Part shown: positions 1-64,000 of the stretch, piece after piece
Position numbering within the stretch: position 1 is the first letter of the stretch
How the letters are laid out: each line of letters begins with the position of its first letter
Source: Thiobacillus sp. SCUT-2
Lineage (GTDB): Bacteria; Pseudomonadota; Gammaproteobacteria; Burkholderiales; Thiobacillaceae
Length of the DNA stretch: 64,000 bases
Reading direction: 5' to 3'
Assembly: GCF_035621355.1 (NCBI RefSeq)
Contig: NZ_CP141769.1
Coordinates: 186,001-250,000 of the forward strand
Position numbers and translations under genes: made by a program
Notes under the pieces: generated by a model
Databases searched by the model: none
The model's input: only the letters and a program-made list of their open reading frames with translations
What the model was told of the DNA's origin: nothing

Positions 1-331
1 GGATGACGCCGTCGCCCTCGGCATAGTGCATGCCCAGCTGCAGCTGGGCTTCGGCATCGCCCCGCGCCGCCCGCGCGCTCGGCAGGACCGTCGGCGCGCG
101 CACGTCGGGCTGGGGGTTCGTCGCGAGCGTGAGCCACGCCGTTGCGGCGACGAGGGCGCCGGCGCTGCCGAGCAGCATCAGCGGCTTCAGCACGCTGAGT
201 GTCCAGAAACGATGGCGACAGTCGCGGCAGCGAAGCGGCTTGTGCAGCAGCAGATGGCGGATGCCGTCGTGTGCGTGCAGCGACCCGGTGCGAATCTTGT
301 GGCTTCCGCATTGGGGGCAGACGTGCGGCAT
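1..331 (-). CDS. Zinc-ribbon, membrane-anchored Sel1-like protein (3' part off window)
   Basis: The frame starts at an ATG (331) on the minus strand and stays open to the window edge, so only about 110 N-terminal residues are visible. Two CxxC knuckles (CPQC at residues 5-8, CRDC at 35-38) look like a zinc ribbon. A hydrophobic segment at about 50-69 follows, and the last visible residues (AEAQLQLGMHYAEGDG) look like the start of a Sel1/TPR-type repeat. It lies 8 bases downstream of the cytochrome-like lipoprotein gene and is probably co-transcribed with it. Function is not recognised; a cytosolic metal-binding head on an envelope repeat protein is an inference. Confidence 0.6.
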   Translation of the reverse strand, partial: MPHVCPQCGSHKIRTGSLHAHDGIRHLLLHKPLRCRDCRHRFWTLSVLKPLMLLGSAGALVAATAWLTLATNPQPDVRAPTVLPSARAARGDAEAQLQLGMHYAEGDGVI

Positions 332-339
332 TGCGGCCC

Positions 340-588
340 TCAATGGATCCGTGCGGCGAGATGGTCGACCGCGGCGCGGACGTCGGCGTCCGTCAGCGCG
401 GGGTTGGCGCCCTTGGGCGGCCGGGCATTGCGGCCCTGCAAGGCCGAGGTGTCGAACGGGATCGCACGGGGCGCCGGAGAGGCGACGGGCCCGGGGGGGC
501 CGACGCCGGTCAATGCGTCTTCGCTGTCGCCGCAGGCCGCGAGCGACGGGGACCCCAGCGTGACGAGAAGAAAGGTCTCTTTCACCAT
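340..588 (-). CDS. Small lipoprotein with haem-less cytochrome c5-like tail
   Basis: About 82 residues from an ATG at 588 with an AGGGG about nine bases upstream. The N-terminus is a short hydrophobic stretch ending in a lipobox (LAAC, Cys19). The C-terminus (GRNARPPKGANPALTDADV...) closely resembles the last helix of cytochrome c5-type domains, as in the neighbouring dihaem cytochrome (AMPAKGGNASLSEADV). The usual Met ligand is replaced by Arg, and there is no CxxCH anywhere. It may be a remnant of a monohaem cytochrome that lost its haem-binding half, or a repurposed lipoprotein. The next gene, reading away, is the zinc-ribbon protein. Confidence 0.5.
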   Translation of the reverse strand: MVKETFLLVTLGSPSLAACGDSEDALTGVGPPGPVASPAPRAIPFDTSALQGRNARPPKGANPALTDADVRAAVDHLAARIH

Positions 589-640
589 CGCGGCGCCCCT
601 GGGCGCGTCCGGGGGAACACCCGGCACGCGCCGCATCGGA

Positions 641-1459
641 TTAAAGCTTGCCGCCGCCTTCGGTGACCAGATAGGCCACGGCGTTGGCGACGTCGGCTTC
701 GCTCAGGGAAGCGTTGCCGCCCTTGGCGGGCATGGCGCGGATGCCGTGCAGCGCATGGTCGTACAGCGTCGCGTAGCCCTGGCTGATGCGCGGGCCCCAG
801 GCCGCCTTGTCGCCCAGCTTCGGTGCGCCGGCGACGCCGGTGCCGTGGCAGGCCACGCACGTGCCTTCGAACACGGCCTTGCCCTTGGCCGGGTCGGGCT
901 TGGCCGGCGCGGCCGCGGTCTTGCCGGCGTCGGCAGCCTTGCCGGCAGCAGCCGGGGCAGGCGCTTCGGGCGCCTTGAAGTCGGCGCCTGCGGCATTGGC
1001 CATGTAGGCCACGGCGCGCGCGACCTCGGTATCCGACAGGTCGCCGTCGCCGCCGCGCGGCGGCATCTGGCGGATGCCTTCGAGCGCGTGCTTGATCAGC
1101 GTGTCGTAGCCCTGCTTGATGCGCGGCCCCCAGTCAGCCTTGTTCTGGAACTTGGGAGCCCCCAGCGCGCCCGGCGTGTGGCAGGTGGTGCACACCGCCT
1201 CGAACACTTCCTGGCCCGACTTCTCGACCTTGGGCGCGTTGGCGTCGAGCGCAGCCAGCGTCGCGAACGGCTTGATGCGTTCCAGCGTCGCCTTCTGCGC
1301 GGCCTCGCTGCTGGTGTCGGGCTTGTGCTTGGCCTGAATGCTGAGCACCAGCATGACGATCAGGAAAATAGCCAGCAGGGGTGCGAACAATCCGGCAAGA
1401 ACCGAAATGAGGATTTCCTGCGGCGTGGCTTGAGTCATCTTGGCGTGCGAATCGGCCAT
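641..1459 (-). CDS. Membrane-anchored dihaem cytochrome c (c5 family)
   Basis: A 272-residue protein. I chose the ATG at 1459 (AGGA about eight bases upstream) over an upstream in-frame start. A single membrane anchor spans residues 17-42. Two similar cytochrome c5-like domains follow, with haem sites CTTCH (residues 90-94) and CVACH near residue 190, and axial-Met motifs QMPPRGG and AMPAKGG. An Ala/Pro/Lys-rich linker joins them. The two domains share the motif WGPRI.QGY, which suggests internal duplication. It probably shuttles electrons in the periplasm; the redox partner cannot be told from context. The cytochrome-like lipoprotein with the same tail follows on the same strand. Confidence 0.9.
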   Translation of the reverse strand: MADSHAKMTQATPQEILISVLAGLFAPLLAIFLIVMLVLSIQAKHKPDTSSEAAQKATLERIKPFATLAALDANAPKVEKSGQEVFEAVCTTCHTPGALGAPKFQNKADWGPRIKQGYDTLIKHALEGIRQMPPRGGDGDLSDTEVARAVAYMANAAGADFKAPEAPAPAAAGKAADAGKTAAAPAKPDPAKGKAVFEGTCVACHGTGVAGAPKLGDKAAWGPRISQGYATLYDHALHGIRAMPAKGGNASLSEADVANAVAYLVTEGGGKL

Positions 1460-1582
1460 GAAAGTTTCCTTGGGGGGTGGCATCGAAAGCCGGGATTATA
1501 AGGAAAGCCTCACGGACAGGAAAGGGCGCGGGGCCGCCGGATGGACGCCGCACGGCAAACCGGCTATGCTTCGCCGCTCTTG

Positions 1583-1659
1583 GCGCCCGTAGCTCAGCTG
1601 GATAGAGTACTGCCCTCCGAAGGCAGGGGTCGTGCGTTCGAATCGCGCCGGGCGCGCCA
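1583..1659 (+). tRNA. tRNA-Arg (anticodon CCG)
   Basis: A complete 77-base cloverleaf. The acceptor stem GCGCCCG pairs with CGGGCGC, followed by discriminator G and an encoded CCA. The D-arm contains AGCTCAGCTGGATAGAG. The anticodon stem CTGCC/GGCAG encloses loop CTCCGAA, giving anticodon CCG. The T-loop is TTCGAAT. It sits alone between the cytochrome gene and the DUF971 gene. Confidence 0.97.
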
Positions 1660-1764
1660 GTTTCCTGATCATGATCGGCTGCATCCCCTTGTCCCGCAAG
1701 GGTCTAATCTCCGCGCAGCGGGGGTAAACTCTGCCGCTGGCGTCACTTTCGAGTCTCTAGAATC

Positions 1765-2163
1765 ATGGCCATTCCCACCCCAACCGACATCAAACTGCAT
1801 CAGGCTTCGCACAAGATGGAGATCGCGTTCAACGACGGCGCGCGCTTCGAACTGCCCTTCGAGTTCCTGAGGGTCTATTCGCCGTCCGCCGAGGTGCGCG
1901 GCCACGGCCCGGGCCAGGAAGTGCTGCAGGTCGGCAAGCGCGACGTGCTGATCAACGCGGCCGAGCCCGTGGGCCTCTACGGCATCAACCTGTTCTTCTC
2001 CGACGGCCACGACACCGGGATCTATTCCTGGGAATACCTTTACGACCTGGGCGTCAACCAGGCGGCGCTGTGGGACGCGTACCTCAAGCGCATGGACGCG
2101 GCCGGCGCCTCTCGCGACCCGGGCATCGCCAAGATGTTCGAGCAGCGCCCGAAGGGCAAGTAA
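1765..2163 (+). CDS. DUF971 / GBBH-like N-terminal domain protein
   Basis: A 132-residue protein starting at ATG 1765. It matches the DUF971 family, related to the N-terminal domain of gamma-butyrobetaine hydroxylase: HKMEIAFNDGARFELPFEFLRVYSPSAEV near the start (residues 12 onward) and GHDTGIYSWEYLYDLG near residue 82. Members are small cytosolic proteins, sometimes linked to Fe-S or ubiquinone genes; the exact role is not settled. No ubiquinone gene lies next to it here: a tRNA is upstream and a kinase-like gene downstream. Confidence 0.85.
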   Translation: MAIPTPTDIKLHQASHKMEIAFNDGARFELPFEFLRVYSPSAEVRGHGPGQEVLQVGKRDVLINAAEPVGLYGINLFFSDGHDTGIYSWEYLYDLGVNQAALWDAYLKRMDAAGASRDPGIAKMFEQRPKGK

Positions 2164-2236
2164 GCCGCTCGATGCCGTCGCTGTCCGAGCCTGTTCGACG
2201 CGCCCTGCGGGGCGCGTTGTGTTTGGCGGACCGCAC

Positions 2237-3115
2237 ATGACGTTTCCTGCCGCGCTCGCCGAGGCCATCGCCGCCGCCACCGGCGCCCCGTTTGGCGCGG
2301 CGCATCTCGCGACCGTCGGCGGAGGGGACATCCATCAGGCCTGCAGCGTGAGCGACGGCGCGCGGCGGTTCTTCGTCAAGCTCAACACCGCCGCCCGGTT
2401 GTCGCTGCTCCAGGCCGAGGCGGAGGCGCTCGCCGCGCTGGCGGCGTCGGGCCGCGTGCGGGTGCCGCAAGTCGTGTGCCTCGGCGTGTCCGGCGACAAG
2501 GCCTACCTGGTGCTGGAACATCTGGACCTGCGCCAGGCCGGCGACGCCGCGGCGCTGGGCGCACAGCTGGCTGCGCTGCATCGCGTGGCGCAGCCGCGAT
2601 TCGGGTGGGCGCGGGACAACTGGATCGGCAGTATGCCGCAGCCGAACGGCTGGCACGACGACTGGATCGCGTTCTGGCGCGACCAGCGGCTCGGCTACCA
2701 GCTGCGGCTGGCGGCGCGGAATGGCTATGGCGGCACGCTGCAGCGCGACGGCGAATCGCTGCTCGCGGATCTCGACACGTTTTTCGACGGCTACACGCCT
2801 GCGCCATCGCTGCTGCACGGCGACCTGTGGGGCGGCAACCACGGCTATCTCGCCGACGGCACGCCGGTGATCTTCGACCCCGCGAGCTACGTCGGCGACC
2901 GCGAATGCGACCTCGCGATGAGCGAACTCTTCGGCGGCTTCGCGCCGGCTTTTCACGCCGCCTACCGGGAGGCATGGCCGCTCGACCCGGGCTACGCGGT
3001 GCGGCGCACGCTCTACAATCTGTACCACATCCTCAACCACGCCAACATGTTCGGCGGCGGCTACGCGGCGCAGGCGGCGCGGATGGCCGCGCAGCTGGTG
3101 GCACAGATTCGTTAG
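2237..3115 (+). CDS. Fructosamine kinase family protein
   Basis: A 292-residue protein from ATG 2237. It has the aminoglycoside-phosphotransferase-like fold of the fructosamine kinase family: a nucleotide-binding N-lobe (FFVKLN near residue 48), the catalytic-loop motif LLHGDLWGGNHG near residue 195, and the metal-binding segment VIFDPASYVGDRECDLAM after it. Family members phosphorylate ketosamines on glycated proteins or small molecules so that the adduct breaks down; bacterial substrates are mostly ribulosamines or unknown. The next gene starts 7 bases on, so the two may be co-transcribed. Confidence 0.88.
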   Translation: MTFPAALAEAIAAATGAPFGAAHLATVGGGDIHQACSVSDGARRFFVKLNTAARLSLLQAEAEALAALAASGRVRVPQVVCLGVSGDKAYLVLEHLDLRQAGDAAALGAQLAALHRVAQPRFGWARDNWIGSMPQPNGWHDDWIAFWRDQRLGYQLRLAARNGYGGTLQRDGESLLADLDTFFDGYTPAPSLLHGDLWGGNHGYLADGTPVIFDPASYVGDRECDLAMSELFGGFAPAFHAAYREAWPLDPGYAVRRTLYNLYHILNHANMFGGGYAAQAARMAAQLVAQIR

Positions 3116-3122
3116 GCCTTTC

Positions 3123-3599
3123 ATGTTGCAGCGCCTGCTGATGCTTGTCCTTGTGCTCGGCCTCGCCGCCTGCTCCGGTCTGCCGCGCAATGCGGTCGCG
3201 CCGAAGCTGAGCGTGGCCGACGTGCGCCTCGGGCAATTCGACCTCTTCGAGCAGCGCTTCGACGTGGGCCTGAAGGTCGAGAACCCGAACGACTTCGGAT
3301 TGACGATCGAGGCGCTGGAATTCGAGCTGGACGTGAATGGGCGTCCGTTCGCCCGCGGCGTGTCCCACGAGGCGACGCGGCTTGCCGCCGCCGCGACGAC
3401 GGTTGTGCGGGTCGATGCCGTGACGCAGTCGAACGACCTGATCCGGCAGTTCAAGACCCTGCCCGGGATGCTGAAGGACGGCGTGCCTTACCGGATCAGG
3501 GGGCGGGTGAAGACCGACCGGTCGCCGCTCTGGCTGCCGTTCGACCATGCGGGCATCTATGGCGGCAAGGAAGGACACCCCGCCGGGCGCGCGATCTGA
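3123..3599 (+). CDS. LEA type 2 family lipoprotein
   Basis: A 158-residue protein from ATG 3123. The signal peptide ends in a lipobox (GLAAC, Cys17). The mature part matches the late-embryogenesis-abundant group 2 (WHy-type) beta-sandwich: ENPNDFGLTIEALEFELDVNG around residues 57-77 is the typical 'N-PN' core. It is probably an envelope lipoprotein of unclear function. It is tightly spaced behind the fructosamine-kinase gene and ends 4 bases before the converging ketopantoate-reductase-like gene. Confidence 0.8.
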   Translation: MLQRLLMLVLVLGLAACSGLPRNAVAPKLSVADVRLGQFDLFEQRFDVGLKVENPNDFGLTIEALEFELDVNGRPFARGVSHEATRLAAAATTVVRVDAVTQSNDLIRQFKTLPGMLKDGVPYRIRGRVKTDRSPLWLPFDHAGIYGGKEGHPAGRAI

Positions 3600-3603
3600 G
3601 GAT

Positions 3604-4437
3604 TCAGGCGGCGAGCGAGCGCAGGGTCGGGACGGCGAGGCCGAAGTGATCGGCGTGGGCGAGTGCACGCGCCAGCCGCGCCGGCGCCGAGCGTCCGGTG
3701 CAACCGTGGTTCGGATCGCCGTCGAAGGCCTCGAGCATGCCGGCGATGAGCTTCTTCCGATCATGCGCCACGCCGGTCAGCGCATCCTGGATGTCGATCA
3801 CCTCGTTCGCCACCTGGCGCGCGAAGGCTTCGTGCTTTTCCCACAGTTCGGATACGGTGCCGCCGGTCTTGAGACCTGCGATGTTGGTGGTGAGGATGTA
3901 GACGTTCTTTCTCACGAGCTCGAACAGCATTTCGGCGCCCGGCGCGACTTCACGGCATGGCAAGTCGATCGATGCCAGGGCGCGGCACAGCAGCGCCGCG
4001 CCGGGGCCGGCCACCGGCGAGGGAATCAGCGGCTTGGCATCGGTACCCTTCTTCTTCTCGAACCACACCGAGATCACGGTGGGGTCGGCGTAATGGTATT
4101 GCGCCCAGTCGCGTGGCAGCAGCTCGTTCTGGATCAGCGCGACGCGCGGCCGCCACGCGCCGGGCATCGCCGCAAGCACCGTATGCAGATCGTTTTCGGC
4201 GACCGCGACCAGCACGAGTTCCGGATCGGGGTGGGCGTGCGCGACGGTGAACAGGTCGTCGCCGCGGTTGACCGGGATCACGGTGTGGCCGCTGCGCAAG
4301 AGGCCGCCGGCGAACACGCGGCCGAGCTGGCCGAGACCGATGACGACGACTTCGTTAACCGGTTTGGGCGCGCGCAGCGCGTCGTTTCCCCCCTCTCCTG
4401 CGCGCGGGAGAGGGTTGGGGAGAGGGTCGCTCGTCAC
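3604..4437 (-). CDS. Ketopantoate reductase-like / 6PGDH-fold dehydrogenase
   Basis: The protein core begins [22 protein letters not shown], a Rossmann NAD(P)-binding motif. The rest resembles an ApbA/PanE-like reductase with a helical C-terminal domain. The start is uncertain. No ATG, GTG or TTG lies just before the Rossmann motif. The nearest in-frame start is a GTG at 4437 that overlaps the ybiT stop (GTGA). Using it translates a palindromic repeat (4388-4426) into a non-homologous leader of about 25 residues. A CTG inside the leader is the other option. The substrate is unknown; translational coupling to ybiT is inferred. Confidence 0.65.
4388..4426. repeat. Palindromic GGAGAGGG/CCCTCTCC repeat
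   Basis: CCCCTCTCCTGCGCGCGGGAGAGGG followed by TTGGGGAGAGGG. CCCTCTCC pairs with GGGAGAGG around a GCGC centre, and a second GGAGAGGG copy follows. The 'CCCTCTCCC...GGGAGAGGG' element is a common dispersed intergenic palindrome in proteobacteria. It lies exactly at the junction of ybiT and the reductase gene. Confidence 0.7.
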
Positions 4438-6026
4438 TCCAGTCCCTTCGAATGCAGATACTCGTCGTAGCTGCCCAGGTAGAACTCGACGCCCTCCGGC
4501 GTGATTTCGAGAATGCGCGTGGCGAGGCTGGAGACGAACTGGCGGTCGTGCGAGACGAAGATCAGCGTGCCCTTGAACAGGTCGAGCGCGAGGTTGAGCG
4601 ACTCGATCGACTCCATGTCCATGTGGTTGGTCGGCTCGTCCATCACCAGCACGTTGTGGCGGCCGAGCATCAGCTTGCCGTAGAGCATGCGGCCCTTCTC
4701 GCCGCCCGAGAGCACGCGCACCGGCTTCTTCACCTCGTCGCCGGAGAACAGCAGGCGGCCGAGGATGCCGCGGATCACCTGCTCGTCGTCGCCCGGCTGC
4801 GCCCACCGGTGCATCCAGTCGGTGAGGTTCATGTCGGAATCGAAGTCGGCCGCATGGTCCTGCGCGAAGTAGCCGATGTTGGCGTTCTCGCTCCAGCGCA
4901 CTTCGCCGGCCTGCGGCGCAAGTTCGTTCATCAGGAGCTTCATCAGCGTCGACTTGCCGACGCCGTTGCCGCCGATGACGGCCAGCTTCTCGCCGGCCTC
5001 GAGCGAGAAGCCGAGGCCGGACAGGAGCGGTGCGTCGTCGTAGCCGAACCGGAGGTTCTCGACCTCGAGCGCGCGGCGGTGCAGCGCCTTCTCCGGCTCG
5101 AAGCGGATGTAGGGGTTCTGGCGCGAACTCGGCTTGAAGTCGTCGATCTTGATCTTGTCGATCATCTTCATGCGGCTGGTCGCCTGGCGCGCCTTCGACT
5201 TGTTCGCGGAGAAGCGGCGCACGAACTCCTGCAGTTCGGCGACCTTCTCCTTGGCGCGGGCGTTGGCGGCGGCCTGGCGCGCCTTGGCCTCGCTCGAGGC
5301 CAGCATGTAGTCGTCGTAGTTGCCCGGCCACACCTTGATGGTGCCGTAGTCGAGGTCGGCCATGTGGGTGCAGACCTGGTTGAGGAAGTGGCGGTCGTGC
5401 GAGATGACGATGATGGTCGCGTTGCTCTCGTTCAGCACCGTCTCCAGCCAGCGGATGGTGTTGATGTCGAGGTTGTTGGTCGGTTCGTCGAGCAGCAGGA
5501 TGTCGGGATTGGAGAACAGCGCCTGCGCCAGCAGCACGCGCAGCTTGAAGCCGGGCGCGATCTCGCCCATGGTGCCCTGGTGCTGCTCGGTCGGGATGCC
5601 GACGCCCAGCAGCAGTTCGCCCGCGCGCGCTTCGGCGTCGTAGCCGCCCAGCTCGCCGAACTTGCCTTCGAGCTCGGCGGCGCGCAGGTAGTCCTCCTCG
5701 GTCGCCTCCGGGTTCATGTAGATGGCGTCCTTCTCCTGCATCACCTTCCACATCTCGGCGTGGCCCTGCAGCACCACGTCGAGGACGCGCTGCTCCTCGT
5801 AGGCGAACTGGTCCTGGCGCAGCCAGGCCATGCGTTCGCCGGGGTCGAGCGAGACGTTGCCGGCGCTCGGCTCGAGCTCGCCGGCGAGAATCTTCATGAA
5901 GGTCGACTTGCCGCAGCCGTTGGCGCCGATGAGGCCGTAGCGGTTGCCGTCGCCGAACTTGACGGAGACATTCTCGAACAGCGGCTTGGCGGCGAATTGC
6001 AGGGTGATGCTGGAGGCGGTGAGCAC
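4434..6026 (-). CDS. ybiT: ABC-F ATPase YbiT
   Basis: A 530-residue protein, the same length as E. coli YbiT and alignable over its whole length. The start is a GTG at 6026 with GGGAA upstream. Two ABC domains: Walker [10 protein letters not shown] near residue 35 and GGNGVGKST near 355. The second signature is LSGGEKGR; the first is degenerate (APGFKLRV), as in YbiT. Walker B motifs are [11 protein letters not shown] and [10 protein letters not shown]. The inter-domain linker carries the ABC-F arm region. There are no membrane segments. ABC-F proteins act on the ribosomal E site; YbiT's exact role is less clear. Confidence 0.95.
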
Positions 6027-6149
6027 GGCGGATTCCCGGAATTGCTTGAAAAACGAGCAATTTTAGCATTCTTTGGGCAGGGCCCCGAGGTCGCCGGACC
6101 GTGCGCCGCGAGCGGGCGACGGGGCGGGCAGCGCGGCGGCCGCGCCCCG

Positions 6150-8921
6150 TCAGCGTGCCAACGCGGGGTGATCGGCGGTCGGCCGGTCGAGGTGGTAGCC
6201 CTGCACCAGGTCGACGCCGAACTGGCGCAGCAGCCCGAGCGTCGCGCCGTCCTCGACGTATTCCGCGACGACCGACTTGCCGAGGCCGAGCGCGACGCTG
6301 ACCATGGCCTGCACGAACACCTGGTTGTCGGGGTCGGCGGGGAGGTCGCGGATGAAGATGCCGTCGATCTTGATCGTGTCGACGTTGAGATGCTTGAGAT
6401 AGGCGAACGAGGCGAAACCGACGCCGAAATCGTCGAGACAGACCCCGCAGCCGAGCTGGCGCAAGGCCTCGATCATGCGCTGCGCATCGTGCAGGTCGGA
6501 TACCGCTGCGGTCTCGGTGATCTCGACGAGCAGCCGGCTCGGCTCGACGCCGCTGCGCCGCAGCTCGTCGCCGATGTATTGCGGCAGGCCCGGCTCGGAC
6601 AGCGAGCGGCCCGACAGATTGAGCGCGATCGCCGGAATCGCCCGGTTGTCGGCCAGACGGCGCACCGTCTCGTGGATCACCCAGCGATCGATGTCGAGAA
6701 TGCGGCCGCTCTTCTCGGCGAGCTGGATGAAATGCGTGGGCATGATCAGCTGGCCCGGCTTGCGCTCGTCGATCATGCGGATGAGTGCCTCGAGATGCGA
6801 GAGCGTGCCGTCTTCCGTCCGGTACACGCCCTGGTAATGCAGCTGGAACAGGCCCTTGTCGAGCGCATTGCTGATGCGCTCGCCCCATGACAGGCGGCTG
6901 CGCATCTCGGTGTCGGCGACCGTGTCGGCGCGGAACACGCGCCACGTGTTCTTGCCGGCGTCCTTCGCCTGGTACATCGCGATGTCCGCGCGAGCGACGA
7001 GGTCGTCGGCATCCACCGCGTGCTCAGGGTAATAGGCGATGCCGAGGCTGGTGGTCAGCCGCAGGCTCTGGCCTTCGAAGCGGAAGGGGAGCTGGGCGAT
7101 CGCGCGCACCACGCGATCGGCCAGGATCTCCGCCTCGCTCCCCTGCACCCCCGGCAGCAGGACGGCGAACTCGTCGCCGCCGAGGCGCGCGAATACTTCG
7201 TTGCGCCGCACCAGTGCGCCGATTTCGCCAGCCACGCGGATCAGCAGCGCGTCGCCGGCGCGGTGGCCGTAGCTGTCGTTGATGGTCTTGAATTCGTCGA
7301 GATCGAAGAACATCACCGCACAGCGGCCCTGGTGGCGGTCGGTCTCCATCATGGTGCGCGCCAGCTCCTGCTGGAAGCGATGGCGGTTGTAAAGGCCGGT
7401 GAGGGCGTCGCGTTCGGCGAGATACACGAGCTGCTCGGCCGTCTGCCGTTCCCGGGTGATGTCCTCGTAGATCCAGAGATGGCCGATGAAGCGGCCTTCG
7501 CGGTCGCGAACGGGGTAATCCAGTTCGGTGATCACGCGGCCGTCGGCCATCTGGATCTCGTAGCTGTCGGACAATTCGCGCGTCTCCAGCACCGACAGCA
7601 GGTGCTTGGAGAAATGGTCCGGTCGCGCCAGCGCCGCGGCGGAGTCCGCCAGCACGTCGTGCGCCGGCTGGCCGATCAGGCTCGTTCCCTCGTCGATCAT
7701 CCACATGCGCGTGAACGCGGGGTTGTGGTAGATCACGCGGCCATCGGCCGCGACGAAGAGGATGCCGAGGTTCATCGCGGACAGCAGCGAAACCAGGCGG
7801 GCACGCTCCTGTTCGGTCTCCTCAAAGTACTTGCGCTGCAGATTCTCGGCCGTGCGCAGTTCGCCGATGGCCTGGCGCAGGCTCGCTTCGGTGGCCTTGA
7901 GGTCGTCGACGCTGTGGATGCTGGCGCGGATGCCCTGGTAGACGCCGCCGTAATCGTGGATCGGCTGCCAGTTCACCACCGCCCAGAAATGGCCGCCGTC
8001 CTTGCGGCACAGGCGCAGCGTGTAGCCCTGGCCGGAGGTGCCGCGCAGCGCCTGGCGCAGCTGGAATTCCGCCGCGGTACGGTCATCCGGATGGATGACG
8101 TCGGCCGGAAAGCGCATTTCGCCCATGCATTCGCCGACGGTGTAGCCGAGCATGCGCTCGACCGACGGGTTGACCCACAGCAGTGCCCCTTCGGGCGACA
8201 GCCAGAACTCGAGATCGTGGGTGTAGTCGGCGATGGCGTGGAAGCGCGCCTCGTTCTCGCGCGCGCGATCGATGTTGAAGCGGACCGACTCGGCCATGCG
8301 GTTGAAGGTGTCGATCAGCTGGCCGATCTCGTCCCGTCCGCCGTCGGACAGGTTGACGTCCAGATCGCCCTGCGCCATGCGCTTGCTGGCGCGCGTGAGC
8401 GCCTCGAAGCGGCGGATCACGCCGCCGACCGACAAGGCGAGGAGAACGCCGGTCAGCAGCAGCGCCAGCAGGGCGATGACGAGGCTCTGCTTGAGGTAGC
8501 GGCTGCGGGCCTGCTTGATGAAGTCGCCCGAGAGCACCATGGCAATCTCTCCGTAGCGCTGGCCCGCAAACTCGACGGGCTGGACCAGCCGGAAGTCGTC
8601 CTCCGTGCCGTCGCTTCCGGTCCGCTGCACGCTGCGCCCGGCGCTGTCGCGCACCTCGATCAGCTTCAGGCCGCCTTCGCGGTGCATGGTCTCGACGACG
8701 TCGCGCACGCTCGCATCGTCCTGCTGCGACAGCGGGGCGAGCAGCGCCGCCACCAGCGCCTTGCCGACGTCGCGTGCGCGGTTCTCCGCCTGCTGCTGCA
8801 ATTCCGCGCTGGTCAGCTGGACCCCGTTGACGATGAGAAAACCGAGCATCAGCGCCTCGACGCCCAGCGCGGCGAGCGTGAGCTTGTAACGCAGCGACAG
8901 CCGGCCCAGCCAATTCCTCAT
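6150..8921 (-). CDS. Membrane GGDEF-EAL protein with HAMP and PAS domains
   Basis: A 923-residue cyclic-di-GMP protein. TM1 is near residues 15-35, followed by a short periplasmic loop of about 110 residues, TM2 near 145-170 and HAMP (RFEALTRASKRMAQGD). Two PAS domains follow (about 215-330 and 370-500). The GGDEF domain has an intact RLGGDEF active site. The EAL domain keeps LEALIR, ALNLSG, EITETA, LDDFGVG, IKIDG and QGYHLDRP, so both activities look possible. Its ATG overlaps the stop of the PhnD-like binding-protein gene (ATGA), which suggests the binding protein feeds a periplasmic signal to this enzyme. Confidence 0.95.
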   Translation of the reverse strand: MRNWLGRLSLRYKLTLAALGVEALMLGFLIVNGVQLTSAELQQQAENRARDVGKALVAALLAPLSQQDDASVRDVVETMHREGGLKLIEVRDSAGRSVQRTGSDGTEDDFRLVQPVEFAGQRYGEIAMVLSGDFIKQARSRYLKQSLVIALLALLLTGVLLALSVGGVIRRFEALTRASKRMAQGDLDVNLSDGGRDEIGQLIDTFNRMAESVRFNIDRARENEARFHAIADYTHDLEFWLSPEGALLWVNPSVERMLGYTVGECMGEMRFPADVIHPDDRTAAEFQLRQALRGTSGQGYTLRLCRKDGGHFWAVVNWQPIHDYGGVYQGIRASIHSVDDLKATEASLRQAIGELRTAENLQRKYFEETEQERARLVSLLSAMNLGILFVAADGRVIYHNPAFTRMWMIDEGTSLIGQPAHDVLADSAAALARPDHFSKHLLSVLETRELSDSYEIQMADGRVITELDYPVRDREGRFIGHLWIYEDITRERQTAEQLVYLAERDALTGLYNRHRFQQELARTMMETDRHQGRCAVMFFDLDEFKTINDSYGHRAGDALLIRVAGEIGALVRRNEVFARLGGDEFAVLLPGVQGSEAEILADRVVRAIAQLPFRFEGQSLRLTTSLGIAYYPEHAVDADDLVARADIAMYQAKDAGKNTWRVFRADTVADTEMRSRLSWGERISNALDKGLFQLHYQGVYRTEDGTLSHLEALIRMIDERKPGQLIMPTHFIQLAEKSGRILDIDRWVIHETVRRLADNRAIPAIALNLSGRSLSEPGLPQYIGDELRRSGVEPSRLLVEITETAAVSDLHDAQRMIEALRQLGCGVCLDDFGVGFASFAYLKHLNVDTIKIDGIFIRDLPADPDNQVFVQAMVSVALGLGKSVVAEYVEDGATLGLLRQFGVDLVQGYHLDRPTADHPALAR

Positions 8922-9841
8922 GGCCGGGCCCGCATCATTTGTTCCACCTGCAATGCATAGGGCCGGAAGGCGCGCAGCTCGCTGCCGTCGACGGCGACGA
9001 GGCCGCCATAGCCGCCGCGCTGCATGAAGGCCTCGCCGGCGGGCGTGGCGGCGAACTCGAGCAGGGCCTTGCGGATCGCCTGCGCGTCGCGGTCCGTCAG
9101 GCGCGGATGGGTGAGATACATCAGGCTGGAGAGGGGCGGTGTTTCGATGAGCACGCGCAACTGCCGGCGCGCGTCTTGCGGCAGCAGGCTGTACGGGTGC
9201 AACCCGACCATGGCGGCGGAGGCGCGGCCGTTGACGACCTGCATCACCGCGTTGAGGTGGGTGCCGTAGTCGATCGTCTCGTAATCGAAGTTGCGACGCA
9301 GTCCGTGCGCGGCGAGCTCTGCCTGAACCGCCAGCGCCGTCACGGCGAGCGCATCGGGCGTCGCGATCGTGCGGCCGCGCAGCGCCTCCGGCGTATGGTA
9401 GGGCGAGTCGGCCCTGACGACGAGAAGGCCCTGTGTCTGCCGGGCGTACTTCAGCAGCGGGCGGTAGCCCGCGTCCTGCCGCGCCAGCCAGGCAAGGTGC
9501 GGCGCCGTGAGCACGATGTCGTAGTCACCCTCGCGCGTGCGCGCGGCGAACGTCTTGAAGTCGCGCGCGCTGTATATGACCACGCGCCGCCGCAGGCGCT
9601 TCTCGATCGCGTCGGCGAGCGGCTGGTAGGTTTCCAGGATCTGCTTGGCGGTCATGTTGGGGAAGGCGCCGAACACCAGCGGTGCATCGGCTGCGCGGCC
9701 TGGCGGCGCCGCAAGCAGCAGCACCGCCAGCAGGGCGGCCAGGCCCCACGGCATCGACGCGCTGCAGCGACGCGCCGCGGAGGCGCGCAGTGCAATCAAC
9801 ACGCGTCGGGCCAGGCCCGACCACACGAGCAATCGATGCAA
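8918..9841 (-). CDS. PhnD-like periplasmic substrate-binding protein
   Basis: The mature sequence (PLVFGAFPNMTAKQILETYQ, EGDYDIVLTAPHLAW, VGLHPYSLLP) matches the phosphate/phosphite/phosphonate-binding (PhnD/TauA) fold, about 255 residues. I chose the TTG at 9841 because AGGGGAAA lies nine bases upstream; the ATG at 9754 directly before the hydrophobic signal core is an alternative. No transporter permease or ATPase is nearby. It sits between argA (16 bases upstream) and the GGDEF-EAL gene (4-base overlap), so a sensory rather than transport role is likely (inference). Confidence 0.82.
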   Translation of the reverse strand: MHRLLVWSGLARRVLIALRASAARRCSASMPWGLAALLAVLLLAAPPGRAADAPLVFGAFPNMTAKQILETYQPLADAIEKRLRRRVVIYSARDFKTFAARTREGDYDIVLTAPHLAWLARQDAGYRPLLKYARQTQGLLVVRADSPYHTPEALRGRTIATPDALAVTALAVQAELAAHGLRRNFDYETIDYGTHLNAVMQVVNGRASAAMVGLHPYSLLPQDARRQLRVLIETPPLSSLMYLTHPRLTDRDAQAIRKALLEFAATPAGEAFMQRGGYGGLVAVDGSELRAFRPYALQVEQMMRARP

Positions 9842-9857
9842 GGTCGCTTTCCCCTGT

Positions 9858-11171
9858 CTACAGTGTTTTTTGCAGAACCTTGGATTTCCGCTTGTAGTTG
9901 TAGAGCGCCTGCTTGCGCTTGGGCAGATGGTCGGGGCTGCTGTCGACGAAGCCGCGCTCCTCGAACCAGTGCTCGGTGCGGGTGGTGAGGACGAACAGGT
10001 GCTTGAAGCCCGCCTTCCTGCCGCGCTTCTCGGCCTCGTCCAGCAGCAGGTCGCCGAAGCCGCGTCCACGGAAATCGCGCGACACCGCGAGGCAGGCGAG
10101 TTCGGCAGCCTCCTCCTCGGGAAAAGGGTAGAGCGCCGCGCAGCCGGCAACGACGCCGTCGGACTCGAGCACGAGAAAGCGGTCGATTTCGATTTCCAGC
10201 AGCTCGCGCGAGCGCCGCACCAGAATGCCCTCGCGCTCGAGAGGTTCGATCAGGCCGAGGATGCCGCCGACGTCGTCGATCGTCGCAGGCCGCAGGGTCT
10301 CGAGCGGTGCCGGCGTGACCAGCGTGCCCACGCCTTCGCGGGTGAACAGCTCGGACAACAGCGCGCCGTCCCGATGGCGGCTGATGAGATGCGCGCGCTT
10401 GACGCCCTGGGTGCAGGCCGTGATGGCGCACGGCAGGTAATAGGTCACGTCTTCCGGCAGCTGCGCTTCCCGGTCGAGAATCTGCCGCGCCTCGTTGACG
10501 GTGAGCGCGTTGTGGATCGTCTGTCCGTCGTCGGGAACGCCCTCGGTCTCCATCAGGAAGATGAGCTTGTCTGCCGCCAGTTCGACGGCGGCCTGCGTGG
10601 CGACGTCCTCCAGGCTGAGGTTGAATATCTCGCCGGTGGGCGAATAGCCGATCGGCGACAGCAGCACGATGTCGTGCTGGTCGAGCCGTCTCCTGATCGC
10701 CGCGGCGTCGATCTTGCGGACCTCGCCGGTGTGCAGCAGGTCGACGCCGTCGCGCACGCCCAGCGGCTGCGCGGTCACGAAGTTGCCCGAGGCGACCCGG
10801 ATGTCGGCGCCGGCCATCGGCGTATTGGCGATACCGAGCGAAAGCAGCGCCTCGATCTCGACCCGCACCGTCCCGGCCGCCTCCTTGACGCAGGCCAGCG
10901 CGGCGTCATCGGTGACGCGCAGGCCGTTGACGTAGCGGATCGCGGTGCCGTTCTCGGTCAGCCGGGCCTCGACCTGCGGCCGCACGCCGTGGATCAGCAC
11001 CAGGCGCACCCCGAGGCTGTTCAGCAGGTTGACATCGTGCGCCAGCTGCACGAAGCCGCCTTCGGCCACCAGTTCCCCGCCGAATGCGATGACGAAGGTC
11101 TTGCCGCGAAAGCCGTGGATGTAGGGCGCGGCGGACCGGAACCAATGAACGAAGTGGGTGGTGTCTTTCAA
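9858..11171 (-). CDS. argA: N-acetylglutamate synthase
   Basis: About 437 residues, close to E. coli ArgA (443) and similar end to end. The N-terminal amino-acid-kinase-like domain has FRGKTFVIAFGGELV and LIHGVRPQVEARL. The C-terminal GNAT domain has RPATIDDVGGILGLIEPLE, FRGRGFGDLLLDEAE and YNYKRKSKVL. It makes N-acetylglutamate, the first step of arginine synthesis. I chose the TTG at 11171, which begins KDTTHFVHWFR and matches the family N-terminus. The frame is open further upstream (ATGs at 11246 and 11255), but that part has no family similarity. The PhnD-like gene starts 16 bases downstream. Confidence 0.9.
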   Translation of the reverse strand: MKDTTHFVHWFRSAAPYIHGFRGKTFVIAFGGELVAEGGFVQLAHDVNLLNSLGVRLVLIHGVRPQVEARLTENGTAIRYVNGLRVTDDAALACVKEAAGTVRVEIEALLSLGIANTPMAGADIRVASGNFVTAQPLGVRDGVDLLHTGEVRKIDAAAIRRRLDQHDIVLLSPIGYSPTGEIFNLSLEDVATQAAVELAADKLIFLMETEGVPDDGQTIHNALTVNEARQILDREAQLPEDVTYYLPCAITACTQGVKRAHLISRHRDGALLSELFTREGVGTLVTPAPLETLRPATIDDVGGILGLIEPLEREGILVRRSRELLEIEIDRFLVLESDGVVAGCAALYPFPEEEAAELACLAVSRDFRGRGFGDLLLDEAEKRGRKAGFKHLFVLTTRTEHWFEERGFVDSSPDHLPKRKQALYNYKRKSKVLQKTL

Positions 11172-11337
11172 CGGAAGGCCTGGTCGGATTGTTCTAGTCG
11201 AAGGATACAGAAAAGCCTTGCGAAATGCAGGGCGCGCGCTCACCATTCGAATCATAAACGGAACAAATCGTCGCGGTTTTACGTGATCAACGGTTTTTCG
11301 CGCAGAACTTACAGCAATTCTCAGGAGACCCGAAACG

Positions 11338-11772
11338 ATGAAGCGCATGAACAAGATGATCGGTGCCCTGCTTGGCAGCGCCATGATGGTGGGCGCGCTG
11401 GTGCTGCCGGCAATTTCTCATGCCGCCGACAAGGCCAGGCTGGTGATCCAGGTCAGCGTGAACGACCCCGCGACCTGGAACCTGGCCCTTAACAACGCGA
11501 AAAACGTCCAGAAGGATGTCGGCAAGGAGAACGTGGACCTCGAGATCGTCGCGTACGGACCCGGCATCAACATGCTGAAGGCGGACTCCGAAGTCGCGAA
11601 CCGGATCGACGAGGCGGTCGACTCGGGCGTTCAGGTCGTGGCATGCCAGAACACGATGCGCGGCATGAAGCTCAACAAGGACGACATGAACGCCAAGGTC
11701 GGCTACGTCCCGTCGGGCGTGGTGGAGATCATGCGCCGCGAGCAGCAGGGCTACGCCTATCTGCGCCCGTAA
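11338..11772 (+). CDS. Secreted DsrE/F-like protein
   Basis: A 144-residue protein from ATG 11338 with CAGGAGA upstream. The signal peptide ends near AISHA (about residue 29). The mature domain (ARLVIQVSVNDPATWNLALNNAKN, VDLEIVAYGPGINMLKADS, VVACQNTMRGMKL) matches the DsrE/DsrF-like alpha/beta fold. A single Cys (ACQNT) lies where several family members carry their active thiol. The family includes sulfur-carrier proteins, but secreted members are poorly characterised. It is monocistronic, followed by a strong terminator. Confidence 0.82.
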   Translation: MKRMNKMIGALLGSAMMVGALVLPAISHAADKARLVIQVSVNDPATWNLALNNAKNVQKDVGKENVDLEIVAYGPGINMLKADSEVANRIDEAVDSGVQVVACQNTMRGMKLNKDDMNAKVGYVPSGVVEIMRREQQGYAYLRP

Positions 11773-11784
11773 GGCCGGATGCCG

Positions 11785-11817
11785 AAAAAAAACCGGGCCG
11801 AGGCCCGGTTTTTTTTT
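11785..11817. terminator. Bidirectional intrinsic terminator (DsrE-like / rsmE)
   Basis: AACCGGGCC and GGCCCGGTT arms around a tiny loop, flanked by an A-run on one side and nine T on the other. It serves the plus-strand DsrE-like gene and the converging rsmE. Confidence 0.9.
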
Positions 11818-11834
11818 GCGCCTGCGCGAAGCGC

Positions 11835-12563
11835 TCAGAAATCGCCCCACAGCGTCTGCAGGGCGGCCAGCGCCGCGACGGCAGCAGTTTCGGTGCGCAG
11901 CACGCGGGGGCCGAGCCTGACCGGCGTCGCGCCGGCAGCGTGGAGGGCGGCGATCTCGTCCGCTTCGAAGCCGCCTTCGGGGCCCGCCACCAGGCAATCG
12001 GTGCCGGCGGGCGGAGCCAGGTCCGCCAGCCGCGTCTCGGCCAGCGGCGAGAGAAACAGCAGTCGGCCCGTTCGGGGCTGGCCCAGCCACGCGGCGAGGC
12101 TGAGCGGGGTCGCGACGTGCGGAACCCGGTTGCGGCCGCATTGCTCGCAGGCGCTTGCGACGACGCCCTGCCAGTGCTGGACGCGGCGGTCGGCGCGTTC
12201 CCCGGCGAGCTTGACGACGCTGCGCCTGGCCGCGATGGGCTGGATCGCCGCGACGCCGAGCTCGACCGCCTTCTGCAGCGTGTAGTCCATGCGCTCGCCG
12301 CTCGAAATGCCCTGCGCCAGCAGCACCTGCAAACGCGATTCGCGCTCGACGTCGACGAAATCGGTGATGCGGACCGCCACTTCGTCCTTGACGATGCGCT
12401 CGATATGCGCGGCGAACTCGCCGCCCCCGCCGTTGAACAGCGTGACAGGGTCGCCCACGCCCAGCCGCAGGGCCCGTGCCGCATGGCGTGCGGGCCCCGC
12501 CGGAAGGGCGAGGCGCGCTCCGGGTGCGAGCGGCTGGTCGAGGAAAAAACGCGGGGGGGACAT
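11835..12563 (-). CDS. rsmE: 16S rRNA m3U1498 methyltransferase RsmE
   Basis: A 242-residue protein from ATG 12563. The N-terminal PUA-like part has RFFLDQPL and ARALRLGVGDPVTLFNGGGGEF. The SPOUT/trefoil-knot C-terminus has KAVELGVAAIQPI, LVAGPEGGFEADEIA, RLGPRVLRTETAAVAAL. It methylates U1498 of 16S rRNA. The redoxin gene diverges about 45 bases away, so the two promoters must lie close together. The frame is open upstream but has no family similarity there. Confidence 0.94.
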   Translation of the reverse strand: MSPPRFFLDQPLAPGARLALPAGPARHAARALRLGVGDPVTLFNGGGGEFAAHIERIVKDEVAVRITDFVDVERESRLQVLLAQGISSGERMDYTLQKAVELGVAAIQPIAARRSVVKLAGERADRRVQHWQGVVASACEQCGRNRVPHVATPLSLAAWLGQPRTGRLLFLSPLAETRLADLAPPAGTDCLVAGPEGGFEADEIAALHAAGATPVRLGPRVLRTETAAVAALAALQTLWGDF

Positions 12564-12608
12564 CTTGGTATTATGCCGGGGTTGTCGAGAACTTCTGCGG
12601 AGCGCGTC

Positions 12609-13169
12609 ATGGTTTCCCTCACCACCCCGGTATGCGACTTTGGCTGGAAGGCCCCGGATTTCAGCCTGCCCGGCGTCGACGGCAAAAGGTGGACGCTGCA
12701 GGACGCGATGGGCCCCAACGGCCTGCTGGTCATGTTCATCTGCAACCATTGTCCCTATGTCAAGGCAATCCGGCCCCGCCTGGTGCGCGATCTTGCCGAA
12801 CTCAAGCGCGACCACGGCATCCATGCCATCGCGATCATGTCGAACGATCCGACCGACTACGCCGAGGATTCCTTCGACAACATGCAGCGCGTCGCCGCCG
12901 AATTCGACTTTCCGTTCCCCTACGTGATCGACGAGACCCAGGCGGTCGCGAAGGCCTACGGGGCGGTGTGCACGCCCGACTTCTTCGGCTTCAATCGCGA
13001 TCTCGAGCTGCAGTACCGCGGGCGCTTCGACGAGTCGCGCAAGGAAACCGCGCCGGAGGGGGTGCGCCGCGACCTGTTCGAGGCGATGAAGGGCATCGCG
13101 GCCACCCAGCGCGGCCCGGCGGAGCAGATCCCCAGCATGGGCTGCTCGATCAAGTGGAAGGAGGCATGA
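12609..13169 (+). CDS. Thioredoxin-fold redoxin (AhpC/TSA-like)
   Basis: A 186-residue protein from ATG 12609. It has the redoxin fold of the PRX-like group: WKAPDFSLPGVDGKRW at the start, MFICNHCPYVKAI near residue 40 with a CxxC (CNHC), then GAVCTPDFFGFN with the conserved cis-Pro region. It ends ...PSMGCSIKWK. It is cytosolic, with no signal peptide. It is a thiol oxidoreductase or peroxidase whose partner is unknown. It starts a plus-strand run with the methyltransferase (1-base gap) and the inositol-phosphatase-like gene. Confidence 0.85.
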   Translation: MVSLTTPVCDFGWKAPDFSLPGVDGKRWTLQDAMGPNGLLVMFICNHCPYVKAIRPRLVRDLAELKRDHGIHAIAIMSNDPTDYAEDSFDNMQRVAAEFDFPFPYVIDETQAVAKAYGAVCTPDFFGFNRDLELQYRGRFDESRKETAPEGVRRDLFEAMKGIAATQRGPAEQIPSMGCSIKWKEA

Positions 13170-13170
13170 C

Positions 13171-13785
13171 ATGGTCGACCGTCGCGAACATTGGGAAACC
13201 GTCTACCGAACCAAGGCGACCGACCAGGTCAGCTGGTTCCAGACGCATGCCGGCGCGTCGCTGCGCCTGATCGAGGCCTGCGCGGGCCCCGGGGCGAGCG
13301 TGATCGACGTCGGCGGCGGCGCCTCGGTGCTGGTCGACGAACTGCTCGACGCCGGGTATCGCAACCTGGCCGTGCTCGACCTGGCGGAGTCGGCGCTGGC
13401 CGCCAGCAGGGCGCGCCTCGGCGCGCGGGCCGGGATGGTGCAGTGGATCGCGGCCGACATCACCCGTGCCGAGTTGCCGGCGGCGCATTACGACGTCTGG
13501 CACGACCGCGCCGTGTTCCATTTCCTGACCGATCCGGACGACCGCGCGCGCTACGTCGCGCAGGTCCTGAAAAGCGTGAAGCCCGGCGGCCACGTGATCG
13601 TCGCCGCGTTCGGCCCCGGCGGCCCGCTGCAGTGCTCGGGCCTCGACGTGGTGCGCTACGCGCCCGACGCGCTGCACGCCCAGTTCGGCGCGCCATTCCG
13701 GTTGCTCGGCCACGAGACCGAAATCCACCACACCCCCGGCGGCACGGAGCAGGAATTCGTCTACTGCTACTGCGTGCGGACCTGA
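13171..13785 (+). CDS. Class I SAM-dependent methyltransferase
   Basis: A 204-residue protein from ATG 13171. Motif I is VIDVGGGASVLVDELLDAGY (residues 45-64), followed by LAVLDLAESAL and motif IV DVWHDRAVFHFL. The N-terminal HWETVYRTKATDQVSWFQ is typical of a small methyltransferase family annotated as thiol or arsenite methyltransferase-like, often in sulfur or metal bacteria. The substrate is not known. It starts 1 base after the redoxin stop and is probably translationally coupled. Confidence 0.87.
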   Translation: MVDRREHWETVYRTKATDQVSWFQTHAGASLRLIEACAGPGASVIDVGGGASVLVDELLDAGYRNLAVLDLAESALAASRARLGARAGMVQWIAADITRAELPAAHYDVWHDRAVFHFLTDPDDRARYVAQVLKSVKPGGHVIVAAFGPGGPLQCSGLDVVRYAPDALHAQFGAPFRLLGHETEIHHTPGGTEQEFVYCYCVRT

Positions 13786-13796
13786 GGAGCCTTTCC

Positions 13797-14579
13797 ATGC
13801 TTGAACAGGTCAAGGCGCTGGTGCGCGAGGTCGCGCGGCGCGAAGTGACGCCGCGCTTCCTCAAGGTGACGCACAGCCACAAGCCCGACGGCAGCCTCTT
13901 CACCGAGGCCGATGCGGCGACGCAGGCCGCGCTCGAGGCCGGCCTGCCGCGGATCAAGGATGTCCCCGTGCTGGGCGAGGAGATGACCGAGCAGCAGCAG
14001 CGCGACGCCTGGGAGGCCGGGCGCGACGGGCTGTGGTGCGTCGACCCGATCGACGGCACCTCCAATTTCGTTGCCGGCGTGCCCTATTTCGCGATATCGG
14101 TCGCCTATCTCTACAAGGGCGAGCGCCAGCTCGGCGTCGTCTACGATCCCGTGGCCGATGAGATGTTCACCGCCGAGCGCGGCCGCGGGGCGCATCTGAA
14201 CGGCACGCCGCTGCCGCTGCGCCAACCCGTGTCCGAGCTGCGGCGCGCGCTCGCCGGCGTCGAGATGAAGCGCATCGACCGCGAACTGGCGGGCCGCCTG
14301 GCGTCGTGGCCGCCGTACGCCTCGCAGCGCAATTTCGGCGCCTCCACGCTCGACTGGTGCTACACCGCGGCGGGCCGCTTCGACGTCTACCTGCACGGCG
14401 GGCAGAAGCTGTGGGACTATGCCGCCGGCGCGCTGATCCTGGAGGAAGCGGGCGGACGGCTCGCCTGCCTGACCGGCAGCTTCGACATCGCCAGCGTGTG
14501 GGAGCGCTCGGTCGTCGCTTCGGTCCGCCCCGACCTGTTCGAGCAGTGGCGCGACTGGCTGAAGGCGGCGGGCGCATAA
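13797..14579 (+). CDS. Inositol monophosphatase family protein
   Basis: A 260-residue protein from ATG 13797, 11 bases after the methyltransferase, with GAGGAG upstream. All three metal-binding motifs are present: GEEM near residue 61, WCVDPIDGTSNF near 81, and LWDYAAGALILEEAGG near 205. These are Mg2+-dependent sugar-phosphate phosphatases (inositol-1-phosphate, fructose-1,6-bisphosphate or histidinol phosphate). Next to a Calvin/glycolysis block a sugar-bisphosphatase role is possible, but the sequence alone does not decide it. Confidence 0.9.
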   Translation: MLEQVKALVREVARREVTPRFLKVTHSHKPDGSLFTEADAATQAALEAGLPRIKDVPVLGEEMTEQQQRDAWEAGRDGLWCVDPIDGTSNFVAGVPYFAISVAYLYKGERQLGVVYDPVADEMFTAERGRGAHLNGTPLPLRQPVSELRRALAGVEMKRIDRELAGRLASWPPYASQRNFGASTLDWCYTAAGRFDVYLHGGQKLWDYAAGALILEEAGGRLACLTGSFDIASVWERSVVASVRPDLFEQWRDWLKAAGA

Positions 14580-14811
14580 GCCGTCGCGTTGCCCCAATAA
14601 AAAGAATTTAGGGTCCGAATTCTGAGCCGGCGCATGAGCTTGTCGGTTTAAGCCCTTGTCGCAGCGCGCCTTTTCCGGGCCGTGGCTGCGGCTTGCCGAA
14701 GCCCGCCCTGCTGACGGATAATCAAGGTTTTTGCATATTCTGCCCAAGCTGCCGCCGCGTGGCTTTTTCGGGCGGCGGTGCACGGTTTTTTACTTAGCAG
14801 AAGGGAACGCA

Positions 14812-16797
14812 ATGCCTACCCGTAACGACCTGGCCAATGCCATCCGCGCGCTTGCGATGGATGCCGTCGAAAAAGCCAAATCCGGCCACCCCGGCGCCCC
14901 CATGGGCATGGCGGAAATCGCCGAAACGCTGTGGAACCACCATATGCGCCACAACCCCGCGAACCCGAAATGGGCCGACCGCGACCGTTTCGTGCTGTCG
15001 AACGGCCACGGCTCGATGCTGATCTATGCGCTGCTGCACCTGACCGGCTACGACCTGTCGATGGAAGACCTGAAGCAGTTCCGCCAGTTGCATTCCAAGA
15101 CCCCGGGTCACCCCGAGTACGGCTACACCGCCGGCGTCGAGACGACCACCGGCCCGCTCGGCCAGGGCGTCACCAACGCCGTCGGCATGGCGATGGCAGA
15201 GAAGATCCTCGCGGCCGAATTCAACAAGCCCGGCCACGCCATCGTCGACCACCACACCTACGTGTTCATGGGCGACGGCTGCATGATGGAAGGCATCTCG
15301 CACGAGGCGTGCGCGCTGGCCGGCACCTGGAAGCTCAACAAGCTGATCGCCTTCTGGGACGACAACGGCATCTCGATCGACGGCCACATCGAGCACTGGT
15401 ACACCGACGACACCGCCAAGCGCTTCGAAGCCTACGGCTGGCACGTCATCCCCAACGTCGACGGCCATGACGTCGCCGCCATCGAGGCCGCGATCCAGAA
15501 GGCCAAGGCCAGCACCGACAAGCCGACGCTGATCTGCTGCAAGACCATCATCGGCAAGGGTTCGCCCAACAAGGCCGGCACCCACGACGTGCACGGCGCC
15601 GCGCTGGGCCACGACGAAGTCGAAGCCACCCGCAAGAACATGGGCTGGACCTCGCCCGCGTTCGAGATCCCCGCCGACATCTACGCCGGCTGGGACGCCA
15701 AGACCAAGGGCCAGGGGCTCGAAACCCTGTGGAACAACAAGTTCGCCGAGTACAAGAAGGCCTTCCCGGCCGAGGCGGCCGAGTTCGAGCGCCGCATGAA
15801 GGGCGAGCTGCCGGCCAACTGGAAGGCGCACGTCGCCGAGAAGCTGGCCGCGATCAACGCCAAGGGCGAAACCGTCGCCACCCGCAAGGCGAGCCAGATC
15901 GCGATCAACGCGCTGGCCTCGGCGCTGCCCGAGTTCGTCGGCGGCTCCGCCGACCTGACCGGTTCCAACCTGACCAACTGGGAAGGCTGCAAGCCGGTGC
16001 GCCACGGCAACCCCGGCAACTACATCAGCTACGGCGTGCGTGAATTCGGCATGGCCGCGATCATGAACGGCATGGCGCTGCATGGCGGCATCCTGCCCTT
16101 CGGCGGCACCTTCCTGATGTTCTCCGAATACTCGCGCAACGCGCTGCGCATGGCCGCGCTGATGAAGCAGCGCGTGATCCACGTGTTCACGCACGACTCC
16201 ATCGGCCTCGGCGAGGACGGCCCGACCCACCAGCCGATCGAGCAGACCGCGACGCTGCGCATGATCCCCAACATGGACGTCTGGCGCCCCTGCGACACCG
16301 TCGAAACCCTGGTCGGCTGGACTGCCTCGGTCGAGCGCACCAGCGGTCCGACCAGCCACATCCTCTCGCGCCAGAACCTGCCGTTCATGAAGCGCGACGA
16401 CGCGACGATCGCCAACATCGCCAAGGGCGGCTACGTGCTGAAGGACGCCGCTGGCGCGAAGGCGGTCATCATCGCCACCGGCTCCGAAGTCGAACTCGCG
16501 GTCAAGGCCCAGGAAGCGCTGGCCGCCGAGGGCATCGCGGTGCGGGTGGTGTCGATGCCGTCGACCAACGTGTTCGACCGCCAGGACGCCGCCTACAAGG
16601 CAAGCGTGCTGCCCAAGGGCCTGCCCCGTGTTGCCGTCGAAGCCGGCGTGACCGATTTCTGGCGCAAGTACGTGGGCCTCGAGGGCGCGGTGGTCGGCAT
16701 CGACCGCTTCGGTGAATCCGCTCCGGCGCCGGTCCTGTTCAAGGAATTCGGCTTCACCCCGGAAAACGTCGCCGCCGCGGTCAAGAGCGTTCTGTAA
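14812..16797 (+). CDS. tkt: Transketolase
   Basis: A 661-residue protein from ATG 14812 with AAGGGAA upstream. The N-terminal thiamine-diphosphate domain has [18 protein letters not shown], the TPP motif starting [13 protein letters not shown], and [14 protein letters not shown]. The pyrimidine domain has [17 protein letters not shown] and [18 protein letters not shown]-terminal domain completes the normal length. It transfers two-carbon units in the Calvin cycle and pentose phosphate pathway. It is first of five collinear carbon genes; the 232-base upstream gap shows no clear riboswitch. Confidence 0.97.
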
Positions 16798-16800
16798 TTT

Positions 16801-17898
<1,098 letters not shown>

Positions 17899-17968
17899 GC
17901 GGTAAGCGGTGGGGCAGTGAGCGCGTTCCGCTTGCTCCTCACCGCTCCCCGCTCGCTTACCGGTGAGC
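17899..17968. repeat. GTGAGCGG-type intergenic inverted repeat
   Basis: The gap-pgk spacer holds GCGGTAAGCGGTGGGG...GTGAGC and its inverse CTCCTCACCGCTCCCC...GCTTACCGGTGAGC. Arms can pair (GGTAAGC with GCTTACC), but no T-run follows. It is related to the GGTGAGC tandem array at 39015 and the element after pgk. Confidence 0.55.
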
Positions 17969-18035
17969 CTTAAGGCCTGGCGCGGCCTCCAACGCCGCGT
18001 CAACCCTTAAACCTTACTGATCAGGAGAAAGCACC

Positions 18036-19217
18036 ATGGCATTCAAACGCGTCACCGATCTCGATCTGGCTGGCAAGCGCGTCTTCATCCGCGCCGACAT
18101 GAACGTGCCGGTCAAGGACGGCAAGGTCACGTCCGACGCCCGCATCACCGCCTCCATGCGCACCATCGAGCACTGCCTCAAGGCCGGTGCCAAGGTGATG
18201 GTCACGTCCCACCTCGGCCGTCCGACCGAAGGCGAGTTCAAGGAAGAGGATTCGCTGAAGCCCGTGGTCGACGTCATCGCCCAGAAGCTCGGCAAGAACA
18301 TCCGCCTGATCCGCGAGTGGGTCGACGGCGGCTTCGACGTCGCCGACGGCGAGCTGGTCGTGCTGGAGAACTGCCGCGTCAACAAGGGCGAGAAGAAGAA
18401 CGTCGACGAGACCGCGAAGAAGTATGCCGCGCTGTGCGACGTGTTCGTGATGGACGCCTTCGGCACCGCGCACCGCGCCGAAGCGTCGACCCACGGCATC
18501 GCCAAGTTCGCCCCGGTCGCCGCGGCCGGCATCCTGCTGACCGAGGAACTCGACGCGCTCGCCAAGGCGCTCGCCAACCCGGCGCGCCCGATGGTCGCCA
18601 TCGTCGGCGGCTCCAAGGTCTCGACCAAGCTGACCGTGCTCGAAGCGCTGTCCGAGAAGGTCGACCAGCTGGTCGTCGGCGGCGGCATCGCCAACACCTT
18701 CCTCGCCGCGATGGGCAAGAACGTCGGCAAGTCGCTGTGCGAGCATGACCTGATTCCGACCGCCAAGGCGCTGATCGAGAAGATGGCCGCGCGCGGCGCG
18801 TCGATTCCCATTGCCGTCGACGTGGTCGTCGGCAAGAAGTTCGACGCCAACGAGCCCGCCGTGCTGAAGAGCGCCGACGAGGTCGCCGACGACGACATGA
18901 TCTTCGACATCGGCCCGAAGAGCGCGCAGGAGCTCGCCGACATCATCGCCAAGGCCGGCACCATCGTGTGGAACGGCCCGGTCGGCGTGTTCGAGTTCGA
19001 CCAGTTCGGCGAAGGCACCAAGACGGTGTCGATGGCGATCGCCAACGCCGACGGCTTCAGCCTGGCCGGCGGCGGCGACACCATCGCCGCGATCCAGAAG
19101 TACGACATCTACGACAAGGTGAGCTACATTTCCACCGCCGGCGGTGCCTTCCTCGAATACCTCGAGGGCAAGGTGCTCCCCGCCGTCGCAATCCTGGAGG
19201 AACGCGCCCAGGGGTAA
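18036..19217 (+). CDS. pgk: Phosphoglycerate kinase
   Basis: A 393-residue protein from ATG 18036 with AGGAGAAA upstream. The N-domain substrate site is [20 protein letters not shown] and [11 protein letters not shown]. The hinge region is [20 protein letters not shown], and the C-terminal nucleotide site has [15 protein letters not shown] and GGGDTIAAI. It is of normal length. It phosphorylates 3-phosphoglycerate in the Calvin cycle or makes ATP in glycolysis. A terminator-like hairpin follows. Confidence 0.97.
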
Positions 19218-19230
19218 GCGGCAAACGGGA

Positions 19231-19267
19231 AGCGGTGAGCGGTTTTCGCTCGCCGCTTTTGTTTTTT
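19231..19267 (+). terminator. Intrinsic terminator after pgk (repeat-derived)
   Basis: AGCGGTGAGCG pairs with CGCTCGCCGCT around a GTTTT loop, followed by TTTTGTTTTTT. The stem is made of the GTGAGCGG repeat unit, so a dispersed repeat appears to act as the terminator here. Confidence 0.75.
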
Positions 19268-19296
19268 GTGCCGCCCACTGCTCACTGCTCACCACC

Positions 19297-20730
19297 ATGA
19301 TTCGCAGAACCAAAATCGTTGCCACGCTCGGCCCCGCCTGTTCCGATGCCAAAACCCTGGATCGGATGATGGAGGCGGGGATCGATGTGGTGCGTCTCAA
19401 CTTTTCCCACGGCTCCGCGCAGGATCACATCGACCGCGCCGAGTTGGTGCGCTCGCTGGCGCGGGCGCGCGGCCGTGCGGTCGGCGTGCTGGTCGACCTG
19501 CAGGGCCCGAAGATCCGCATCGGCAAGTTCAAGGACGGCAAGATCACGCTGGCCAAGGGCGACCGCTTCATCCTCGACGCCGCCTGCACGCTGGGCGACC
19601 AGACCCGCGTCGGCCTCGACTACAAGGAACTGCCGAACGACGTCAGCCGCGGCGTGACGCTGCTGCTCGACGACGGCCGCATCGAGTTCTGGGTCGAGGA
19701 GGTCAAGGGCAGCGAGATCCATTGCACCGTCGTCCAGGGGGGCGTCCTCTCCAACAACAAGGGCATCAACCGCAAGGGCGGCGGCCTGTCGGCGGCCGCG
19801 CTGACCGAGAAGGACATCGAGGACATCAAGACCGCCGCGGCGCTGAAGGCCGACTACCTGGCGGTGTCGTTCCCGCGTTCCGGCGCCGACATGCGCCAGG
19901 CGCGCGAACTGCTGCGTGCCGCCGGCGGCAAGAGCCAGCTGGTCGCCAAGATCGAGCGCACCGAGGCGATCGCGCACCTGGAAGAGATCCTCGAAGCCTC
20001 GGACGCGATCATGGTCGCGCGCGGCGATCTTGGCGTGGAAGTCGGCGACGCCGCCGTCCCGGCCTTGCAGAAGCGCATGATCCGCATGGCGATCGAGCGC
20101 AACAAGACCGTGATCACCGCGACCCAGATGATGGAGTCGATGATCTCCAGCCCGATCCCCACCCGCGCCGAAGTCTCCGACGTCGCCAACGCCGTGCTCG
20201 ACGGCACCGACGCCGTGATGCTGTCGGCCGAAACCGCGGCGGGCCAGTTCCCGGTCGAGGCCGTGCAGGCGATGGACCGCGTCTGTCTCGAGGCGGAGAA
20301 GGAGGCCGAGCCGGTGTTCACGCGGGAGCGGCTCGACCACAGCTTCCTGCGTGCCGACGAGGCGATCGCGATGTCGGCGGTGTTCACCTCGGTCCACCTC
20401 AACATCAAGGCGATCGCCGCACTGACCGAATCGGGCAACACCTGCCTGTGGATGAGCCGCCTGTCGACGCGGGTGCCGATCTACGCCTTGACACCTCAGG
20501 TCGAAACCCGTAGAAAAGTCACTCTTTTCCGCGGCGTCTACCCGATCAATCTCAAGACCGCCAGCAAGGAGCGCGATGCGCTGCTGGCCGAAGCCGAGGA
20601 AGAGCTGCGGCGGCGGGGCGCGGTGCGCGAGGGCGACCTGATCCTGCTGACCATCGGCGAGCCCATCGGCCAGTCGGGCGGCACCAACACCATGAAGATC
20701 GTCCGCGTGGGCGCTTCGAAGAAATCCTGA
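19297..20730 (+). CDS. pyk: Pyruvate kinase
   Basis: A 477-residue protein from ATG 19297; no strong Shine-Dalgarno is seen just before it. Motifs: RRTKIVATLGPACSD, VVRLNFSHGS, DLQGPKIRIGKFKDG, the K/E metal site SQLVAKIERTEAI, MVARGDLGVEVG, and TATQMMESMI. The C-terminal regulatory domain ends with GTNTMKIVRVG. It converts PEP and ADP to pyruvate and ATP, drawing carbon from the Calvin block to pyruvate. Confidence 0.96.
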   Translation: MIRRTKIVATLGPACSDAKTLDRMMEAGIDVVRLNFSHGSAQDHIDRAELVRSLARARGRAVGVLVDLQGPKIRIGKFKDGKITLAKGDRFILDAACTLGDQTRVGLDYKELPNDVSRGVTLLLDDGRIEFWVEEVKGSEIHCTVVQGGVLSNNKGINRKGGGLSAAALTEKDIEDIKTAAALKADYLAVSFPRSGADMRQARELLRAAGGKSQLVAKIERTEAIAHLEEILEASDAIMVARGDLGVEVGDAAVPALQKRMIRMAIERNKTVITATQMMESMISSPIPTRAEVSDVANAVLDGTDAVMLSAETAAGQFPVEAVQAMDRVCLEAEKEAEPVFTRERLDHSFLRADEAIAMSAVFTSVHLNIKAIAALTESGNTCLWMSRLSTRVPIYALTPQVETRRKVTLFRGVYPINLKTASKERDALLAEAEEELRRRGAVREGDLILLTIGEPIGQSGGTNTMKIVRVGASKKS

Positions 20731-20764
20731 TACTGCAGCACATTTTTTACCTAGGAGAGTGTAA

Positions 20765-21832
20765 ATGGCCCTGATTTCCCTTCGTCAATTGCTCGACCAT
20801 GCGGCCGAAAACGGCTATGGTCTGCCCGCCTTCAACGTCAACAACATGGAGCAGGTCAAGGCCATCATGGAAGCGGCCGCTGCCGTCGACAGCCCGGTGA
20901 TCCTGCAGGGTTCCGCCGGTGCCCGTTCCTACGCCGGCGAGCCCTTCCTGCGCCACCTGATCCTCGCCGCGATCGAGATGTACCCGCAGATCCCCATCTG
21001 CATGCACCAGGACCATGGCGCCAGTCCCTCCATTTGTTTCCGCTCGATCCAGTCCGGCTTCTCCTCGGTGATGATGGACGGCTCGCTGAAGGAAGATGGC
21101 AAGACGCCCGCCAGCTACGAATACAACGTCGAAACCACCCGCAAGGTCTCGGAACTCGCCCACGCTTGCGGCGTCTCGGTCGAAGGCGAACTGGGCTGCC
21201 TGGGCTCGCTGGAAACCGGCAAGGCCGGCGAGGAAGACGGTCACGGCGCCGAAGGCACGCTGGACCACTCCATGCTGCTGACCGACCCCGACGAAGCCGC
21301 CGACTTCGTCTCCAAGACCAAGGTCGACGCCCTGGCGATCGCCATCGGCACCTCGCACGGCGCCTACAAGTTCACCCAGAAGCCCACCGGCAAGGTGCTG
21401 CGCATCGACCGCGTCAAGGAAATCCACGCTCGCATCCCCAACGTCCACCTGGTCATGCACGGCTCCTCCTCGGTGCCGGAAGACTGGCTCGCCGTCATCA
21501 ACAGCTACGGCGGCGACATGGGCCAGACCTACGGCGTGCCGGTCGAAGAGATCGTCGAAGGCATCAAGAACGGCGTGCGCAAGGTCAACATCGACACCGA
21601 CCTGCGCATGGCCTCCACCGGCGCCATCCGCAAGCACCTGGCGGAAAACAAGTCCAACTTCGACCCGCGCAAGTTCCTCAAGGAAGCCACCAAGGGCATG
21701 AGCGACATCTGCAAGGCGCGCTACGAAGCCTTCGGCGCCGCCGGCCAGGCCAGCAAGATCAAGAAGGTCTTCAACCTGGAAGAAATGCAGAAGCGCTACG
21801 ACAAGGGCGAGCTCGATCCCAAGGTCAACTGA
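20765..21832 (+). CDS. fba: Fructose-bisphosphate aldolase, class II (Calvin type)
   Basis: A 355-residue protein from ATG 20765 with TAGGAGAG upstream. It is a Zn-dependent class II aldolase of the Calvin-cycle subtype: metal-site motifs [20 protein letters not shown] near residue 80, [12 protein letters not shown] near 142, [10 protein letters not shown] near 195, and [15 protein letters not shown]. The C-terminus has [18 protein letters not shown]. It condenses triose phosphates to fructose (or sedoheptulose) bisphosphate. It is the last gene of the block and is followed by a strong terminator. Confidence 0.96.
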
Positions 21833-21864
21833 TCGCCGGCTTGCCGGAATCAGACGCTGGAATC

Positions 21865-21892
21865 AAAAGGGACGCTGCGGCGTCCCTTTTTT
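21865..21892 (+). terminator. Intrinsic terminator after fba
   Basis: A perfect stem GGGACGC/GCGTCCC around TGCG, with AAAA before and six T after. It closes the tkt-gap-pgk-pyk-fba block. Confidence 0.92.
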
Positions 21893-21894
21893 AT

Positions 21895-22685
21895 GTTTAC
21901 AACCCCAGAATTTTGGAGTGCTTGATGGACAGCTCTCGGCCTTGGATCCCGGCTGTGCATGGAATGCAGAGCGAATGTCGGGATTCTTTACGCTTCCCGC
22001 ACACAAAAGACAAATTATGAAAACATTCCATGTGCATTCATGGTGTTATGTTTCTAGGCATGATCGTTGCTCCTCCCTCACGGCAAGACTATCCAAATAA
22101 TAGAAATACAAAATGAAGAAAATGTCGTCAGCAATCAGATTGTTTACAAAATTTAAATCCAGAATAGTTGTTACAGCCATTTCTGTAACTTCACTATTTT
22201 CTGGCCATGCATATGGCACGCCAATTTTGGATCAATCTTTTTCGCCTTCAAGAAATTATCAAATTTCATTTGGCGGAATGGGAGCAGTGCTCTGGCAAAG
22301 TTTTACTCCAGGGATAACTGGCACATTAGACGGTGCCGATGTACTCCTCCTAAAGAGCGCACCATCTGCACAAAGTCATAATTTGATTGCTTCAATCAGA
22401 GATTCTACTTTCAACAATGTATTGGGAATTGCTCAACTGACGCCGCAACAAGTTTATGGCGCAACAGGAGATACAGTTGATTCCGGCTCCCCCCCAGGAT
22501 GGCTAGGGACATTCATCCATATGGACTTCGCACCTGACCATATTCAGATGGTGGCAGGTCAATCTTATTACTTGACTGTGAATGATGGATTTAACTGGAT
22601 GGGAAGCTGGTCGGGAGGTTATGCCGGTGGGCGATCGCTTTCAGATGCAAATGCAGACTTTGGTTTCAGAACTTATGTAACTACG
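21895..22685. other. AT-rich island
   Basis: Base composition drops sharply after the fba terminator and stays AT-rich (for example AAATTTAAATCCAG) until about 22685, where it returns abruptly to host GC. The first 215 bases hold no credible gene. The rest is the body of a PEP-CTERM gene. No transposase, integrase or flanking direct repeat is visible. Confidence 0.7.
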
Positions 22686-22775
22686 GTCCCGGAGCCCGGG
22701 ACCGAGTCGCTGCTCGGAATTGGCCTGCTGGGCTTGATGGGGCTGGCTCGGCGCCATGCTACTCCCCGAGAGTAG
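22113..22775 (+). CDS. PEP-CTERM sorting-signal protein
   Basis: A 220-residue exported protein. The signal peptide ends near GHAYG (about residue 35). The body shows no recognised enzymatic motif and is rich in Ser/Gly/aromatics, as in surface beta-sandwich proteins. The C-terminus is a PEP-CTERM tail: VPEPGTESLLGIGLLGLMGL then Arg-Arg, for cleavage by an EpsH/XrtA-type exosortase. The body DNA is AT-rich with rare codons, while the tail-coding DNA (from about 22685) is GC-rich like the host. The start (22113 or ATG 22122) lacks a good Shine-Dalgarno. Surface or EPS association is inferred. Confidence 0.88.
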   Translation: MKKMSSAIRLFTKFKSRIVVTAISVTSLFSGHAYGTPILDQSFSPSRNYQISFGGMGAVLWQSFTPGITGTLDGADVLLLKSAPSAQSHNLIASIRDSTFNNVLGIAQLTPQQVYGATGDTVDSGSPPGWLGTFIHMDFAPDHIQMVAGQSYYLTVNDGFNWMGSWSGGYAGGRSLSDANADFGFRTYVTTVPEPGTESLLGIGLLGLMGLARRHATPRE

Positions 22776-22823
22776 TAGCATTTGAGGATAATCCCCACCC
22801 CGTAAATTGGCGGGAAGTCTGGG

Positions 22824-24802
<1,979 letters not shown>

Positions 24803-24806
<4 letters not shown>

Positions 24807-25195
24807 GCCGCGCCGAATTCGCGGTTCAGCCAGGCGTTGATGGCGTCGGATTCGTACATCCAGGTCTGCTTGCCCTGGTCGTCGGTGATCAAGAGGCAGG
24901 GCACCTGTGGCTTGCCGCCGCCGGCGATCAGTGCGGCGCGGTGCGCCTCGTCGTGCTGGGCATCGCGCAGCTCGATGTTCAGCGACAGCCGCTGCATCGT
25001 GCGCCGCGTTTTCAGGCAGAACGGGCAGGTGGGGTAATGGTAGAGCGCCAGCTTGCGCGTGCGCGCGTCGACCGCGGCCTGGGCCGCGGCCGGACGCACG
25101 ACGCCCTTCGGCCGCGTCAGCCGGTAGCCCAGCAGCATGAAGGGGGCGAGGACGAGGCGCAGCGTGCGGAAGAACAGGCGGATCAGGGGTTTCAT
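24803..25195 (-). CDS. Glutaredoxin-domain protein with N-terminal hydrophobic segment
   Basis: A 130-residue protein from ATG 25195. An N-terminal hydrophobic/basic stretch (residues 5-26) may be a membrane anchor. The glutaredoxin-like domain begins [20 protein letters not shown] with active site CPFC. It continues [12 protein letters not shown] (cis-Pro) and ends [15 protein letters not shown]. It may be a membrane-tethered thiol oxidoreductase. Its stop overlaps the rep start, so the two are translationally coupled; the functional link is not obvious. Confidence 0.85.
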
Positions 25196-25272
25196 GGTAC
25201 GGGTGTCACAAGAGGGTGGGGCGGGCGCGCTATGATGCGGGCAACACGGCACGCGAAGAAACCGTATTTTAT

Positions 25273-26094
25273 ATGCCCACCTATGCCATTGGCGATCTCC
25301 AGGGATGCCACGATTCGCTGCTGCGACTGCTCGACGGGATCGGGTTCGATCCGGCCGCCGACCGGCTGTGGTTCGTCGGTGATCTCGTCAACCGCGGGCC
25401 GGATTCGCTGGCCGTGCTGCGGACGATCCGCGAGCTCGGCGACGCCGCGGTCTGCGTGCTCGGCAACCACGACCTGCATCTCTTGGCGCTCGCCGAAGGC
25501 TATGGGCGCCCGCACAAGGGCGATACGCTCGATCCCATCCTGGCTGCGCCCGACCGCGACGTGCTGCTGGCGTGGCTCCGGCATCGCAGGCTGGCCTGGC
25601 GCGAAGGCGACTTTCTGATGGTTCACGCCGGCGTGCTTCCCGACTGGACGGCGGACGAGACGATGGCCCGTGCGGCGGAAGCCGAAGCGACCTTGCAGGG
25701 TCGGGATTACCGCGACTTCTTCGCCCAGATGTACGGCAACGCGCCGGTCGCCTGGGATGCTTCGCTGCAGGGCGTCGAGCGGCTGCGCGTGATCGTGAAC
25801 GCCTTCACCCGCCTGCGCTACTGCACGGCGGCGGGTGAAATGGAGTTCCACCACAAGGGCGCGCCCGGCACCCAGCCGGCGGGCTGGATGCCCTGGTTCG
25901 AGGTGCCGGGGCGCAGGACCGCGGACGTGACGTGCGTGATCGGCCACTGGTCGACGCTGGGCCTGATCAATCGCACGGACCTGATCACGCTCGATACCGG
26001 CTGCCTGTGGGGCGGCAAACTGACGGCGGTCAGGCTGGAAGATCGCCGGGTGTTCGCGGTGCAGTGCCCGCAGATGCGCTTGCCGAAGGCATGA
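25273..26094 (+). CDS. apaH: Diadenosine tetraphosphatase (symmetrical)
   Basis: A 273-residue metallophosphatase from ATG 25273. Motifs: [57 protein letters not shown], and C-terminal [10 protein letters not shown] followed by [18 protein letters not shown]. It hydrolyses Ap4A to two ADP. The last 65 bases overlap the converging acyltransferase gene on the minus strand. Confidence 0.95.
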
Positions 26095-26839
26095 TCCCCA
26101 GCAGGCCTGCTACCGCCTGCTCCGCCTGTGCCGCCAGCTCACGGCGGTGGCCGGCGGGCTGGATCGGTGCGCCGAAGTGCAGCTCGGCGACGAGGCCGGG
26201 CGCGCTGACGATCTGCGTGAGGCTCTGCCACAGGCTCATCTCGTCGATGTAGGCCGGCGCCGCGCTGTACGCGCCGCCCGGCGTGCGATAACGCAATGCC
26301 GCCGGCACGATGGGGCAGTCGAGCTCGACCGCGGGCTGCAGCAGCGACGGCAGGAAGCGGCGCAGCGCGCGGCCATCGCTGGTCGTTCCCTCCGGGAACA
26401 CCGCGACCCAGGCTCCGCCTTCCATCAGCGCGCGCATCTCGGCGTTGACCCGCGCGGTGTCGGCGCGGCGCTTGCGCTCCAGGAACAGCGTGCCGGTCTT
26501 GTGCGCCAGCCAGCCGGCGACCGGCCAGGCGCGGACCTCGGATTTCGAGACGAAGTGCACGCGTGCCGCGGCATAGATCAGGTAGACGTCCAGCCACGAC
26601 ACGTGGTTGCAGACCAGCAGCGCGCCGCCGGGAAGGCGCGGCGCGGCCGCCACCCGGGCGTCGACGCCGAGGATGCGCAGCAGGCGGCGCGACCAGCGCA
26701 TGATGAGCGCATCGCGCCGTGCGGCGCCGGCGAGCGGAAACGCCAGTCCGGCGAGCGCCACGCCCCATGCCACGTGCAGCAGCAGCAGGCTGATGCGCAG
26801 GGTTCGGCGGAGCGGGACGGGCAGATGGCGGAGGATCAC
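26030..26839 (-). CDS. olsA: Lyso-ornithine lipid O-acyltransferase (PlsC family)
   Basis: A 269-residue PlsC-type acyltransferase with a GTG start (26839). An N-terminal membrane segment is at about 13-40. The HX4D motif NHVSWLD is near residue 75, and FPEGTTSDG near 148. It lies 52 bases downstream of an OlsB-type gene on the same strand, so by context it is OlsA: it would add the second acyl chain to make ornithine lipids. A general 1-acylglycerol-3-phosphate acyltransferase is the alternative. Its 3' end overlaps apaH by 65 bases. Confidence 0.82.
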
Positions 26840-26891
26840 CCCGCTATTGTAGAGGCGCTTGGGACAGGCACCGCTGCGTGGACCATCGCAT

Positions 26892-27641
26892 TCAGCCGAG
26901 CAGCCGGCGCGCGTAGCTCCGATTGAGCTGCGCCATCGGCAAGAGCATCAGGAGGTCGGCGGTGTTGAAGTCGGGGTCCCAGGCCGGCTCGCCGCATACC
27001 ATTGCGCCGAGGCGGGCGTAGCCCTTGACCAGCGGCGGCAGCGTGACGACCTGGCCGTTGTCGAGCGATTCGACCGGCAGGCGTGCGCGCGGGGTCGTGT
27101 GCCATTCGATCGGCGCCAGATGGCGCGCGGCAAGCTGGCGATACGCGTTCGCGGCCAGGTGGCCGCCGTCGGCCATGCCGATGCTGGCGCAGCCGATGAT
27201 GTATTCGTACCCGTAGCGCGTCATGTAGGCGGCGAGCCCCATCCACAGGCGCGCGATGACGGCGCCGCTGCGGTGCGCCGGATCCACGCACGAGCGCCCC
27301 AGCTCGGCCATGCGCGGGCGCAGGAAGTGCAGCCGCGTGAGATCGAATTCCTGTTCGGAGTAGTAGCTGCCGACGCGCTTGGCCGCATCCGGCGGCAGGA
27401 TGCGGTAGGTGCCGACGACTTCGCCGGCGTCGAGATCGCGAACCAGCAGGTGGTCGCAGAACGGATCGTAGAGATCGATGTCGTGTCCCGGCAGGACGGT
27501 GCTCAGGCGTGCGCCGAGCTCGCCGGCGAACACCTTGTAGCGCAGGCGCTGCGCCTCGCGGATTTCGTGGTCGTCCACCGCCAGCGCAACGTGGTAGCGG
27601 CCGGCGGAGGCGGAAGGCAGGTGACGGCGAACATCGAGCAC
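26892..27641 (-). CDS. olsB: L-ornithine N-alpha-acyltransferase (OlsB-like)
   Basis: A 249-residue protein from a GTG at 27641, with AAGGAG eight bases upstream. It resembles OlsB/hemolysin-like GNAT-fold N-acyltransferases: REAQRLRYKVFAGELGARL, IDLYDPFCDHLLVRD, VVGTYRILPPDAA, LGRSCVDPAHRSG, and LPPLVKGYARLGAMVCGEPAWD near the end. It would link a 3-hydroxyacyl chain to ornithine. The PlsC-family gene directly downstream supports an olsBA unit for phosphorus-free membrane lipids. Confidence 0.88.
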   Translation of the reverse strand: MLDVRRHLPSASAGRYHVALAVDDHEIREAQRLRYKVFAGELGARLSTVLPGHDIDLYDPFCDHLLVRDLDAGEVVGTYRILPPDAAKRVGSYYSEQEFDLTRLHFLRPRMAELGRSCVDPAHRSGAVIARLWMGLAAYMTRYGYEYIIGCASIGMADGGHLAANAYRQLAARHLAPIEWHTTPRARLPVESLDNGQVVTLPPLVKGYARLGAMVCGEPAWDPDFNTADLLMLLPMAQLNRSYARRLLG

Positions 27642-27763
27642 GGGGCACTCCTTGGATGGAATGCGCCCAGCTTAGAGACGGGGTGTTAAGACCCCGTGAC
27701 GAGCGGGTTGCGGAAAGATGACCTTGCCGCGCGAGCCGCAAGGGTCGCGCGCGCAGGGCCGCT

Positions 27764-28228
27764 TCAGTGCGACACGCGGGTGGTGCCGCCGCCGCTCAGC
27801 ACGCGCACGCGGTCGCCGACCCGGAACGTCTCGTCGGCCGCCTGGGTGACGGCGATCATGCGGCCCGAATCGAGCTTGACGGTGATTTCCACGCCCTTCT
27901 GGCGCGTCGTCGCTTCTTCGGCTGCCGCGCCGCCCAGCCCGCCCAGGACTGCGCCGACGGTCGCACCGACCACGCTGCCGCGGCCGCCACCGACCGTGCT
28001 GCCGGCGACGCCGCCGACCACCGCGCCGGCACCGGCGCCGATCGGGGTCTTCGTGCCTTCAATGTTGACGTCGCGCACCGACTCGACGACCCCCATCTGG
28101 ACTTCCTGCACGCCGCGCGTCTGGTCGCGGCTGTAATCCCCGCCGCCCAAGCCGCCGGCACAGCCGACGAGCACGGCAGTCGCCCCGGCCAGCAGGGCAA
28201 GTCTGATCACTCCGAACGATTTCTGCAT
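27764..28228 (-). CDS. Glycine-zipper outer-membrane lipoprotein (SlyB-like)
   Basis: A 154-residue protein from ATG 28228. The signal peptide has lipobox LVGCA (Cys23). A glycine zipper 2TM-type segment rich in GxxxG (residues about 64-102, GAGAGAVVGGVAGSTVGGGR) follows a conserved GVVESVRDVNIEG, and the C-terminal beta part (EITVKLDSGRMIAVTQ, GDRVRVL) is typical of SlyB/Pcp lipoproteins. It probably supports outer-membrane integrity. Confidence 0.87.
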   Translation of the reverse strand: MQKSFGVIRLALLAGATAVLVGCAGGLGGGDYSRDQTRGVQEVQMGVVESVRDVNIEGTKTPIGAGAGAVVGGVAGSTVGGGRGSVVGATVGAVLGGLGGAAAEEATTRQKGVEITVKLDSGRMIAVTQAADETFRVGDRVRVLSGGGTTRVSH

Positions 28229-28299
28229 GTTGACTGTCCTCGTGTTGCACTCGATTCAATATAGCTGACGACCCGGGCGGCCGTGCCTCGCGGCGCCGA

Positions 28300-29232
28300 T
28301 CAGAGCGTCTTGCCGAAGGCGGTCTTGAGACGGCTCGCGATGTCCTCGCGGCTGGGGCGGTGGTTCTGCCCGCCGCGGTGCTCGATCTTGATCGAGCCCA
28401 TGACGCTGGCGAGCTGGCCTGCCGTTTCCCAGTCGAGCCCGCGGGCGATGCCGTAGAGGATGCCGCTGCGGTAGGCGTCGCCGCAGCCGGTGGGATCGAG
28501 GATGGCGTCCGGACGCACCGCCGGAATGTCGATCTGCCGGCCGCCGGCGTGGATGACCGAGCCTTCGGCGCCGCGCGTGACGATCAGCGCCTCGACGTGG
28601 CGTGCCAGCGCGGCGAGGCTTTCGCCGGTGCGGCTCTGCAGCAGCTCGGCCTCGTAGTCGTTGAGGATGACGTAGCGCGACTTGTGCACGCACTCGAGCA
28701 GTTCCTCGCCCGAGAACAGCGGCATCCCCTGGCCCGGGTCGAACACGCAGGGCACGCCGGCTTCATGGAAGCCGCGCACGTGGCGCAGCATGCCGTCGCG
28801 GCCGTCCGGCGCGACGATGCCCAGGCGGATGTCCTGCACTTCGCGCACGTCGTTCTCGTGCGCATAATTCATCGCGCCGGGATGGAAGGCGGTGATCTGG
28901 TTGTCGTCGAGGTCGGTGGTGATGAAGGCCTGCGCGGTGTAGGTGCCGGCGACGTGACGGATGTGCTCGCGCGAGATCGCAAGCTTGTCGAGGCGCTCGG
29001 CGTACACGCCGAAGTCGTCGCCGACGGTCGCCATGATCAGCGGCGCGCCACCCAGGAGCTTGAGGTTGTAGGCGATGTTGCCCGCACAGCCGCCGAATTC
29101 GCGGCGCATCTCCGGCACCAGGAAGGACACGTTCAGCATGTGGATCTTGTCGGGCAGGATGTGATGCTTGAAGTGGTCCTGGAACACCATGATGGAGTCG
29201 AAGGCCAGGGAGCCGCAGATGAGGGTGCGCAT
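28300..29232 (-). CDS. PfkB-family carbohydrate/adenosine kinase
   Basis: A 310-residue ribokinase-family protein from ATG 29232. The start is LICGSLAFDSIMVFQDHF; the substrate-site motif is FGGCAGNIAYNLKLLGG near residue 46. The C-terminal PfkB signature DPTGCGDAYRSGILYGIARG carries the catalytic Asp near residue 250. Betaproteobacterial members are often annotated as adenosine kinase-like; the substrate is not certain. It is probably monocistronic. Confidence 0.87.
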   Translation of the reverse strand: MRTLICGSLAFDSIMVFQDHFKHHILPDKIHMLNVSFLVPEMRREFGGCAGNIAYNLKLLGGAPLIMATVGDDFGVYAERLDKLAISREHIRHVAGTYTAQAFITTDLDDNQITAFHPGAMNYAHENDVREVQDIRLGIVAPDGRDGMLRHVRGFHEAGVPCVFDPGQGMPLFSGEELLECVHKSRYVILNDYEAELLQSRTGESLAALARHVEALIVTRGAEGSVIHAGGRQIDIPAVRPDAILDPTGCGDAYRSGILYGIARGLDWETAGQLASVMGSIKIEHRGGQNHRPSREDIASRLKTAFGKTL

Positions 29233-29367
29233 GATCGGAACGGGTTGAACGGGACAGCCCGGATTATACGGGCGGGCGGGCGGGTTTCAGGGAAGAACCG
29301 TGCGCGGCGGACGGCTTGGGGCGGGCCGCTGCGCATGGCGAACCGGCGGGTGAGGCGGCGGCGCCGG

Positions 29368-30915
29368 TCAGGCGGCGAGCTTCTGGTTCGCGTTCGCGAT
29401 GCCGCGCAGCATCAGGATGTCGCGGTAGGCGCCGGGTTCGAAGCCCATGCGGGTGCCGCCGCGGTTGTCGTAGATCAGGTCATGGAAGAAGCCATCGATC
29501 TCGGGCGTGTTCCATGCCTTGACCAGCTGCTCCAGCAGATGCGGATAGGCTTCGAGCCCCTTGCCGCCTTCGCTGTCCTGGGAAATCGGGTGGTCGGTCA
29601 GGTTGACGTTGAAATAGCGGCGGCATTCGGCACTGGCCGCGGCGTAGCCGGCGGCGTCGCCTTCGCGGTGCAGCAAGTCGAGCAGCAGCAGCCAGGGCAC
29701 CGGCGATTCGGTCGGCGCCGCGCGCAGATGCTCCTGCAGCAGGTGGATGGCGAGCTCGCCGTGGCCGTGGGCCATGAATACCTCGGCCTGGTCGAGGATG
29801 TCTTCCTTGACCTCGGTGCCCTCGTCCGGGGGCGGGGCGGCGATTTCAGGCATGCGCTCCGCGGCGGGCGGCGGCTCCTTCGGCAGGGTGGCACTGAGCT
29901 CCGCCAGTGTCTTTTCCGTTGTCGCGGGCTGCGTCCACAGCGTGTCGGGTTCGACGCGGGAACTGCCGGATCGATTGCGGCGCAACAGCCAGGCGCCGAT
30001 GCCGATCAGGCCGGCCACGCCGCCCGTCCCCAGCAGGTAGAAGGGCCATTGCGCCTCGGGCGCGGGCGCCGGTGCCGTGGCGACGGGCCTGGCGGCGGGC
30101 GCCGTGGCACGGCGTGCCGCCTCCAGCTCGCGGTTGCGTCGCCGCAAGTCGGCCAGCTGGGCCTCGAGATCGGCAAGCTTGTGCGCAAGCGCGGTGTTTT
30201 CGTCCGACAATTCGGTGGCGCTGAGCTTGTCCGGGTGCGGCCGGTTGAGGTCCGGCAGGGCGGTATCGAGCCGCAGCGCCATCGGGGTGTCGCCGAGCGC
30301 CCCGGCGGCCTGCTTGCCGGACAGGATCAGGCGCGGCTGGGCCTTCGCCGCGGCGTGACGGGGGCGGCTTTCCCCGCTCCTCGATGCGGTTGCGCGTGCG
30401 ACCCGGGGAACATGGCGCTTCGTCGCGTGGTGAACGGCATGACGCCGCGCGGGCACCGCCTGGGGGGGCACGGCGCCCGGAGCCGGGCTCGACGCTGCCG
30501 GTGCAGGGGCGCCATCCGCCTCGATGATTGCAGGCGTGACGGCCGGCGGTGGGTCGAGCAGGATGACGTACTCGCGCTGCAGGCGCACCTGGCAATCCGA
30601 GACGAGGACGAACTGCAGCACCGGATCGTTGATCGGGAAAGACGTGCGGATATGCAGGCGCGTCTGCCCGCCGATCCGCTCGATGCTCAGCTGGGCACGC
30701 AGGCGCGGCGAGAGGCTGTCGGCGCCGGTGGTGAGGCTGAAGCAGTCGGCCGCGGCATCGGCGGGGGCGTCGACCAGGTTCACGGTGGCGCGCAGGGGCT
30801 GCCCCAGCTGCGAGCGCACGCTGAGATCGCCCATGCCGAGGGCGGCGGCGCCGCCGGCCTGGCACAACATCAACAGAAGACTAAGGGGTTTGAGATTCAC
30901 ACGGTCTGGATACAA
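29368..30915 (-). CDS. FimV/HubP-like protein, short form
   Basis: A 515-residue protein starting at TTG 30915 (AAGGG nine bases upstream) or GTG 30900. After a signal sequence it has the FimV N-terminal domain (GDLSVRSQLGQPLRATVNL, LQREYVILLDPP). An Ala/Pro-rich basic linker and a coiled coil (residues 230-265) precede a membrane span near 290-312. The C-terminus has the acidic FimV-like repeat region (DILDQAEVFMAHGHGELAIHLL). No LysM motif is visible, and it is much shorter than FimV of pseudomonads. A role as peptidoglycan-linked polar hub or in type IV pilus assembly is inferred. Confidence 0.8.
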   Translation of the reverse strand: MYPDRVNLKPLSLLLMLCQAGGAAALGMGDLSVRSQLGQPLRATVNLVDAPADAAADCFSLTTGADSLSPRLRAQLSIERIGGQTRLHIRTSFPINDPVLQFVLVSDCQVRLQREYVILLDPPPAVTPAIIEADGAPAPAASSPAPGAVPPQAVPARRHAVHHATKRHVPRVARATASRSGESRPRHAAAKAQPRLILSGKQAAGALGDTPMALRLDTALPDLNRPHPDKLSATELSDENTALAHKLADLEAQLADLRRRNRELEAARRATAPAARPVATAPAPAPEAQWPFYLLGTGGVAGLIGIGAWLLRRNRSGSSRVEPDTLWTQPATTEKTLAELSATLPKEPPPAAERMPEIAAPPPDEGTEVKEDILDQAEVFMAHGHGELAIHLLQEHLRAAPTESPVPWLLLLDLLHREGDAAGYAAASAECRRYFNVNLTDHPISQDSEGGKGLEAYPHLLEQLVKAWNTPEIDGFFHDLIYDNRGGTRMGFEPGAYRDILMLRGIANANQKLAA

Positions 30916-30994
30916 GGGTCGACACCCTTATTCCGGCCAAGAATGCCACAACTTTAGGGTGGGCCCCCATACTGGCATGAATCTTGGTTGTGCC

Positions 30995-31393
30995 TTAAGC
31001 GGTCAGGATGAGCGCCCACACCACCACGACGTTGACAAGCGCGATCATCACCGCCGCGCTGCCCATGTCCTTGGCGCGCTTGATGAGCTCGTGCCGGTCC
31101 AGCGAAATGCGGTCAACGGCGGCCTCGAGCGCGGAATTCAGCAGTTCGACGACGAGCACCAGAAGCAGCGAGCCGATCATCAACGCGCGCTCGACGCCCG
31201 TGTTGCCTAGATACAACGCGAACGGAGCGAGCAGGATCGCAAGGACGAGCTCCTGGCGGAATGCATCCTCATGCCTGAGCGCGGCCAGCAGGCCCGCCCA
31301 GGAATAGCCTGCGGCGTTCAGCACGCGCCGCACGCCGGTCTTGCCCTTGAACGGACTTTCAGTCCGGGTGGGCGCAGCCTCGGGTTCGGTCAC
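30995..31393 (-). CDS. dgkA: Diacylglycerol kinase
   Basis: A 132-residue integral membrane protein starting at a GTG (31393) that overlaps the gcvPB stop (GTGA). It has three membrane segments. Family motifs are [14 protein letters not shown] near residue 48 and [18 protein letters not shown] near 84, the nucleotide and Mg site. It phosphorylates diacylglycerol to phosphatidic acid. Coupling to the end of the glycine cleavage operon is positional; no metabolic link is evident. Confidence 0.92.
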
Positions 31394-32835
31394 GACTTGT
31401 ACGCGAGGTCGAGCTCGCGCGCGGCCTTGACGTCGTCGAGCCGCCGCACCGGCAGGCTGTAGGGCGCGCCCTTCACCAGCTCGGGGTGGGTCTCGGCCTC
31501 GTGCTTGATTTTCGCCATGGCGTCGACGAAGCCGTCGAGCGTCTCGCGGCTTTCGGTCTCGGTCGGCTCGATCAGCAGGCACTCCGGCACCAGGAGCGGG
31601 AAGTAGGTGGTCGGCGCGTGGTAGCCGTAGTCGAGCAGGCGCTTGGCGAAATCCATCGCCGACACGCCGGTGGCGTCCTTCAGCTTCTTCAGCGTGACGA
31701 TGAACTCGTGGCTGGCGCGGCGGGTCGGGTAGGCCAGCTCGAAGCCGGCGTCGCGCAGGCGCGCCATCAGGTAGTTGGCGTTGAGCGTGGCGTATTCGGC
31801 GACGCGGTGCATGCCTTCGCGGCCGAGCAGGCGGGCGTAGACGTAGGCGCGCATCAGCACGCCGGCGTTGCCCATGTTGGCACTCATGCGGCCGATCGAC
31901 TGCGGCAGGTCGGCCTCGGTGGCCAGGCGGTAGAAGCCGTTCTCGTTCAGCACGAGCGGGATCGGCATGAACGGCAACAGGCGCTCCGACACGCCCACCG
32001 GACCCGCGCCCGGGCCGCCGCCGCCGTGCGGCGTGGAGAAGGTCTTGTGCAGGTTCATGTGGATGACGTCGAAGCCCATGTCGCCCGGGCGCACCTTGCC
32101 GAGGATGGCGTTGAGGTTGGCGCCGTCGTAGTACAGAAGGCCGCCGGCGTCGTGGACGATCTTCTGGATCTCGGCGATGGTCTGCTCGAACACGCCCAGC
32201 GTCGACGGGTTGGTCAGCATCAGGCCGGCGGTCTGCGGGCCGACGGCTGACTTCAGCGCGGCGAGGTCGACCGCGCCGGTGGAATCGGTCGGGATTTCCC
32301 TGACCGTGTAGCCGCACATCGTCGCGGTCGCCGGGTTGGTGCCATGCGCGGCATCGGGGACGATGATTTCCTTGCGGGCGCTGTCGCCGCGCGCATCGTG
32401 GTAGGCGCGGATCATCGCCACGCCGGCGAACTCGCCGTGCGCACCGGCCATCGGCGCCATCGACACGCCGGCCATGCCGGTGACGTCCTTCAGCATCTCC
32501 TGCAGTTCATACATGCTGGCGAGGAAGCCCTGGCCGGTCTCGTCCGGAGAAGCCGGGTGCCGCGCCAGGAACTGCGGCAGCATCGCCAGCGAGTTGCACG
32601 CGCGCGGGTTGTACTTCATGGTGCACGAGCCGAGCGGGTAGAACTGCGTGTCGATCGAGAAGTTCTTTTGCGAAAGCCGCGTGTAGTGGCGCACGACGTC
32701 GAGCTCGGAAACCTCGGGCAATGCGGGCGCGTCCTTGCGGCGCAGCTCGGCCGGCAGGTCGTCGAGGCTGCCGCCGGCGGCGGGCAGCTGGGCGGCGGCG
32801 GTGCGGCCGGGACGGGAGTGGTCGAATATCAGCAT
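31390..32835 (-). CDS. gcvPB: Glycine decarboxylase P-protein subunit 2
   Basis: A 481-residue protein from ATG 32835 (AAGG upstream). It is the C-terminal half of the split P-protein and carries the PLP lysine in [17 protein letters not shown] near residue 270. Other motifs are [24 protein letters not shown], and [14 protein letters not shown]. With GcvPA it decarboxylates glycine and passes the aminomethyl group to lipoyl-GcvH. It is separated from gcvPA by tpx, a DUF3144 gene and a palindromic repeat. The frame is open upstream but is not coding there. Confidence 0.95.
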
Positions 32836-32850
32836 GGTTAAAACCTTGTT

Positions 32851-32936
32851 ATCCGCGAAGGACGCGAAGGGACGCGAAGTAAAACCCGAGAGGAGTTCTT
32901 TGATCTTCTTTGCGTTTCTTCGCGTCCTTCGCGGAT
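32851..32936. repeat. CGCGAAG palindromic repeat (copy 1)
   Basis: ATCCGCGAAGGACGCGAAG and its inverse CTTCGCGTCCTTCGCGGAT bracket a central spacer of about 35 bases, forming a long stem in the tpx-gcvPB spacer. A near copy lies at 35641-35723. Such elements could form a stable hairpin in the operon mRNA. Confidence 0.85.
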
Positions 32937-32942
32937 GAAAAT

Positions 32943-33434
32943 TTATTTCAAAGCAGCCAGCGCGGCGTCGTAGTTCGGCTCCTGCTTGATCTCGGGCACG
33001 AGCTCCGCGTGCAGTACCTTGTTGTTCTCGTCGAGCACGACGACGGCGCGCGCGGTGATGCCGGCGAGCGGGCCGCTGGTGATGGCGACGCCGTAGTTCT
33101 TCATGAATTCGGCGCCGCGCATCGTCGACAGCGTCACCACGTTGTTGGTGCTCTCGGCGCCGCAGAAGCGGTTCATCGCGAACGGCAGGTCGGCCGAGAT
33201 GATCAGCACGGCGGTGTTGCCGACGGCGGCGTCGTTGAATTTCTTGGTGGAAGTCGCGCACACCGGCGTGTCGAGGCTGGGCACGATGTTGAGGATCTTC
33301 TTCTTGCCCGCGAAGTCGGCCAGCGACACATCGGCCAGGTCCTTGTTCACCAGCTTGAAATCGGGCGCGGTATCGCCGACCTTGGGGAAGGTGCCGGCGA
33401 CGTCGATGGGGTTGCCTGCGAGGGTCACTGCCAT
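32943..33434 (-). CDS. tpx: Thiol peroxidase, atypical 2-Cys
   Basis: A 163-residue peroxiredoxin from ATG 33434 with AAGGAGAG upstream. The peroxidatic Cys is in [17 protein letters not shown] near residue 60, and the resolving Cys in MNRFCGAES near 92. It reduces lipid and other hydroperoxides using thioredoxin. It lies inside the gcv operon between the DUF3144 gene and gcvPB. Confidence 0.96.
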
Positions 33435-33497
33435 GTTTGCTCTCCTTGATTCACGTCAATCAAACCTCGGGCGATTGCGCCCGTTCCTGCGCGTCGG

Positions 33498-33782
33498 TCA
33501 GCCGCCTTGCTGGTCGAAGCGCGCGAGATGCTCGTCGATGTTCTCGCGCAGCATCTTTTCGTACTGGTCCAGGAAATAGGCGATCGCGGCTTCCTTCTCC
33601 GCGATCATCTGCTCCTTGCTGCCCGCCGCCGCCGCGATCACGAAGGCGTTGAAGCGCGAGGCCGCGAACAGCGCAGCCGCGCTGACGCGGCTCGGCTTCG
33701 TCTCGTTCAGCTGGGTGTTGGCCAGCGAGATATAGGCGTCGGCCATGTCGTAGAACTGCCGGTCGCGTTGCACATCGCTCAT
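33498..33782 (-). CDS. DUF3144 family protein
   Basis: A 94-residue soluble helical protein from ATG 33782. It matches the DUF3144 family by FYDMADAYISLANTQ near residue 10 and RVSAAALFAASRFNAFVIA near 32, with an acidic C-terminal helix. The family's function is unknown. It starts 9 bases after gcvPA, so it is almost certainly co-transcribed with it. Confidence 0.82.
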   Translation of the reverse strand: MSDVQRDRQFYDMADAYISLANTQLNETKPSRVSAAALFAASRFNAFVIAAAAGSKEQMIAEKEAAIAYFLDQYEKMLRENIDEHLARFDQQGG

Positions 33783-33791
33783 GCGGGCCTC

Positions 33792-35168
33792 TCAGTTCTT
33801 GTACGCGCACGGCGGCGCTTCGCGGCGCTTGGACAGGATGCGTTCCATCTGCTGCGCATAGTGGTCGAGGTCGGCCGGCGTCTTGGTCTCGGTGACGCAG
33901 ATGAGGATGGCCTGGCCGAGCTCCGGATACCAGCCGGAGATGTCCAGCCCACCGAGGATGCCCTGCGCGCGCAGCGCGCGCAGCACGTCCTTCGCCTTGT
34001 CGTTGAGCTTCAGCACCACTTCGTGGAAGTAGGGGCTGGCAAACGCCTTCGTCACGCCGGGAATCGCGGCGAGCTTGTCGGCCAGCGCGACGGTGCCGGC
34101 ATGGCTCGCCGAGGCGACCTTCGCCAGGCCCTGCGGGCCGAGCAGCGACAGGTACTGCGTCGCCGCGGTGACGACGAGGCCCTGGTTGGTGCAGATGTTG
34201 GACGTCGCCTTGGAGCGGCGGATGTGCTGCTCGCGCGCCTGCAAGGTCAGCGCGAAGCCGGGCTTGCCGTCGAGGTCGACGGTGCGGCCGACGATGCGCC
34301 CCGGCATCTGGCGCACGAAGTCCTGGCGGCAGCACATGAAGCCGAAGTAGGGGCCGCCCGAGGCGAGCGGCGCGCCGAGCGGCTGGCCTTCGCCGACCGC
34401 GATGTCGGCGCCTTTCGTTCCCCACTTGCCGGGCGCCTCCAGCACCGCGAGCGTGGTCGGGTTGACCAGCGCGATCGCCAGCGCGCCCTTCGCGTGCGCC
34501 CAGTCGGTCAGTGCGTGCACGTCTTCCAGCACGCCGAAGAAGTTGGGCTGCGGGATGACCAGGCCGGCGAAGGCGCCCGGGTCCGACGGCAGCACGGTCT
34601 TGCCGGTCGCCGGATCGTAGTCGAGCTCGACCAGCTCGATGCCCTGGTTCCGCACGGTCGTGTCGGCCACGCGGCGGTAGATCGGGTGCACGGTCTTCGG
34701 TACCAGCACGCGGCGCGAGGTCTTGTGCGAGCGGACCGCCATCAGCACCGCCTCGGCCAGCGCCGAGGCACCGTCGTACAGCGAGGCGTTGGAGACGTCG
34801 AGCCCGGTCAGCCGGGTCATCATGGTCTGGTATTCGTAGATCAGCTGCAGCGTGCCCTGGCTGGCCTCGGCCTGATAGGGCGTGTAGGCGGAGTAGAACT
34901 CGCCGCGCGTGGTGATCTGCCAGATCGCCGCCGGGATGTGGTGCTCGTAGGCACCGGCACCGATGAAGTTGGACCAGAAGCCGTCGGCCGATGCGCGCTC
35001 CTGCATCAGCCGCGCGACCGCCATCTCGGGCAGGCCGTCGGGCACGTCCTTGAGCTTGCCGGTCTTCAGCGCGGTCGGGATTTCGTCGAACAGGTCCTCG
35101 ATGCTCTGGGCGCCGATGGCGCCGAGCATGGCGGAGACGTCTTCTTCAGTGTGGGGAATGAAGGGCAT
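33792..35168 (-). CDS. gcvPA: Glycine decarboxylase P-protein subunit 1
   Basis: A 458-residue protein from ATG 35168. It begins [19 protein letters not shown]. Typical GcvPA segments are [41 protein letters not shown] and [14 protein letters not shown]. This half lacks the PLP lysine, which lies in gcvPB. It forms the heterodimeric P-protein of the glycine cleavage system. It follows gcvH and precedes a DUF3144 gene. Confidence 0.96.
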
Positions 35169-35227
35169 GGCGTAAGAACCTTTATCCGGGGAAGACACGC
35201 TTCGGCGCGTTCTCCCCAGACGAAAAA

Positions 35228-35617
35228 TCAGTGGGCTTCCGACTCGACCAGCTTCTGGTAGGCCGCGGCGTCGAGCAGTTCGCCGACATCGGCAGGGTTG
35301 GCCGGCTTCAGCTTGAACATCCACGCGCCATAGGCGTCCTGGTTCACCGACTCGGGGCTGGATTCGACGTCGCCGTTGGCGGCGACGACTTCACCGGCGA
35401 CCGGGGCGTAGACGTCGGATGCGGCCTTGACCGATTCGACCACGGCGCACTCCTCGCCCTTGGCGAGCGTGCGGCCGACGGCGGGGTTCTCGATGAACAC
35501 CATGTCGCCGAGCAGGTCCTGGGCGTGATGGGTGATGCCCACGGTCAGCGTGCCGTCGGCTTCGACGCGCACCCATTCGTGGCTGGGGGTGTATTTGAGG
35601 TCAGCGGGAATGCTCAT
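35228..35617 (-). CDS. gcvH: Glycine cleavage H-protein (lipoyl carrier)
   Basis: A 129-residue protein from ATG 35617 with AAGGAG upstream. It has [20 protein letters not shown] and GDMVFIENP; the lipoylation site is VESVKAASD (Lys64). It shuttles the aminomethyl group between the P-protein and GcvT. A palindromic repeat occupies the spacer to gcvT. Confidence 0.96.
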
Positions 35618-35640
35618 TGTTTGCTCCTTGGTTTTTGGAT

Positions 35641-35723
35641 ACCCGCGAAGAACGCGAAGGGGCGCAAAGAAAGTCAAGAACGACCGGGATTCTACTTCGC
35701 GTTTCTTCGCGTTCTTCGCGGAT
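35641..35723. repeat. CGCGAAG palindromic repeat (copy 2)
   Basis: ACCCGCGAAGAACGCGAAGG pairs with the inverse CTTCGCGTTCTTCGCGGAT across a central spacer. It fills the gcvT-gcvH spacer and matches the copy at 32851-32936 closely in arms but not in the centre. Confidence 0.85.
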
Positions 35724-35729
35724 AAAGAA

Positions 35730-36809
35730 TCAGATCATGATCTTGCCGTTGCGCACGAAAGGGTGCTTCACCACCTTGGCTTTCAGCTTCTTGTCGCGGA
35801 TCTCGACCTCGACTTCCTCGCCCGGGGCGATGCCGAGCGGGATGCGGGCGAGCGCAATCGATTGCTGCATGGTAGGCGAAAACGTGCCGGAGGTGATTTC
35901 GCCCTCGCCGTTCTTGGTGAAGACCTTTTGATGGCTGCGCAGCACGCCCTTGTCGAGCAGCACCAGGCCGGCGAGCTGCCTGGTCACTTCGCTGGCTTCG
36001 AGGGCCTGGCGGCCGACGAAATCGCGCTCGGTCTTCAGGTCGACCGTCCAGGCGAGGCCGGATTCTAGGGGAGAGGTGGTCTCGTCCATATCCTGGCCGT
36101 AGAGGTTCATCCCGGCTTCGAGCCGCAGCGTGTCGCGCGCACCCAGCCCGATCGGCTTGCCGCCCGCTTCCATCAACGCCTTCCAGAAGAAGGGCGCGGA
36201 CTTCGCCAGCACCATCACCTCGAAGCCGTCCTCGCCGGTGTAGCCGGTGCGGGCGATGAACATCTCGCCCATGGCGGCGGCGTTGAAGGGCTTCAGGCTG
36301 GCCGTGATCTGATCGACGCCGGGTAGCGCTTCGTTGAGTACGCGGGTCGCGTCCGGGCCCTGGATCGCGATCATCGCGAGGTCGCGGCGCGGGGTGAGGG
36401 TCAGCCCCATGCCCCAATCGGCGTTGCATTTCTCCATCCACGCGAGGTCTTTCTCCGCGGTGCCGGCGTTGACCACCAGGCGGAACCAGGACTCGTCCAT
36501 GAAGTAGATGATGAGGTCGTCGATGACGCCGCCGGCCTCGTTCAGCATGCACGAGTACAGCGCCTTGCCGGAGACCTGCAGCTTGTCGACGTTGTTCGCC
36601 ACCAGCCGGCGCAGGAAGGCGCGCACGTTGGCGCCGCGGATGTCGAGCGGCAGCATGTGCGAGACGTCGAACAGGCCGCAGCTGGAACGTACGACGTGGT
36701 GCTCCTCGATCTGCGAGCCGTAGTTGACCGGCATGTCCCAGCCGCCGAAGTCGACCATCTTGGCGCCGAGTTCGCGGTGGGTGGCGTTGAGCGGGGTTTG
36801 TTTGAGCAT
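35730..36809 (-). CDS. gcvT: Aminomethyltransferase (T-protein)
   Basis: A 359-residue protein from ATG 36809. Motifs: [60 protein letters not shown], and [12 protein letters not shown]. It transfers the methylene group to tetrahydrofolate and releases ammonia. It is the first gene of the operon, directly downstream of the tandem glycine riboswitch and terminator. Confidence 0.96.
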
Positions 36810-36823
36810 GGAGCCACCAAAAT

Positions 36824-36855
36824 AAAAAAGGGTGAAGCGGGGATTCGCTTCACCC
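36824..36855 (-). terminator. gcvT: Riboswitch-controlled terminator before gcvT
   Basis: On the minus strand GGGTGAAGCG pairs with CGCTTCACCC, followed by six T. The 5' arm directly abuts the AGAGGGG that closes the second glycine aptamer, so aptamer folding can compete with this hairpin, as in an ON switch. Confidence 0.88.
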
Positions 36856-37038
36856 CTCTGTCCTTGGTACCTGAGAGATTACGGCGCCCGGCTGGTCCAG
36901 CCACGGCCCGCTGCCCCTTCGGTGGCAGTCTCAAGGATCTGCGCTCTCCAGAGTGTTCCGGCTGTTGCGGTCCTTTTGCCTGAGCGATTCCGGGTGAATT
37001 GCGCCTTCGGCGGCATGCGGCGCATGCGCTCTCCCGCA
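36854..37038 (-). promoter_or_regulatory. Tandem glycine riboswitch
   Basis: Two glycine aptamers on the minus strand. The first (about 37038-36966) has GCGGGAGAGC, GCCGAAGGCGCAA and CGCTCAGGCAAAAGGACCGC. The second (about 36957-36854) has CACTCTGGAGAGCGC, ACCGAAGGGGCA and TCTCTCAGGTACCAAGGACA. The order and motifs match the known cooperative glycine riboswitch. The terminator follows at once, then gcvT. Glycine binding should permit read-through into gcvT-gcvH-gcvPA-DUF3144-tpx-gcvPB-dgkA. Confidence 0.95.
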
Positions 37039-37094
37039 ACGGGAACGCGCACTATACCGAAGAAGCGCAGCGCGGGCTAGCCTGGCGCGGACGC

Positions 37095-38123
37095 TCAATA
37101 CGTCAGCTGCAGATTGAAGCCCATCGGCGTCAAGTCGCGCACGGTGAGCGGCAGGCTCAGGGGCTGTTCGCTCCGCGGCGGGATCCCGGCCGCAATACGG
37201 GCGGGGTCGGCGAGGTACTCGCTGGGGGCGAAGCTGCGGCGCGCGAGCGGCTGGTTGCGCTGATCGGTCAGCGTGAGCACCAGCATCGGCCAGGCCTCGA
37301 CATGGCTGGCGCGGTTGCCCAGGGTGAGCGTGAGCTTCAGGCGGCCGCTGGCCTCGGTCTGCAGGTCGGAGCCGACGATCCGCAGCTGTGCCAGGTCGCG
37401 TGGCAATGAAAGCGTGCAGCCCAGCGCGTCGCAGGCCTGTTCGAACGCGGGGCGGCTGGCGGGCCACAGGCCGGCCAGCGTGTCGCGCAGGAAATAGGCC
37501 GATTGCGCGAGCAGCGTCACGAGAAGGAGCGCGCTCGCCGTCGCCCACACCCATGTCGGCGTGCGCCGCCGTGCCGAAGCGGTGCGCGCCGTTCCCGGAT
37601 GGGGGCTCGCGTACTCGATGCGGGCTTGGGGCGCCGTGGGCTGTTCGGCGGCGACCGGGCGGCGCGGGGCGGGTGCTGCGGCAACGGCCGGCTCCGGTGG
37701 GTAGGGCGCCGGCGCCGGATAGATCTGCGGTACGGGGCCGAGGTCTTCCGGTACCGGAATCTCGGGGTCGATCAGGATGATCGACGGCAGGTCCGATGCG
37801 ACTTCGCGCTGCGCGATGCCGTGCGGACGCTCGGCCGCCAGCGGTGCTTCATCCGGCGGCGCAGCCGCTGGCGGGGGTACTTCCGGGAGGAACGTGTCGG
37901 CGACGGCCGGCGCGACCTCGACGGGCTGCACCGCGGGCTCGGGCGGCGGCTCGACCGGGGCGGGCAGGGGCAGCGGGGAGCCGTCTTCCATGAGGAGGCT
38001 CGGCCGCGCATCGAAGGCGGCGCCGCATACGCTGCATTGCACCCAGCCTTGTGCGGCGTCGAGCTGGTCCGGTCCGAGCCGGAAGATGCTCGCGCAGTGC
38101 GGGCAGGTGGTGCGGTACTTCAC
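37095..38123 (-). CDS. DUF3426 protein with zinc-ribbon head
   Basis: A 342-residue protein from a GTG (38123) overlapping the prmA stop (GTGA). An MJ0042-type zinc ribbon (CPHC near residue 7, CSVC near 30) is followed by a long Pro/Ala/Glu-rich linker. One membrane span lies near residue 190 (VWATASALLLVTLLAQSAYF), followed by the DUF3426 domain (FEQACDALGCTLSLPRDL...). The family commonly follows prmA in betaproteobacteria. Its function is unknown. Confidence 0.87.
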   Translation of the reverse strand: MKYRTTCPHCASIFRLGPDQLDAAQGWVQCSVCGAAFDARPSLLMEDGSPLPLPAPVEPPPEPAVQPVEVAPAVADTFLPEVPPPAAAPPDEAPLAAERPHGIAQREVASDLPSIILIDPEIPVPEDLGPVPQIYPAPAPYPPEPAVAAAPAPRRPVAAEQPTAPQARIEYASPHPGTARTASARRRTPTWVWATASALLLVTLLAQSAYFLRDTLAGLWPASRPAFEQACDALGCTLSLPRDLAQLRIVGSDLQTEASGRLKLTLTLGNRASHVEAWPMLVLTLTDQRNQPLARRSFAPSEYLADPARIAAGIPPRSEQPLSLPLTVRDLTPMGFNLQLTY

Positions 38124-39010
38124 TTCTTGATGCCAGCCAGACGCACCCAGCCCTCGTCGCCGGCGGGGGGGTCGAAGACGAACCAGTCGCGATAGACCGC
38201 CATCACGTCCTCGGCCTGTTCGGCAAGGATGCCTGACAGCACCAGCCGGCCACCCGGGCGGACCCGGCCCGCCAGCAGCGGGGCCATGCCCTTGAGGGGA
38301 TTGGTCAGGATGTTGGCGACGACGACGTCGTATTGGCCCGCCGCGAGTTCGTCCGGCAGGTGGAAGCGGGCGGTCACGCCATTGAGCGCGGCATTGTCGC
38401 GCGAGGCCGCCACGGCCTGCGGGTCGATGTCGACGCCGTCGACGCGGGCCGCACCCAGCTTGGCTGCAGCGATCGCCAGGACGCCTGAGCCGCAGCCATA
38501 GTCGAGCAGGGTTTCGCCGCCTTTCAGGTTGTCGTCGAGCCAGCGCAGGCACAGCCGCGTGGTCGGGTGGCTGCCGGTACCGAAGGCGAGGCCCGGGTCG
38601 AGCTTGAGATTGATCGCGCGGGCGTCGGGCGCGTCGTGCCAGGTCGGCACGATCCACAGGCGCGGTGAGATCGGGATCGGATCGAACTGGGATTGCGTGA
38701 GGCGGACCCAGTCCTGCTCAGCCACCATCTCGACCGTGTATTCGGCGGGAACGGGGATGCCCGCCTGCCGCGCGGCGGCTGCCAGGGTCGCGGCGACGTC
38801 GGCCCCTTCATCCAGCAGCACGAGGGCGATACTGCGGGGCCACAGTTCGGCAGTCGGGTGGTCGGGCTCGCCGAACAGCGGCGTTTCGTCGATCGTGCCG
38901 GCGTCGGCATCCTCCAGCGAAACCGACAGCGCGCCGATTTCCATCAGCGCATCGGACAGCGGCTCGGCCTGCTTGGAATCGACGAGGATGCGAACGGATT
39001 GCCAGGGCAT
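38120..39010 (-). CDS. prmA: Ribosomal protein L11 methyltransferase
   Basis: A 296-residue protein from ATG 39010. The N-terminal L11-binding domain is MPWQSVRILVDSKQAEPLSD. The methyltransferase domain has LDPGLAFGTGSHPTTRLCL, TLLDYGCGSGVLAIAAAKLG, GVDIDPQAV and the catalytic VVANILTNPL. It trimethylates L11. The ATG has no Shine-Dalgarno: a GGTGAGC tandem array fills the upstream position. It is probably in one unit with accC upstream and DUF3426 downstream. Confidence 0.95.
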   Translation of the reverse strand: MPWQSVRILVDSKQAEPLSDALMEIGALSVSLEDADAGTIDETPLFGEPDHPTAELWPRSIALVLLDEGADVAATLAAAARQAGIPVPAEYTVEMVAEQDWVRLTQSQFDPIPISPRLWIVPTWHDAPDARAINLKLDPGLAFGTGSHPTTRLCLRWLDDNLKGGETLLDYGCGSGVLAIAAAKLGAARVDGVDIDPQAVAASRDNAALNGVTARFHLPDELAAGQYDVVVANILTNPLKGMAPLLAGRVRPGGRLVLSGILAEQAEDVMAVYRDWFVFDPPAGDEGWVRLAGIKK

Positions 39011-39014
39011 CGTA

Positions 39015-39042
39015 GGTGAGCGGTGAGCGGTGAGCGGTGAGC
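39015..39042. repeat. GGTGAGC tandem repeat, 4 copies
   Basis: Four exact 7-base units directly upstream of the prmA start codon. Related GTGAGCGG sequences occur at 17899, 19231 and 40451. On the coding strand it reads as a pyrimidine-rich CGCTCACC array. Confidence 0.9.
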
Positions 39043-39074
39043 GGAGGGGGCGCGTGCCGCTCACGGTTCGCGGC

Positions 39075-40424
<1,350 letters not shown>

Positions 40425-40450
40425 GGGCATGCTCAGATGAGATGAGAGGC

Positions 40451-40499
40451 GGTGAGCAGGGCAATGGACGAAAACGCCTCACGCCCTCGCGTCCATGGC
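40451..40499. repeat. Inverted repeat with GTGAGC arms (accB-accC spacer)
   Basis: GGTGAGC...AATGGACG near 40451-40471 and CGTCCATGGCTCAC near 40490 form an imperfect inverted repeat, again built around the GTGAGC unit. It fills the spacer between accB and accC. Confidence 0.5.
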
Positions 40500-40943
40500 T
40501 CACCCGATGACAAACAGCGGCTCGCCGTATTCGACCGGCTGGCCGTTCTCGACCAGGATCGCCTTGACGACGCCGGACTGGTCGGCCTCGATCTCGTTGA
40601 GGAGCTTCATCGCCTCGATGATGCACAGCGTGTCGCCGGCGGAGACGGTCTGGCCCACCTCGCAGAACACCTTGGCGCCGGGAGCCGGGGCGCGATAGAA
40701 GGTGCCGACCATGGGCGAGCGGACCACGTGCCCCTCGGGCACGGCTTCCTCGGCGGCGGCCGCCGCCGGCGCGGCGGCAGGCACGGCCGCCTGGATGATC
40801 TGCGGCGGCGGCGCCATCATCATCGGCGCACCGGCGATGCTCTTGGCGATGCGGACTTTTTCCTCGCCCTCGGTGATTTCCAGTTCGGCGATGCCGGAGG
40901 CTTCGACCAGATCAATGAGCTTTTTGAGTTTTCTGAGATCCAT
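40500..40943 (-). CDS. accB: Biotin carboxyl carrier protein
   Basis: A 147-residue protein from ATG 40943 with AGGA upstream. The N-terminus is [20 protein letters not shown]. An Ala/Pro linker follows at about 50-68. The biotinyl domain has [16 protein letters not shown] and the biotinylation motif [14 protein letters not shown] (Lys113). It carries CO2 between AccC and the carboxyltransferase. Its start lies 32 bases inside the end of aroQ. Confidence 0.97.
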
Positions 40944-41442
40944 GGGGCGTCCTGTTTTGGAGATGGCGCAGCGCATATTCCAGCGCCAGTTCGTAGCCGT
41001 GTGCCCCCAGACCGGAGACCACGCCGACGGCCAGGTCGGAGAAATACGAATGATGGCGGAAGGCTTCGCGCGCGTAGATGTTGGAAAGGTGAACCTCGAC
41101 GAACGGGATGGCAACCGCCGCCAGCGCGTCGCGCAGCGCGACGCTGGTGTGCGTGTACGCTGCCGGATTGATGATGATGAAGTCGACCGCGTCGAGGGCC
41201 GCCTGATGGATGCGATCGATCAGGGCCCCTTCATGATTGTGCTGATAGGTTTCGACCTGGGCGCCGGCCGTTTCCCCACGCGCGACCAGCGCGCGATTGA
41301 TGTCGTCGAGCGTGGCGAGGCCGTAGTGCTTGGGCTCGCGGCTTCCCAGCAGGTTGAGGTTGGGGCCGTGCAGAACCAGCACGTGCGGGCGCAGACTCGG
41401 GACCGGTTTGGCCGCGGTGCGGCCGGTTCGCTTGGTGGTCAT
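40912..41442 (-). CDS. aroQ: 3-dehydroquinate dehydratase, type II
   Basis: A 176-residue protein from ATG 41442. Motifs: [22 protein letters not shown] (catalytic Arg/Tyr region), [30 protein letters not shown], and [20 protein letters not shown] (catalytic His). A basic N-terminal extension of about 18 residues precedes the core, and its tail overlaps the accB start by 32 bases. It forms 3-dehydroshikimate in the shikimate pathway. Confidence 0.95.
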
Positions 41443-41501
41443 GGCGGCGAAGTTTGCCGTAAATGGAGGTAAATTGTCCAGATATTGACGCTAACTGGCA
41501 A

Positions 41502-42026
41502 TTATGCGCCGTACTGGCGCAAGCTTGCCTCGAGCGTGGCGCGCGGCAGCCGGCCCAGATGGCTCAGCACCACCTTGCCATCCCGATCGAGCACGATCGT
41601 GTAGGGAAGCGCCCCCTGGGTGTCGCCGAGCTGTCGCGCCAGTTCCTGGGCCGCGCCTTCGCCGATCAGGATCGGGTAGGAGACGGATACCTGCTGCAGG
41701 AATTGCCTGACGTTGGCCGCCGTGTCGACCGCGATGCCGACGAATTCGACGCCATGCGGCTCGAATTGCGCCCGCAGCGCGACAAAATCCGGAATTTCAT
41801 CACGGCAGGGGGCGCACCAGCTGGCCCAGAAGTTCAGCACGACGACCCGTCCGCGCCACTGCGACAGGGGCTGCGCGCGGCCCTGGAGATCCGGGAAGGC
41901 GAGCTGCCACATTGCCATGGCCGCGGTCGCGGGCGGGGAGGGGGCGTAGTGCCCGCGCGCCAGCCATACGCCCGCGGCGAGCGCGGCTGCCGCCAGCGGA
42001 AGCGCCAGCCAGTTTCTTCTTCTCAT
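41502..42026 (-). CDS. TlpA/ResA-like thioredoxin, membrane-anchored
   Basis: About 174 residues from ATG 42026; an ATG at 42050 adds eight basic residues. An N-terminal anchor is at about 6-24. The thioredoxin domain has VVVLNFWASWCAPCRDEIPD with active site CAPC, then GIAVDTAANVRQFLQQ and ALPYTIVLDRDGKVV. It is a periplasm-facing TlpA/ResA-type reductase. It is near ccsB/resB on the same strand, so a role in apocytochrome thiol reduction is plausible (inference). Confidence 0.87.
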   Translation of the reverse strand: MRRRNWLALPLAAAALAAGVWLARGHYAPSPPATAAMAMWQLAFPDLQGRAQPLSQWRGRVVVLNFWASWCAPCRDEIPDFVALRAQFEPHGVEFVGIAVDTAANVRQFLQQVSVSYPILIGEGAAQELARQLGDTQGALPYTIVLDRDGKVVLSHLGRLPRATLEASLRQYGA

Positions 42027-42129
42027 GCGATGGCGCCGTCGCCGCCTCACCCCGCGAGCGGGGCGAGGCTCGGCTCAGACGGTGCGGAACGCCCGGCGGG
42101 GCAGAAGCACGGGGCCATGGGGCGGTGGC

Positions 42130-43269
42130 TCAAAGCGTGCCGTAGGAGTGCAGGCCCGACAGGAACATGTTGACGCCGAGGAAGGCGAAGGTGGTGACGA
42201 TCAGGCCCGTCAGCGCCCACCAGGCGAGCATCGGCCCGCGCAGGCCCTTGACCAGGCGGATGTGCAGCCAGGCGGCATAGTTCAGCCACACGATCAGCGC
42301 CCAGGTTTCCTTCGGATCCCACGACCAGTAGCCGCCCCAGGCCTCGGCGGCCCACATGGCGCCGAGAATCGTCGCGATGGTGAAGAAGGCGAAGCCGATC
42401 GCGATCGCCTTGTACATGACGTCGTCGAGCACCTCGAGGCGCGGCAGCCGGCTCGCCAGAATGCCACGGCTTGCCAGCAGGTAGGCGGCGCCGAGCATCG
42501 CGGCGATCGAGAACGAACCGTAGCCGATGAAGTTGGCGGGGACGTGCAGCTTCATCCACCAGGACTTGAGCGCCGGCACCAGCGGCTGGATCGTCGAGGC
42601 GCCGCGGTCGAAGGTGTACCAGAGGATGAAGCCGACCGCGGCGGAGATCACCAGCAGCACGAAGGCACCCATCTGGCGGGTCTGGTAGCGCGCCTCGTAA
42701 TAGAGGTAGAGCATCGCGGTGATCAGGCAGAACAGCACGAAGACTTCGTACAGGTTGGACACCGGGATGTGGCCGACGTCGGTGCCGATCAGGTAGGACT
42801 CGTACCAGCGCACCATCAGGCCGATGAAACCCATCGCCACGGCCGACCAGGTCATCGCGCTGGCCGTCCTCATCGTGAACTCGGACCGGCCCAGCAGGCC
42901 GCCCCAGTAGGTCAGGGTGGCGAGGCCGAACAGGGCGCACATCCACATGATGGCCGCCTGGCTCGAAATCAGGTACTTGAGGAAGAAGGCCTGCTCCATC
43001 CGCGTCAGGTCGTCGTGGTACTGGCTGATGGCGAACAGGCTGACGGCGCCGACCACGATGAACAGGACGCGGAACGGCTTCCAGAACCAGCCGAACACGG
43101 CGAGGGCGGGGATCGCGGCCAGCAGGATGCCCTTTTCGTACAGGTCCATGTACTCGCCGAAGCGCGACAGGGCGAACAGCCCGCCGGCGGCGACGATGAC
43201 CGCGAACAGCCAGTCGAACCAGGACAGGCGCTTGAACAGCGGGGCGGGTTGATTGAGGGCAAGTTCCAT
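42130..43269 (-). CDS. ccsB: System II cytochrome c biogenesis protein CcsB/ResC
   Basis: A 379-residue polytopic membrane protein from ATG 43269. The haem-handling tryptophan-rich motif WGGYWSWDPKETWALIVW is near residue 305. Conserved His-containing segments are LYEVFVLF and KLHVPANFIGYG. About eight membrane segments are visible. With ResB it moves haem across the membrane and attaches it to apocytochromes such as the c4 and dihaem proteins in this window. Confidence 0.93.
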   Translation of the reverse strand: MELALNQPAPLFKRLSWFDWLFAVIVAAGGLFALSRFGEYMDLYEKGILLAAIPALAVFGWFWKPFRVLFIVVGAVSLFAISQYHDDLTRMEQAFFLKYLISSQAAIMWMCALFGLATLTYWGGLLGRSEFTMRTASAMTWSAVAMGFIGLMVRWYESYLIGTDVGHIPVSNLYEVFVLFCLITAMLYLYYEARYQTRQMGAFVLLVISAAVGFILWYTFDRGASTIQPLVPALKSWWMKLHVPANFIGYGSFSIAAMLGAAYLLASRGILASRLPRLEVLDDVMYKAIAIGFAFFTIATILGAMWAAEAWGGYWSWDPKETWALIVWLNYAAWLHIRLVKGLRGPMLAWWALTGLIVTTFAFLGVNMFLSGLHSYGTL

Positions 43270-43284
43270 GGTGAGTCCTCCGGG

Positions 43285-45294
43285 TTACTTCGCGAGCGTG
43301 TCGAGCGCCTGCGCGTGTCGGGTGAATTCCTTCTCGAAGTCGATCGTATGCTTCGCCGACGACATCGCGAGCAGGGCGTTGCCGGGCTTGATGCGGAGCC
43401 AGACCCGGCGCTCGCGCACGTAAAGCATGAAGAATACGCCGAGTGTCAGCAAAAGCGAACCGAAGTAGACGACGTTCTTGCCTGGCGAACGGGTCAACTG
43501 CAGGCCGCTTGCCTTGACCTCGTCGTAGCTCATGAGTTGCAGATAAAGCGGCGCGCCGTAGACGAACATGTCACTGATGCTGTTGAGGGTATCGCGCACC
43601 AGCCAGCCGGTCGCGTCGTCAGTCTTCGGCGGCGGCAGGTTGGCCTGGCGGTCGGCGATTTTCAGCGCCTCGAAGCCCGCGAGCTCGAGGATGCGCAGAT
43701 AAGTGCCTGCCGCCTTCTCGCGTTCGGCCGCCGGTACCTTCTCCTCGATGAACTTGCCCAGGGGCTGGAATCCGCCCTGCGCGAACAGGCCCAGCACCTG
43801 CTCGGCGCTGCGGGTGAGCTTGCTCTCGATCTCGGTACCCCACGCGTTCGCCGGCAGCGCCTGGTGCGCGAAGGCCGCCGCGATTTCGGGGCGCAGGTCC
43901 GGATTCAGCAGGGCGCCGCGCAGGCGCATGAAGGTCTCGAGATTGCCGTCGGCGTCGAGCGGCATGCGCAGATAGCGGAACGGCTCGTTGGGGGCGTCGC
44001 GCACGCCGGACATCATGTACCAGCGCCCGTCGAGCTCCATCGGCAGCATGTAGTTGCTGAATTCGCGTGCCTGGCCGCGCGCATCGCGCAGCTTGTACTG
44101 GAAGCTGGGGCCGACGTTGCGCAGCTCGCGCTTGTCGCTGGCCGGGTTGCCGCCGAGCACGCTCATCGCGTCGCGCACCGCGGGGGTGTCGCCCATGTTC
44201 TCGACGTTGAAGGGGCGGAAATCCACGAACTCGAGTGTCGAATCGCCGGCCGTGCTGGTCAGCGTGGCCGTCTGGTGGATCGTGCCCTTGATCGGGAAGG
44301 ACGAATCCGTCGGCGCGAACAGGTTCCACGCGCGCAGGTTCAGGTGCGTGCCGCCGTCGGCGAAGCTGGCCTGGTAGATCGCGATGCCGTCCTGGATCAG
44401 CGGATGGTTGACCGCGATGGTCGCCTCGCGGATCTTCTTGCCGGAACGGTCGAAGATCTCGATGTCGCTTTCGAAGTTCTTCGGCTGTCCGGTCGTGTAA
44501 TGCTCGATGCGGAACTGCTTGAGCCCGATCGTGAAGGGCAGGTCCTGTACCAGATAGCCGTCGGCCACGTTCAGGAAGACGACGTCGGCGCTGGAGCCCT
44601 CGGGAATCTGCACGCTGCCGCGGAACGAGGGGTTGGACGGCGACAGCCGGGAAATCGGCGGCACCTGGCTCTGCGGGATGTCGCGCGTTTCGATCTTCTT
44701 GTAGCCGAGCAGCTGCTGTACCTTGAACACCAGATTGCCGTCCATCAGTCCGCCGATGCAGATCAGGACGATTGCCGAGTGCGCGAGGAAATAGCCGAGG
44801 CGGTTCCAGCTGCCGGCCTTGGCCGCGAGCAGCACGCCGTCTTCGCGCGGCAGGTTCTTCACCTTGTAGCCCTGGCCCTCCAGGTAGCGCTGTGCATTGG
44901 CGGCGAGCGTCGCCGGAGGCAGGGTCGTGTCGACTTCGTGCTTGTGCTTGAACGCGTTCAGCGACTGCTCGCTGACATGCTCGCGGAAGCTCTTCATTTC
45001 ACGCGCGAAATTGGGCGCGTTGCGGTAGATGCAGACGCTCGTCGACACCACCAGGAAGGTCAGGATCACCAGGAACCAGGCGGCGTGGTAGACGTCGTAG
45101 AGCCCCAGTTTCTCGAACGCCTCGAACCAGAATGGACCGAACTGGATCAGGTAATTGCTGTACGGCTCGGCCTGCTTCAATACCGTCCCGATGATGGAGG
45201 CGATCGCAAGAATGGAGAGCAGGCTGATGGCAAACCGCATCGAGCTCAGCAGCTCGAACACGGCTTTTCCGAAGGATGGGGGGGAGGAATTCAT
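43285..45294 (-). CDS. resB: System II cytochrome c biogenesis protein ResB/Ccs1
   Basis: About 669 residues from ATG 45294 (TTG 45306 is an alternative). Three membrane segments lie in the N-terminal 190 residues and one near the end (NVVYFGSLLLTLGVFFMLYV). A large periplasmic domain lies between. Typical ResB signature: LLSSMRFAISLLSILAIASI, LGYFLAHSAIVLICIGGL, VNHPLIQDGIAIYQASFADGG. It forms the haem-attachment complex with CcsB, 15 bases downstream. Confidence 0.93.
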   Translation of the reverse strand: MNSSPPSFGKAVFELLSSMRFAISLLSILAIASIIGTVLKQAEPYSNYLIQFGPFWFEAFEKLGLYDVYHAAWFLVILTFLVVSTSVCIYRNAPNFAREMKSFREHVSEQSLNAFKHKHEVDTTLPPATLAANAQRYLEGQGYKVKNLPREDGVLLAAKAGSWNRLGYFLAHSAIVLICIGGLMDGNLVFKVQQLLGYKKIETRDIPQSQVPPISRLSPSNPSFRGSVQIPEGSSADVVFLNVADGYLVQDLPFTIGLKQFRIEHYTTGQPKNFESDIEIFDRSGKKIREATIAVNHPLIQDGIAIYQASFADGGTHLNLRAWNLFAPTDSSFPIKGTIHQTATLTSTAGDSTLEFVDFRPFNVENMGDTPAVRDAMSVLGGNPASDKRELRNVGPSFQYKLRDARGQAREFSNYMLPMELDGRWYMMSGVRDAPNEPFRYLRMPLDADGNLETFMRLRGALLNPDLRPEIAAAFAHQALPANAWGTEIESKLTRSAEQVLGLFAQGGFQPLGKFIEEKVPAAEREKAAGTYLRILELAGFEALKIADRQANLPPPKTDDATGWLVRDTLNSISDMFVYGAPLYLQLMSYDEVKASGLQLTRSPGKNVVYFGSLLLTLGVFFMLYVRERRVWLRIKPGNALLAMSSAKHTIDFEKEFTRHAQALDTLAK

Positions 45295-45325
45295 GAGGGG
45301 GCGCAATACCCTGAAGGCACAATTG

Positions 45326-45351
45326 AAAAAGGGTGACTTGCGTCACCCTTT
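45326..45351. terminator. Intrinsic terminator after cytochrome c4
   Basis: GGGTGAC pairs with GTCACCC around TTGC, flanked by AAAAA and TTT. On the minus strand it ends the cytochrome c4 transcript before resB. Confidence 0.75.
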
Positions 45352-45377
45352 CATCGACCCGGAGGCGGTCAATAAGT

Positions 45378-46004
45378 TTAACGCAGGCCCTGAATATAAG
45401 CGGCCACGGCTTTCATGTCAGCATCCGTCAGCTTCGCGGCGATGGTGCGCATCATCTTGGCGCCGTCGTTTGCGCGGGTGCCGAGGCGGAAGTTGTTCAG
45501 CTGGGCGTACACGTAATCGGCGTGCTGGCCCGCGAGGCGCGGGAACTGCACCGGGATGCCCTTGCCCTGGGGGCCGTGGCACGAGGCACAGGCCGGCACG
45601 CCGGCACCCTGGACGCCGCCGCGGAAGATCTTCTCGCCGACGAGCGCCAGGTCCTTGTCCTTGGAAGTGCCCGGCTTGGGCTGCTGCGCGCTGAAGTAGG
45701 CAGCCAGGTTCAGCATGTCCTGCGGGGAAAGGCTGGCAACCATGCCGCTCATGACCGCGTTCTTGCGGTTTCCGGATTTGAAGTCATTCAGCTGCTTGTT
45801 GATGTACTCGGCGTTCAGCCCGGCCAGCTTGGGGTTGGTCGCGACGGTGCTGTTTCCGTCCGCCGCGTGGCAGCCTGCACAAACCTGATTGACGATGCTT
45901 TCCGCCGCCTTCGGGTCGCCTTTGCTGGCCGGGGCCGCGGCGGGTTCGTTGGCAAAAGCGGAGGTGGCGGCCAGGGCGGCGACCAGTGAGACGACGAGTT
46001 TCAT
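45378..46004 (-). CDS. Cytochrome c4 (dihaem, periplasmic)
   Basis: A 208-residue protein from ATG 46004 with AGGAGC upstream. The signal peptide ends near SAFA (residue 18). Two class I haem domains: [11 protein letters not shown] near residue 42 with [11 protein letters not shown], and [11 protein letters not shown] near 140 with [15 protein letters not shown]. It carries electrons to terminal oxidases. It is next to the resB/ccsB maturation genes and diverges from engB 57 bases away. Confidence 0.95.
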
Positions 46005-46061
46005 CAAAAGCTCCTGAAGCTTGCAAAACTTGGGAAAAAAGGTAGTTTAGCGGCAACTAAT

Positions 46062-46688
46062 ATGACTGCCAAGCCCGTGCTCAACCGCGCTCAATTCCAC
46101 ACTTCGGTCGCCCAGCTGCGCGATTTGCCCTACAGCCGCGCCGAGGTTGCGTTCGCCGGACGCTCGAACGCCGGAAAGTCAAGCGCAATCAATCTCTTAA
46201 CTCGAAAGAACCGGCTTGCTTTCACGTCCAAGACCCCTGGGCGGACGCAGCTTATCAATTTCTTCGTGCTCGAGCCGGACACCTACCTGGTCGACCTGCC
46301 CGGCTATGGCTATGCGAAAGTGCCGCCGGAGGTGAAGGCCAAGTGGGAAGGCCTCCTCTCGCGCTACCTGCAGGGGCGCGAAGCCTTGGTGGGCATGGTA
46401 TTGATCATGGACGCGCGCCATCCGCTGACGCCGCTGGACCGCCAGATGCTCGAGTGGTTTGCGCCAACCGGCAAGCCCGTGCATATTCTGTTGTCAAAAG
46501 CCGACAAATTGTCCAACAACGAGAAGGCGCTGACGCTGCGTCGCGTGAAGGCCGAACTCGCGGAGCAGACGAACGTTTCCGTTCAGCTGTTTTCGAGCCT
46601 CTCCCGGCTGGGCGCGGACGAGGCAGCGGCCCTGATCGAGCACTGGCTTTCCGCCGCGGTGACGACGCATCCTGTCGTGGCGGGCTAG
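46062..46688 (+). CDS. engB: Ribosome biogenesis GTPase EngB/YsxC
   Basis: A 208-residue protein from ATG 46062. G1 [17 protein letters not shown]2/switch [16 protein letters not shown]3 [12 protein letters not shown] and G4 [13 protein letters not shown] are all present. It assists late 50S assembly. It diverges from cytochrome c4, a pairing known in betaproteobacteria. The candidate minus-strand RNA and the hemB leader follow. Confidence 0.96.
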
Positions 46689-46698
46689 CGGACGCCCA

Positions 46699-46815
46699 TA
46701 AAAAAGCCCCGATCAAGGGAGGGATCGGGGCCAAAAAATGCCTTAAGGGGATTAAGGCATCCCGCTCAGGGAGGAGAAGCGGGAGACGATGCAAGATCGT
46801 CTGCTCGATTGAGCG
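46699..46815 (-). ncRNA. Candidate C-rich-loop small RNA
   Basis: Read on the minus strand this spacer holds a string of hairpins. Stems: AGACGAT/ATCGTCT (46802-46784); CCCGCT/AGCGGG with loop TCTCCTCCCTG (46783-46761); ATGCCTTAA/TTAAGGCAT with loop TCCCC followed by T6 (46760-46733); GCCCCGATC/GATCGGGGC with loop CCTCCCTT followed by T6 (46731-46700). Three loops are C-rich and match the anti-Shine-Dalgarno logic of C-rich-loop sRNAs such as Xanthomonas sX13. No convincing promoter is identified. On the plus strand no T-run follows, so it is not an engB terminator. Confidence 0.6.
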
Positions 46816-46832
46816 GATCGGCCTGGAAATAG

Positions 46833-47876
<1,044 letters not shown>

Positions 47877-47942
47877 GGTGCATTGGCATGCGTAAAGTCA
47901 TCCCGCACTTTTGCCGAAATGCTGCTTATCAGCATTGCCTGG

Positions 47943-48782
47943 ATGACGAACATGCTCGGACCGCGCACCCCCAGCCCCCCTGCGCCCAAGATGTCGGAAA
48001 CGCATAAATTCCCCTTCGGTTTCAGGGGGCGACGCAAGCCCGACGAGTGGGACAAGACGATCATCGCGTTCGAGTCCCCGTACCGGTTGAAGGACTTGTG
48101 CATTCCGCAGGTCGACGCCCCGAACCCGGCCTCGGATACGGTCCAGCAGCAGAAATTCAAGATCCGTCTGGCCAGTTCGGACACCCGGCGCCAGTCGGCG
48201 AGCATGCTGATCGAGAAGCGCTATGCCAGCCGGGGGTACCAGGCCCGCGCGCTGGAAGAGGATCCCCAGCGCATCACCGTGCTGGTCTTCATGGAGGAGA
48301 AGATCGTCGGCACCACCACCCTCGGGCTCGACGGGCCGGCCGGTCTGATGGCGGACAGCGTGTACAAACAGGAAATCGACAGCCTGCGGGCGCAGGGGCG
48401 AGCGGTGTGCGAATTGACCAAGCTCGCGATCGACGACGAGCATGTCGACTCCAAGCACATCGTTGCGGTGCTGTTTCATCTCTGCAAGATCTACGGCCAG
48501 AACATCCACCATGCGACCGATTTTGTCATCGAGATCAACCCGCGCCATGCCTCGTTTTACAAGAAGCTGCTGGGATTCGAGGATTTCGGGCCGGAACGGG
48601 TGTGCCCGCGCGTCAACGCGCCCGCCGTCCTGCTGAGGCTTCCGCTGCAGTACGCCGACGAACAGATCGCGCGTTACGGCGGCATGATGAAGGCGGCTGC
48701 GGGCGTTCGCTCGCTTTATCCGTATTGCTTCTCCAAAGACGACGAACTCGGCATTGCCGGGCGGCTGATCCGGGGAGAATGA
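47943..48782 (+). CDS. FeeM-type N-acyltransferase, PEP-CTERM/exosortase-associated
   Basis: About 279 residues. The start is uncertain: ATGs at 47943, 47952 and 47991. An inverted repeat at 47918-47936 makes earlier starts unlikely. The core resembles FeeM/N-acyl amino acid synthases and the PEP-CTERM-associated acyltransferase family (GNAT-like): FKIRLASSDTRRQSASMLIEKR, ITVLVFMEEKIVGTTTLGLDG, VCELTKLAIDDEH, and FVIEINPRHASFYKKLLGF. It would join an acyl chain to an amine. It starts a three-gene unit with ThiF-like and nitroreductase-like genes. Confidence 0.78.
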   Translation: MTNMLGPRTPSPPAPKMSETHKFPFGFRGRRKPDEWDKTIIAFESPYRLKDLCIPQVDAPNPASDTVQQQKFKIRLASSDTRRQSASMLIEKRYASRGYQARALEEDPQRITVLVFMEEKIVGTTTLGLDGPAGLMADSVYKQEIDSLRAQGRAVCELTKLAIDDEHVDSKHIVAVLFHLCKIYGQNIHHATDFVIEINPRHASFYKKLLGFEDFGPERVCPRVNAPAVLLRLPLQYADEQIARYGGMMKAAAGVRSLYPYCFSKDDELGIAGRLIRGE

Positions 48783-48821
48783 TTTGCCGATCGCCTGTCA
48801 TTGCGATGCCGGATTCACCGG

Positions 48822-49685
48822 ATGAGCCTGTTCGATTATCACGAGGCCTTCTCGCGCACGCTCGGATGGGTGACCGAAGCGGAACTCGAGCGCCTGCGTG
48901 GAAGCCGGATCGCGATTGCCGGCATGGGCGGCGTCGGCGGCTTTCATCTGCTGACGCTCGCGCGCCTGGGGATAGGTTCGTTCAACCTGGCGGACTTCGA
49001 CAGCTTCGCCCTGGTCAATTTCAACCGGCAGGCCGGCGCGGCCATGAGCACGCTGGGGCGGCGCAAGCTCGACGTGATGTCGGAGATGGCGCGCGACATC
49101 AACCCGGAGCTCGACCTGCGCCTTTTTCCCGATGGGGTGACCGAGGGCGTGCTGGATGAATTCCTGGCCGGGGCCGACCTCTTTGTCGACGGCCTCGATT
49201 TCTTTGCGCTCGACATCCGCCAGGCCGTCTTTGCCGCATGTGCCCGCAAGGGAATCCCGGCAATCACCGTCGCGCCGCTGGGCATGGGGGCGGCATTGCT
49301 CAACTTCATGCCGGGGCGGATGACGTTCGACGAGTACTTCGGCTTTGGGCGGAATGCGCACCTGGAAAAGGCCCTCCGCTTCTTCGTCGGCCTGGCGCCC
49401 GCGCGGCTGCAGATGGGCTATCTCGTCGACCCGGCACGCATCGACCTCGGCAGGCAGCAGGGGCCTTCCACGCCGATGGGATGCATGTTGTGCGCGGGGG
49501 TGGCCGGGACGGAGGCCTTGAAGATCCTGCTTGGCCGGGGCCGCGTATACGCCGCCCCGTGGGGCGTGCATTACGACGCGTTCAAGAACCGGCTGGCCCG
49601 CACCTGGCGGCCCGGCGGCAACGACCGCAATCCGCTGCTGCGTTCGGCATTGTCCCTGGCGCGTCGGCGCCTGCTCGGAAAATGA
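48822..49685 (+). CDS. ThiF/MoeB/E1-like adenylyltransferase
   Basis: A 287-residue protein from ATG 48822. The ATP site is RIAIAGMGGVGGFHLLTLAR near residue 28. DFDSFALVNFNRQ follows near 59 and FVDGLDFFALDIRQ near 110. The C-terminal crossover segment GCMLCAGVAGTEALKILL contains two Cys. E1-like enzymes adenylate the C-terminus of a carrier protein or a substrate carboxylate. No ThiS/MoaD-like carrier is nearby. The nitroreductase gene overlaps its stop (ATGA). A ThiF-nitroreductase fusion (MoeY) is known in mycobacteria. Confidence 0.85.
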   Translation: MSLFDYHEAFSRTLGWVTEAELERLRGSRIAIAGMGGVGGFHLLTLARLGIGSFNLADFDSFALVNFNRQAGAAMSTLGRRKLDVMSEMARDINPELDLRLFPDGVTEGVLDEFLAGADLFVDGLDFFALDIRQAVFAACARKGIPAITVAPLGMGAALLNFMPGRMTFDEYFGFGRNAHLEKALRFFVGLAPARLQMGYLVDPARIDLGRQQGPSTPMGCMLCAGVAGTEALKILLGRGRVYAAPWGVHYDAFKNRLARTWRPGGNDRNPLLRSALSLARRRLLGK

Positions 49686-50758
49686 GCATACCGAGCCCGG
49701 TCCGGGAGGTGATCGAACTCGCGCGCTGGGCGCCCAGCGGCGACAACACGCAGCCGTGGCGCTTCGAAATCGTTGACGCGCACCATTTCATCGTCCATGC
49801 CTTCGATACGCGCGAGCACTGCGTCTACGATCTGGATGGCCATCCCAGCCAGATTGCGGTGGGCGCGATGCTCGAGACGCTTGCCATCGCCGCCAGCGCG
49901 CACGGGCTGCGCGCCGTGGTCGGCCGCCGTCCCGGGTCGCCCGACACGCATCCTGACTATTCGGTCGAGCTGGTGCCGGACGCCGCCATCGCGCCTGATC
50001 GCCTGCTGGACGCCGTCAAGCGGCGCACGGTCCAGCGTCGCCCCCTGCGCACGGATCGACTTTCGGCAGCCGACAAGCTGGCACTCGAGGAAGCCGTCGG
50101 CGACGGCTTTTCCGTGTGCTGGTTCGAAGGCGCTGGCCTTCGCTGGCGCCTGGCCCGCCTGATGTTCGCGAATGCCCGGCTGCGCCTGACCATGCCGGAA
50201 GCCTATCTCGTCCATCGCGACATCATCGAGTGGCAGGCGCAGTACAGCGAGGACAAGGTGCCCGACCGGGCGCTCGGCCTGGACGCCGGAACGCTCAGGC
50301 TGATGCGCTGGGTGATGGGCAGCTGGCAGCGGGTCCGCTTCTTCAATACCTGGCTGGCGGGGCACCTCACGCCGCGCATCGAAATGGATCTGCTTCCGGG
50401 ATTCCTGTGCGCGGCGCACTTCGCCATCCGTGCCCGCACGGCGCCGAAGACCGTGGACGACTATGTCGCGGCTGGACGGGCCGTGCAGCGCTTCTGGCTG
50501 ACGGCGACGAACCTCGGGCTGCAATTGCAGCCGGAGTTGACGCCGCTGATATTCAGCCGCTACGTCCGCGAGGGCGTGGCGTTCAGCGGGATGCCGGGCG
50601 CGCGCGAAACGGCCGAGCGGCTGAACCGCCGTCTTGGCGGGATTCTGCAGGGCGTTCCGCTCGATCAGGTGGCCTTCCTCGGGCGCATCGGACGCGGCAG
50701 GCCGGCCACCAGCCGCTCGCTGCGCCTGCCGGTCGAGCGGCTGATGCGCGGCGACTGA
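49682..50758 (+). CDS. Nitroreductase-like flavoprotein
   Basis: A 358-residue protein from ATG 49682, overlapping the ThiF-like stop. The N-terminus ELARWAPSGDNTQPWRFEIV is the FMN-binding nitroreductase signature. The C-terminal region (AAGRAVQRFWLTATNLGLQLQP) also fits the fold. It is longer than standard nitroreductases, with an inserted helical region near 150-240. Paired with an E1-like protein it may oxidise or reduce an activated substrate; that is an inference. It converges on the DUF1302-like gene one base away. Confidence 0.82.
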   Translation: MSIPSPVREVIELARWAPSGDNTQPWRFEIVDAHHFIVHAFDTREHCVYDLDGHPSQIAVGAMLETLAIAASAHGLRAVVGRRPGSPDTHPDYSVELVPDAAIAPDRLLDAVKRRTVQRRPLRTDRLSAADKLALEEAVGDGFSVCWFEGAGLRWRLARLMFANARLRLTMPEAYLVHRDIIEWQAQYSEDKVPDRALGLDAGTLRLMRWVMGSWQRVRFFNTWLAGHLTPRIEMDLLPGFLCAAHFAIRARTAPKTVDDYVAAGRAVQRFWLTATNLGLQLQPELTPLIFSRYVREGVAFSGMPGARETAERLNRRLGGILQGVPLDQVAFLGRIGRGRPATSRSLRLPVERLMRGD

Positions 50759-50759
50759 T

Positions 50760-52244
50760 TCAGAAGCTGTAGCGCACCTCGGTGTAGACGCGATCCCTGC
50801 TGTCGTAGATGCCGAACAGGCCGGTGGGCGGGCCTTCGAAGACGTCGACGCCGGTGGCGAGGCGCCAGTGGTCGTCCATTTTCCAGGTGAGCTTGAACTG
50901 CGCCAGCCAGTCCGCGCGGTTCAGGCTGCGGATCAGCAGCAACTCGGGTTCGAGGCGGGGATGCAGCGCCTGGGTCGAAAGCAGGAGCGACACGCCGCTT
51001 TCGGTCGCGTCGGGCACGATGCCGGGGTCGTGGTTCGCGAACAGGCGCTGGTAGAACTGCACGTTGACGCGGGTCTCCTGCGGGAAGCTCCACTCCAGCC
51101 CGACGATGTAGTCGAGAAAATTCTGCTTCACGAGGCCATCGGCGTCGGCCGGGTCGAGCGTGCTGAAGAGCTTGTCCCGCGTGTAGACCGCCTCTGCCTT
51201 GAGGACCATCGGGCCGAGATCCTTGGCCAGCGTGGCGCCCAGTTGATGGATGCGCTTGTGGACCGGGAGGTAGGTGATCGTCGTCAGCGAGGTCTCGCGC
51301 GAGAACGCGGCCGAGGGGTCGTTGGCGGTGTAATAGAAGCCGGATACGTCCCAGCCGTCCTCGAGCCACGACAGTCGGGCGCCGTAGCCTGCATCGTCGA
51401 GGCCGGTCGGCTTCCGTTCCTTGGCGATGACGGTCTGGTAGCCGGGCGTGGCGGGGGGGACGAAGGGGTAGAACTCCGCGCCCGGCTTGCCGATGTCGTC
51501 ATAGGTCATGTAGGGGATCCAGATGCCCTCGGCATGGAAGGCGCCGGAGAAATATTCCGCGCGTGCTGCCCATTGCGGGATGCGGATCATGTCGAAATCG
51601 GGCAGGACAAACTGCCGCATGTCCTTGGCGGACACGACGTCGGCAAAGAACAGCCCGACCATCTCGCCCCAGACGATCTGCTGGCGGCCGACCCTGAAGT
51701 CCAGTCCGGCCGCGGAGAAATCCAGGTAGGCGTCGCGAATCATCGCCTCGAAGCGCTGGTCGCGCCGCACTGCGCTCGGGTAGTAGTCGGTGAGGTCGTA
51801 GATCGGATCGTAGTTGACCCGGCCGCCGAGCTTCCATGCGCCGACCCCCGCAAGGCGGCCGCTGGTCGCGACGTCGAGCGTGTTGTTGAAGCGTGACCAG
51901 TGGCGGTCGCCCGCATAGGTGTAGGCCAGGTCGTTCTGGAAGAAGCCGGTCACCCGCGAGGCCGGCGACGCGGGTTGCGTGGCTTCCGCGACGGGCGCCG
52001 CAACCTCCGGCACGGGCTTGTCGGCGGTACCGGCGGCCGGCGGCACCGCGCCGGCCGGCTCGGTGCGGGGCGCGGGCTGGGGCGCAGCCGGCGGCGCGTC
52101 GCCGAACAGATCGTCGAGCGACTGCGCGTCCGCCTTGTCCGCCGCAAGCGCCGGCGCCGCCATCATGAGTCCGAGCACCAGCCCGCCGACCAAGGTTGAA
52201 GCGCGGCCTCGCCGCGGACGATTGCTACCGGATCGCAAACCCAC
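50760..52244 (-). CDS. DUF1302-like outer-membrane beta-barrel protein
   Basis: A 494-residue protein from a GTG at 52244 with GGGAGA about eight bases upstream. The signal peptide ends near APALA (residue 34). A Pro/Ala-rich stretch runs to about 95. The rest is an alternating, aromatic-rich barrel-like domain (GFFQNDLAYTYAGDRHWSRF, FRVGRQQIVWGEMVGLFF) ending in ...YTEVRYSF with a terminal aromatic. It resembles DUF1302 proteins, often found with RND or Lol-like export genes. It follows the FHA-ABC ATPase gene by 10 bases. Confidence 0.82.
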   Translation of the reverse strand: MGLRSGSNRPRRGRASTLVGGLVLGLMMAAPALAADKADAQSLDDLFGDAPPAAPQPAPRTEPAGAVPPAAGTADKPVPEVAAPVAEATQPASPASRVTGFFQNDLAYTYAGDRHWSRFNNTLDVATSGRLAGVGAWKLGGRVNYDPIYDLTDYYPSAVRRDQRFEAMIRDAYLDFSAAGLDFRVGRQQIVWGEMVGLFFADVVSAKDMRQFVLPDFDMIRIPQWAARAEYFSGAFHAEGIWIPYMTYDDIGKPGAEFYPFVPPATPGYQTVIAKERKPTGLDDAGYGARLSWLEDGWDVSGFYYTANDPSAAFSRETSLTTITYLPVHKRIHQLGATLAKDLGPMVLKAEAVYTRDKLFSTLDPADADGLVKQNFLDYIVGLEWSFPQETRVNVQFYQRLFANHDPGIVPDATESGVSLLLSTQALHPRLEPELLLIRSLNRADWLAQFKLTWKMDDHWRLATGVDVFEGPPTGLFGIYDSRDRVYTEVRYSF

Positions 52245-52254
52245 ACCTGTCTCC

Positions 52255-53238
52255 CTATTCCGTTATTTTGCCGTCTGCCAGTTCGATCACCCGGTCCGCC
52301 ATCTCCATGACCCGCCTGTCGTGGGTCGAGAAGATGAACGTCGTGCCTTCCTCGCGATTCAGGTCCTTCATGAGCTGAAGGATGCTTTCCCCGGTCCTGT
52401 GATCGAGGTTGGCGGTCGGCTCGTCTGCCAGCACGATTCCCGGATGGGTCGCGAGCGCGCGTGCGATGGCGACGCGCTGGCGCTGGCCGCCGCTCAGCTC
52501 GTTGGGGCGGTGGTGCGCGAAGCGCTCCAGGCCCACGACCTTGAGGTAATGCGCGACCCGCTCCTGCCGCGTGTTCTTGTCGACGCCGCGCTGTTGCTGC
52601 AGCGGGAACTCGACGTTCTCCCAGGCCGACAGAACCGGCAACAGATTGAAGGTCTGGAAGACGAATCCGAGCGTGTTCAGTCTGAGATCCGCCAGTTCGT
52701 CCGCGGTCCTGCCGCTGACGTCCTGTCCCTTGATGCGGATCGTTCCGGTGCTGGGGGTGTCGATGCAGCCGATCAGGTTGAGAAGCGTGGACTTGCCGCT
52801 GCCGGACGGCCCGGCGAGGGCCATGAACTCGCCGCGTGACACCGTCAGGGACACGTCCTGCAAGGCCACGACCGTCTGCTTGCCCAGCACGTATTCCTTG
52901 CCGGCCCGGCAAACTTCCACGACCGCCTCGCCGGGTTCGCGGGCAGGTCCTTCTTCGGCCAGGAACTCCAGCTGGAACGGGGGGATGAGAATCCTGTCGC
53001 GGTGCTGCAATGGCTCGCGCTGGACCTTGACGGCGTTCAGCTGCACACCGCTCTTGCCCCCGGCGTCCTCCACGTAATAGACGCCGTCGACGCGGACGAT
53101 CCTCGCGTGCCGCCGGCTGACCCCCTTGTCGACCAGCTGGATCTCGCACTCCGACGAGCGGCCGATCTCCAGGCTGGCCTTGTAGAGCGGGATCTCGCGC
53201 AGAATCTGCTGTCCCTGGCGTATCAGGATGCTGGCCAT
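52255..53238 (-). CDS. FHA-domain ABC transporter ATPase (LolD/MacB-like)
   Basis: A 327-residue protein from ATG 53238. Residues 1-95 form an FHA domain: LEIGRSSECEIQLVDKGVSR and RHARIV with conserved Gly-Arg, Ser-Arg-x-His, and a later Asn (QLNAV). Residues 105-327 are a LolD/MacB-type ATPase: Walker A GPSGSGKST, signature LSGGQRQRVAIARALA, Walker B VLADEPTANLD, H-loop STHD. FHA domains bind phosphothreonine, suggesting control by a Ser/Thr kinase or self-assembly. No kinase is visible in the window. Confidence 0.93.
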   Translation of the reverse strand: MASILIRQGQQILREIPLYKASLEIGRSSECEIQLVDKGVSRRHARIVRVDGVYYVEDAGGKSGVQLNAVKVQREPLQHRDRILIPPFQLEFLAEEGPAREPGEAVVEVCRAGKEYVLGKQTVVALQDVSLTVSRGEFMALAGPSGSGKSTLLNLIGCIDTPSTGTIRIKGQDVSGRTADELADLRLNTLGFVFQTFNLLPVLSAWENVEFPLQQQRGVDKNTRQERVAHYLKVVGLERFAHHRPNELSGGQRQRVAIARALATHPGIVLADEPTANLDHRTGESILQLMKDLNREEGTTFIFSTHDRRVMEMADRVIELADGKITE

Positions 53239-53386
53239 CGCCCTGCCCTTTTGTCATCGCGGCAGAGAGCAAGCGCGCATCCGACGTACGCCTTGCCCTG
53301 CCAGCTGGCACCAACACGAACCCGTTTTAATCGTCGCAATATAATAGCCGATAATGTTTTTTCCCCGCTCGGAGCCGACCGCCGCC

Positions 53387-54211
53387 ATGAAGACGCTGCT
53401 TGCCGACAGGCTACGTTTCTCCGTATCTCGCTTGTTTCGAAGCAGGGGGCGCGCGCTGTGGGCATCGGCGCTGGTGTCCGTGCTGCTTGTCGTCCTCGCT
53501 GTTCCGGCTCGTGCAGAGGAGACGGGCGGGGGGAACGCGCTCGCGCGCGAGATGCTGTTGCGCGCCGACCGCATCCGCTTTCCGGATCAGGGATTCCGTG
53601 TCGACGTCACGATCACGACGACCCAGCCCGGCAGCGAGCCCGAGGTGCGCGCCTACCGGATCCTTTCGAAGGGCAACACGCGGACCCTGGTGCAGACGAC
53701 CGCGCCTGCGATCGACCGCGACCAGATCCTGCTGATGCGCGACCGTGATCTCTGGGCCTTCCTCCCGAACCTGTCCCAGCCCATCAGGCTTCCGCTCGCG
53801 CAGCGGCTGACCGGGCAGGTGGCGAACGGCGATCTCGCGCGCGCCAATTTTTCCGGCGACTACGAGCCGACGTTGCTGCGCAGGGAAACGATCGACGGCG
53901 AGACGTACCAGGTGCTGCAGCTTGACGCCGTGGACAAGTGGGTGACCTACCGGCGCGTGATCTACTGGGTCAACGCAAGCAGCTTCAGGCCGTTCAGGGC
54001 CGAGTACTACGCCCTTTCCGGGCGCTTGCTCAAGACCGCGCGCTACCAAGATTTCAAAAGTCTGGGTGGAGCGATTCGCCCGACGCGCCTGGTGATCGAC
54101 GATGCGCTGCGGCAGGGCAACCGTTCCATCCTCGAATACAGCAACATGGTCGAGCGCGACCTGCCCGACAAGGTGTTCACCAAGGACTACCTGAAGAAGC
54201 TGGTTCCTTGA
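53387..54211 (+). CDS. LolA-like outer-membrane lipoprotein-sorting protein
   Basis: About 274 residues from ATG 53387 (53354 is an alternative ATG). A long signal/anchor runs to about 42 (AVPARA). The mature domain has LAREMLLRADRIRFPDQGF, VRAYRILSKGNTRTLVQ, MRDRDLWAFLPNLSQPIRLP, and YWVNASSFRPFRAEYYALSG. It fits the LolA-like 'outer membrane lipoprotein-sorting' family. It lies on the opposite strand between the FHA-ATPase and permease genes, so it is expressed separately. It is the likely periplasmic carrier of this export set. Confidence 0.82.
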   Translation: MKTLLADRLRFSVSRLFRSRGRALWASALVSVLLVVLAVPARAEETGGGNALAREMLLRADRIRFPDQGFRVDVTITTTQPGSEPEVRAYRILSKGNTRTLVQTTAPAIDRDQILLMRDRDLWAFLPNLSQPIRLPLAQRLTGQVANGDLARANFSGDYEPTLLRRETIDGETYQVLQLDAVDKWVTYRRVIYWVNASSFRPFRAEYYALSGRLLKTARYQDFKSLGGAIRPTRLVIDDALRQGNRSILEYSNMVERDLPDKVFTKDYLKKLVP

Positions 54212-54242
54212 GCGCCGCCCGGCACCGCGCCGCCGCCGGCAC

Positions 54243-55454
54243 TTACACGTTGTGGCGCAGCGCGTCCACGACGCCAAGCCGTGAGGCGCGGCGCCCGGGC
54301 AGGACGGCGGCGAACACGGCGGCAAGCATGCCGATCGCTGCCGCCGTGAGCAGCACGGCCGGCACCACCCGGATGCTTGCGATGTAGCCGATGTTCGAGC
54401 CGGGCGGCGGCGGCATGGGAAGGCCGATGGCCGAAATGATGCCGGCGAGCGCGACCCCGATGCCGACGCCGAGCGCGCCGCCCCCGCACCCGAGCAGGAC
54501 GTTTTCCAGCATGATCAGCTTGAAAAGCTGAACGCGCCGCAGGCCGACCGCGAGGAGCGTCCCGAACTCGCCGGTGCGCTCGAAGAGCGTCATGTTGATG
54601 GTGCTGGCGACGCTCAGCACGAGCATCAGCAGGATGATGAACTGCAGGGCCCCGAACTGCCGCTTGTAGAGCGCGACGGTCTTGCCGTAAAAATCGGCGA
54701 GCTGGTACCAGGTCTTGACCTCGTAGCCCTGCCGCTCGAGCTGGTGGCGGAGGGCGCCGGCCACCTCGTCGGTGGCGGCGGTGTCGTCGAGCTGCACGAC
54801 CAGGCTGTGGACGGCTGGCGTCGCCAGCAACTCCTGCGCCGCCGCCAGGGGAATCCGCACGGCCCGGTCGTCGTAATCCCTGGAAAAGGTGCGGAACACG
54901 CCGACAACCTGGACTTCGACCGTGTTGAGCGCGCCGTCGGGCGTCGTGACCATCAGGGTCAGGTAACTGCCCGGCTTCAGTTGCAGCGCCGCTGCGACGC
55001 CTTCGCCGATCGCCGCGCCATAGGCGTCGCCGTCCTGCAGCATGCGCCCGGCGACCAGCGTCGTGGCAGTGCCGAGGCGCGCCTCCTTGCCCGGCTCGAT
55101 CCCCTCGCCAAGAATCGGCAGGTCGGCCTGGCCGTTGTTGGCGAGGCCGGAGAAATTGAGCCGCGCCATGACCTCGCGGACATGGCCGGCCTGTCGCAGC
55201 GTCGCGATCACGTTGCGTGGCTCGCCGATGAAATAACGGGACGGATCCCGCTGACCGTGTTCGAGGTAGCCGCGGCGAACGATCTGCAGATGGCCGAGGC
55301 GCGAGTGAATCGTCGACTCGCGCAACTGGACGAAGGTGTCCTCGATGAATCCGCCGCTGATGATGATGGCGGTGACGCCAGTGACGATCGCCGCCAGCGT
55401 CAGGGCGGTCCGTCCGCGGTTGCGGAAGATGTTGCGGAAGGCGAGCTTGAACAT
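54243..55454 (-). CDS. FtsX/MacB-like ABC permease (second)
   Basis: A 403-residue protein from ATG 55454. It has an N-terminal membrane span (RTALTLAAIVTGVTAIIIS), a periplasmic MacB_PCD-type domain of about 220 residues, and three C-terminal spans with FGALQFIILLMLVLSVASTI and RTGEFGTLLAVGLRR. It follows the first permease gene by 13 bases. LolC/LolE-like topology fits a heterodimer with the FHA-ATPase. Confidence 0.9.
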   Translation of the reverse strand: MFKLAFRNIFRNRGRTALTLAAIVTGVTAIIISGGFIEDTFVQLRESTIHSRLGHLQIVRRGYLEHGQRDPSRYFIGEPRNVIATLRQAGHVREVMARLNFSGLANNGQADLPILGEGIEPGKEARLGTATTLVAGRMLQDGDAYGAAIGEGVAAALQLKPGSYLTLMVTTPDGALNTVEVQVVGVFRTFSRDYDDRAVRIPLAAAQELLATPAVHSLVVQLDDTAATDEVAGALRHQLERQGYEVKTWYQLADFYGKTVALYKRQFGALQFIILLMLVLSVASTINMTLFERTGEFGTLLAVGLRRVQLFKLIMLENVLLGCGGGALGVGIGVALAGIISAIGLPMPPPPGSNIGYIASIRVVPAVLLTAAAIGMLAAVFAAVLPGRRASRLGVVDALRHNV

Positions 55455-55467
55455 GGTGGACGGGGGG

Positions 55468-56727
55468 TCAGATGTTGTGTCGCAGCGCGTTGACGATCTC
55501 CTGGCGCGACGCCTTCCAGGCCGGGTAGAGCCCCGCGAGCAGCGTGGTCAGGAACGCGATCGAGAAGGCGCTCGCCAGGAGGCCGGCCGTGACCCGGATG
55601 GCCCCGGTATAGCCCTCCTCCATGCCGGGAGGCGGCGGCATCGGAATGCCGACCGCCGAGATCAGGCTGGCCAGCGCATAGCCGATCGCGATACCGACGA
55701 GCCCGCCGGCGACGCCGAGCAGGAAGCCCTCCGCGGCGAACATCTGCAGGACCTTCCGGCGTTTGAGTCCGATCGCCAGCAAGGTGCCTACCTCGCCGGT
55801 CCGTTCCATCACGCTCATGATGAGCATGTTGGAGATGCTGAGCACGATGATCAACCCGATGATGAGGCGCAGGACGTTGATCTGCTGGGTGAAGAGCGCG
55901 ACCGTCTTGTTGTAGAAATCGGCGTGCGCATACCACGGGACGAATTCAAGGCGGCTCCGGCTCTCCGGGAAGCGCGCCCGGAATTGCGCGAGAAAGTGAT
56001 CGGTCTGCCCGGTTTCGCGGAGCAGGACCAGCCACGCATGCGCGCCGCGCACGCGCAGCAGGGACTGCGCTTGCTCGAGCGGCAGGCGCAGGGCCGCGTT
56101 GTCATAGGCTTGATTGGTGCTCGTGAAGATGCCGGCGACCCGGGCCTCGATCGCATTCATCCCGCCGCCCTTGGCCGAGGTGAGCAAGGCCACCTTGTCG
56201 CCGGGCCGGACGCCGAGATTGCGCGCGAGGCCGTGGCCGAGTATCACCTCGGCGGCATTCGGGCCGGAGAGATCATGTCCCTGCATGATTCGCAGCCCCT
56301 TGCTGAGTTCGGCTTCCCTGGCGGGGATGACGCCCTCCGCGAGAAAGCCGACGGTGGTCTCGCCGTGGCTGATGAGTCCGCTCACCTTGAGGCGCGGCGC
56401 GACCAGCTTCACCCCGGGCGTGGATTCCAGTTCCTTCAAGACCGGCGAATTTTCCGGCAGCAGGTAGGCAAGCGGATCAGCCACGCCTCTGCTGAAGTAG
56501 CCGGGGCGCACGACCTGGATGTGCCCCGACTGGAACTGGATGGTACCTTCCCGCATTGCCCAGAATATCCACTGGATGAATCCTTCGGCGAGTACCATGG
56601 CGATGACGCCGACCGCGATGATGACCAGCGCAGTGAGCGCGCGTCGCCGGTTCCGCAGCAGGTTGCGCTGGGCGACTCGGAAATTGGCAGCCAGGTCGGA
56701 TAGGTGTTCCACGAGGGATTCTTGCAT
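55468..56727 (-). CDS. FtsX/MacB-like ABC permease (first)
   Basis: A 419-residue protein from ATG 56727. Topology: one N-terminal span (RALTALVIIAVGVIAMVLAE), a large periplasmic domain, and three C-terminal spans with LRLIIGLIIVLSISNMLI and ERTGEVGTLLAIGLKRRKV. It is similar to the second permease, which suggests ancient duplication. It heads a minus-strand unit that also includes the second permease; the FHA-ATPase and barrel genes lie about 1 kb further on, after an oppositely oriented gene. Confidence 0.9.
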   Translation of the reverse strand: MQESLVEHLSDLAANFRVAQRNLLRNRRRALTALVIIAVGVIAMVLAEGFIQWIFWAMREGTIQFQSGHIQVVRPGYFSRGVADPLAYLLPENSPVLKELESTPGVKLVAPRLKVSGLISHGETTVGFLAEGVIPAREAELSKGLRIMQGHDLSGPNAAEVILGHGLARNLGVRPGDKVALLTSAKGGGMNAIEARVAGIFTSTNQAYDNAALRLPLEQAQSLLRVRGAHAWLVLLRETGQTDHFLAQFRARFPESRSRLEFVPWYAHADFYNKTVALFTQQINVLRLIIGLIIVLSISNMLIMSVMERTGEVGTLLAIGLKRRKVLQMFAAEGFLLGVAGGLVGIAIGYALASLISAVGIPMPPPPGMEEGYTGAIRVTAGLLASAFSIAFLTTLLAGLYPAWKASRQEIVNALRHNI

Positions 56728-56888
56728 GTCGGTATGCCCGTGCGGTCAACCAATTTAGTATATTTCGCGGACATGGGGAAACGGTGCCCGGGCGCTCCGG
56801 GGGGACGGCTATCGCGTCCGGGGCGACGGGCCAAGGGGCGAGCAGCCATGAAGGGGAGCAAATCCGCAATGGTGAAGGCGTGACCGGG

Positions 56889-58118
56889 ATGACTCCCGCG
56901 AGGCGTCGCATTCTGTTCATCGCCGAGGCGGTCACCTTGGCGCATGTCGCACGCCCTCTTTCCCTGGCGCGGACGCTCGATCTTTCGCGCTATGAGGTGG
57001 TCTTCGCGTGCGACGGGCGTTTCGACAGGCTGCTCGATATGCCGGGCTTCACCCGCCTTCCGCTCGAGTCCATATCAAGCAGCCAGTTTCTCGAGGCCTT
57101 GGCACGCGGAAGCCGGCTTTACAGCAGGGCGACCCTCGATGCCTATGTCCAGTCCGACCTCGAACTGATCCGGACCTGCCGTCCGGACGTCATCGTCGGC
57201 GACTTCCGCTTGTCGCTCTCCGTGAGCGCGCGGCTCGCCGGCACGCCCTATGTCACCGTCAGCAATGCCTATTGGAGCCCCTACGCGTGGCCGCGCTTTA
57301 CCGTCCCCGAACTGCCGATGCTCAGGGTCACCGGCGAGCGGCTCGGACAGCGTCTCTTCGACGTGGTGCGCCCCTGGGCCTTTCGCTACCACGCGCTCCC
57401 GCTGAACCAGCTGCGCAGGCAATACGGGCTGCCGGCCCTTGGGCTCGATTTGCGGCGGGTGTATACGGATGCGGACTACACGCTGTACGCGGATATTCCG
57501 CAACTGGTTCCGACTTTTGGCCTGCCCGAGACGCATGCCTATGTGGGCCCCACCCTGTGGTCGCCGGCCGGCGCCTTGCCCGCGTGGTGGGATACGTTGC
57601 CCGACGACAAACCGGTCGTCTACGTCACCCTCGGCAGTTCCGGCCACGCCGGCATGTTGCGGACAGTGCTCAAGGAACTGGCCGGCCTGCCTGTGACCGT
57701 CGTCGCGGCGAGTGCCGGCAAGGAGGTGCCGGTGGGCATCCCGGCAAATGCCCACGTCGCGGATTTCCTGCCGGGGGAGGAAGCTGCCCGGCGGGCTGCG
57801 ATGGTGATTTCGAACGGGGGAAGCCAAACCAGCTATCAGGCGCTTGCGCAGGGCAAGCCGGTGATCGGCATCCCGTCGAACCTGGATCAATACCTGAACA
57901 TGCACTACGTCGAGGCGACAGGTGCCGGACGCATGATTCGCACGGGATCCGTCGCCGGCTCGATTGCCGATGCGGTTCGAGACATGCTGGGGAATGCGCG
58001 CTATGCGGCAGAGGCGGACCGGCTGCGGCAGGCCATCGCGGATTATCCTTCCCGCCCCGCCTTCGAGGCCGTGCTTGCACGAGCCGCCGGCGCAGCGGAA
58101 GGATCAGGTGGAGCGTGA
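56889..58118 (+). CDS. Glycosyltransferase, GT1/UGT-like
   Basis: About 409 residues from ATG 56889 (a GTG at 56880 is possible). It has a GT-B fold: N-terminal RRRILFIAEAVTLAHVARPL, linker PVVYVTLGSSGHAGMLRTVL, and the C-terminal donor site AAMVISNGGSQTSYQALAQGKPV followed by IPSNLDQYLN. It is probably a cytosolic glycosyltransferase acting on a lipid or polysaccharide acceptor. It begins a plus-strand run with a hexapeptide acyltransferase and a methyltransferase. Confidence 0.85.
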   Translation: MTPARRRILFIAEAVTLAHVARPLSLARTLDLSRYEVVFACDGRFDRLLDMPGFTRLPLESISSSQFLEALARGSRLYSRATLDAYVQSDLELIRTCRPDVIVGDFRLSLSVSARLAGTPYVTVSNAYWSPYAWPRFTVPELPMLRVTGERLGQRLFDVVRPWAFRYHALPLNQLRRQYGLPALGLDLRRVYTDADYTLYADIPQLVPTFGLPETHAYVGPTLWSPAGALPAWWDTLPDDKPVVYVTLGSSGHAGMLRTVLKELAGLPVTVVAASAGKEVPVGIPANAHVADFLPGEEAARRAAMVISNGGSQTSYQALAQGKPVIGIPSNLDQYLNMHYVEATGAGRMIRTGSVAGSIADAVRDMLGNARYAAEADRLRQAIADYPSRPAFEAVLARAAGAAEGSGGA

Positions 58119-58226
58119 GGCACGCGGCGCAGCGCGGGATGCAGAATGACCGTACGGAGCCGTCCACGCCCCACGCCAGGGCGCGGCGGCGAGCCATGCG
58201 GGTGTTGTCGTCAATCGGGGTAAGCG

Positions 58227-58901
58227 ATGCGTAAGATCGGTATCGGAGAAATCGTGCTTTTCCTCGTGCTGCTCGGCGGCGTGCTCGGCGTGACATTTTT
58301 CACGACACGATTCCTGCTCGGCACCCTTCCGCTTGGCGACTTCCGCGGTGTCATCCTTGTCGTTGCAGGCGTGCTCATCTTCTATGTCTTCGCGTTCGTC
58401 GTCTATCGGCTGTTCATGTTCGTCATGCCGCTTCGCGAGGGAGAAATTGCCGAAAAATCGCGCGAGGAGTTCGGTTACCACGTCTATGTGCTGTTCTACC
58501 TGCTCCTGTTCTATCCGTTGATGCGCAGCGGCGTTGTTCCGATTCCCGTGATGCGCCTCGTCTACTTGGCGCTGGGCGCACGCCTGGGGGCGAACACCTT
58601 CAGCGCCGGAATCATCCTCGACCCCCCGTTCATCGAAATCGGGGCCAATTCGGCGGTGGGGCAATATGCCTTGCTGGTGCCGCACGTGATCGAGGGCCGG
58701 CGCTTGGCCCACTACAGGATCGTCATCGGCAATAACGTTACGGTGGGCGCCCATGCGGTGGTACTTTCCGGCGTGACCATCGGGGACGATGCCATCGTCG
58801 CCACGGGTGCGGTGGTTCCGAAGGGAACCCGGATTGGAGCCGGCGAGGTTTGGGGGGGGGTTCCGGCCCGCCTGATTCGTGGCGGACAGGAAGTCGAATG
58901 A
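58227..58901 (+). CDS. Membrane-anchored hexapeptide-repeat acyltransferase
   Basis: A 224-residue protein from ATG 58227. Two N-terminal spans (residues 7-30 and 40-65) are followed by a left-handed beta-helix of hexapeptide repeats: IGNNVTVGAHAVVLSGV and IGDDAIVATGAVVPKG, ending VWGGVPARLIRGG. It resembles sugar O-acetyltransferases of polysaccharide loci, but the membrane N-terminus is unusual. It lies between the glycosyltransferase and methyltransferase genes. Confidence 0.85.
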   Translation: MRKIGIGEIVLFLVLLGGVLGVTFFTTRFLLGTLPLGDFRGVILVVAGVLIFYVFAFVVYRLFMFVMPLREGEIAEKSREEFGYHVYVLFYLLLFYPLMRSGVVPIPVMRLVYLALGARLGANTFSAGIILDPPFIEIGANSAVGQYALLVPHVIEGRRLAHYRIVIGNNVTVGAHAVVLSGVTIGDDAIVATGAVVPKGTRIGAGEVWGGVPARLIRGGQEVE

Positions 58902-58961
58902 ACGCGCAACGACGCGGCGGGCGGGATGCGGCCGCCGGAAACGTGAGTTGGGAGAGGCCTG

Positions 58962-59849
58962 ATGGCAAGCTGCGATGTGTGTAACGTGTGCGATTCGCCC
59001 GGAACGTTTGCCGGCGCAAGTGACGTGGCGCCGGTGGCATGCAACGTCCGGGCCTTCGCGAACGACACGTTCACGTTCTGGCGCTGCCCGAACTGCCGGT
59101 CATTGCACTGTCGCGAAGATGCGGACCTCGAACGTTACTATCGGGCATATCCCGTCAAGAGCCACGTTCTCGATTTCTGGGCGCGGGCGGCCTACCGCAA
59201 CCTGCTGCGGCGTCTCGCCCGTGCGGGGCTTGCCGGCGGCATGTCGATTCTCGATTATGGCTGCGGCCCCGGCTTGCTGGTTCGTTTTCTCGGGGAGCAG
59301 GGGTTCTCGTCCGTCACCGGCTACGATGCCCATGTCGCCGAGTTTGCCGATCGGGCCGCGCTCGACGGGACGTACGATTGCGTAATTGCCCAGGACGTCA
59401 TCGAACATGCGGACGATACCAGGGGATTCCTGCTCGATCTGCTCAAGGTGTTGAAGCCGGGCGGGATGCTCGCGATCGGAACGCCGAACGCGGCGGGAAT
59501 CGATCTCGCCCGCCCGGAAACGTTCTCGCTTTCGCTCCACCCTCCGTATCACCGGCATCTGCTGTCCGAACAGGCCTTGCTCGACCTGGCGAGCAGCGTG
59601 GGACTCGAGCCGCTGGCGCGCTATCGCCGGTTCTATTACGACACGCTGTGGCCCACCGTGAACTATCGGTTCCTGCGGGCTTACGTCCGGCGCGCCGGCA
59701 ACGTTCTCGATGCCGCATTCGAGCCGCCTCGGGTCGGCTTGGTGCTCACTTCGCCCCTTCTCTGGGCCCACGCGCTGCTCGGGTATTTCTATCCGCCGCG
59801 CTCCGAGATGATGGTGGTCTTTCGTCGTCGGCCCCCGGAATCCGCTTGA
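58962..59849 (+). CDS. Zinc-ribbon class I methyltransferase
   Basis: A 295-residue protein from ATG 58962 with GGAGAGG upstream. Residues 4-51 contain paired Cys (CNVC near 7, CPNC near 42), a zinc-ribbon as in glycan C-methyltransferases. Motif I ILDYGCGPGLLVRFLGEQGF is near residue 95, and VIAQDVIEHADDT follows. It probably methylates a sugar or lipid in surface glycan synthesis (inference). A bidirectional terminator follows before the oppositely oriented pepA. Confidence 0.85.
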   Translation: MASCDVCNVCDSPGTFAGASDVAPVACNVRAFANDTFTFWRCPNCRSLHCREDADLERYYRAYPVKSHVLDFWARAAYRNLLRRLARAGLAGGMSILDYGCGPGLLVRFLGEQGFSSVTGYDAHVAEFADRAALDGTYDCVIAQDVIEHADDTRGFLLDLLKVLKPGGMLAIGTPNAAGIDLARPETFSLSLHPPYHRHLLSEQALLDLASSVGLEPLARYRRFYYDTLWPTVNYRFLRAYVRRAGNVLDAAFEPPRVGLVLTSPLLWAHALLGYFYPPRSEMMVVFRRRPPESA

Positions 59850-59961
59850 ATGGAATCGGCGGCCCCGTGACCCAGGCGAGTCCGTTCGTGCTTTGTGCTT
59901 GACCTTGCCGAGGACTCGATTGCGTGTGACACACCGACTGGCGCATGAGGCCGGAAAAAGG

Positions 59962-59992
59962 AAAAAGCCGCGGATGAACCGCGGCTTTTTCT
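59962..59992. terminator. Bidirectional terminator, methyltransferase / pepA
   Basis: AAAAAGCCGCGG pairs with CCGCGGCTTTTT around ATGAA. The A-run and T-run let it serve both converging genes. Confidence 0.92.
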
Positions 59993-60029
59993 TTGGTCAG
60001 CCACCCTGCGATGGCTGGTGGGGCCAGGC

Positions 60030-60980
60030 TCAGGCGGAGCGGCGACGCGAGGCGCTGACGCCCAGAGCGGCCAGGCCCAGGCCGAGCAGCGCAAGGGAGC
60101 CCGGCTCGGGAACCGTAAACGACTGGTTCGCGTCGGCCTGGAAGATGAAGCTTGCACCATCGAAGGGAGCGCCGTTCACCGTGCCCAGCGTGCCCACGGT
60201 CGTGATGCCGCCGGCCGTGCAGGTGCTGGTGTCGGTGTTCATGCACTGCGACGGGTCGACCTGATTGAACGGGGCGACCTGCGAGGTGTTGAACAGAGAG
60301 AGGATCAGCATCTGCGCCACGTTGAGGTCGGGGAAGTAGTTGCCGTTCACCGAATCGACAACGAAGGTCAGGTCGCTCGCACCCGAGCCGGTGACGGATT
60401 GCTGACCGCTCCAGTTGTCGGCCTTGCCTGCGCCACCTTGGTCCAGCAGGACCGGCGTCGAGTTCGACACGCTGAAGTTGCTGCTGTCCGTGTGTGCCAG
60501 ATGGCCGCTCAGGATCGGCGCGCCATTGACAAAGCCGGCGCCGGTGAGGTTGTTGCCGATCGCGCTGGTTGCGTAGATGTTGAAGTAGTTGACCGGGTTG
60601 GTGGGGTCAAAGGTGAACGTCGCGGTCGTGCCGGCGACGGAGTTAACGCGCTCGCCGAAGCCCATGATGGCCGTGAAATAGTTGCCGCCCAGGCCGTTCA
60701 TGAACAGCGGGGTGGTGTCGGCCGCCTGCATGGTCCCCAGATTCGCCTGGTAGTACAGGGTGAAGGCGGTGGAACCGCTTCCCAGAACGTAGTTGTTGAC
60801 AGCCTGAGAGCCGTTCTGTGCGTATGCGGTGCCGGGCGCCCAGTCGATGATGCTGACACCGGCAATATCGCCAGAAGAACCAGCCGTGCCGGTCGGGTCG
60901 AACGTGAAGTCCAGCGCGTGGGCGCTGGCCGATGCGCCGAGGGCGGCCACAACAGCGAGTGAAATCAGATTGAGCTTCAT
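60030..60980 (-). CDS. pepA: PEP-CTERM protein, PepA-like (flocculation-associated family)
   Basis: A 316-residue protein from ATG 60980 with GGAGGCAAAA upstream. The signal peptide ends near SAHA (residue 22). The body (FTFDPTG, NNYVLGSGSTAFTLYYQANLG, FGERVN, NPVNYFNIY, GAPILSGHL, LFNTSQVAPFNQVDPSQC) agrees, from memory, with the flocculation-associated PEP-CTERM protein PepA family. The C-terminus has VPEPGSLALLGLGLAALG then basic residues, for exosortase processing. A sigma-54 promoter lies about 100 bases upstream. It is likely a surface/EPS matrix protein. Confidence 0.87.
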   Translation of the reverse strand: MKLNLISLAVVAALGASASAHALDFTFDPTGTAGSSGDIAGVSIIDWAPGTAYAQNGSQAVNNYVLGSGSTAFTLYYQANLGTMQAADTTPLFMNGLGGNYFTAIMGFGERVNSVAGTTATFTFDPTNPVNYFNIYATSAIGNNLTGAGFVNGAPILSGHLAHTDSSNFSVSNSTPVLLDQGGAGKADNWSGQQSVTGSGASDLTFVVDSVNGNYFPDLNVAQMLILSLFNTSQVAPFNQVDPSQCMNTDTSTCTAGGITTVGTLGTVNGAPFDGASFIFQADANQSFTVPEPGSLALLGLGLAALGVSASRRRSA

Positions 60981-61082
60981 TTTTGCCTCCATGCCTGACA
61001 TATGTGTTTAGTGCGAAGAAGGAATTTCACCCTCTACCGATTTTGTGTCGCCTCTGCGTCGGCGTCCTGCGCACAAAACAAA

Positions 61083-61097
61083 GCATGGGGCGTGCCA
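61083..61097 (-). promoter_or_regulatory. pepA: Sigma-54 (RpoN) promoter of pepA
   Basis: On the minus strand TGGCACGCCCCATGC gives the canonical GG-N10-GC spacing (-24 TGGCACG, -12 ATGC). It lies about 100 bases before the pepA ATG and nowhere else in this spacer. PepA-type genes are known to be controlled by RpoN with PrsK/PrsR, in line with prsT next door. Confidence 0.85.
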
Positions 61098-61154
61098 GTG
61101 AAAAAAAATTACGTCAAATCATATGGTTGTGTTTTTCATCCGGCGCCCGCAGTG

Positions 61155-61178
61155 TGTCGACTGTAAAAAAAATCGACA
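61155..61178. promoter_or_regulatory. Inverted repeat, candidate enhancer-binding site
   Basis: TGTCGA-N12-TCGACA, with a run of eight A in the spacer, lies about 60-95 bases upstream of the sigma-54 promoter. That is where a bacterial enhancer-binding protein such as PrsR would bind. The binding protein is an inference. Confidence 0.5.
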
Positions 61179-61399
61179 GTGTGGCCGCGGGGGCGGGGTG
61201 ATGGAAACGCGACGGCAGATCGGGACACGACTTGGACACCATGCGGCGGGAGGCCGGTCCGGCACGCGGGTCTCGCACATGGCGCTTGCCGACACGGCGG
61301 GGCCCATACGACGTCGGGTAGAACGATGACGGCCCCGGGCGGCCGCGCTTGGGGCCGGGCTGCATGCCGGCGTGCCCGGGCGGGCACGGACGAGGGCGG

Positions 61400-64000
61400 C
61401 TACCGCAGCGTGGCGAGGAGCGCGCGCGCGTCCTTCTCGAGCGAGAAGGGGCGGCCTGATTTGAGGATCTGCTCCAGTTCCTTGCGGGCGCCGGCCGAAT
61501 CGCCCGTCTTCACGAGGGCGGCGGCGAGATGGTAGCGGACTTCCGGCAGCCGGGTTCTTGCCGCGGCCTGTCGCAGCAGCTGCAGCGCGCGTGTCGGGTT
61601 GCCCTGCTCCAGCAGCAGCCAGCCGTAGGTGTCGAGCACGATCGGGTTGTCGGGTGCAAGCTGGTAGGCCTTTTCGGCGATGCCCACGGCGCGCGGGTCC
61701 TTCTGCTTCGCGTAGGCCAGCGCAAGGTTGTTCAGCACCGGGACGTTGGCGGGACTCTTGCCGATCACGTATTGATACTGCTCGATCGCCTGGGGGTAGC
61801 GTCCGGATTTGGCGTAGGTTTCCGCGATATAGGCGCGGATCTGGAGATCGCCCGGGTGCTTTGCGAGCCAGGCGAGCAGCGCGTTCTCGGCCTGGGCGCC
61901 TTGCCCGGCGAGACTCAGCGCCTGGTGCAGCTTCATTGCAAAAAGACCGCTGTTGCCGATTTCAAGCGCCTTCGCGTAGGCCTTCGCCGCCGCAGGGTAC
62001 TGTTTCTGCGCCATCAGGATGTCGCCTTCGAGGCCGGCGCCCAGGGGAATGCCCGGATTGGCCTGTTGGACCTGCCGGGCCAGCGCCAGCGCCTCGTCAT
62101 ACTGGCCCGTCTGCGTGTCCAGCAGGATCAGGGCCGTCTGGGCGTCCCGGAACCCGGGCTTGAGATCCAGCGCGCGCTTGAGCGAGGCACGCGCACCGAT
62201 CTTGTCCTGGTTCAGGCTCTGGACGCTCGCGAGCCGCGCATAGGCGAGGGCGGAGCGCGGTGCCAGATTGACCAGGCTGTTGTAGGTGGCGAGGGCGTCG
62301 GTTTTCCGGCCGATCGCCAGCTGCGTCGCACCGAGCAGGTCGAGAACATCGGGATTGCCCGGGTTGTTGGCCTGCGCCTTCTGGGCGACGGCCAGCGCCT
62401 TGGCGGGATCCTTCGACTTCAAATGGTACGCCGTGAGCAGGCGGTACGGCTCCAGCAGCAGGGGCTTCGCCTGGATGGCCTTTTCCATCCACTTGACGTA
62501 ATCCTTGGGCTTCCCGGCAAACATCGACAAGTCGGCAAGATTCATCATGGCGCCGGCGTTGTTCTTGTCGGCGGCCAGTATCTTCTCGAAGCGCGCGGCC
62601 GCCGCCGCAGGATTCTTGTCGGCGAGATCGAGGTTGGCGAGGTTTTCGGCCGCGGGCAGGTAGGTCGGTAGCACCGCCAGGGCTGCCTCGAAGCTCTTGC
62701 GTGCGTTGGCGACGTCCTTTTTGCCGAGATAGGCGCCGCCCTTCAGGTTGTACAGAAGCGGGTTGTTGGGCTGGGCCTTTTCCCAGGACGCGGCGGCAGC
62801 CAGCGCCTTGTCATATTCCTTGCGCTGCAGGTAGGTCACGACCAGCATCGCGTCGGCCTTGACCTGTCGGGGATCCAGCGCAACGGCCGACTCCAGCGCC
62901 GTAATTGCGCTGTCGACATCGCCGGCGCCCAGATGGGCGTAGGCCAGTCCCGTCCGCACCGTGGCATTCCTGGGTTCGGTGGCCGCGGCGCGGTCGAGGA
63001 ATTCGGTGGCTTTGCCGAAGTCCTTGGTCTGGCTGTAGGCGGTTCCGGCGAGTGCCAGCAGCAGCGGGTCATCGGGACGCTTGGCGAGCTGCGTGTTGAG
63101 GATGCGCAGGGCGTCCTGCGGCTGATTCAGCTTGAGCTTGGTCGCCGCGAGCACCGTGCTTGCATAGCCGTGGTCCGGGAATCGGGCAAGAAAGCGGGAC
63201 AGGTCCTGGTTGGCCTGCTCGTAGGCGCCGAGCGAGAACGAGACGGCGCCGGAGAGCAGGACACTTGGCATGTGGTCCGGCATGTTGCGCAGGATCTCCT
63301 GCAGTTCGCTGTCGGCCTGCCGGAACTTCTGCATGCGGAAATTCACCATGGCCTCGTTGTAGCGGACCCGGACATTGCCGGGATTGGCCTTGCGCGCCTC
63401 GTGCGCTTCGGCGGCCGCCTTTGCGAGATCGCCGTCCCGCAGGTACAGCCAGATGAGCCCGGAGGAGGCCTGGACATGGCCGCGATCGATGGATTCCGCC
63501 TTCAGGAAGGCGTCCTTCGCTGCCTGGGCATCGTTGCGGGCAAGCTCCAGATTTCCCAGCTGTGCCCATGTGTTCGCGTCGTTCGCGTCGATCTTCAAAC
63601 CGGCGTCGAGTTGCGCCTTGGCCTCGTCCAGCTTGTTGTGCGCCATCGAACAGACCGCGAGATCGCGGTAGGCGGGCGCATACGCCGCGTATGCCTGCCT
63701 GGCATCCTGGAACAGGCTGCACCCCTCATCCCAATGGCCCAGCCCGAGCTGCGCCTCGCCGCGCTGGCGCAGGATCTTGGCGCGGTTGATCGGCGACGTG
63801 TTCGGTCCGGCCTGGATCTGTGCCAGCGTTTCCTTGTAGTGCCCCTGGAGCAGCAGCGCTTCGCCGAGCAGGACCTTGATCGACTCATCGCCGACGCCGA
63901 GCGCGCGCGCGCGCTCCAGCTCCTTTTCGGCCTCGGCCCCCATCTTGCTTCTGACGTAGGTCTCCCCGAGCATCCATCTCGCCTGCGCGTTGTTCGGATC
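61400..64000 (-). CDS. prsT: PrsT: XrtA/PEP-CTERM system TPR protein (5' part off window)
   Basis: The reading frame is open from the stop at 61400 to the window edge, about 866 residues, so the start and signal/lipoprotein region are missing. It consists of roughly 20 tetratricopeptide repeats (for example LDEAKAQLDAGLKIDANDAN, WAQLGNLELARNDAQAAKDA, LAYAHLGAGDVDSAITALE). Length and repeat pattern fit the PrsT family of PEP-CTERM/exosortase loci, where prsK (kinase) and prsR (response regulator) are usually adjacent. A role in assembling or guiding secreted polysaccharide/PEP-CTERM proteins is inferred. Confidence 0.88.
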   Translation of the reverse strand, partial: DPNNAQARWMLGETYVRSKMGAEAEKELERARALGVGDESIKVLLGEALLLQGHYKETLAQIQAGPNTSPINRAKILRQRGEAQLGLGHWDEGCSLFQDARQAYAAYAPAYRDLAVCSMAHNKLDEAKAQLDAGLKIDANDANTWAQLGNLELARNDAQAAKDAFLKAESIDRGHVQASSGLIWLYLRDGDLAKAAAEAHEARKANPGNVRVRYNEAMVNFRMQKFRQADSELQEILRNMPDHMPSVLLSGAVSFSLGAYEQANQDLSRFLARFPDHGYASTVLAATKLKLNQPQDALRILNTQLAKRPDDPLLLALAGTAYSQTKDFGKATEFLDRAAATEPRNATVRTGLAYAHLGAGDVDSAITALESAVALDPRQVKADAMLVVTYLQRKEYDKALAAAASWEKAQPNNPLLYNLKGGAYLGKKDVANARKSFEAALAVLPTYLPAAENLANLDLADKNPAAAAARFEKILAADKNNAGAMMNLADLSMFAGKPKDYVKWMEKAIQAKPLLLEPYRLLTAYHLKSKDPAKALAVAQKAQANNPGNPDVLDLLGATQLAIGRKTDALATYNSLVNLAPRSALAYARLASVQSLNQDKIGARASLKRALDLKPGFRDAQTALILLDTQTGQYDEALALARQVQQANPGIPLGAGLEGDILMAQKQYPAAAKAYAKALEIGNSGLFAMKLHQALSLAGQGAQAENALLAWLAKHPGDLQIRAYIAETYAKSGRYPQAIEQYQYVIGKSPANVPVLNNLALAYAKQKDPRAVGIAEKAYQLAPDNPIVLDTYGWLLLEQGNPTRALQLLRQAAARTRLPEVRYHLAAALVKTGDSAGARKELEQILKSGRPFSLEKDARALLATLR

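Follow-up and report, generated by a model that had tools for sequence, protein, structure and literature searches.

The three plus-strand genes at positions 47943..50758 of the window, by which we mean the whole 64-kb stretch of DNA analysed, very probably encode a pathway of the OxzAB-TyzABC kind, leading to an acyl-oxazolone (azlactone) or an N-acyl-2,3-dehydro-amino acid. Gene identity, conserved residues, linkage and predicted fold are established for this operon; the reaction of each enzyme and the use of an aromatic amino acid are proposed by analogy with characterised relatives. As the chemistry of the three genes is already known from other bacteria, the locus is one further candidate producer; its possibly new element is a putative lipid exporter frequently found next to the cassette.

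Genes of the operon and proposed chemistry

A sequence-only reading of this DNA had named the products as a FeeM-type acyltransferase, a ThiF/E1-like enzyme and a nitroreductase, and matches to PF21926, PF00899 and PF00881 bear this out; all three genes are real open reading frames (Table 1). Third-position GC is 0.84-0.85 in the three genes, as expected of coding sequence. The exact start of the FeeM gene is uncertain, its frame being open from TTG 47883; for the ThiF gene, ATG 48822 is the likely start in a frame open from TTG 48801. The 4-base ATGA overlap between the last two genes, also noted in that reading, is confirmed at 49682-49685.

Table 1. Genes of the operon and of the adjoining region, with positions in the window, strand and profile or structure matches.
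Feature	Position	Strand	Matches
FeeM-type N-acyl amino acid synthase	47943..48782	+	PF21926 E=1.1e-48; PDB 2g0b (solved FeeM) E=2.3e-13
ThiF-type ATP-dependent adenylating enzyme; proposed azlactone-forming cyclase (TyzB role)	48822..49685	+	PF00899 E=2.4e-37
Nitroreductase-superfamily flavin-dependent oxidase/desaturase, Acg/FDO-type; proposed TyzC role	49682..50758	+	PF00881 E=4.2e-9
DUF1302 outer-membrane beta-barrel, possible exit channel	50760..52244	-	PF06980 E=3e-16
FHA-domain ABC ATPase, LolD/MacB class	52255..53238	-	PF00005, PF00498; LolD and MacB models below cut-offs
LolA-like periplasmic lipid-carrier candidate	53354..54211	+	PF17131 E=3.6e-46
LolC/E-MacB-like FtsX permease 1	54243..55454	-	PF12704, PF02687; TIGR02212 E=3.9e-22, below cut-off
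LolC/E-MacB-like FtsX permease 2	55468..56727	-	TIGR02212 E=4.7e-35, below cut-off
GT1-type glycosyltransferase (MGT/EryCIII-like), possible tailoring enzyme; start uncertain	56784..58118	+	PF06722; TIGR01426 E=9.8e-20, below cut-off
Hexapeptide-repeat acyltransferase-like protein	58227..58901	+	PF00132; TIGR02353 C-terminal region E=1.1e-16, below cut-off

Three features that mark acyl-oxazolone clusters are found here: an amino acid N-acyltransferase gene (PF21926, 2g0b), a ThiF-like protein, the putative cyclase, with adenylation residues and no adjacent carrier, and an FDO-type nitroreductase gene, of predicted Acg-like fold, adjoining that of ThiF. In published similarity networks, the ThiF proteins of such clusters belong to subclusters 1 or 2 and the FDO proteins to FDO-A4, A8 or A23. 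The window ThiF scores 435.9 bits against NF006077 (PRK08223, a 'hypothetical protein' equivalog), above the curated cut-off of 266. Its residues D66, N72, R75, Q76, K88, D129 and D132 (counted from base 48804), which are the ThiF-class adenylation residues, are invariant in 63/63 aligned sequences. The flavoprotein matches the Acg family FMN oxidoreductase model NF047509 (E=9.3e-34; 117.3 bits, below the curated cut-off of 199), and the best match of its predicted fold is Acg (2ymv, Foldseek E=5.7e-12). Against NF005901 (Rv1355c/TrzS) the flavoprotein scores 112.8 bits (E=1.4e-32) and ThiF, as a separate protein, 56.7 bits, both below a cut-off of 476 set for the fused protein. ThiF and the flavoprotein also match the two halves of the fusion model NF011424 (PRK14851), and all three proteins match successive parts of NF011425 (PRK14852); these matches all lie below the whole-protein cut-offs, as single pieces would be expected to.

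In the proposed mechanism, the FeeM protein would take a fatty acyl chain from acyl-ACP or acyl-CoA and attach it to an amino acid, probably an aromatic one. ThiF would then use ATP to adenylate the free carboxylate and the amide oxygen would close the ring, making a carrier protein unnecessary, while the flavoprotein, with FMN and O2, would introduce the alpha-beta double bond; these two steps may occur in either order. The hydrolysis products would be N-acyl-dehydro-amino acids resembling kyonggic or thalassotalic acids. By analogy, this fits the outline given in the sequence-only reading, of amine acylation, carboxylate activation and a redox change. The likeness to OxzAB, TyzABC and TrzAS is one of protein families and published descriptions, the operon being known here from its genes only.

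In a narrower version, which we consider possible while leaning against it, the pathway ends with the linear N-acyl-2,3-dehydro-amino acid (kyonggic/thalassotalic type), and the oxazolone exists only fleetingly or bound to the enzyme, as an intermediate aiding desaturation. According to the available text of PMC12479983, Massilia kyonggiensis and Thalassotalea, with a similar three-gene operon, give dehydro-amino-acid lipids, and none of the Massilia, Thalassotalea and Stieleria producers was seen to make acyl-oxazolones, so that the ring could be short-lived; M. umbonata, with candidate clusters devoid of ThiF and nitroreductase genes, makes saturated lipids only. Cyclisation also precedes desaturation in TrzS (PMC12856293). 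However, extraction with acids or alcohols opens the ring, so that the absence of oxazolones may be an artefact (PMC12856293), and tyrazolone was detected in lipid extracts of M. tuberculosis (PMC10404671).

Adjoining exporter-like genes and exosortase setting

To the acyl-oxazolone pathway we would add, tentatively and with some doubt, that the lipid is exported by the FHA-ABC/FtsX/LolA-like/DUF1302 module within an XrtA/PEP-CTERM surface programme and may be glycosylated by the GT1-type enzyme; both glycosylation and export are possible roles suggested by the gene neighbourhood. The window and two other loci, L072 and L073, share their gene order, and in a locus from the Bdellovibrionaceae (L082) FeeM, ThiF, ABC, FtsX, LolA and FtsX genes follow each other in one direction. 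The GT1-type glycosyltransferase is seen again near the cassette in some relatives. The model predicted for the DUF1302 protein (pLDDT 74) is a barrel like porins of the OmpF/AlgE class, consistent with a channel.

Forty genomes with ThiF (ThiF+) were compared with 40 controls with no match above the NF006077 cut-off (ThiF-). A permease orthologue (E<1e-75) is present in 12/40 ThiF+ and 1/40 ThiF- genomes, and an exosortase in 38/40 and 15/40, respectively, which favours export, although the controls were hand-picked and not phylogeny-matched. In 11 of the 12 ThiF+ genomes holding both, the permease pair lies at most 13 kb from ThiF. Function in a related setting points the same way: Methylomonas LW13 with a disrupted exosortase-linked N-acyl amino acid synthase lost its polysaccharide band and no longer grew in a gradient device, and complementation reversed both effects (available text of PMC11072679). 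Against export, the exporter is missing from 28/40 ThiF+ genomes at E<1e-75. One genome (G277) has exporter, glycosyltransferase and hexapeptide gene on another contig than the cassette, and another (G091), in which the exporter genes extend over about 13 kb, has neither a ThiF above cut-off nor an FDO match. The link may also be to the exosortase locus rather than to the lipid.

The operon had been described as lying next to an exosortase region, which holds in part. At 60-64 kb the window carries PrsT and a PEP-CTERM gene that resembles PepA but scores below the cut-off of its model. No exosortase gene lies in the window: this genome has two, at C1:373334 and C1:2022483, and the closer of them is separated from the operon by some 137 kb. 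A second match to the FeeM profile, at 27195-27554 on the minus strand, was rejected as an exosortase acyltransferase; at 28.9 bits it has the best TIGR03694 score in this genome, far under the cut-off of 111.95, and it overlaps an OlsA-like gene, which makes an ornithine-lipid-like function more likely.

A more speculative and, taken as a whole, rather unlikely proposal is that in exosortase-bearing proteobacteria the cassette forms half of a surface-lipid system. Its product (acyl-oxazolone or N-acyl-dehydro-amino acid, perhaps GT1-glycosylated) would be pulled from the inner membrane by the FHA-regulated ABC/FtsX pump, carried by the LolA-like protein and passed via the DUF1302 barrel to the surface, as part of a PEP-CTERM matrix programme; it might even be the compound that sorted PEP-CTERM proteins encounter or become attached to. 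The destination and role of acyl-oxazolone-type lipids have been called open in published work, and the locus names a candidate exporter for them. In the literature searched, largely titles and the first lines of abstracts, no report linking cassette and exporter was found; Craig et al. 2011 may cover part of this.

The adenylating enzyme and linkage of the three genes

It is very improbable that ThiF is a true E1-like enzyme for a protein or sulfur carrier, with the acyltransferase and flavoprotein acting separately. Although it belongs to the ThiF superfamily, its score against TIGR02356 ThiF is only 71.5 bits (cut-off 275), compared with 435.9 to NF006077. No cysteine, including any of E1 type, is conserved at >=90% among the 63 aligned homologues, though C146 is kept in 83% and C227 and C230 in 73-75%. 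Scanning the whole window for frames of 50-140 aa ending in GG gave five, of which the one inside the operon lies in the ThiF gene but out of frame with it; by eye, none of the five was recognised as a ThiS/MoaD-like carrier, in agreement with the earlier statement that no carrier protein is present. An assignment as a ThiF/MoeB E1 with such a carrier was rejected on the carrier and cysteine results, and the existence of fusions of ThiF with FDO and FeeM domains also argues against it.

A co-occurrence search, suggested in the sequence-only reading, has now been run. FDO relatives (E<=1e-10) are present in 26/40 ThiF+ genomes and in 0/40 of the hand-picked ThiF- controls; in 25 of the 26, FDO lies at most 5 kb from ThiF, and in the other far away. 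This distant FDO and the 14/40 ThiF+ genomes with no FDO relative at this threshold show that the trio does not always stay together. A single reading frame joins ThiF and FDO in 13/39 genome loci and in 14/23 named loci, the latter gathered by likeness to the window ThiF; several surveyed loci are truncated by contig ends. The 14 ThiF+ genomes with no FDO match are the sole point in favour of accidental adjacency, which the fusions (NF011424, NF011425), adjacency and co-location counts refute, leaving it a negligible probability.

The window FeeM protein has no TIGR03694 match at E<=0.001, yet the usual acyltransferase partner of ThiF is TIGR03694, not FeeM: a match above cut-off lies at most 10 kb from ThiF in 25/40 ThiF+ genomes. 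The curated model was used for this count; the locus profiles were home-made from the same loci, and their 'TIGRacyl' profile also catches FeeM-like hybrids.

Comparison with known systems

The claim that this three-gene unit had gone undescribed as a pathway does not stand. Acyl-oxazolone synthesis by the same enzyme trio has been characterised for OxzAB, TyzABC and TrzAS (PMC10404671, PMC12856293), and a matching operon is in print for Massilia kyonggiensis and Thalassotalea (available text of PMC12479983). In Pseudoalteromonas rubra, OxzAB (de Rond et al. 2021, as summarised in PMC10404671 and PMC12856293) combines N-acyltransferase, ThiF and nitroreductase (FDO) functions, as in the window, and is described in those papers as making acyl-tyrazolones and acyl-phenazolones; OxzB unites ThiF and FDO in one protein, whereas the window has two genes. 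TyzA, TyzB and TyzC of Mycobacterium tuberculosis are three separate proteins with the same roles and adjacent ThiF and FDO genes, but tyzA is on the opposite strand, while the window acyltransferase is co-directional, and the cluster is flanked by mmpL9 instead of a DUF1302/ABC/LolA/FtsX module (PMC10404671). TrzA-TrzS of mycobacteria and Rhodococcus also pairs an acyltransferase with ThiF-FDO, and its FDO is reported as Acg-like, as is the predicted window fold. It differs in that TrzS is fused and short acyl chains are placed on tryptophan (PMC12856293), and the window proteins are separate and below the NF005901 cut-off.

Also comparable are the clusters for kyonggic acid, thalassotalic acid and stieleriacines. 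In Massilia and Thalassotalea, one NAS gene forms an operon with genes for ThiF and a nitroreductase, whose frames overlap or almost touch; the available text of PMC12479983 does not mention an exporter-like module such as that in the window. The PEP-CTERM/exosortase-associated N-acyl amino acid synthases of TIGR03694 (Craig et al. 2011, as cited in PMC11072679, PMC11631085 and PMC8776678) share with the window the link to exosortase genomes, but a FeeM-type acyltransferase takes their place here. The useful addition from this locus is one of context: it links oxazolone-type cassettes to exosortase genomes and suggests that either TIGR03694 or FeeM synthases can act as the acylating partner.

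The three-gene cassette

The existence of three plus-strand genes at 47943-50758 was confirmed, and their locus is most likely an acyl-oxazolone or N-acyl-dehydro-amino-acid cassette, a new member of a kind already known. The genes encode an N-acyl amino acid synthase, an adenylating enzyme and a flavoprotein, the last a putative flavin-dependent oxidase. For the AlphaFold model of the flavoprotein (pLDDT 94), the top match in the PDB is Acg (2ymv, E=5.7e-12), with a nitroreductase-like protein ranking second (E=3.2e-4). There are 39 bases between the FeeM stop codon and the likely ThiF ATG at 48822; the ATGA overlap of the last two genes, noted in the sequence-only reading, was borne out. Nor was a carrier protein recognised in the window: a scan for open reading frames of 50-140 amino acids ending in GG gave five, none of which, judged by eye, was accepted as a carrier.

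Features of the window, with profile and structure matches
Feature	Position	Strand	Match
OlsA-like lyso-ornithine-lipid O-acyltransferase	26030-26839	-	NF052552 E=4.1e-35, under cut-off
Weak FeeM-profile match	26836-27741	-	
FeeM-type N-acyl amino acid synthase	47943-48782	+	PF21926 E=1.1e-48; solved FeeM 2g0b E=2.3e-13
ThiF-type adenylating enzyme	48822-49685	+	PF00899; NF006077 435.9 bits, cut-off 266
Nitroreductase-superfamily flavoprotein	49682-50758	+	PF00881; Acg-family model E=9.3e-34, under cut-off
PepA-like PEP-CTERM gene	60030-61001	-	70.2 bits, under cut-off 80
PrsT, XrtA/PEP-CTERM TPR protein	61400-63973	-	TIGR02917 745.9 bits

Natural fusions join the same parts: the window ThiF and flavoprotein each align to one half of NF011424, and the full set of three proteins to successive parts of NF011425. 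In the class-wide sample, 40 of 369 genomes (G000 among them) have an NF006077 match over the cut-off and form the ThiF-positive set; the comparison set is 40 hand-picked genomes without such a match, not matched for phylogeny. At E<=1e-10, the window flavoprotein has a relative in 26 of the 40 ThiF-positive and in 0 of the 40 hand-picked ThiF-negative genomes; this relative lies within 5 kb of ThiF in 25 of these 26, genome G247 being the exception. The remaining 14 ThiF-positive genomes gave no relative at this threshold; the flavoprotein is therefore either not obligatory or has diverged. ThiF and oxidase share a single open frame at 13 of 39 other genome loci and at 14 of the 23 named loci, the latter a biased set collected by similarity to the window ThiF. 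With home-made profiles, and some contigs being short, acyltransferase and oxidase were both found within 10 kb of ThiF at 19/39 genome loci and 17/23 named loci.

Acyltransferase partners and the exosortase setting

The FeeM profile PF21926 matches at E<=0.001 in 33 of the 40 ThiF-positive genomes and over its cut-off in 29, many of the matches being weak. The weakly matching neighbours of ThiF belong to TIGR03694, the PEP-CTERM/exosortase-associated acyltransferase, all six proteins picked from 30 open frames scoring 241-281 bits (cut-off 112). TIGR03694 is over its cut-off in 29/40 ThiF-positive versus 5/40 hand-picked ThiF-negative genomes; of these 29 ThiF-positive genomes, 25 have it no further than 10 kb from ThiF (exceptions G345, G303, G247 and G061). 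A search of the window genome gave no TIGR03694 match over the cut-off; FeeM stands in its place. At four loci (L070, L036, L039 and L059), FeeM-profile acyltransferases near ThiF have open frames of 413-504 amino acids, the C-terminal part of which, judged by eye, we take to resemble a cyclic-nucleotide-binding domain. Elsewhere in the window, the OlsA-like gene and the weak FeeM-profile gene overlapping it are possibly an ornithine-lipid-like pair.

Exosortases (PF09721) are found in 38/40 ThiF-positive versus 15/40 ThiF-negative genomes (Fisher p ~4e-8, with controls hand-picked and unmatched in phylogeny). The description of the cassette as next to an exosortase region is only loosely right: PrsT and the PepA-like gene lie at 60-64 kb, but the window contains no exosortase gene, these being elsewhere in the genome. 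Long-chain N-acyl amino acids are the published products of exosortase-linked synthases (Craig et al. 2011, as cited in the available passages of PMC11072679, PMC11631085 and PMC8776678; likewise those of PMC9762135). In Methylomonas LW13, disruption of such a synthase led to loss of a polysaccharide band and of growth in a gradient device, both regained upon complementation (PMC11072679, in part). In the literature searched, we did not find a statement that an oxazolone-type ThiF, often with the oxidase, is a frequent neighbour of these synthases.

The adjoining exporter-like module

Beyond the operon lie four minus-strand genes, for a DUF1302 barrel, an ABC ATPase with an FHA domain and a pair of LolC/E-like FtsX permeases; a LolA-like gene within this group is on the plus strand. 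Plus-strand genes for a GT1-type glycosyltransferase and a hexapeptide protein come after it. This setting is suggestive of export, with the lipid of the cassette as the presumed cargo. The order FeeM, ThiF, oxidase, DUF1302, ABC, LolA, FtsX, FtsX, glycosyltransferase is the same in the window and in two metagenome-assembled genomes (L072, BP4.bin37; L073, Hydrogenophilales). The second permease has an orthologue (E<1e-75) in 13 of 80 genomes (12/40 ThiF-positive, G000 included, and 1/40 ThiF-negative), and 11 of the 12 ThiF-positive carriers have it no more than 13 kb from ThiF. Three or more of the four exporter families occur within 10 kb of ThiF at 10/39 genome and 5/23 named loci. On a contig of a Bdellovibrionaceae metagenome-assembled genome (L082, ~8600-14800), FeeM, ThiF, ABC, FtsX, LolA and FtsX genes are co-directional, with no oxidase gene found within the locus. 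The DUF1302 protein is modelled (pLDDT 74) as a porin-like barrel, its closest folds including OmpF and AlgE; at TM-scores of ~0.4-0.6 the barrel class is clear, the substrate not.

Against a role in exporting this lipid, the exporter is absent at the E<1e-75 threshold from 28/40 ThiF-positive genomes. In genome G277 the module, with glycosyltransferase and hexapeptide gene (L097, 3438-12160), lies apart from the oxazolone-type cassette, on a different contig, and genome G091 (L095-L096) has TIGR03694, exosortases and exporter genes, the last spread over ~13 kb, with no ThiF of this family over the cut-off and no oxidase match. The glycosyltransferase is within 10 kb of ThiF at 2/39 genome loci and at 11/23 loci of the biased named set. 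The setting of the cassette is the point of interest, giving a testable guess on the destination of these lipids.

Proposed mechanism and known pathways

ThiF residues Asp66, Asn72, Arg75, Gln76, Lys88, Asp129 and Asp132 (numbered from base 48804) are invariant in 63/63 aligned sequences and are presumably the ATP- and magnesium-binding positions of the ThiF/MoeB class. No cysteine is at least 90% conserved across the same 63 sequences, the highest being Cys146 (83%). Together, these alignment data fit adenylation of a small carboxylate, with attack by the amide oxygen, better than a thioester-forming E1. In the oxidase, the N-terminal motif Ala14, Trp16, Pro18, Ser19, Asn22, Gln24 and Trp26 is invariant in 35/35 sequences. 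For TrzS, the available part of PMC12856293 reports that the Asp of the adenylation motif matters and that cyclisation comes first, while for Tyz either order works; by analogy, the window cassette probably uses the same chemistry.

The suggestion that the three-gene unit is undescribed as a pathway was wrong. OxzA/OxzB of Pseudoalteromonas rubra and TyzA/B/C of M. tuberculosis (PMC10404671), and TrzA/TrzS of mycobacteria and Rhodococcus (PMC12856293), each combine, in the accessible text of these papers, an N-acyltransferase, a ThiF-like cyclase and a flavin-dependent oxidase to form an acyl-oxazolone. In the available passages of Sauer et al. (2025, PMC12479983), the producers Massilia kyonggiensis and Thalassotalea, in which an oxazolone has not been observed, carry single NAS, ThiF and nitroreductase genes arranged like an operon, as in the window.
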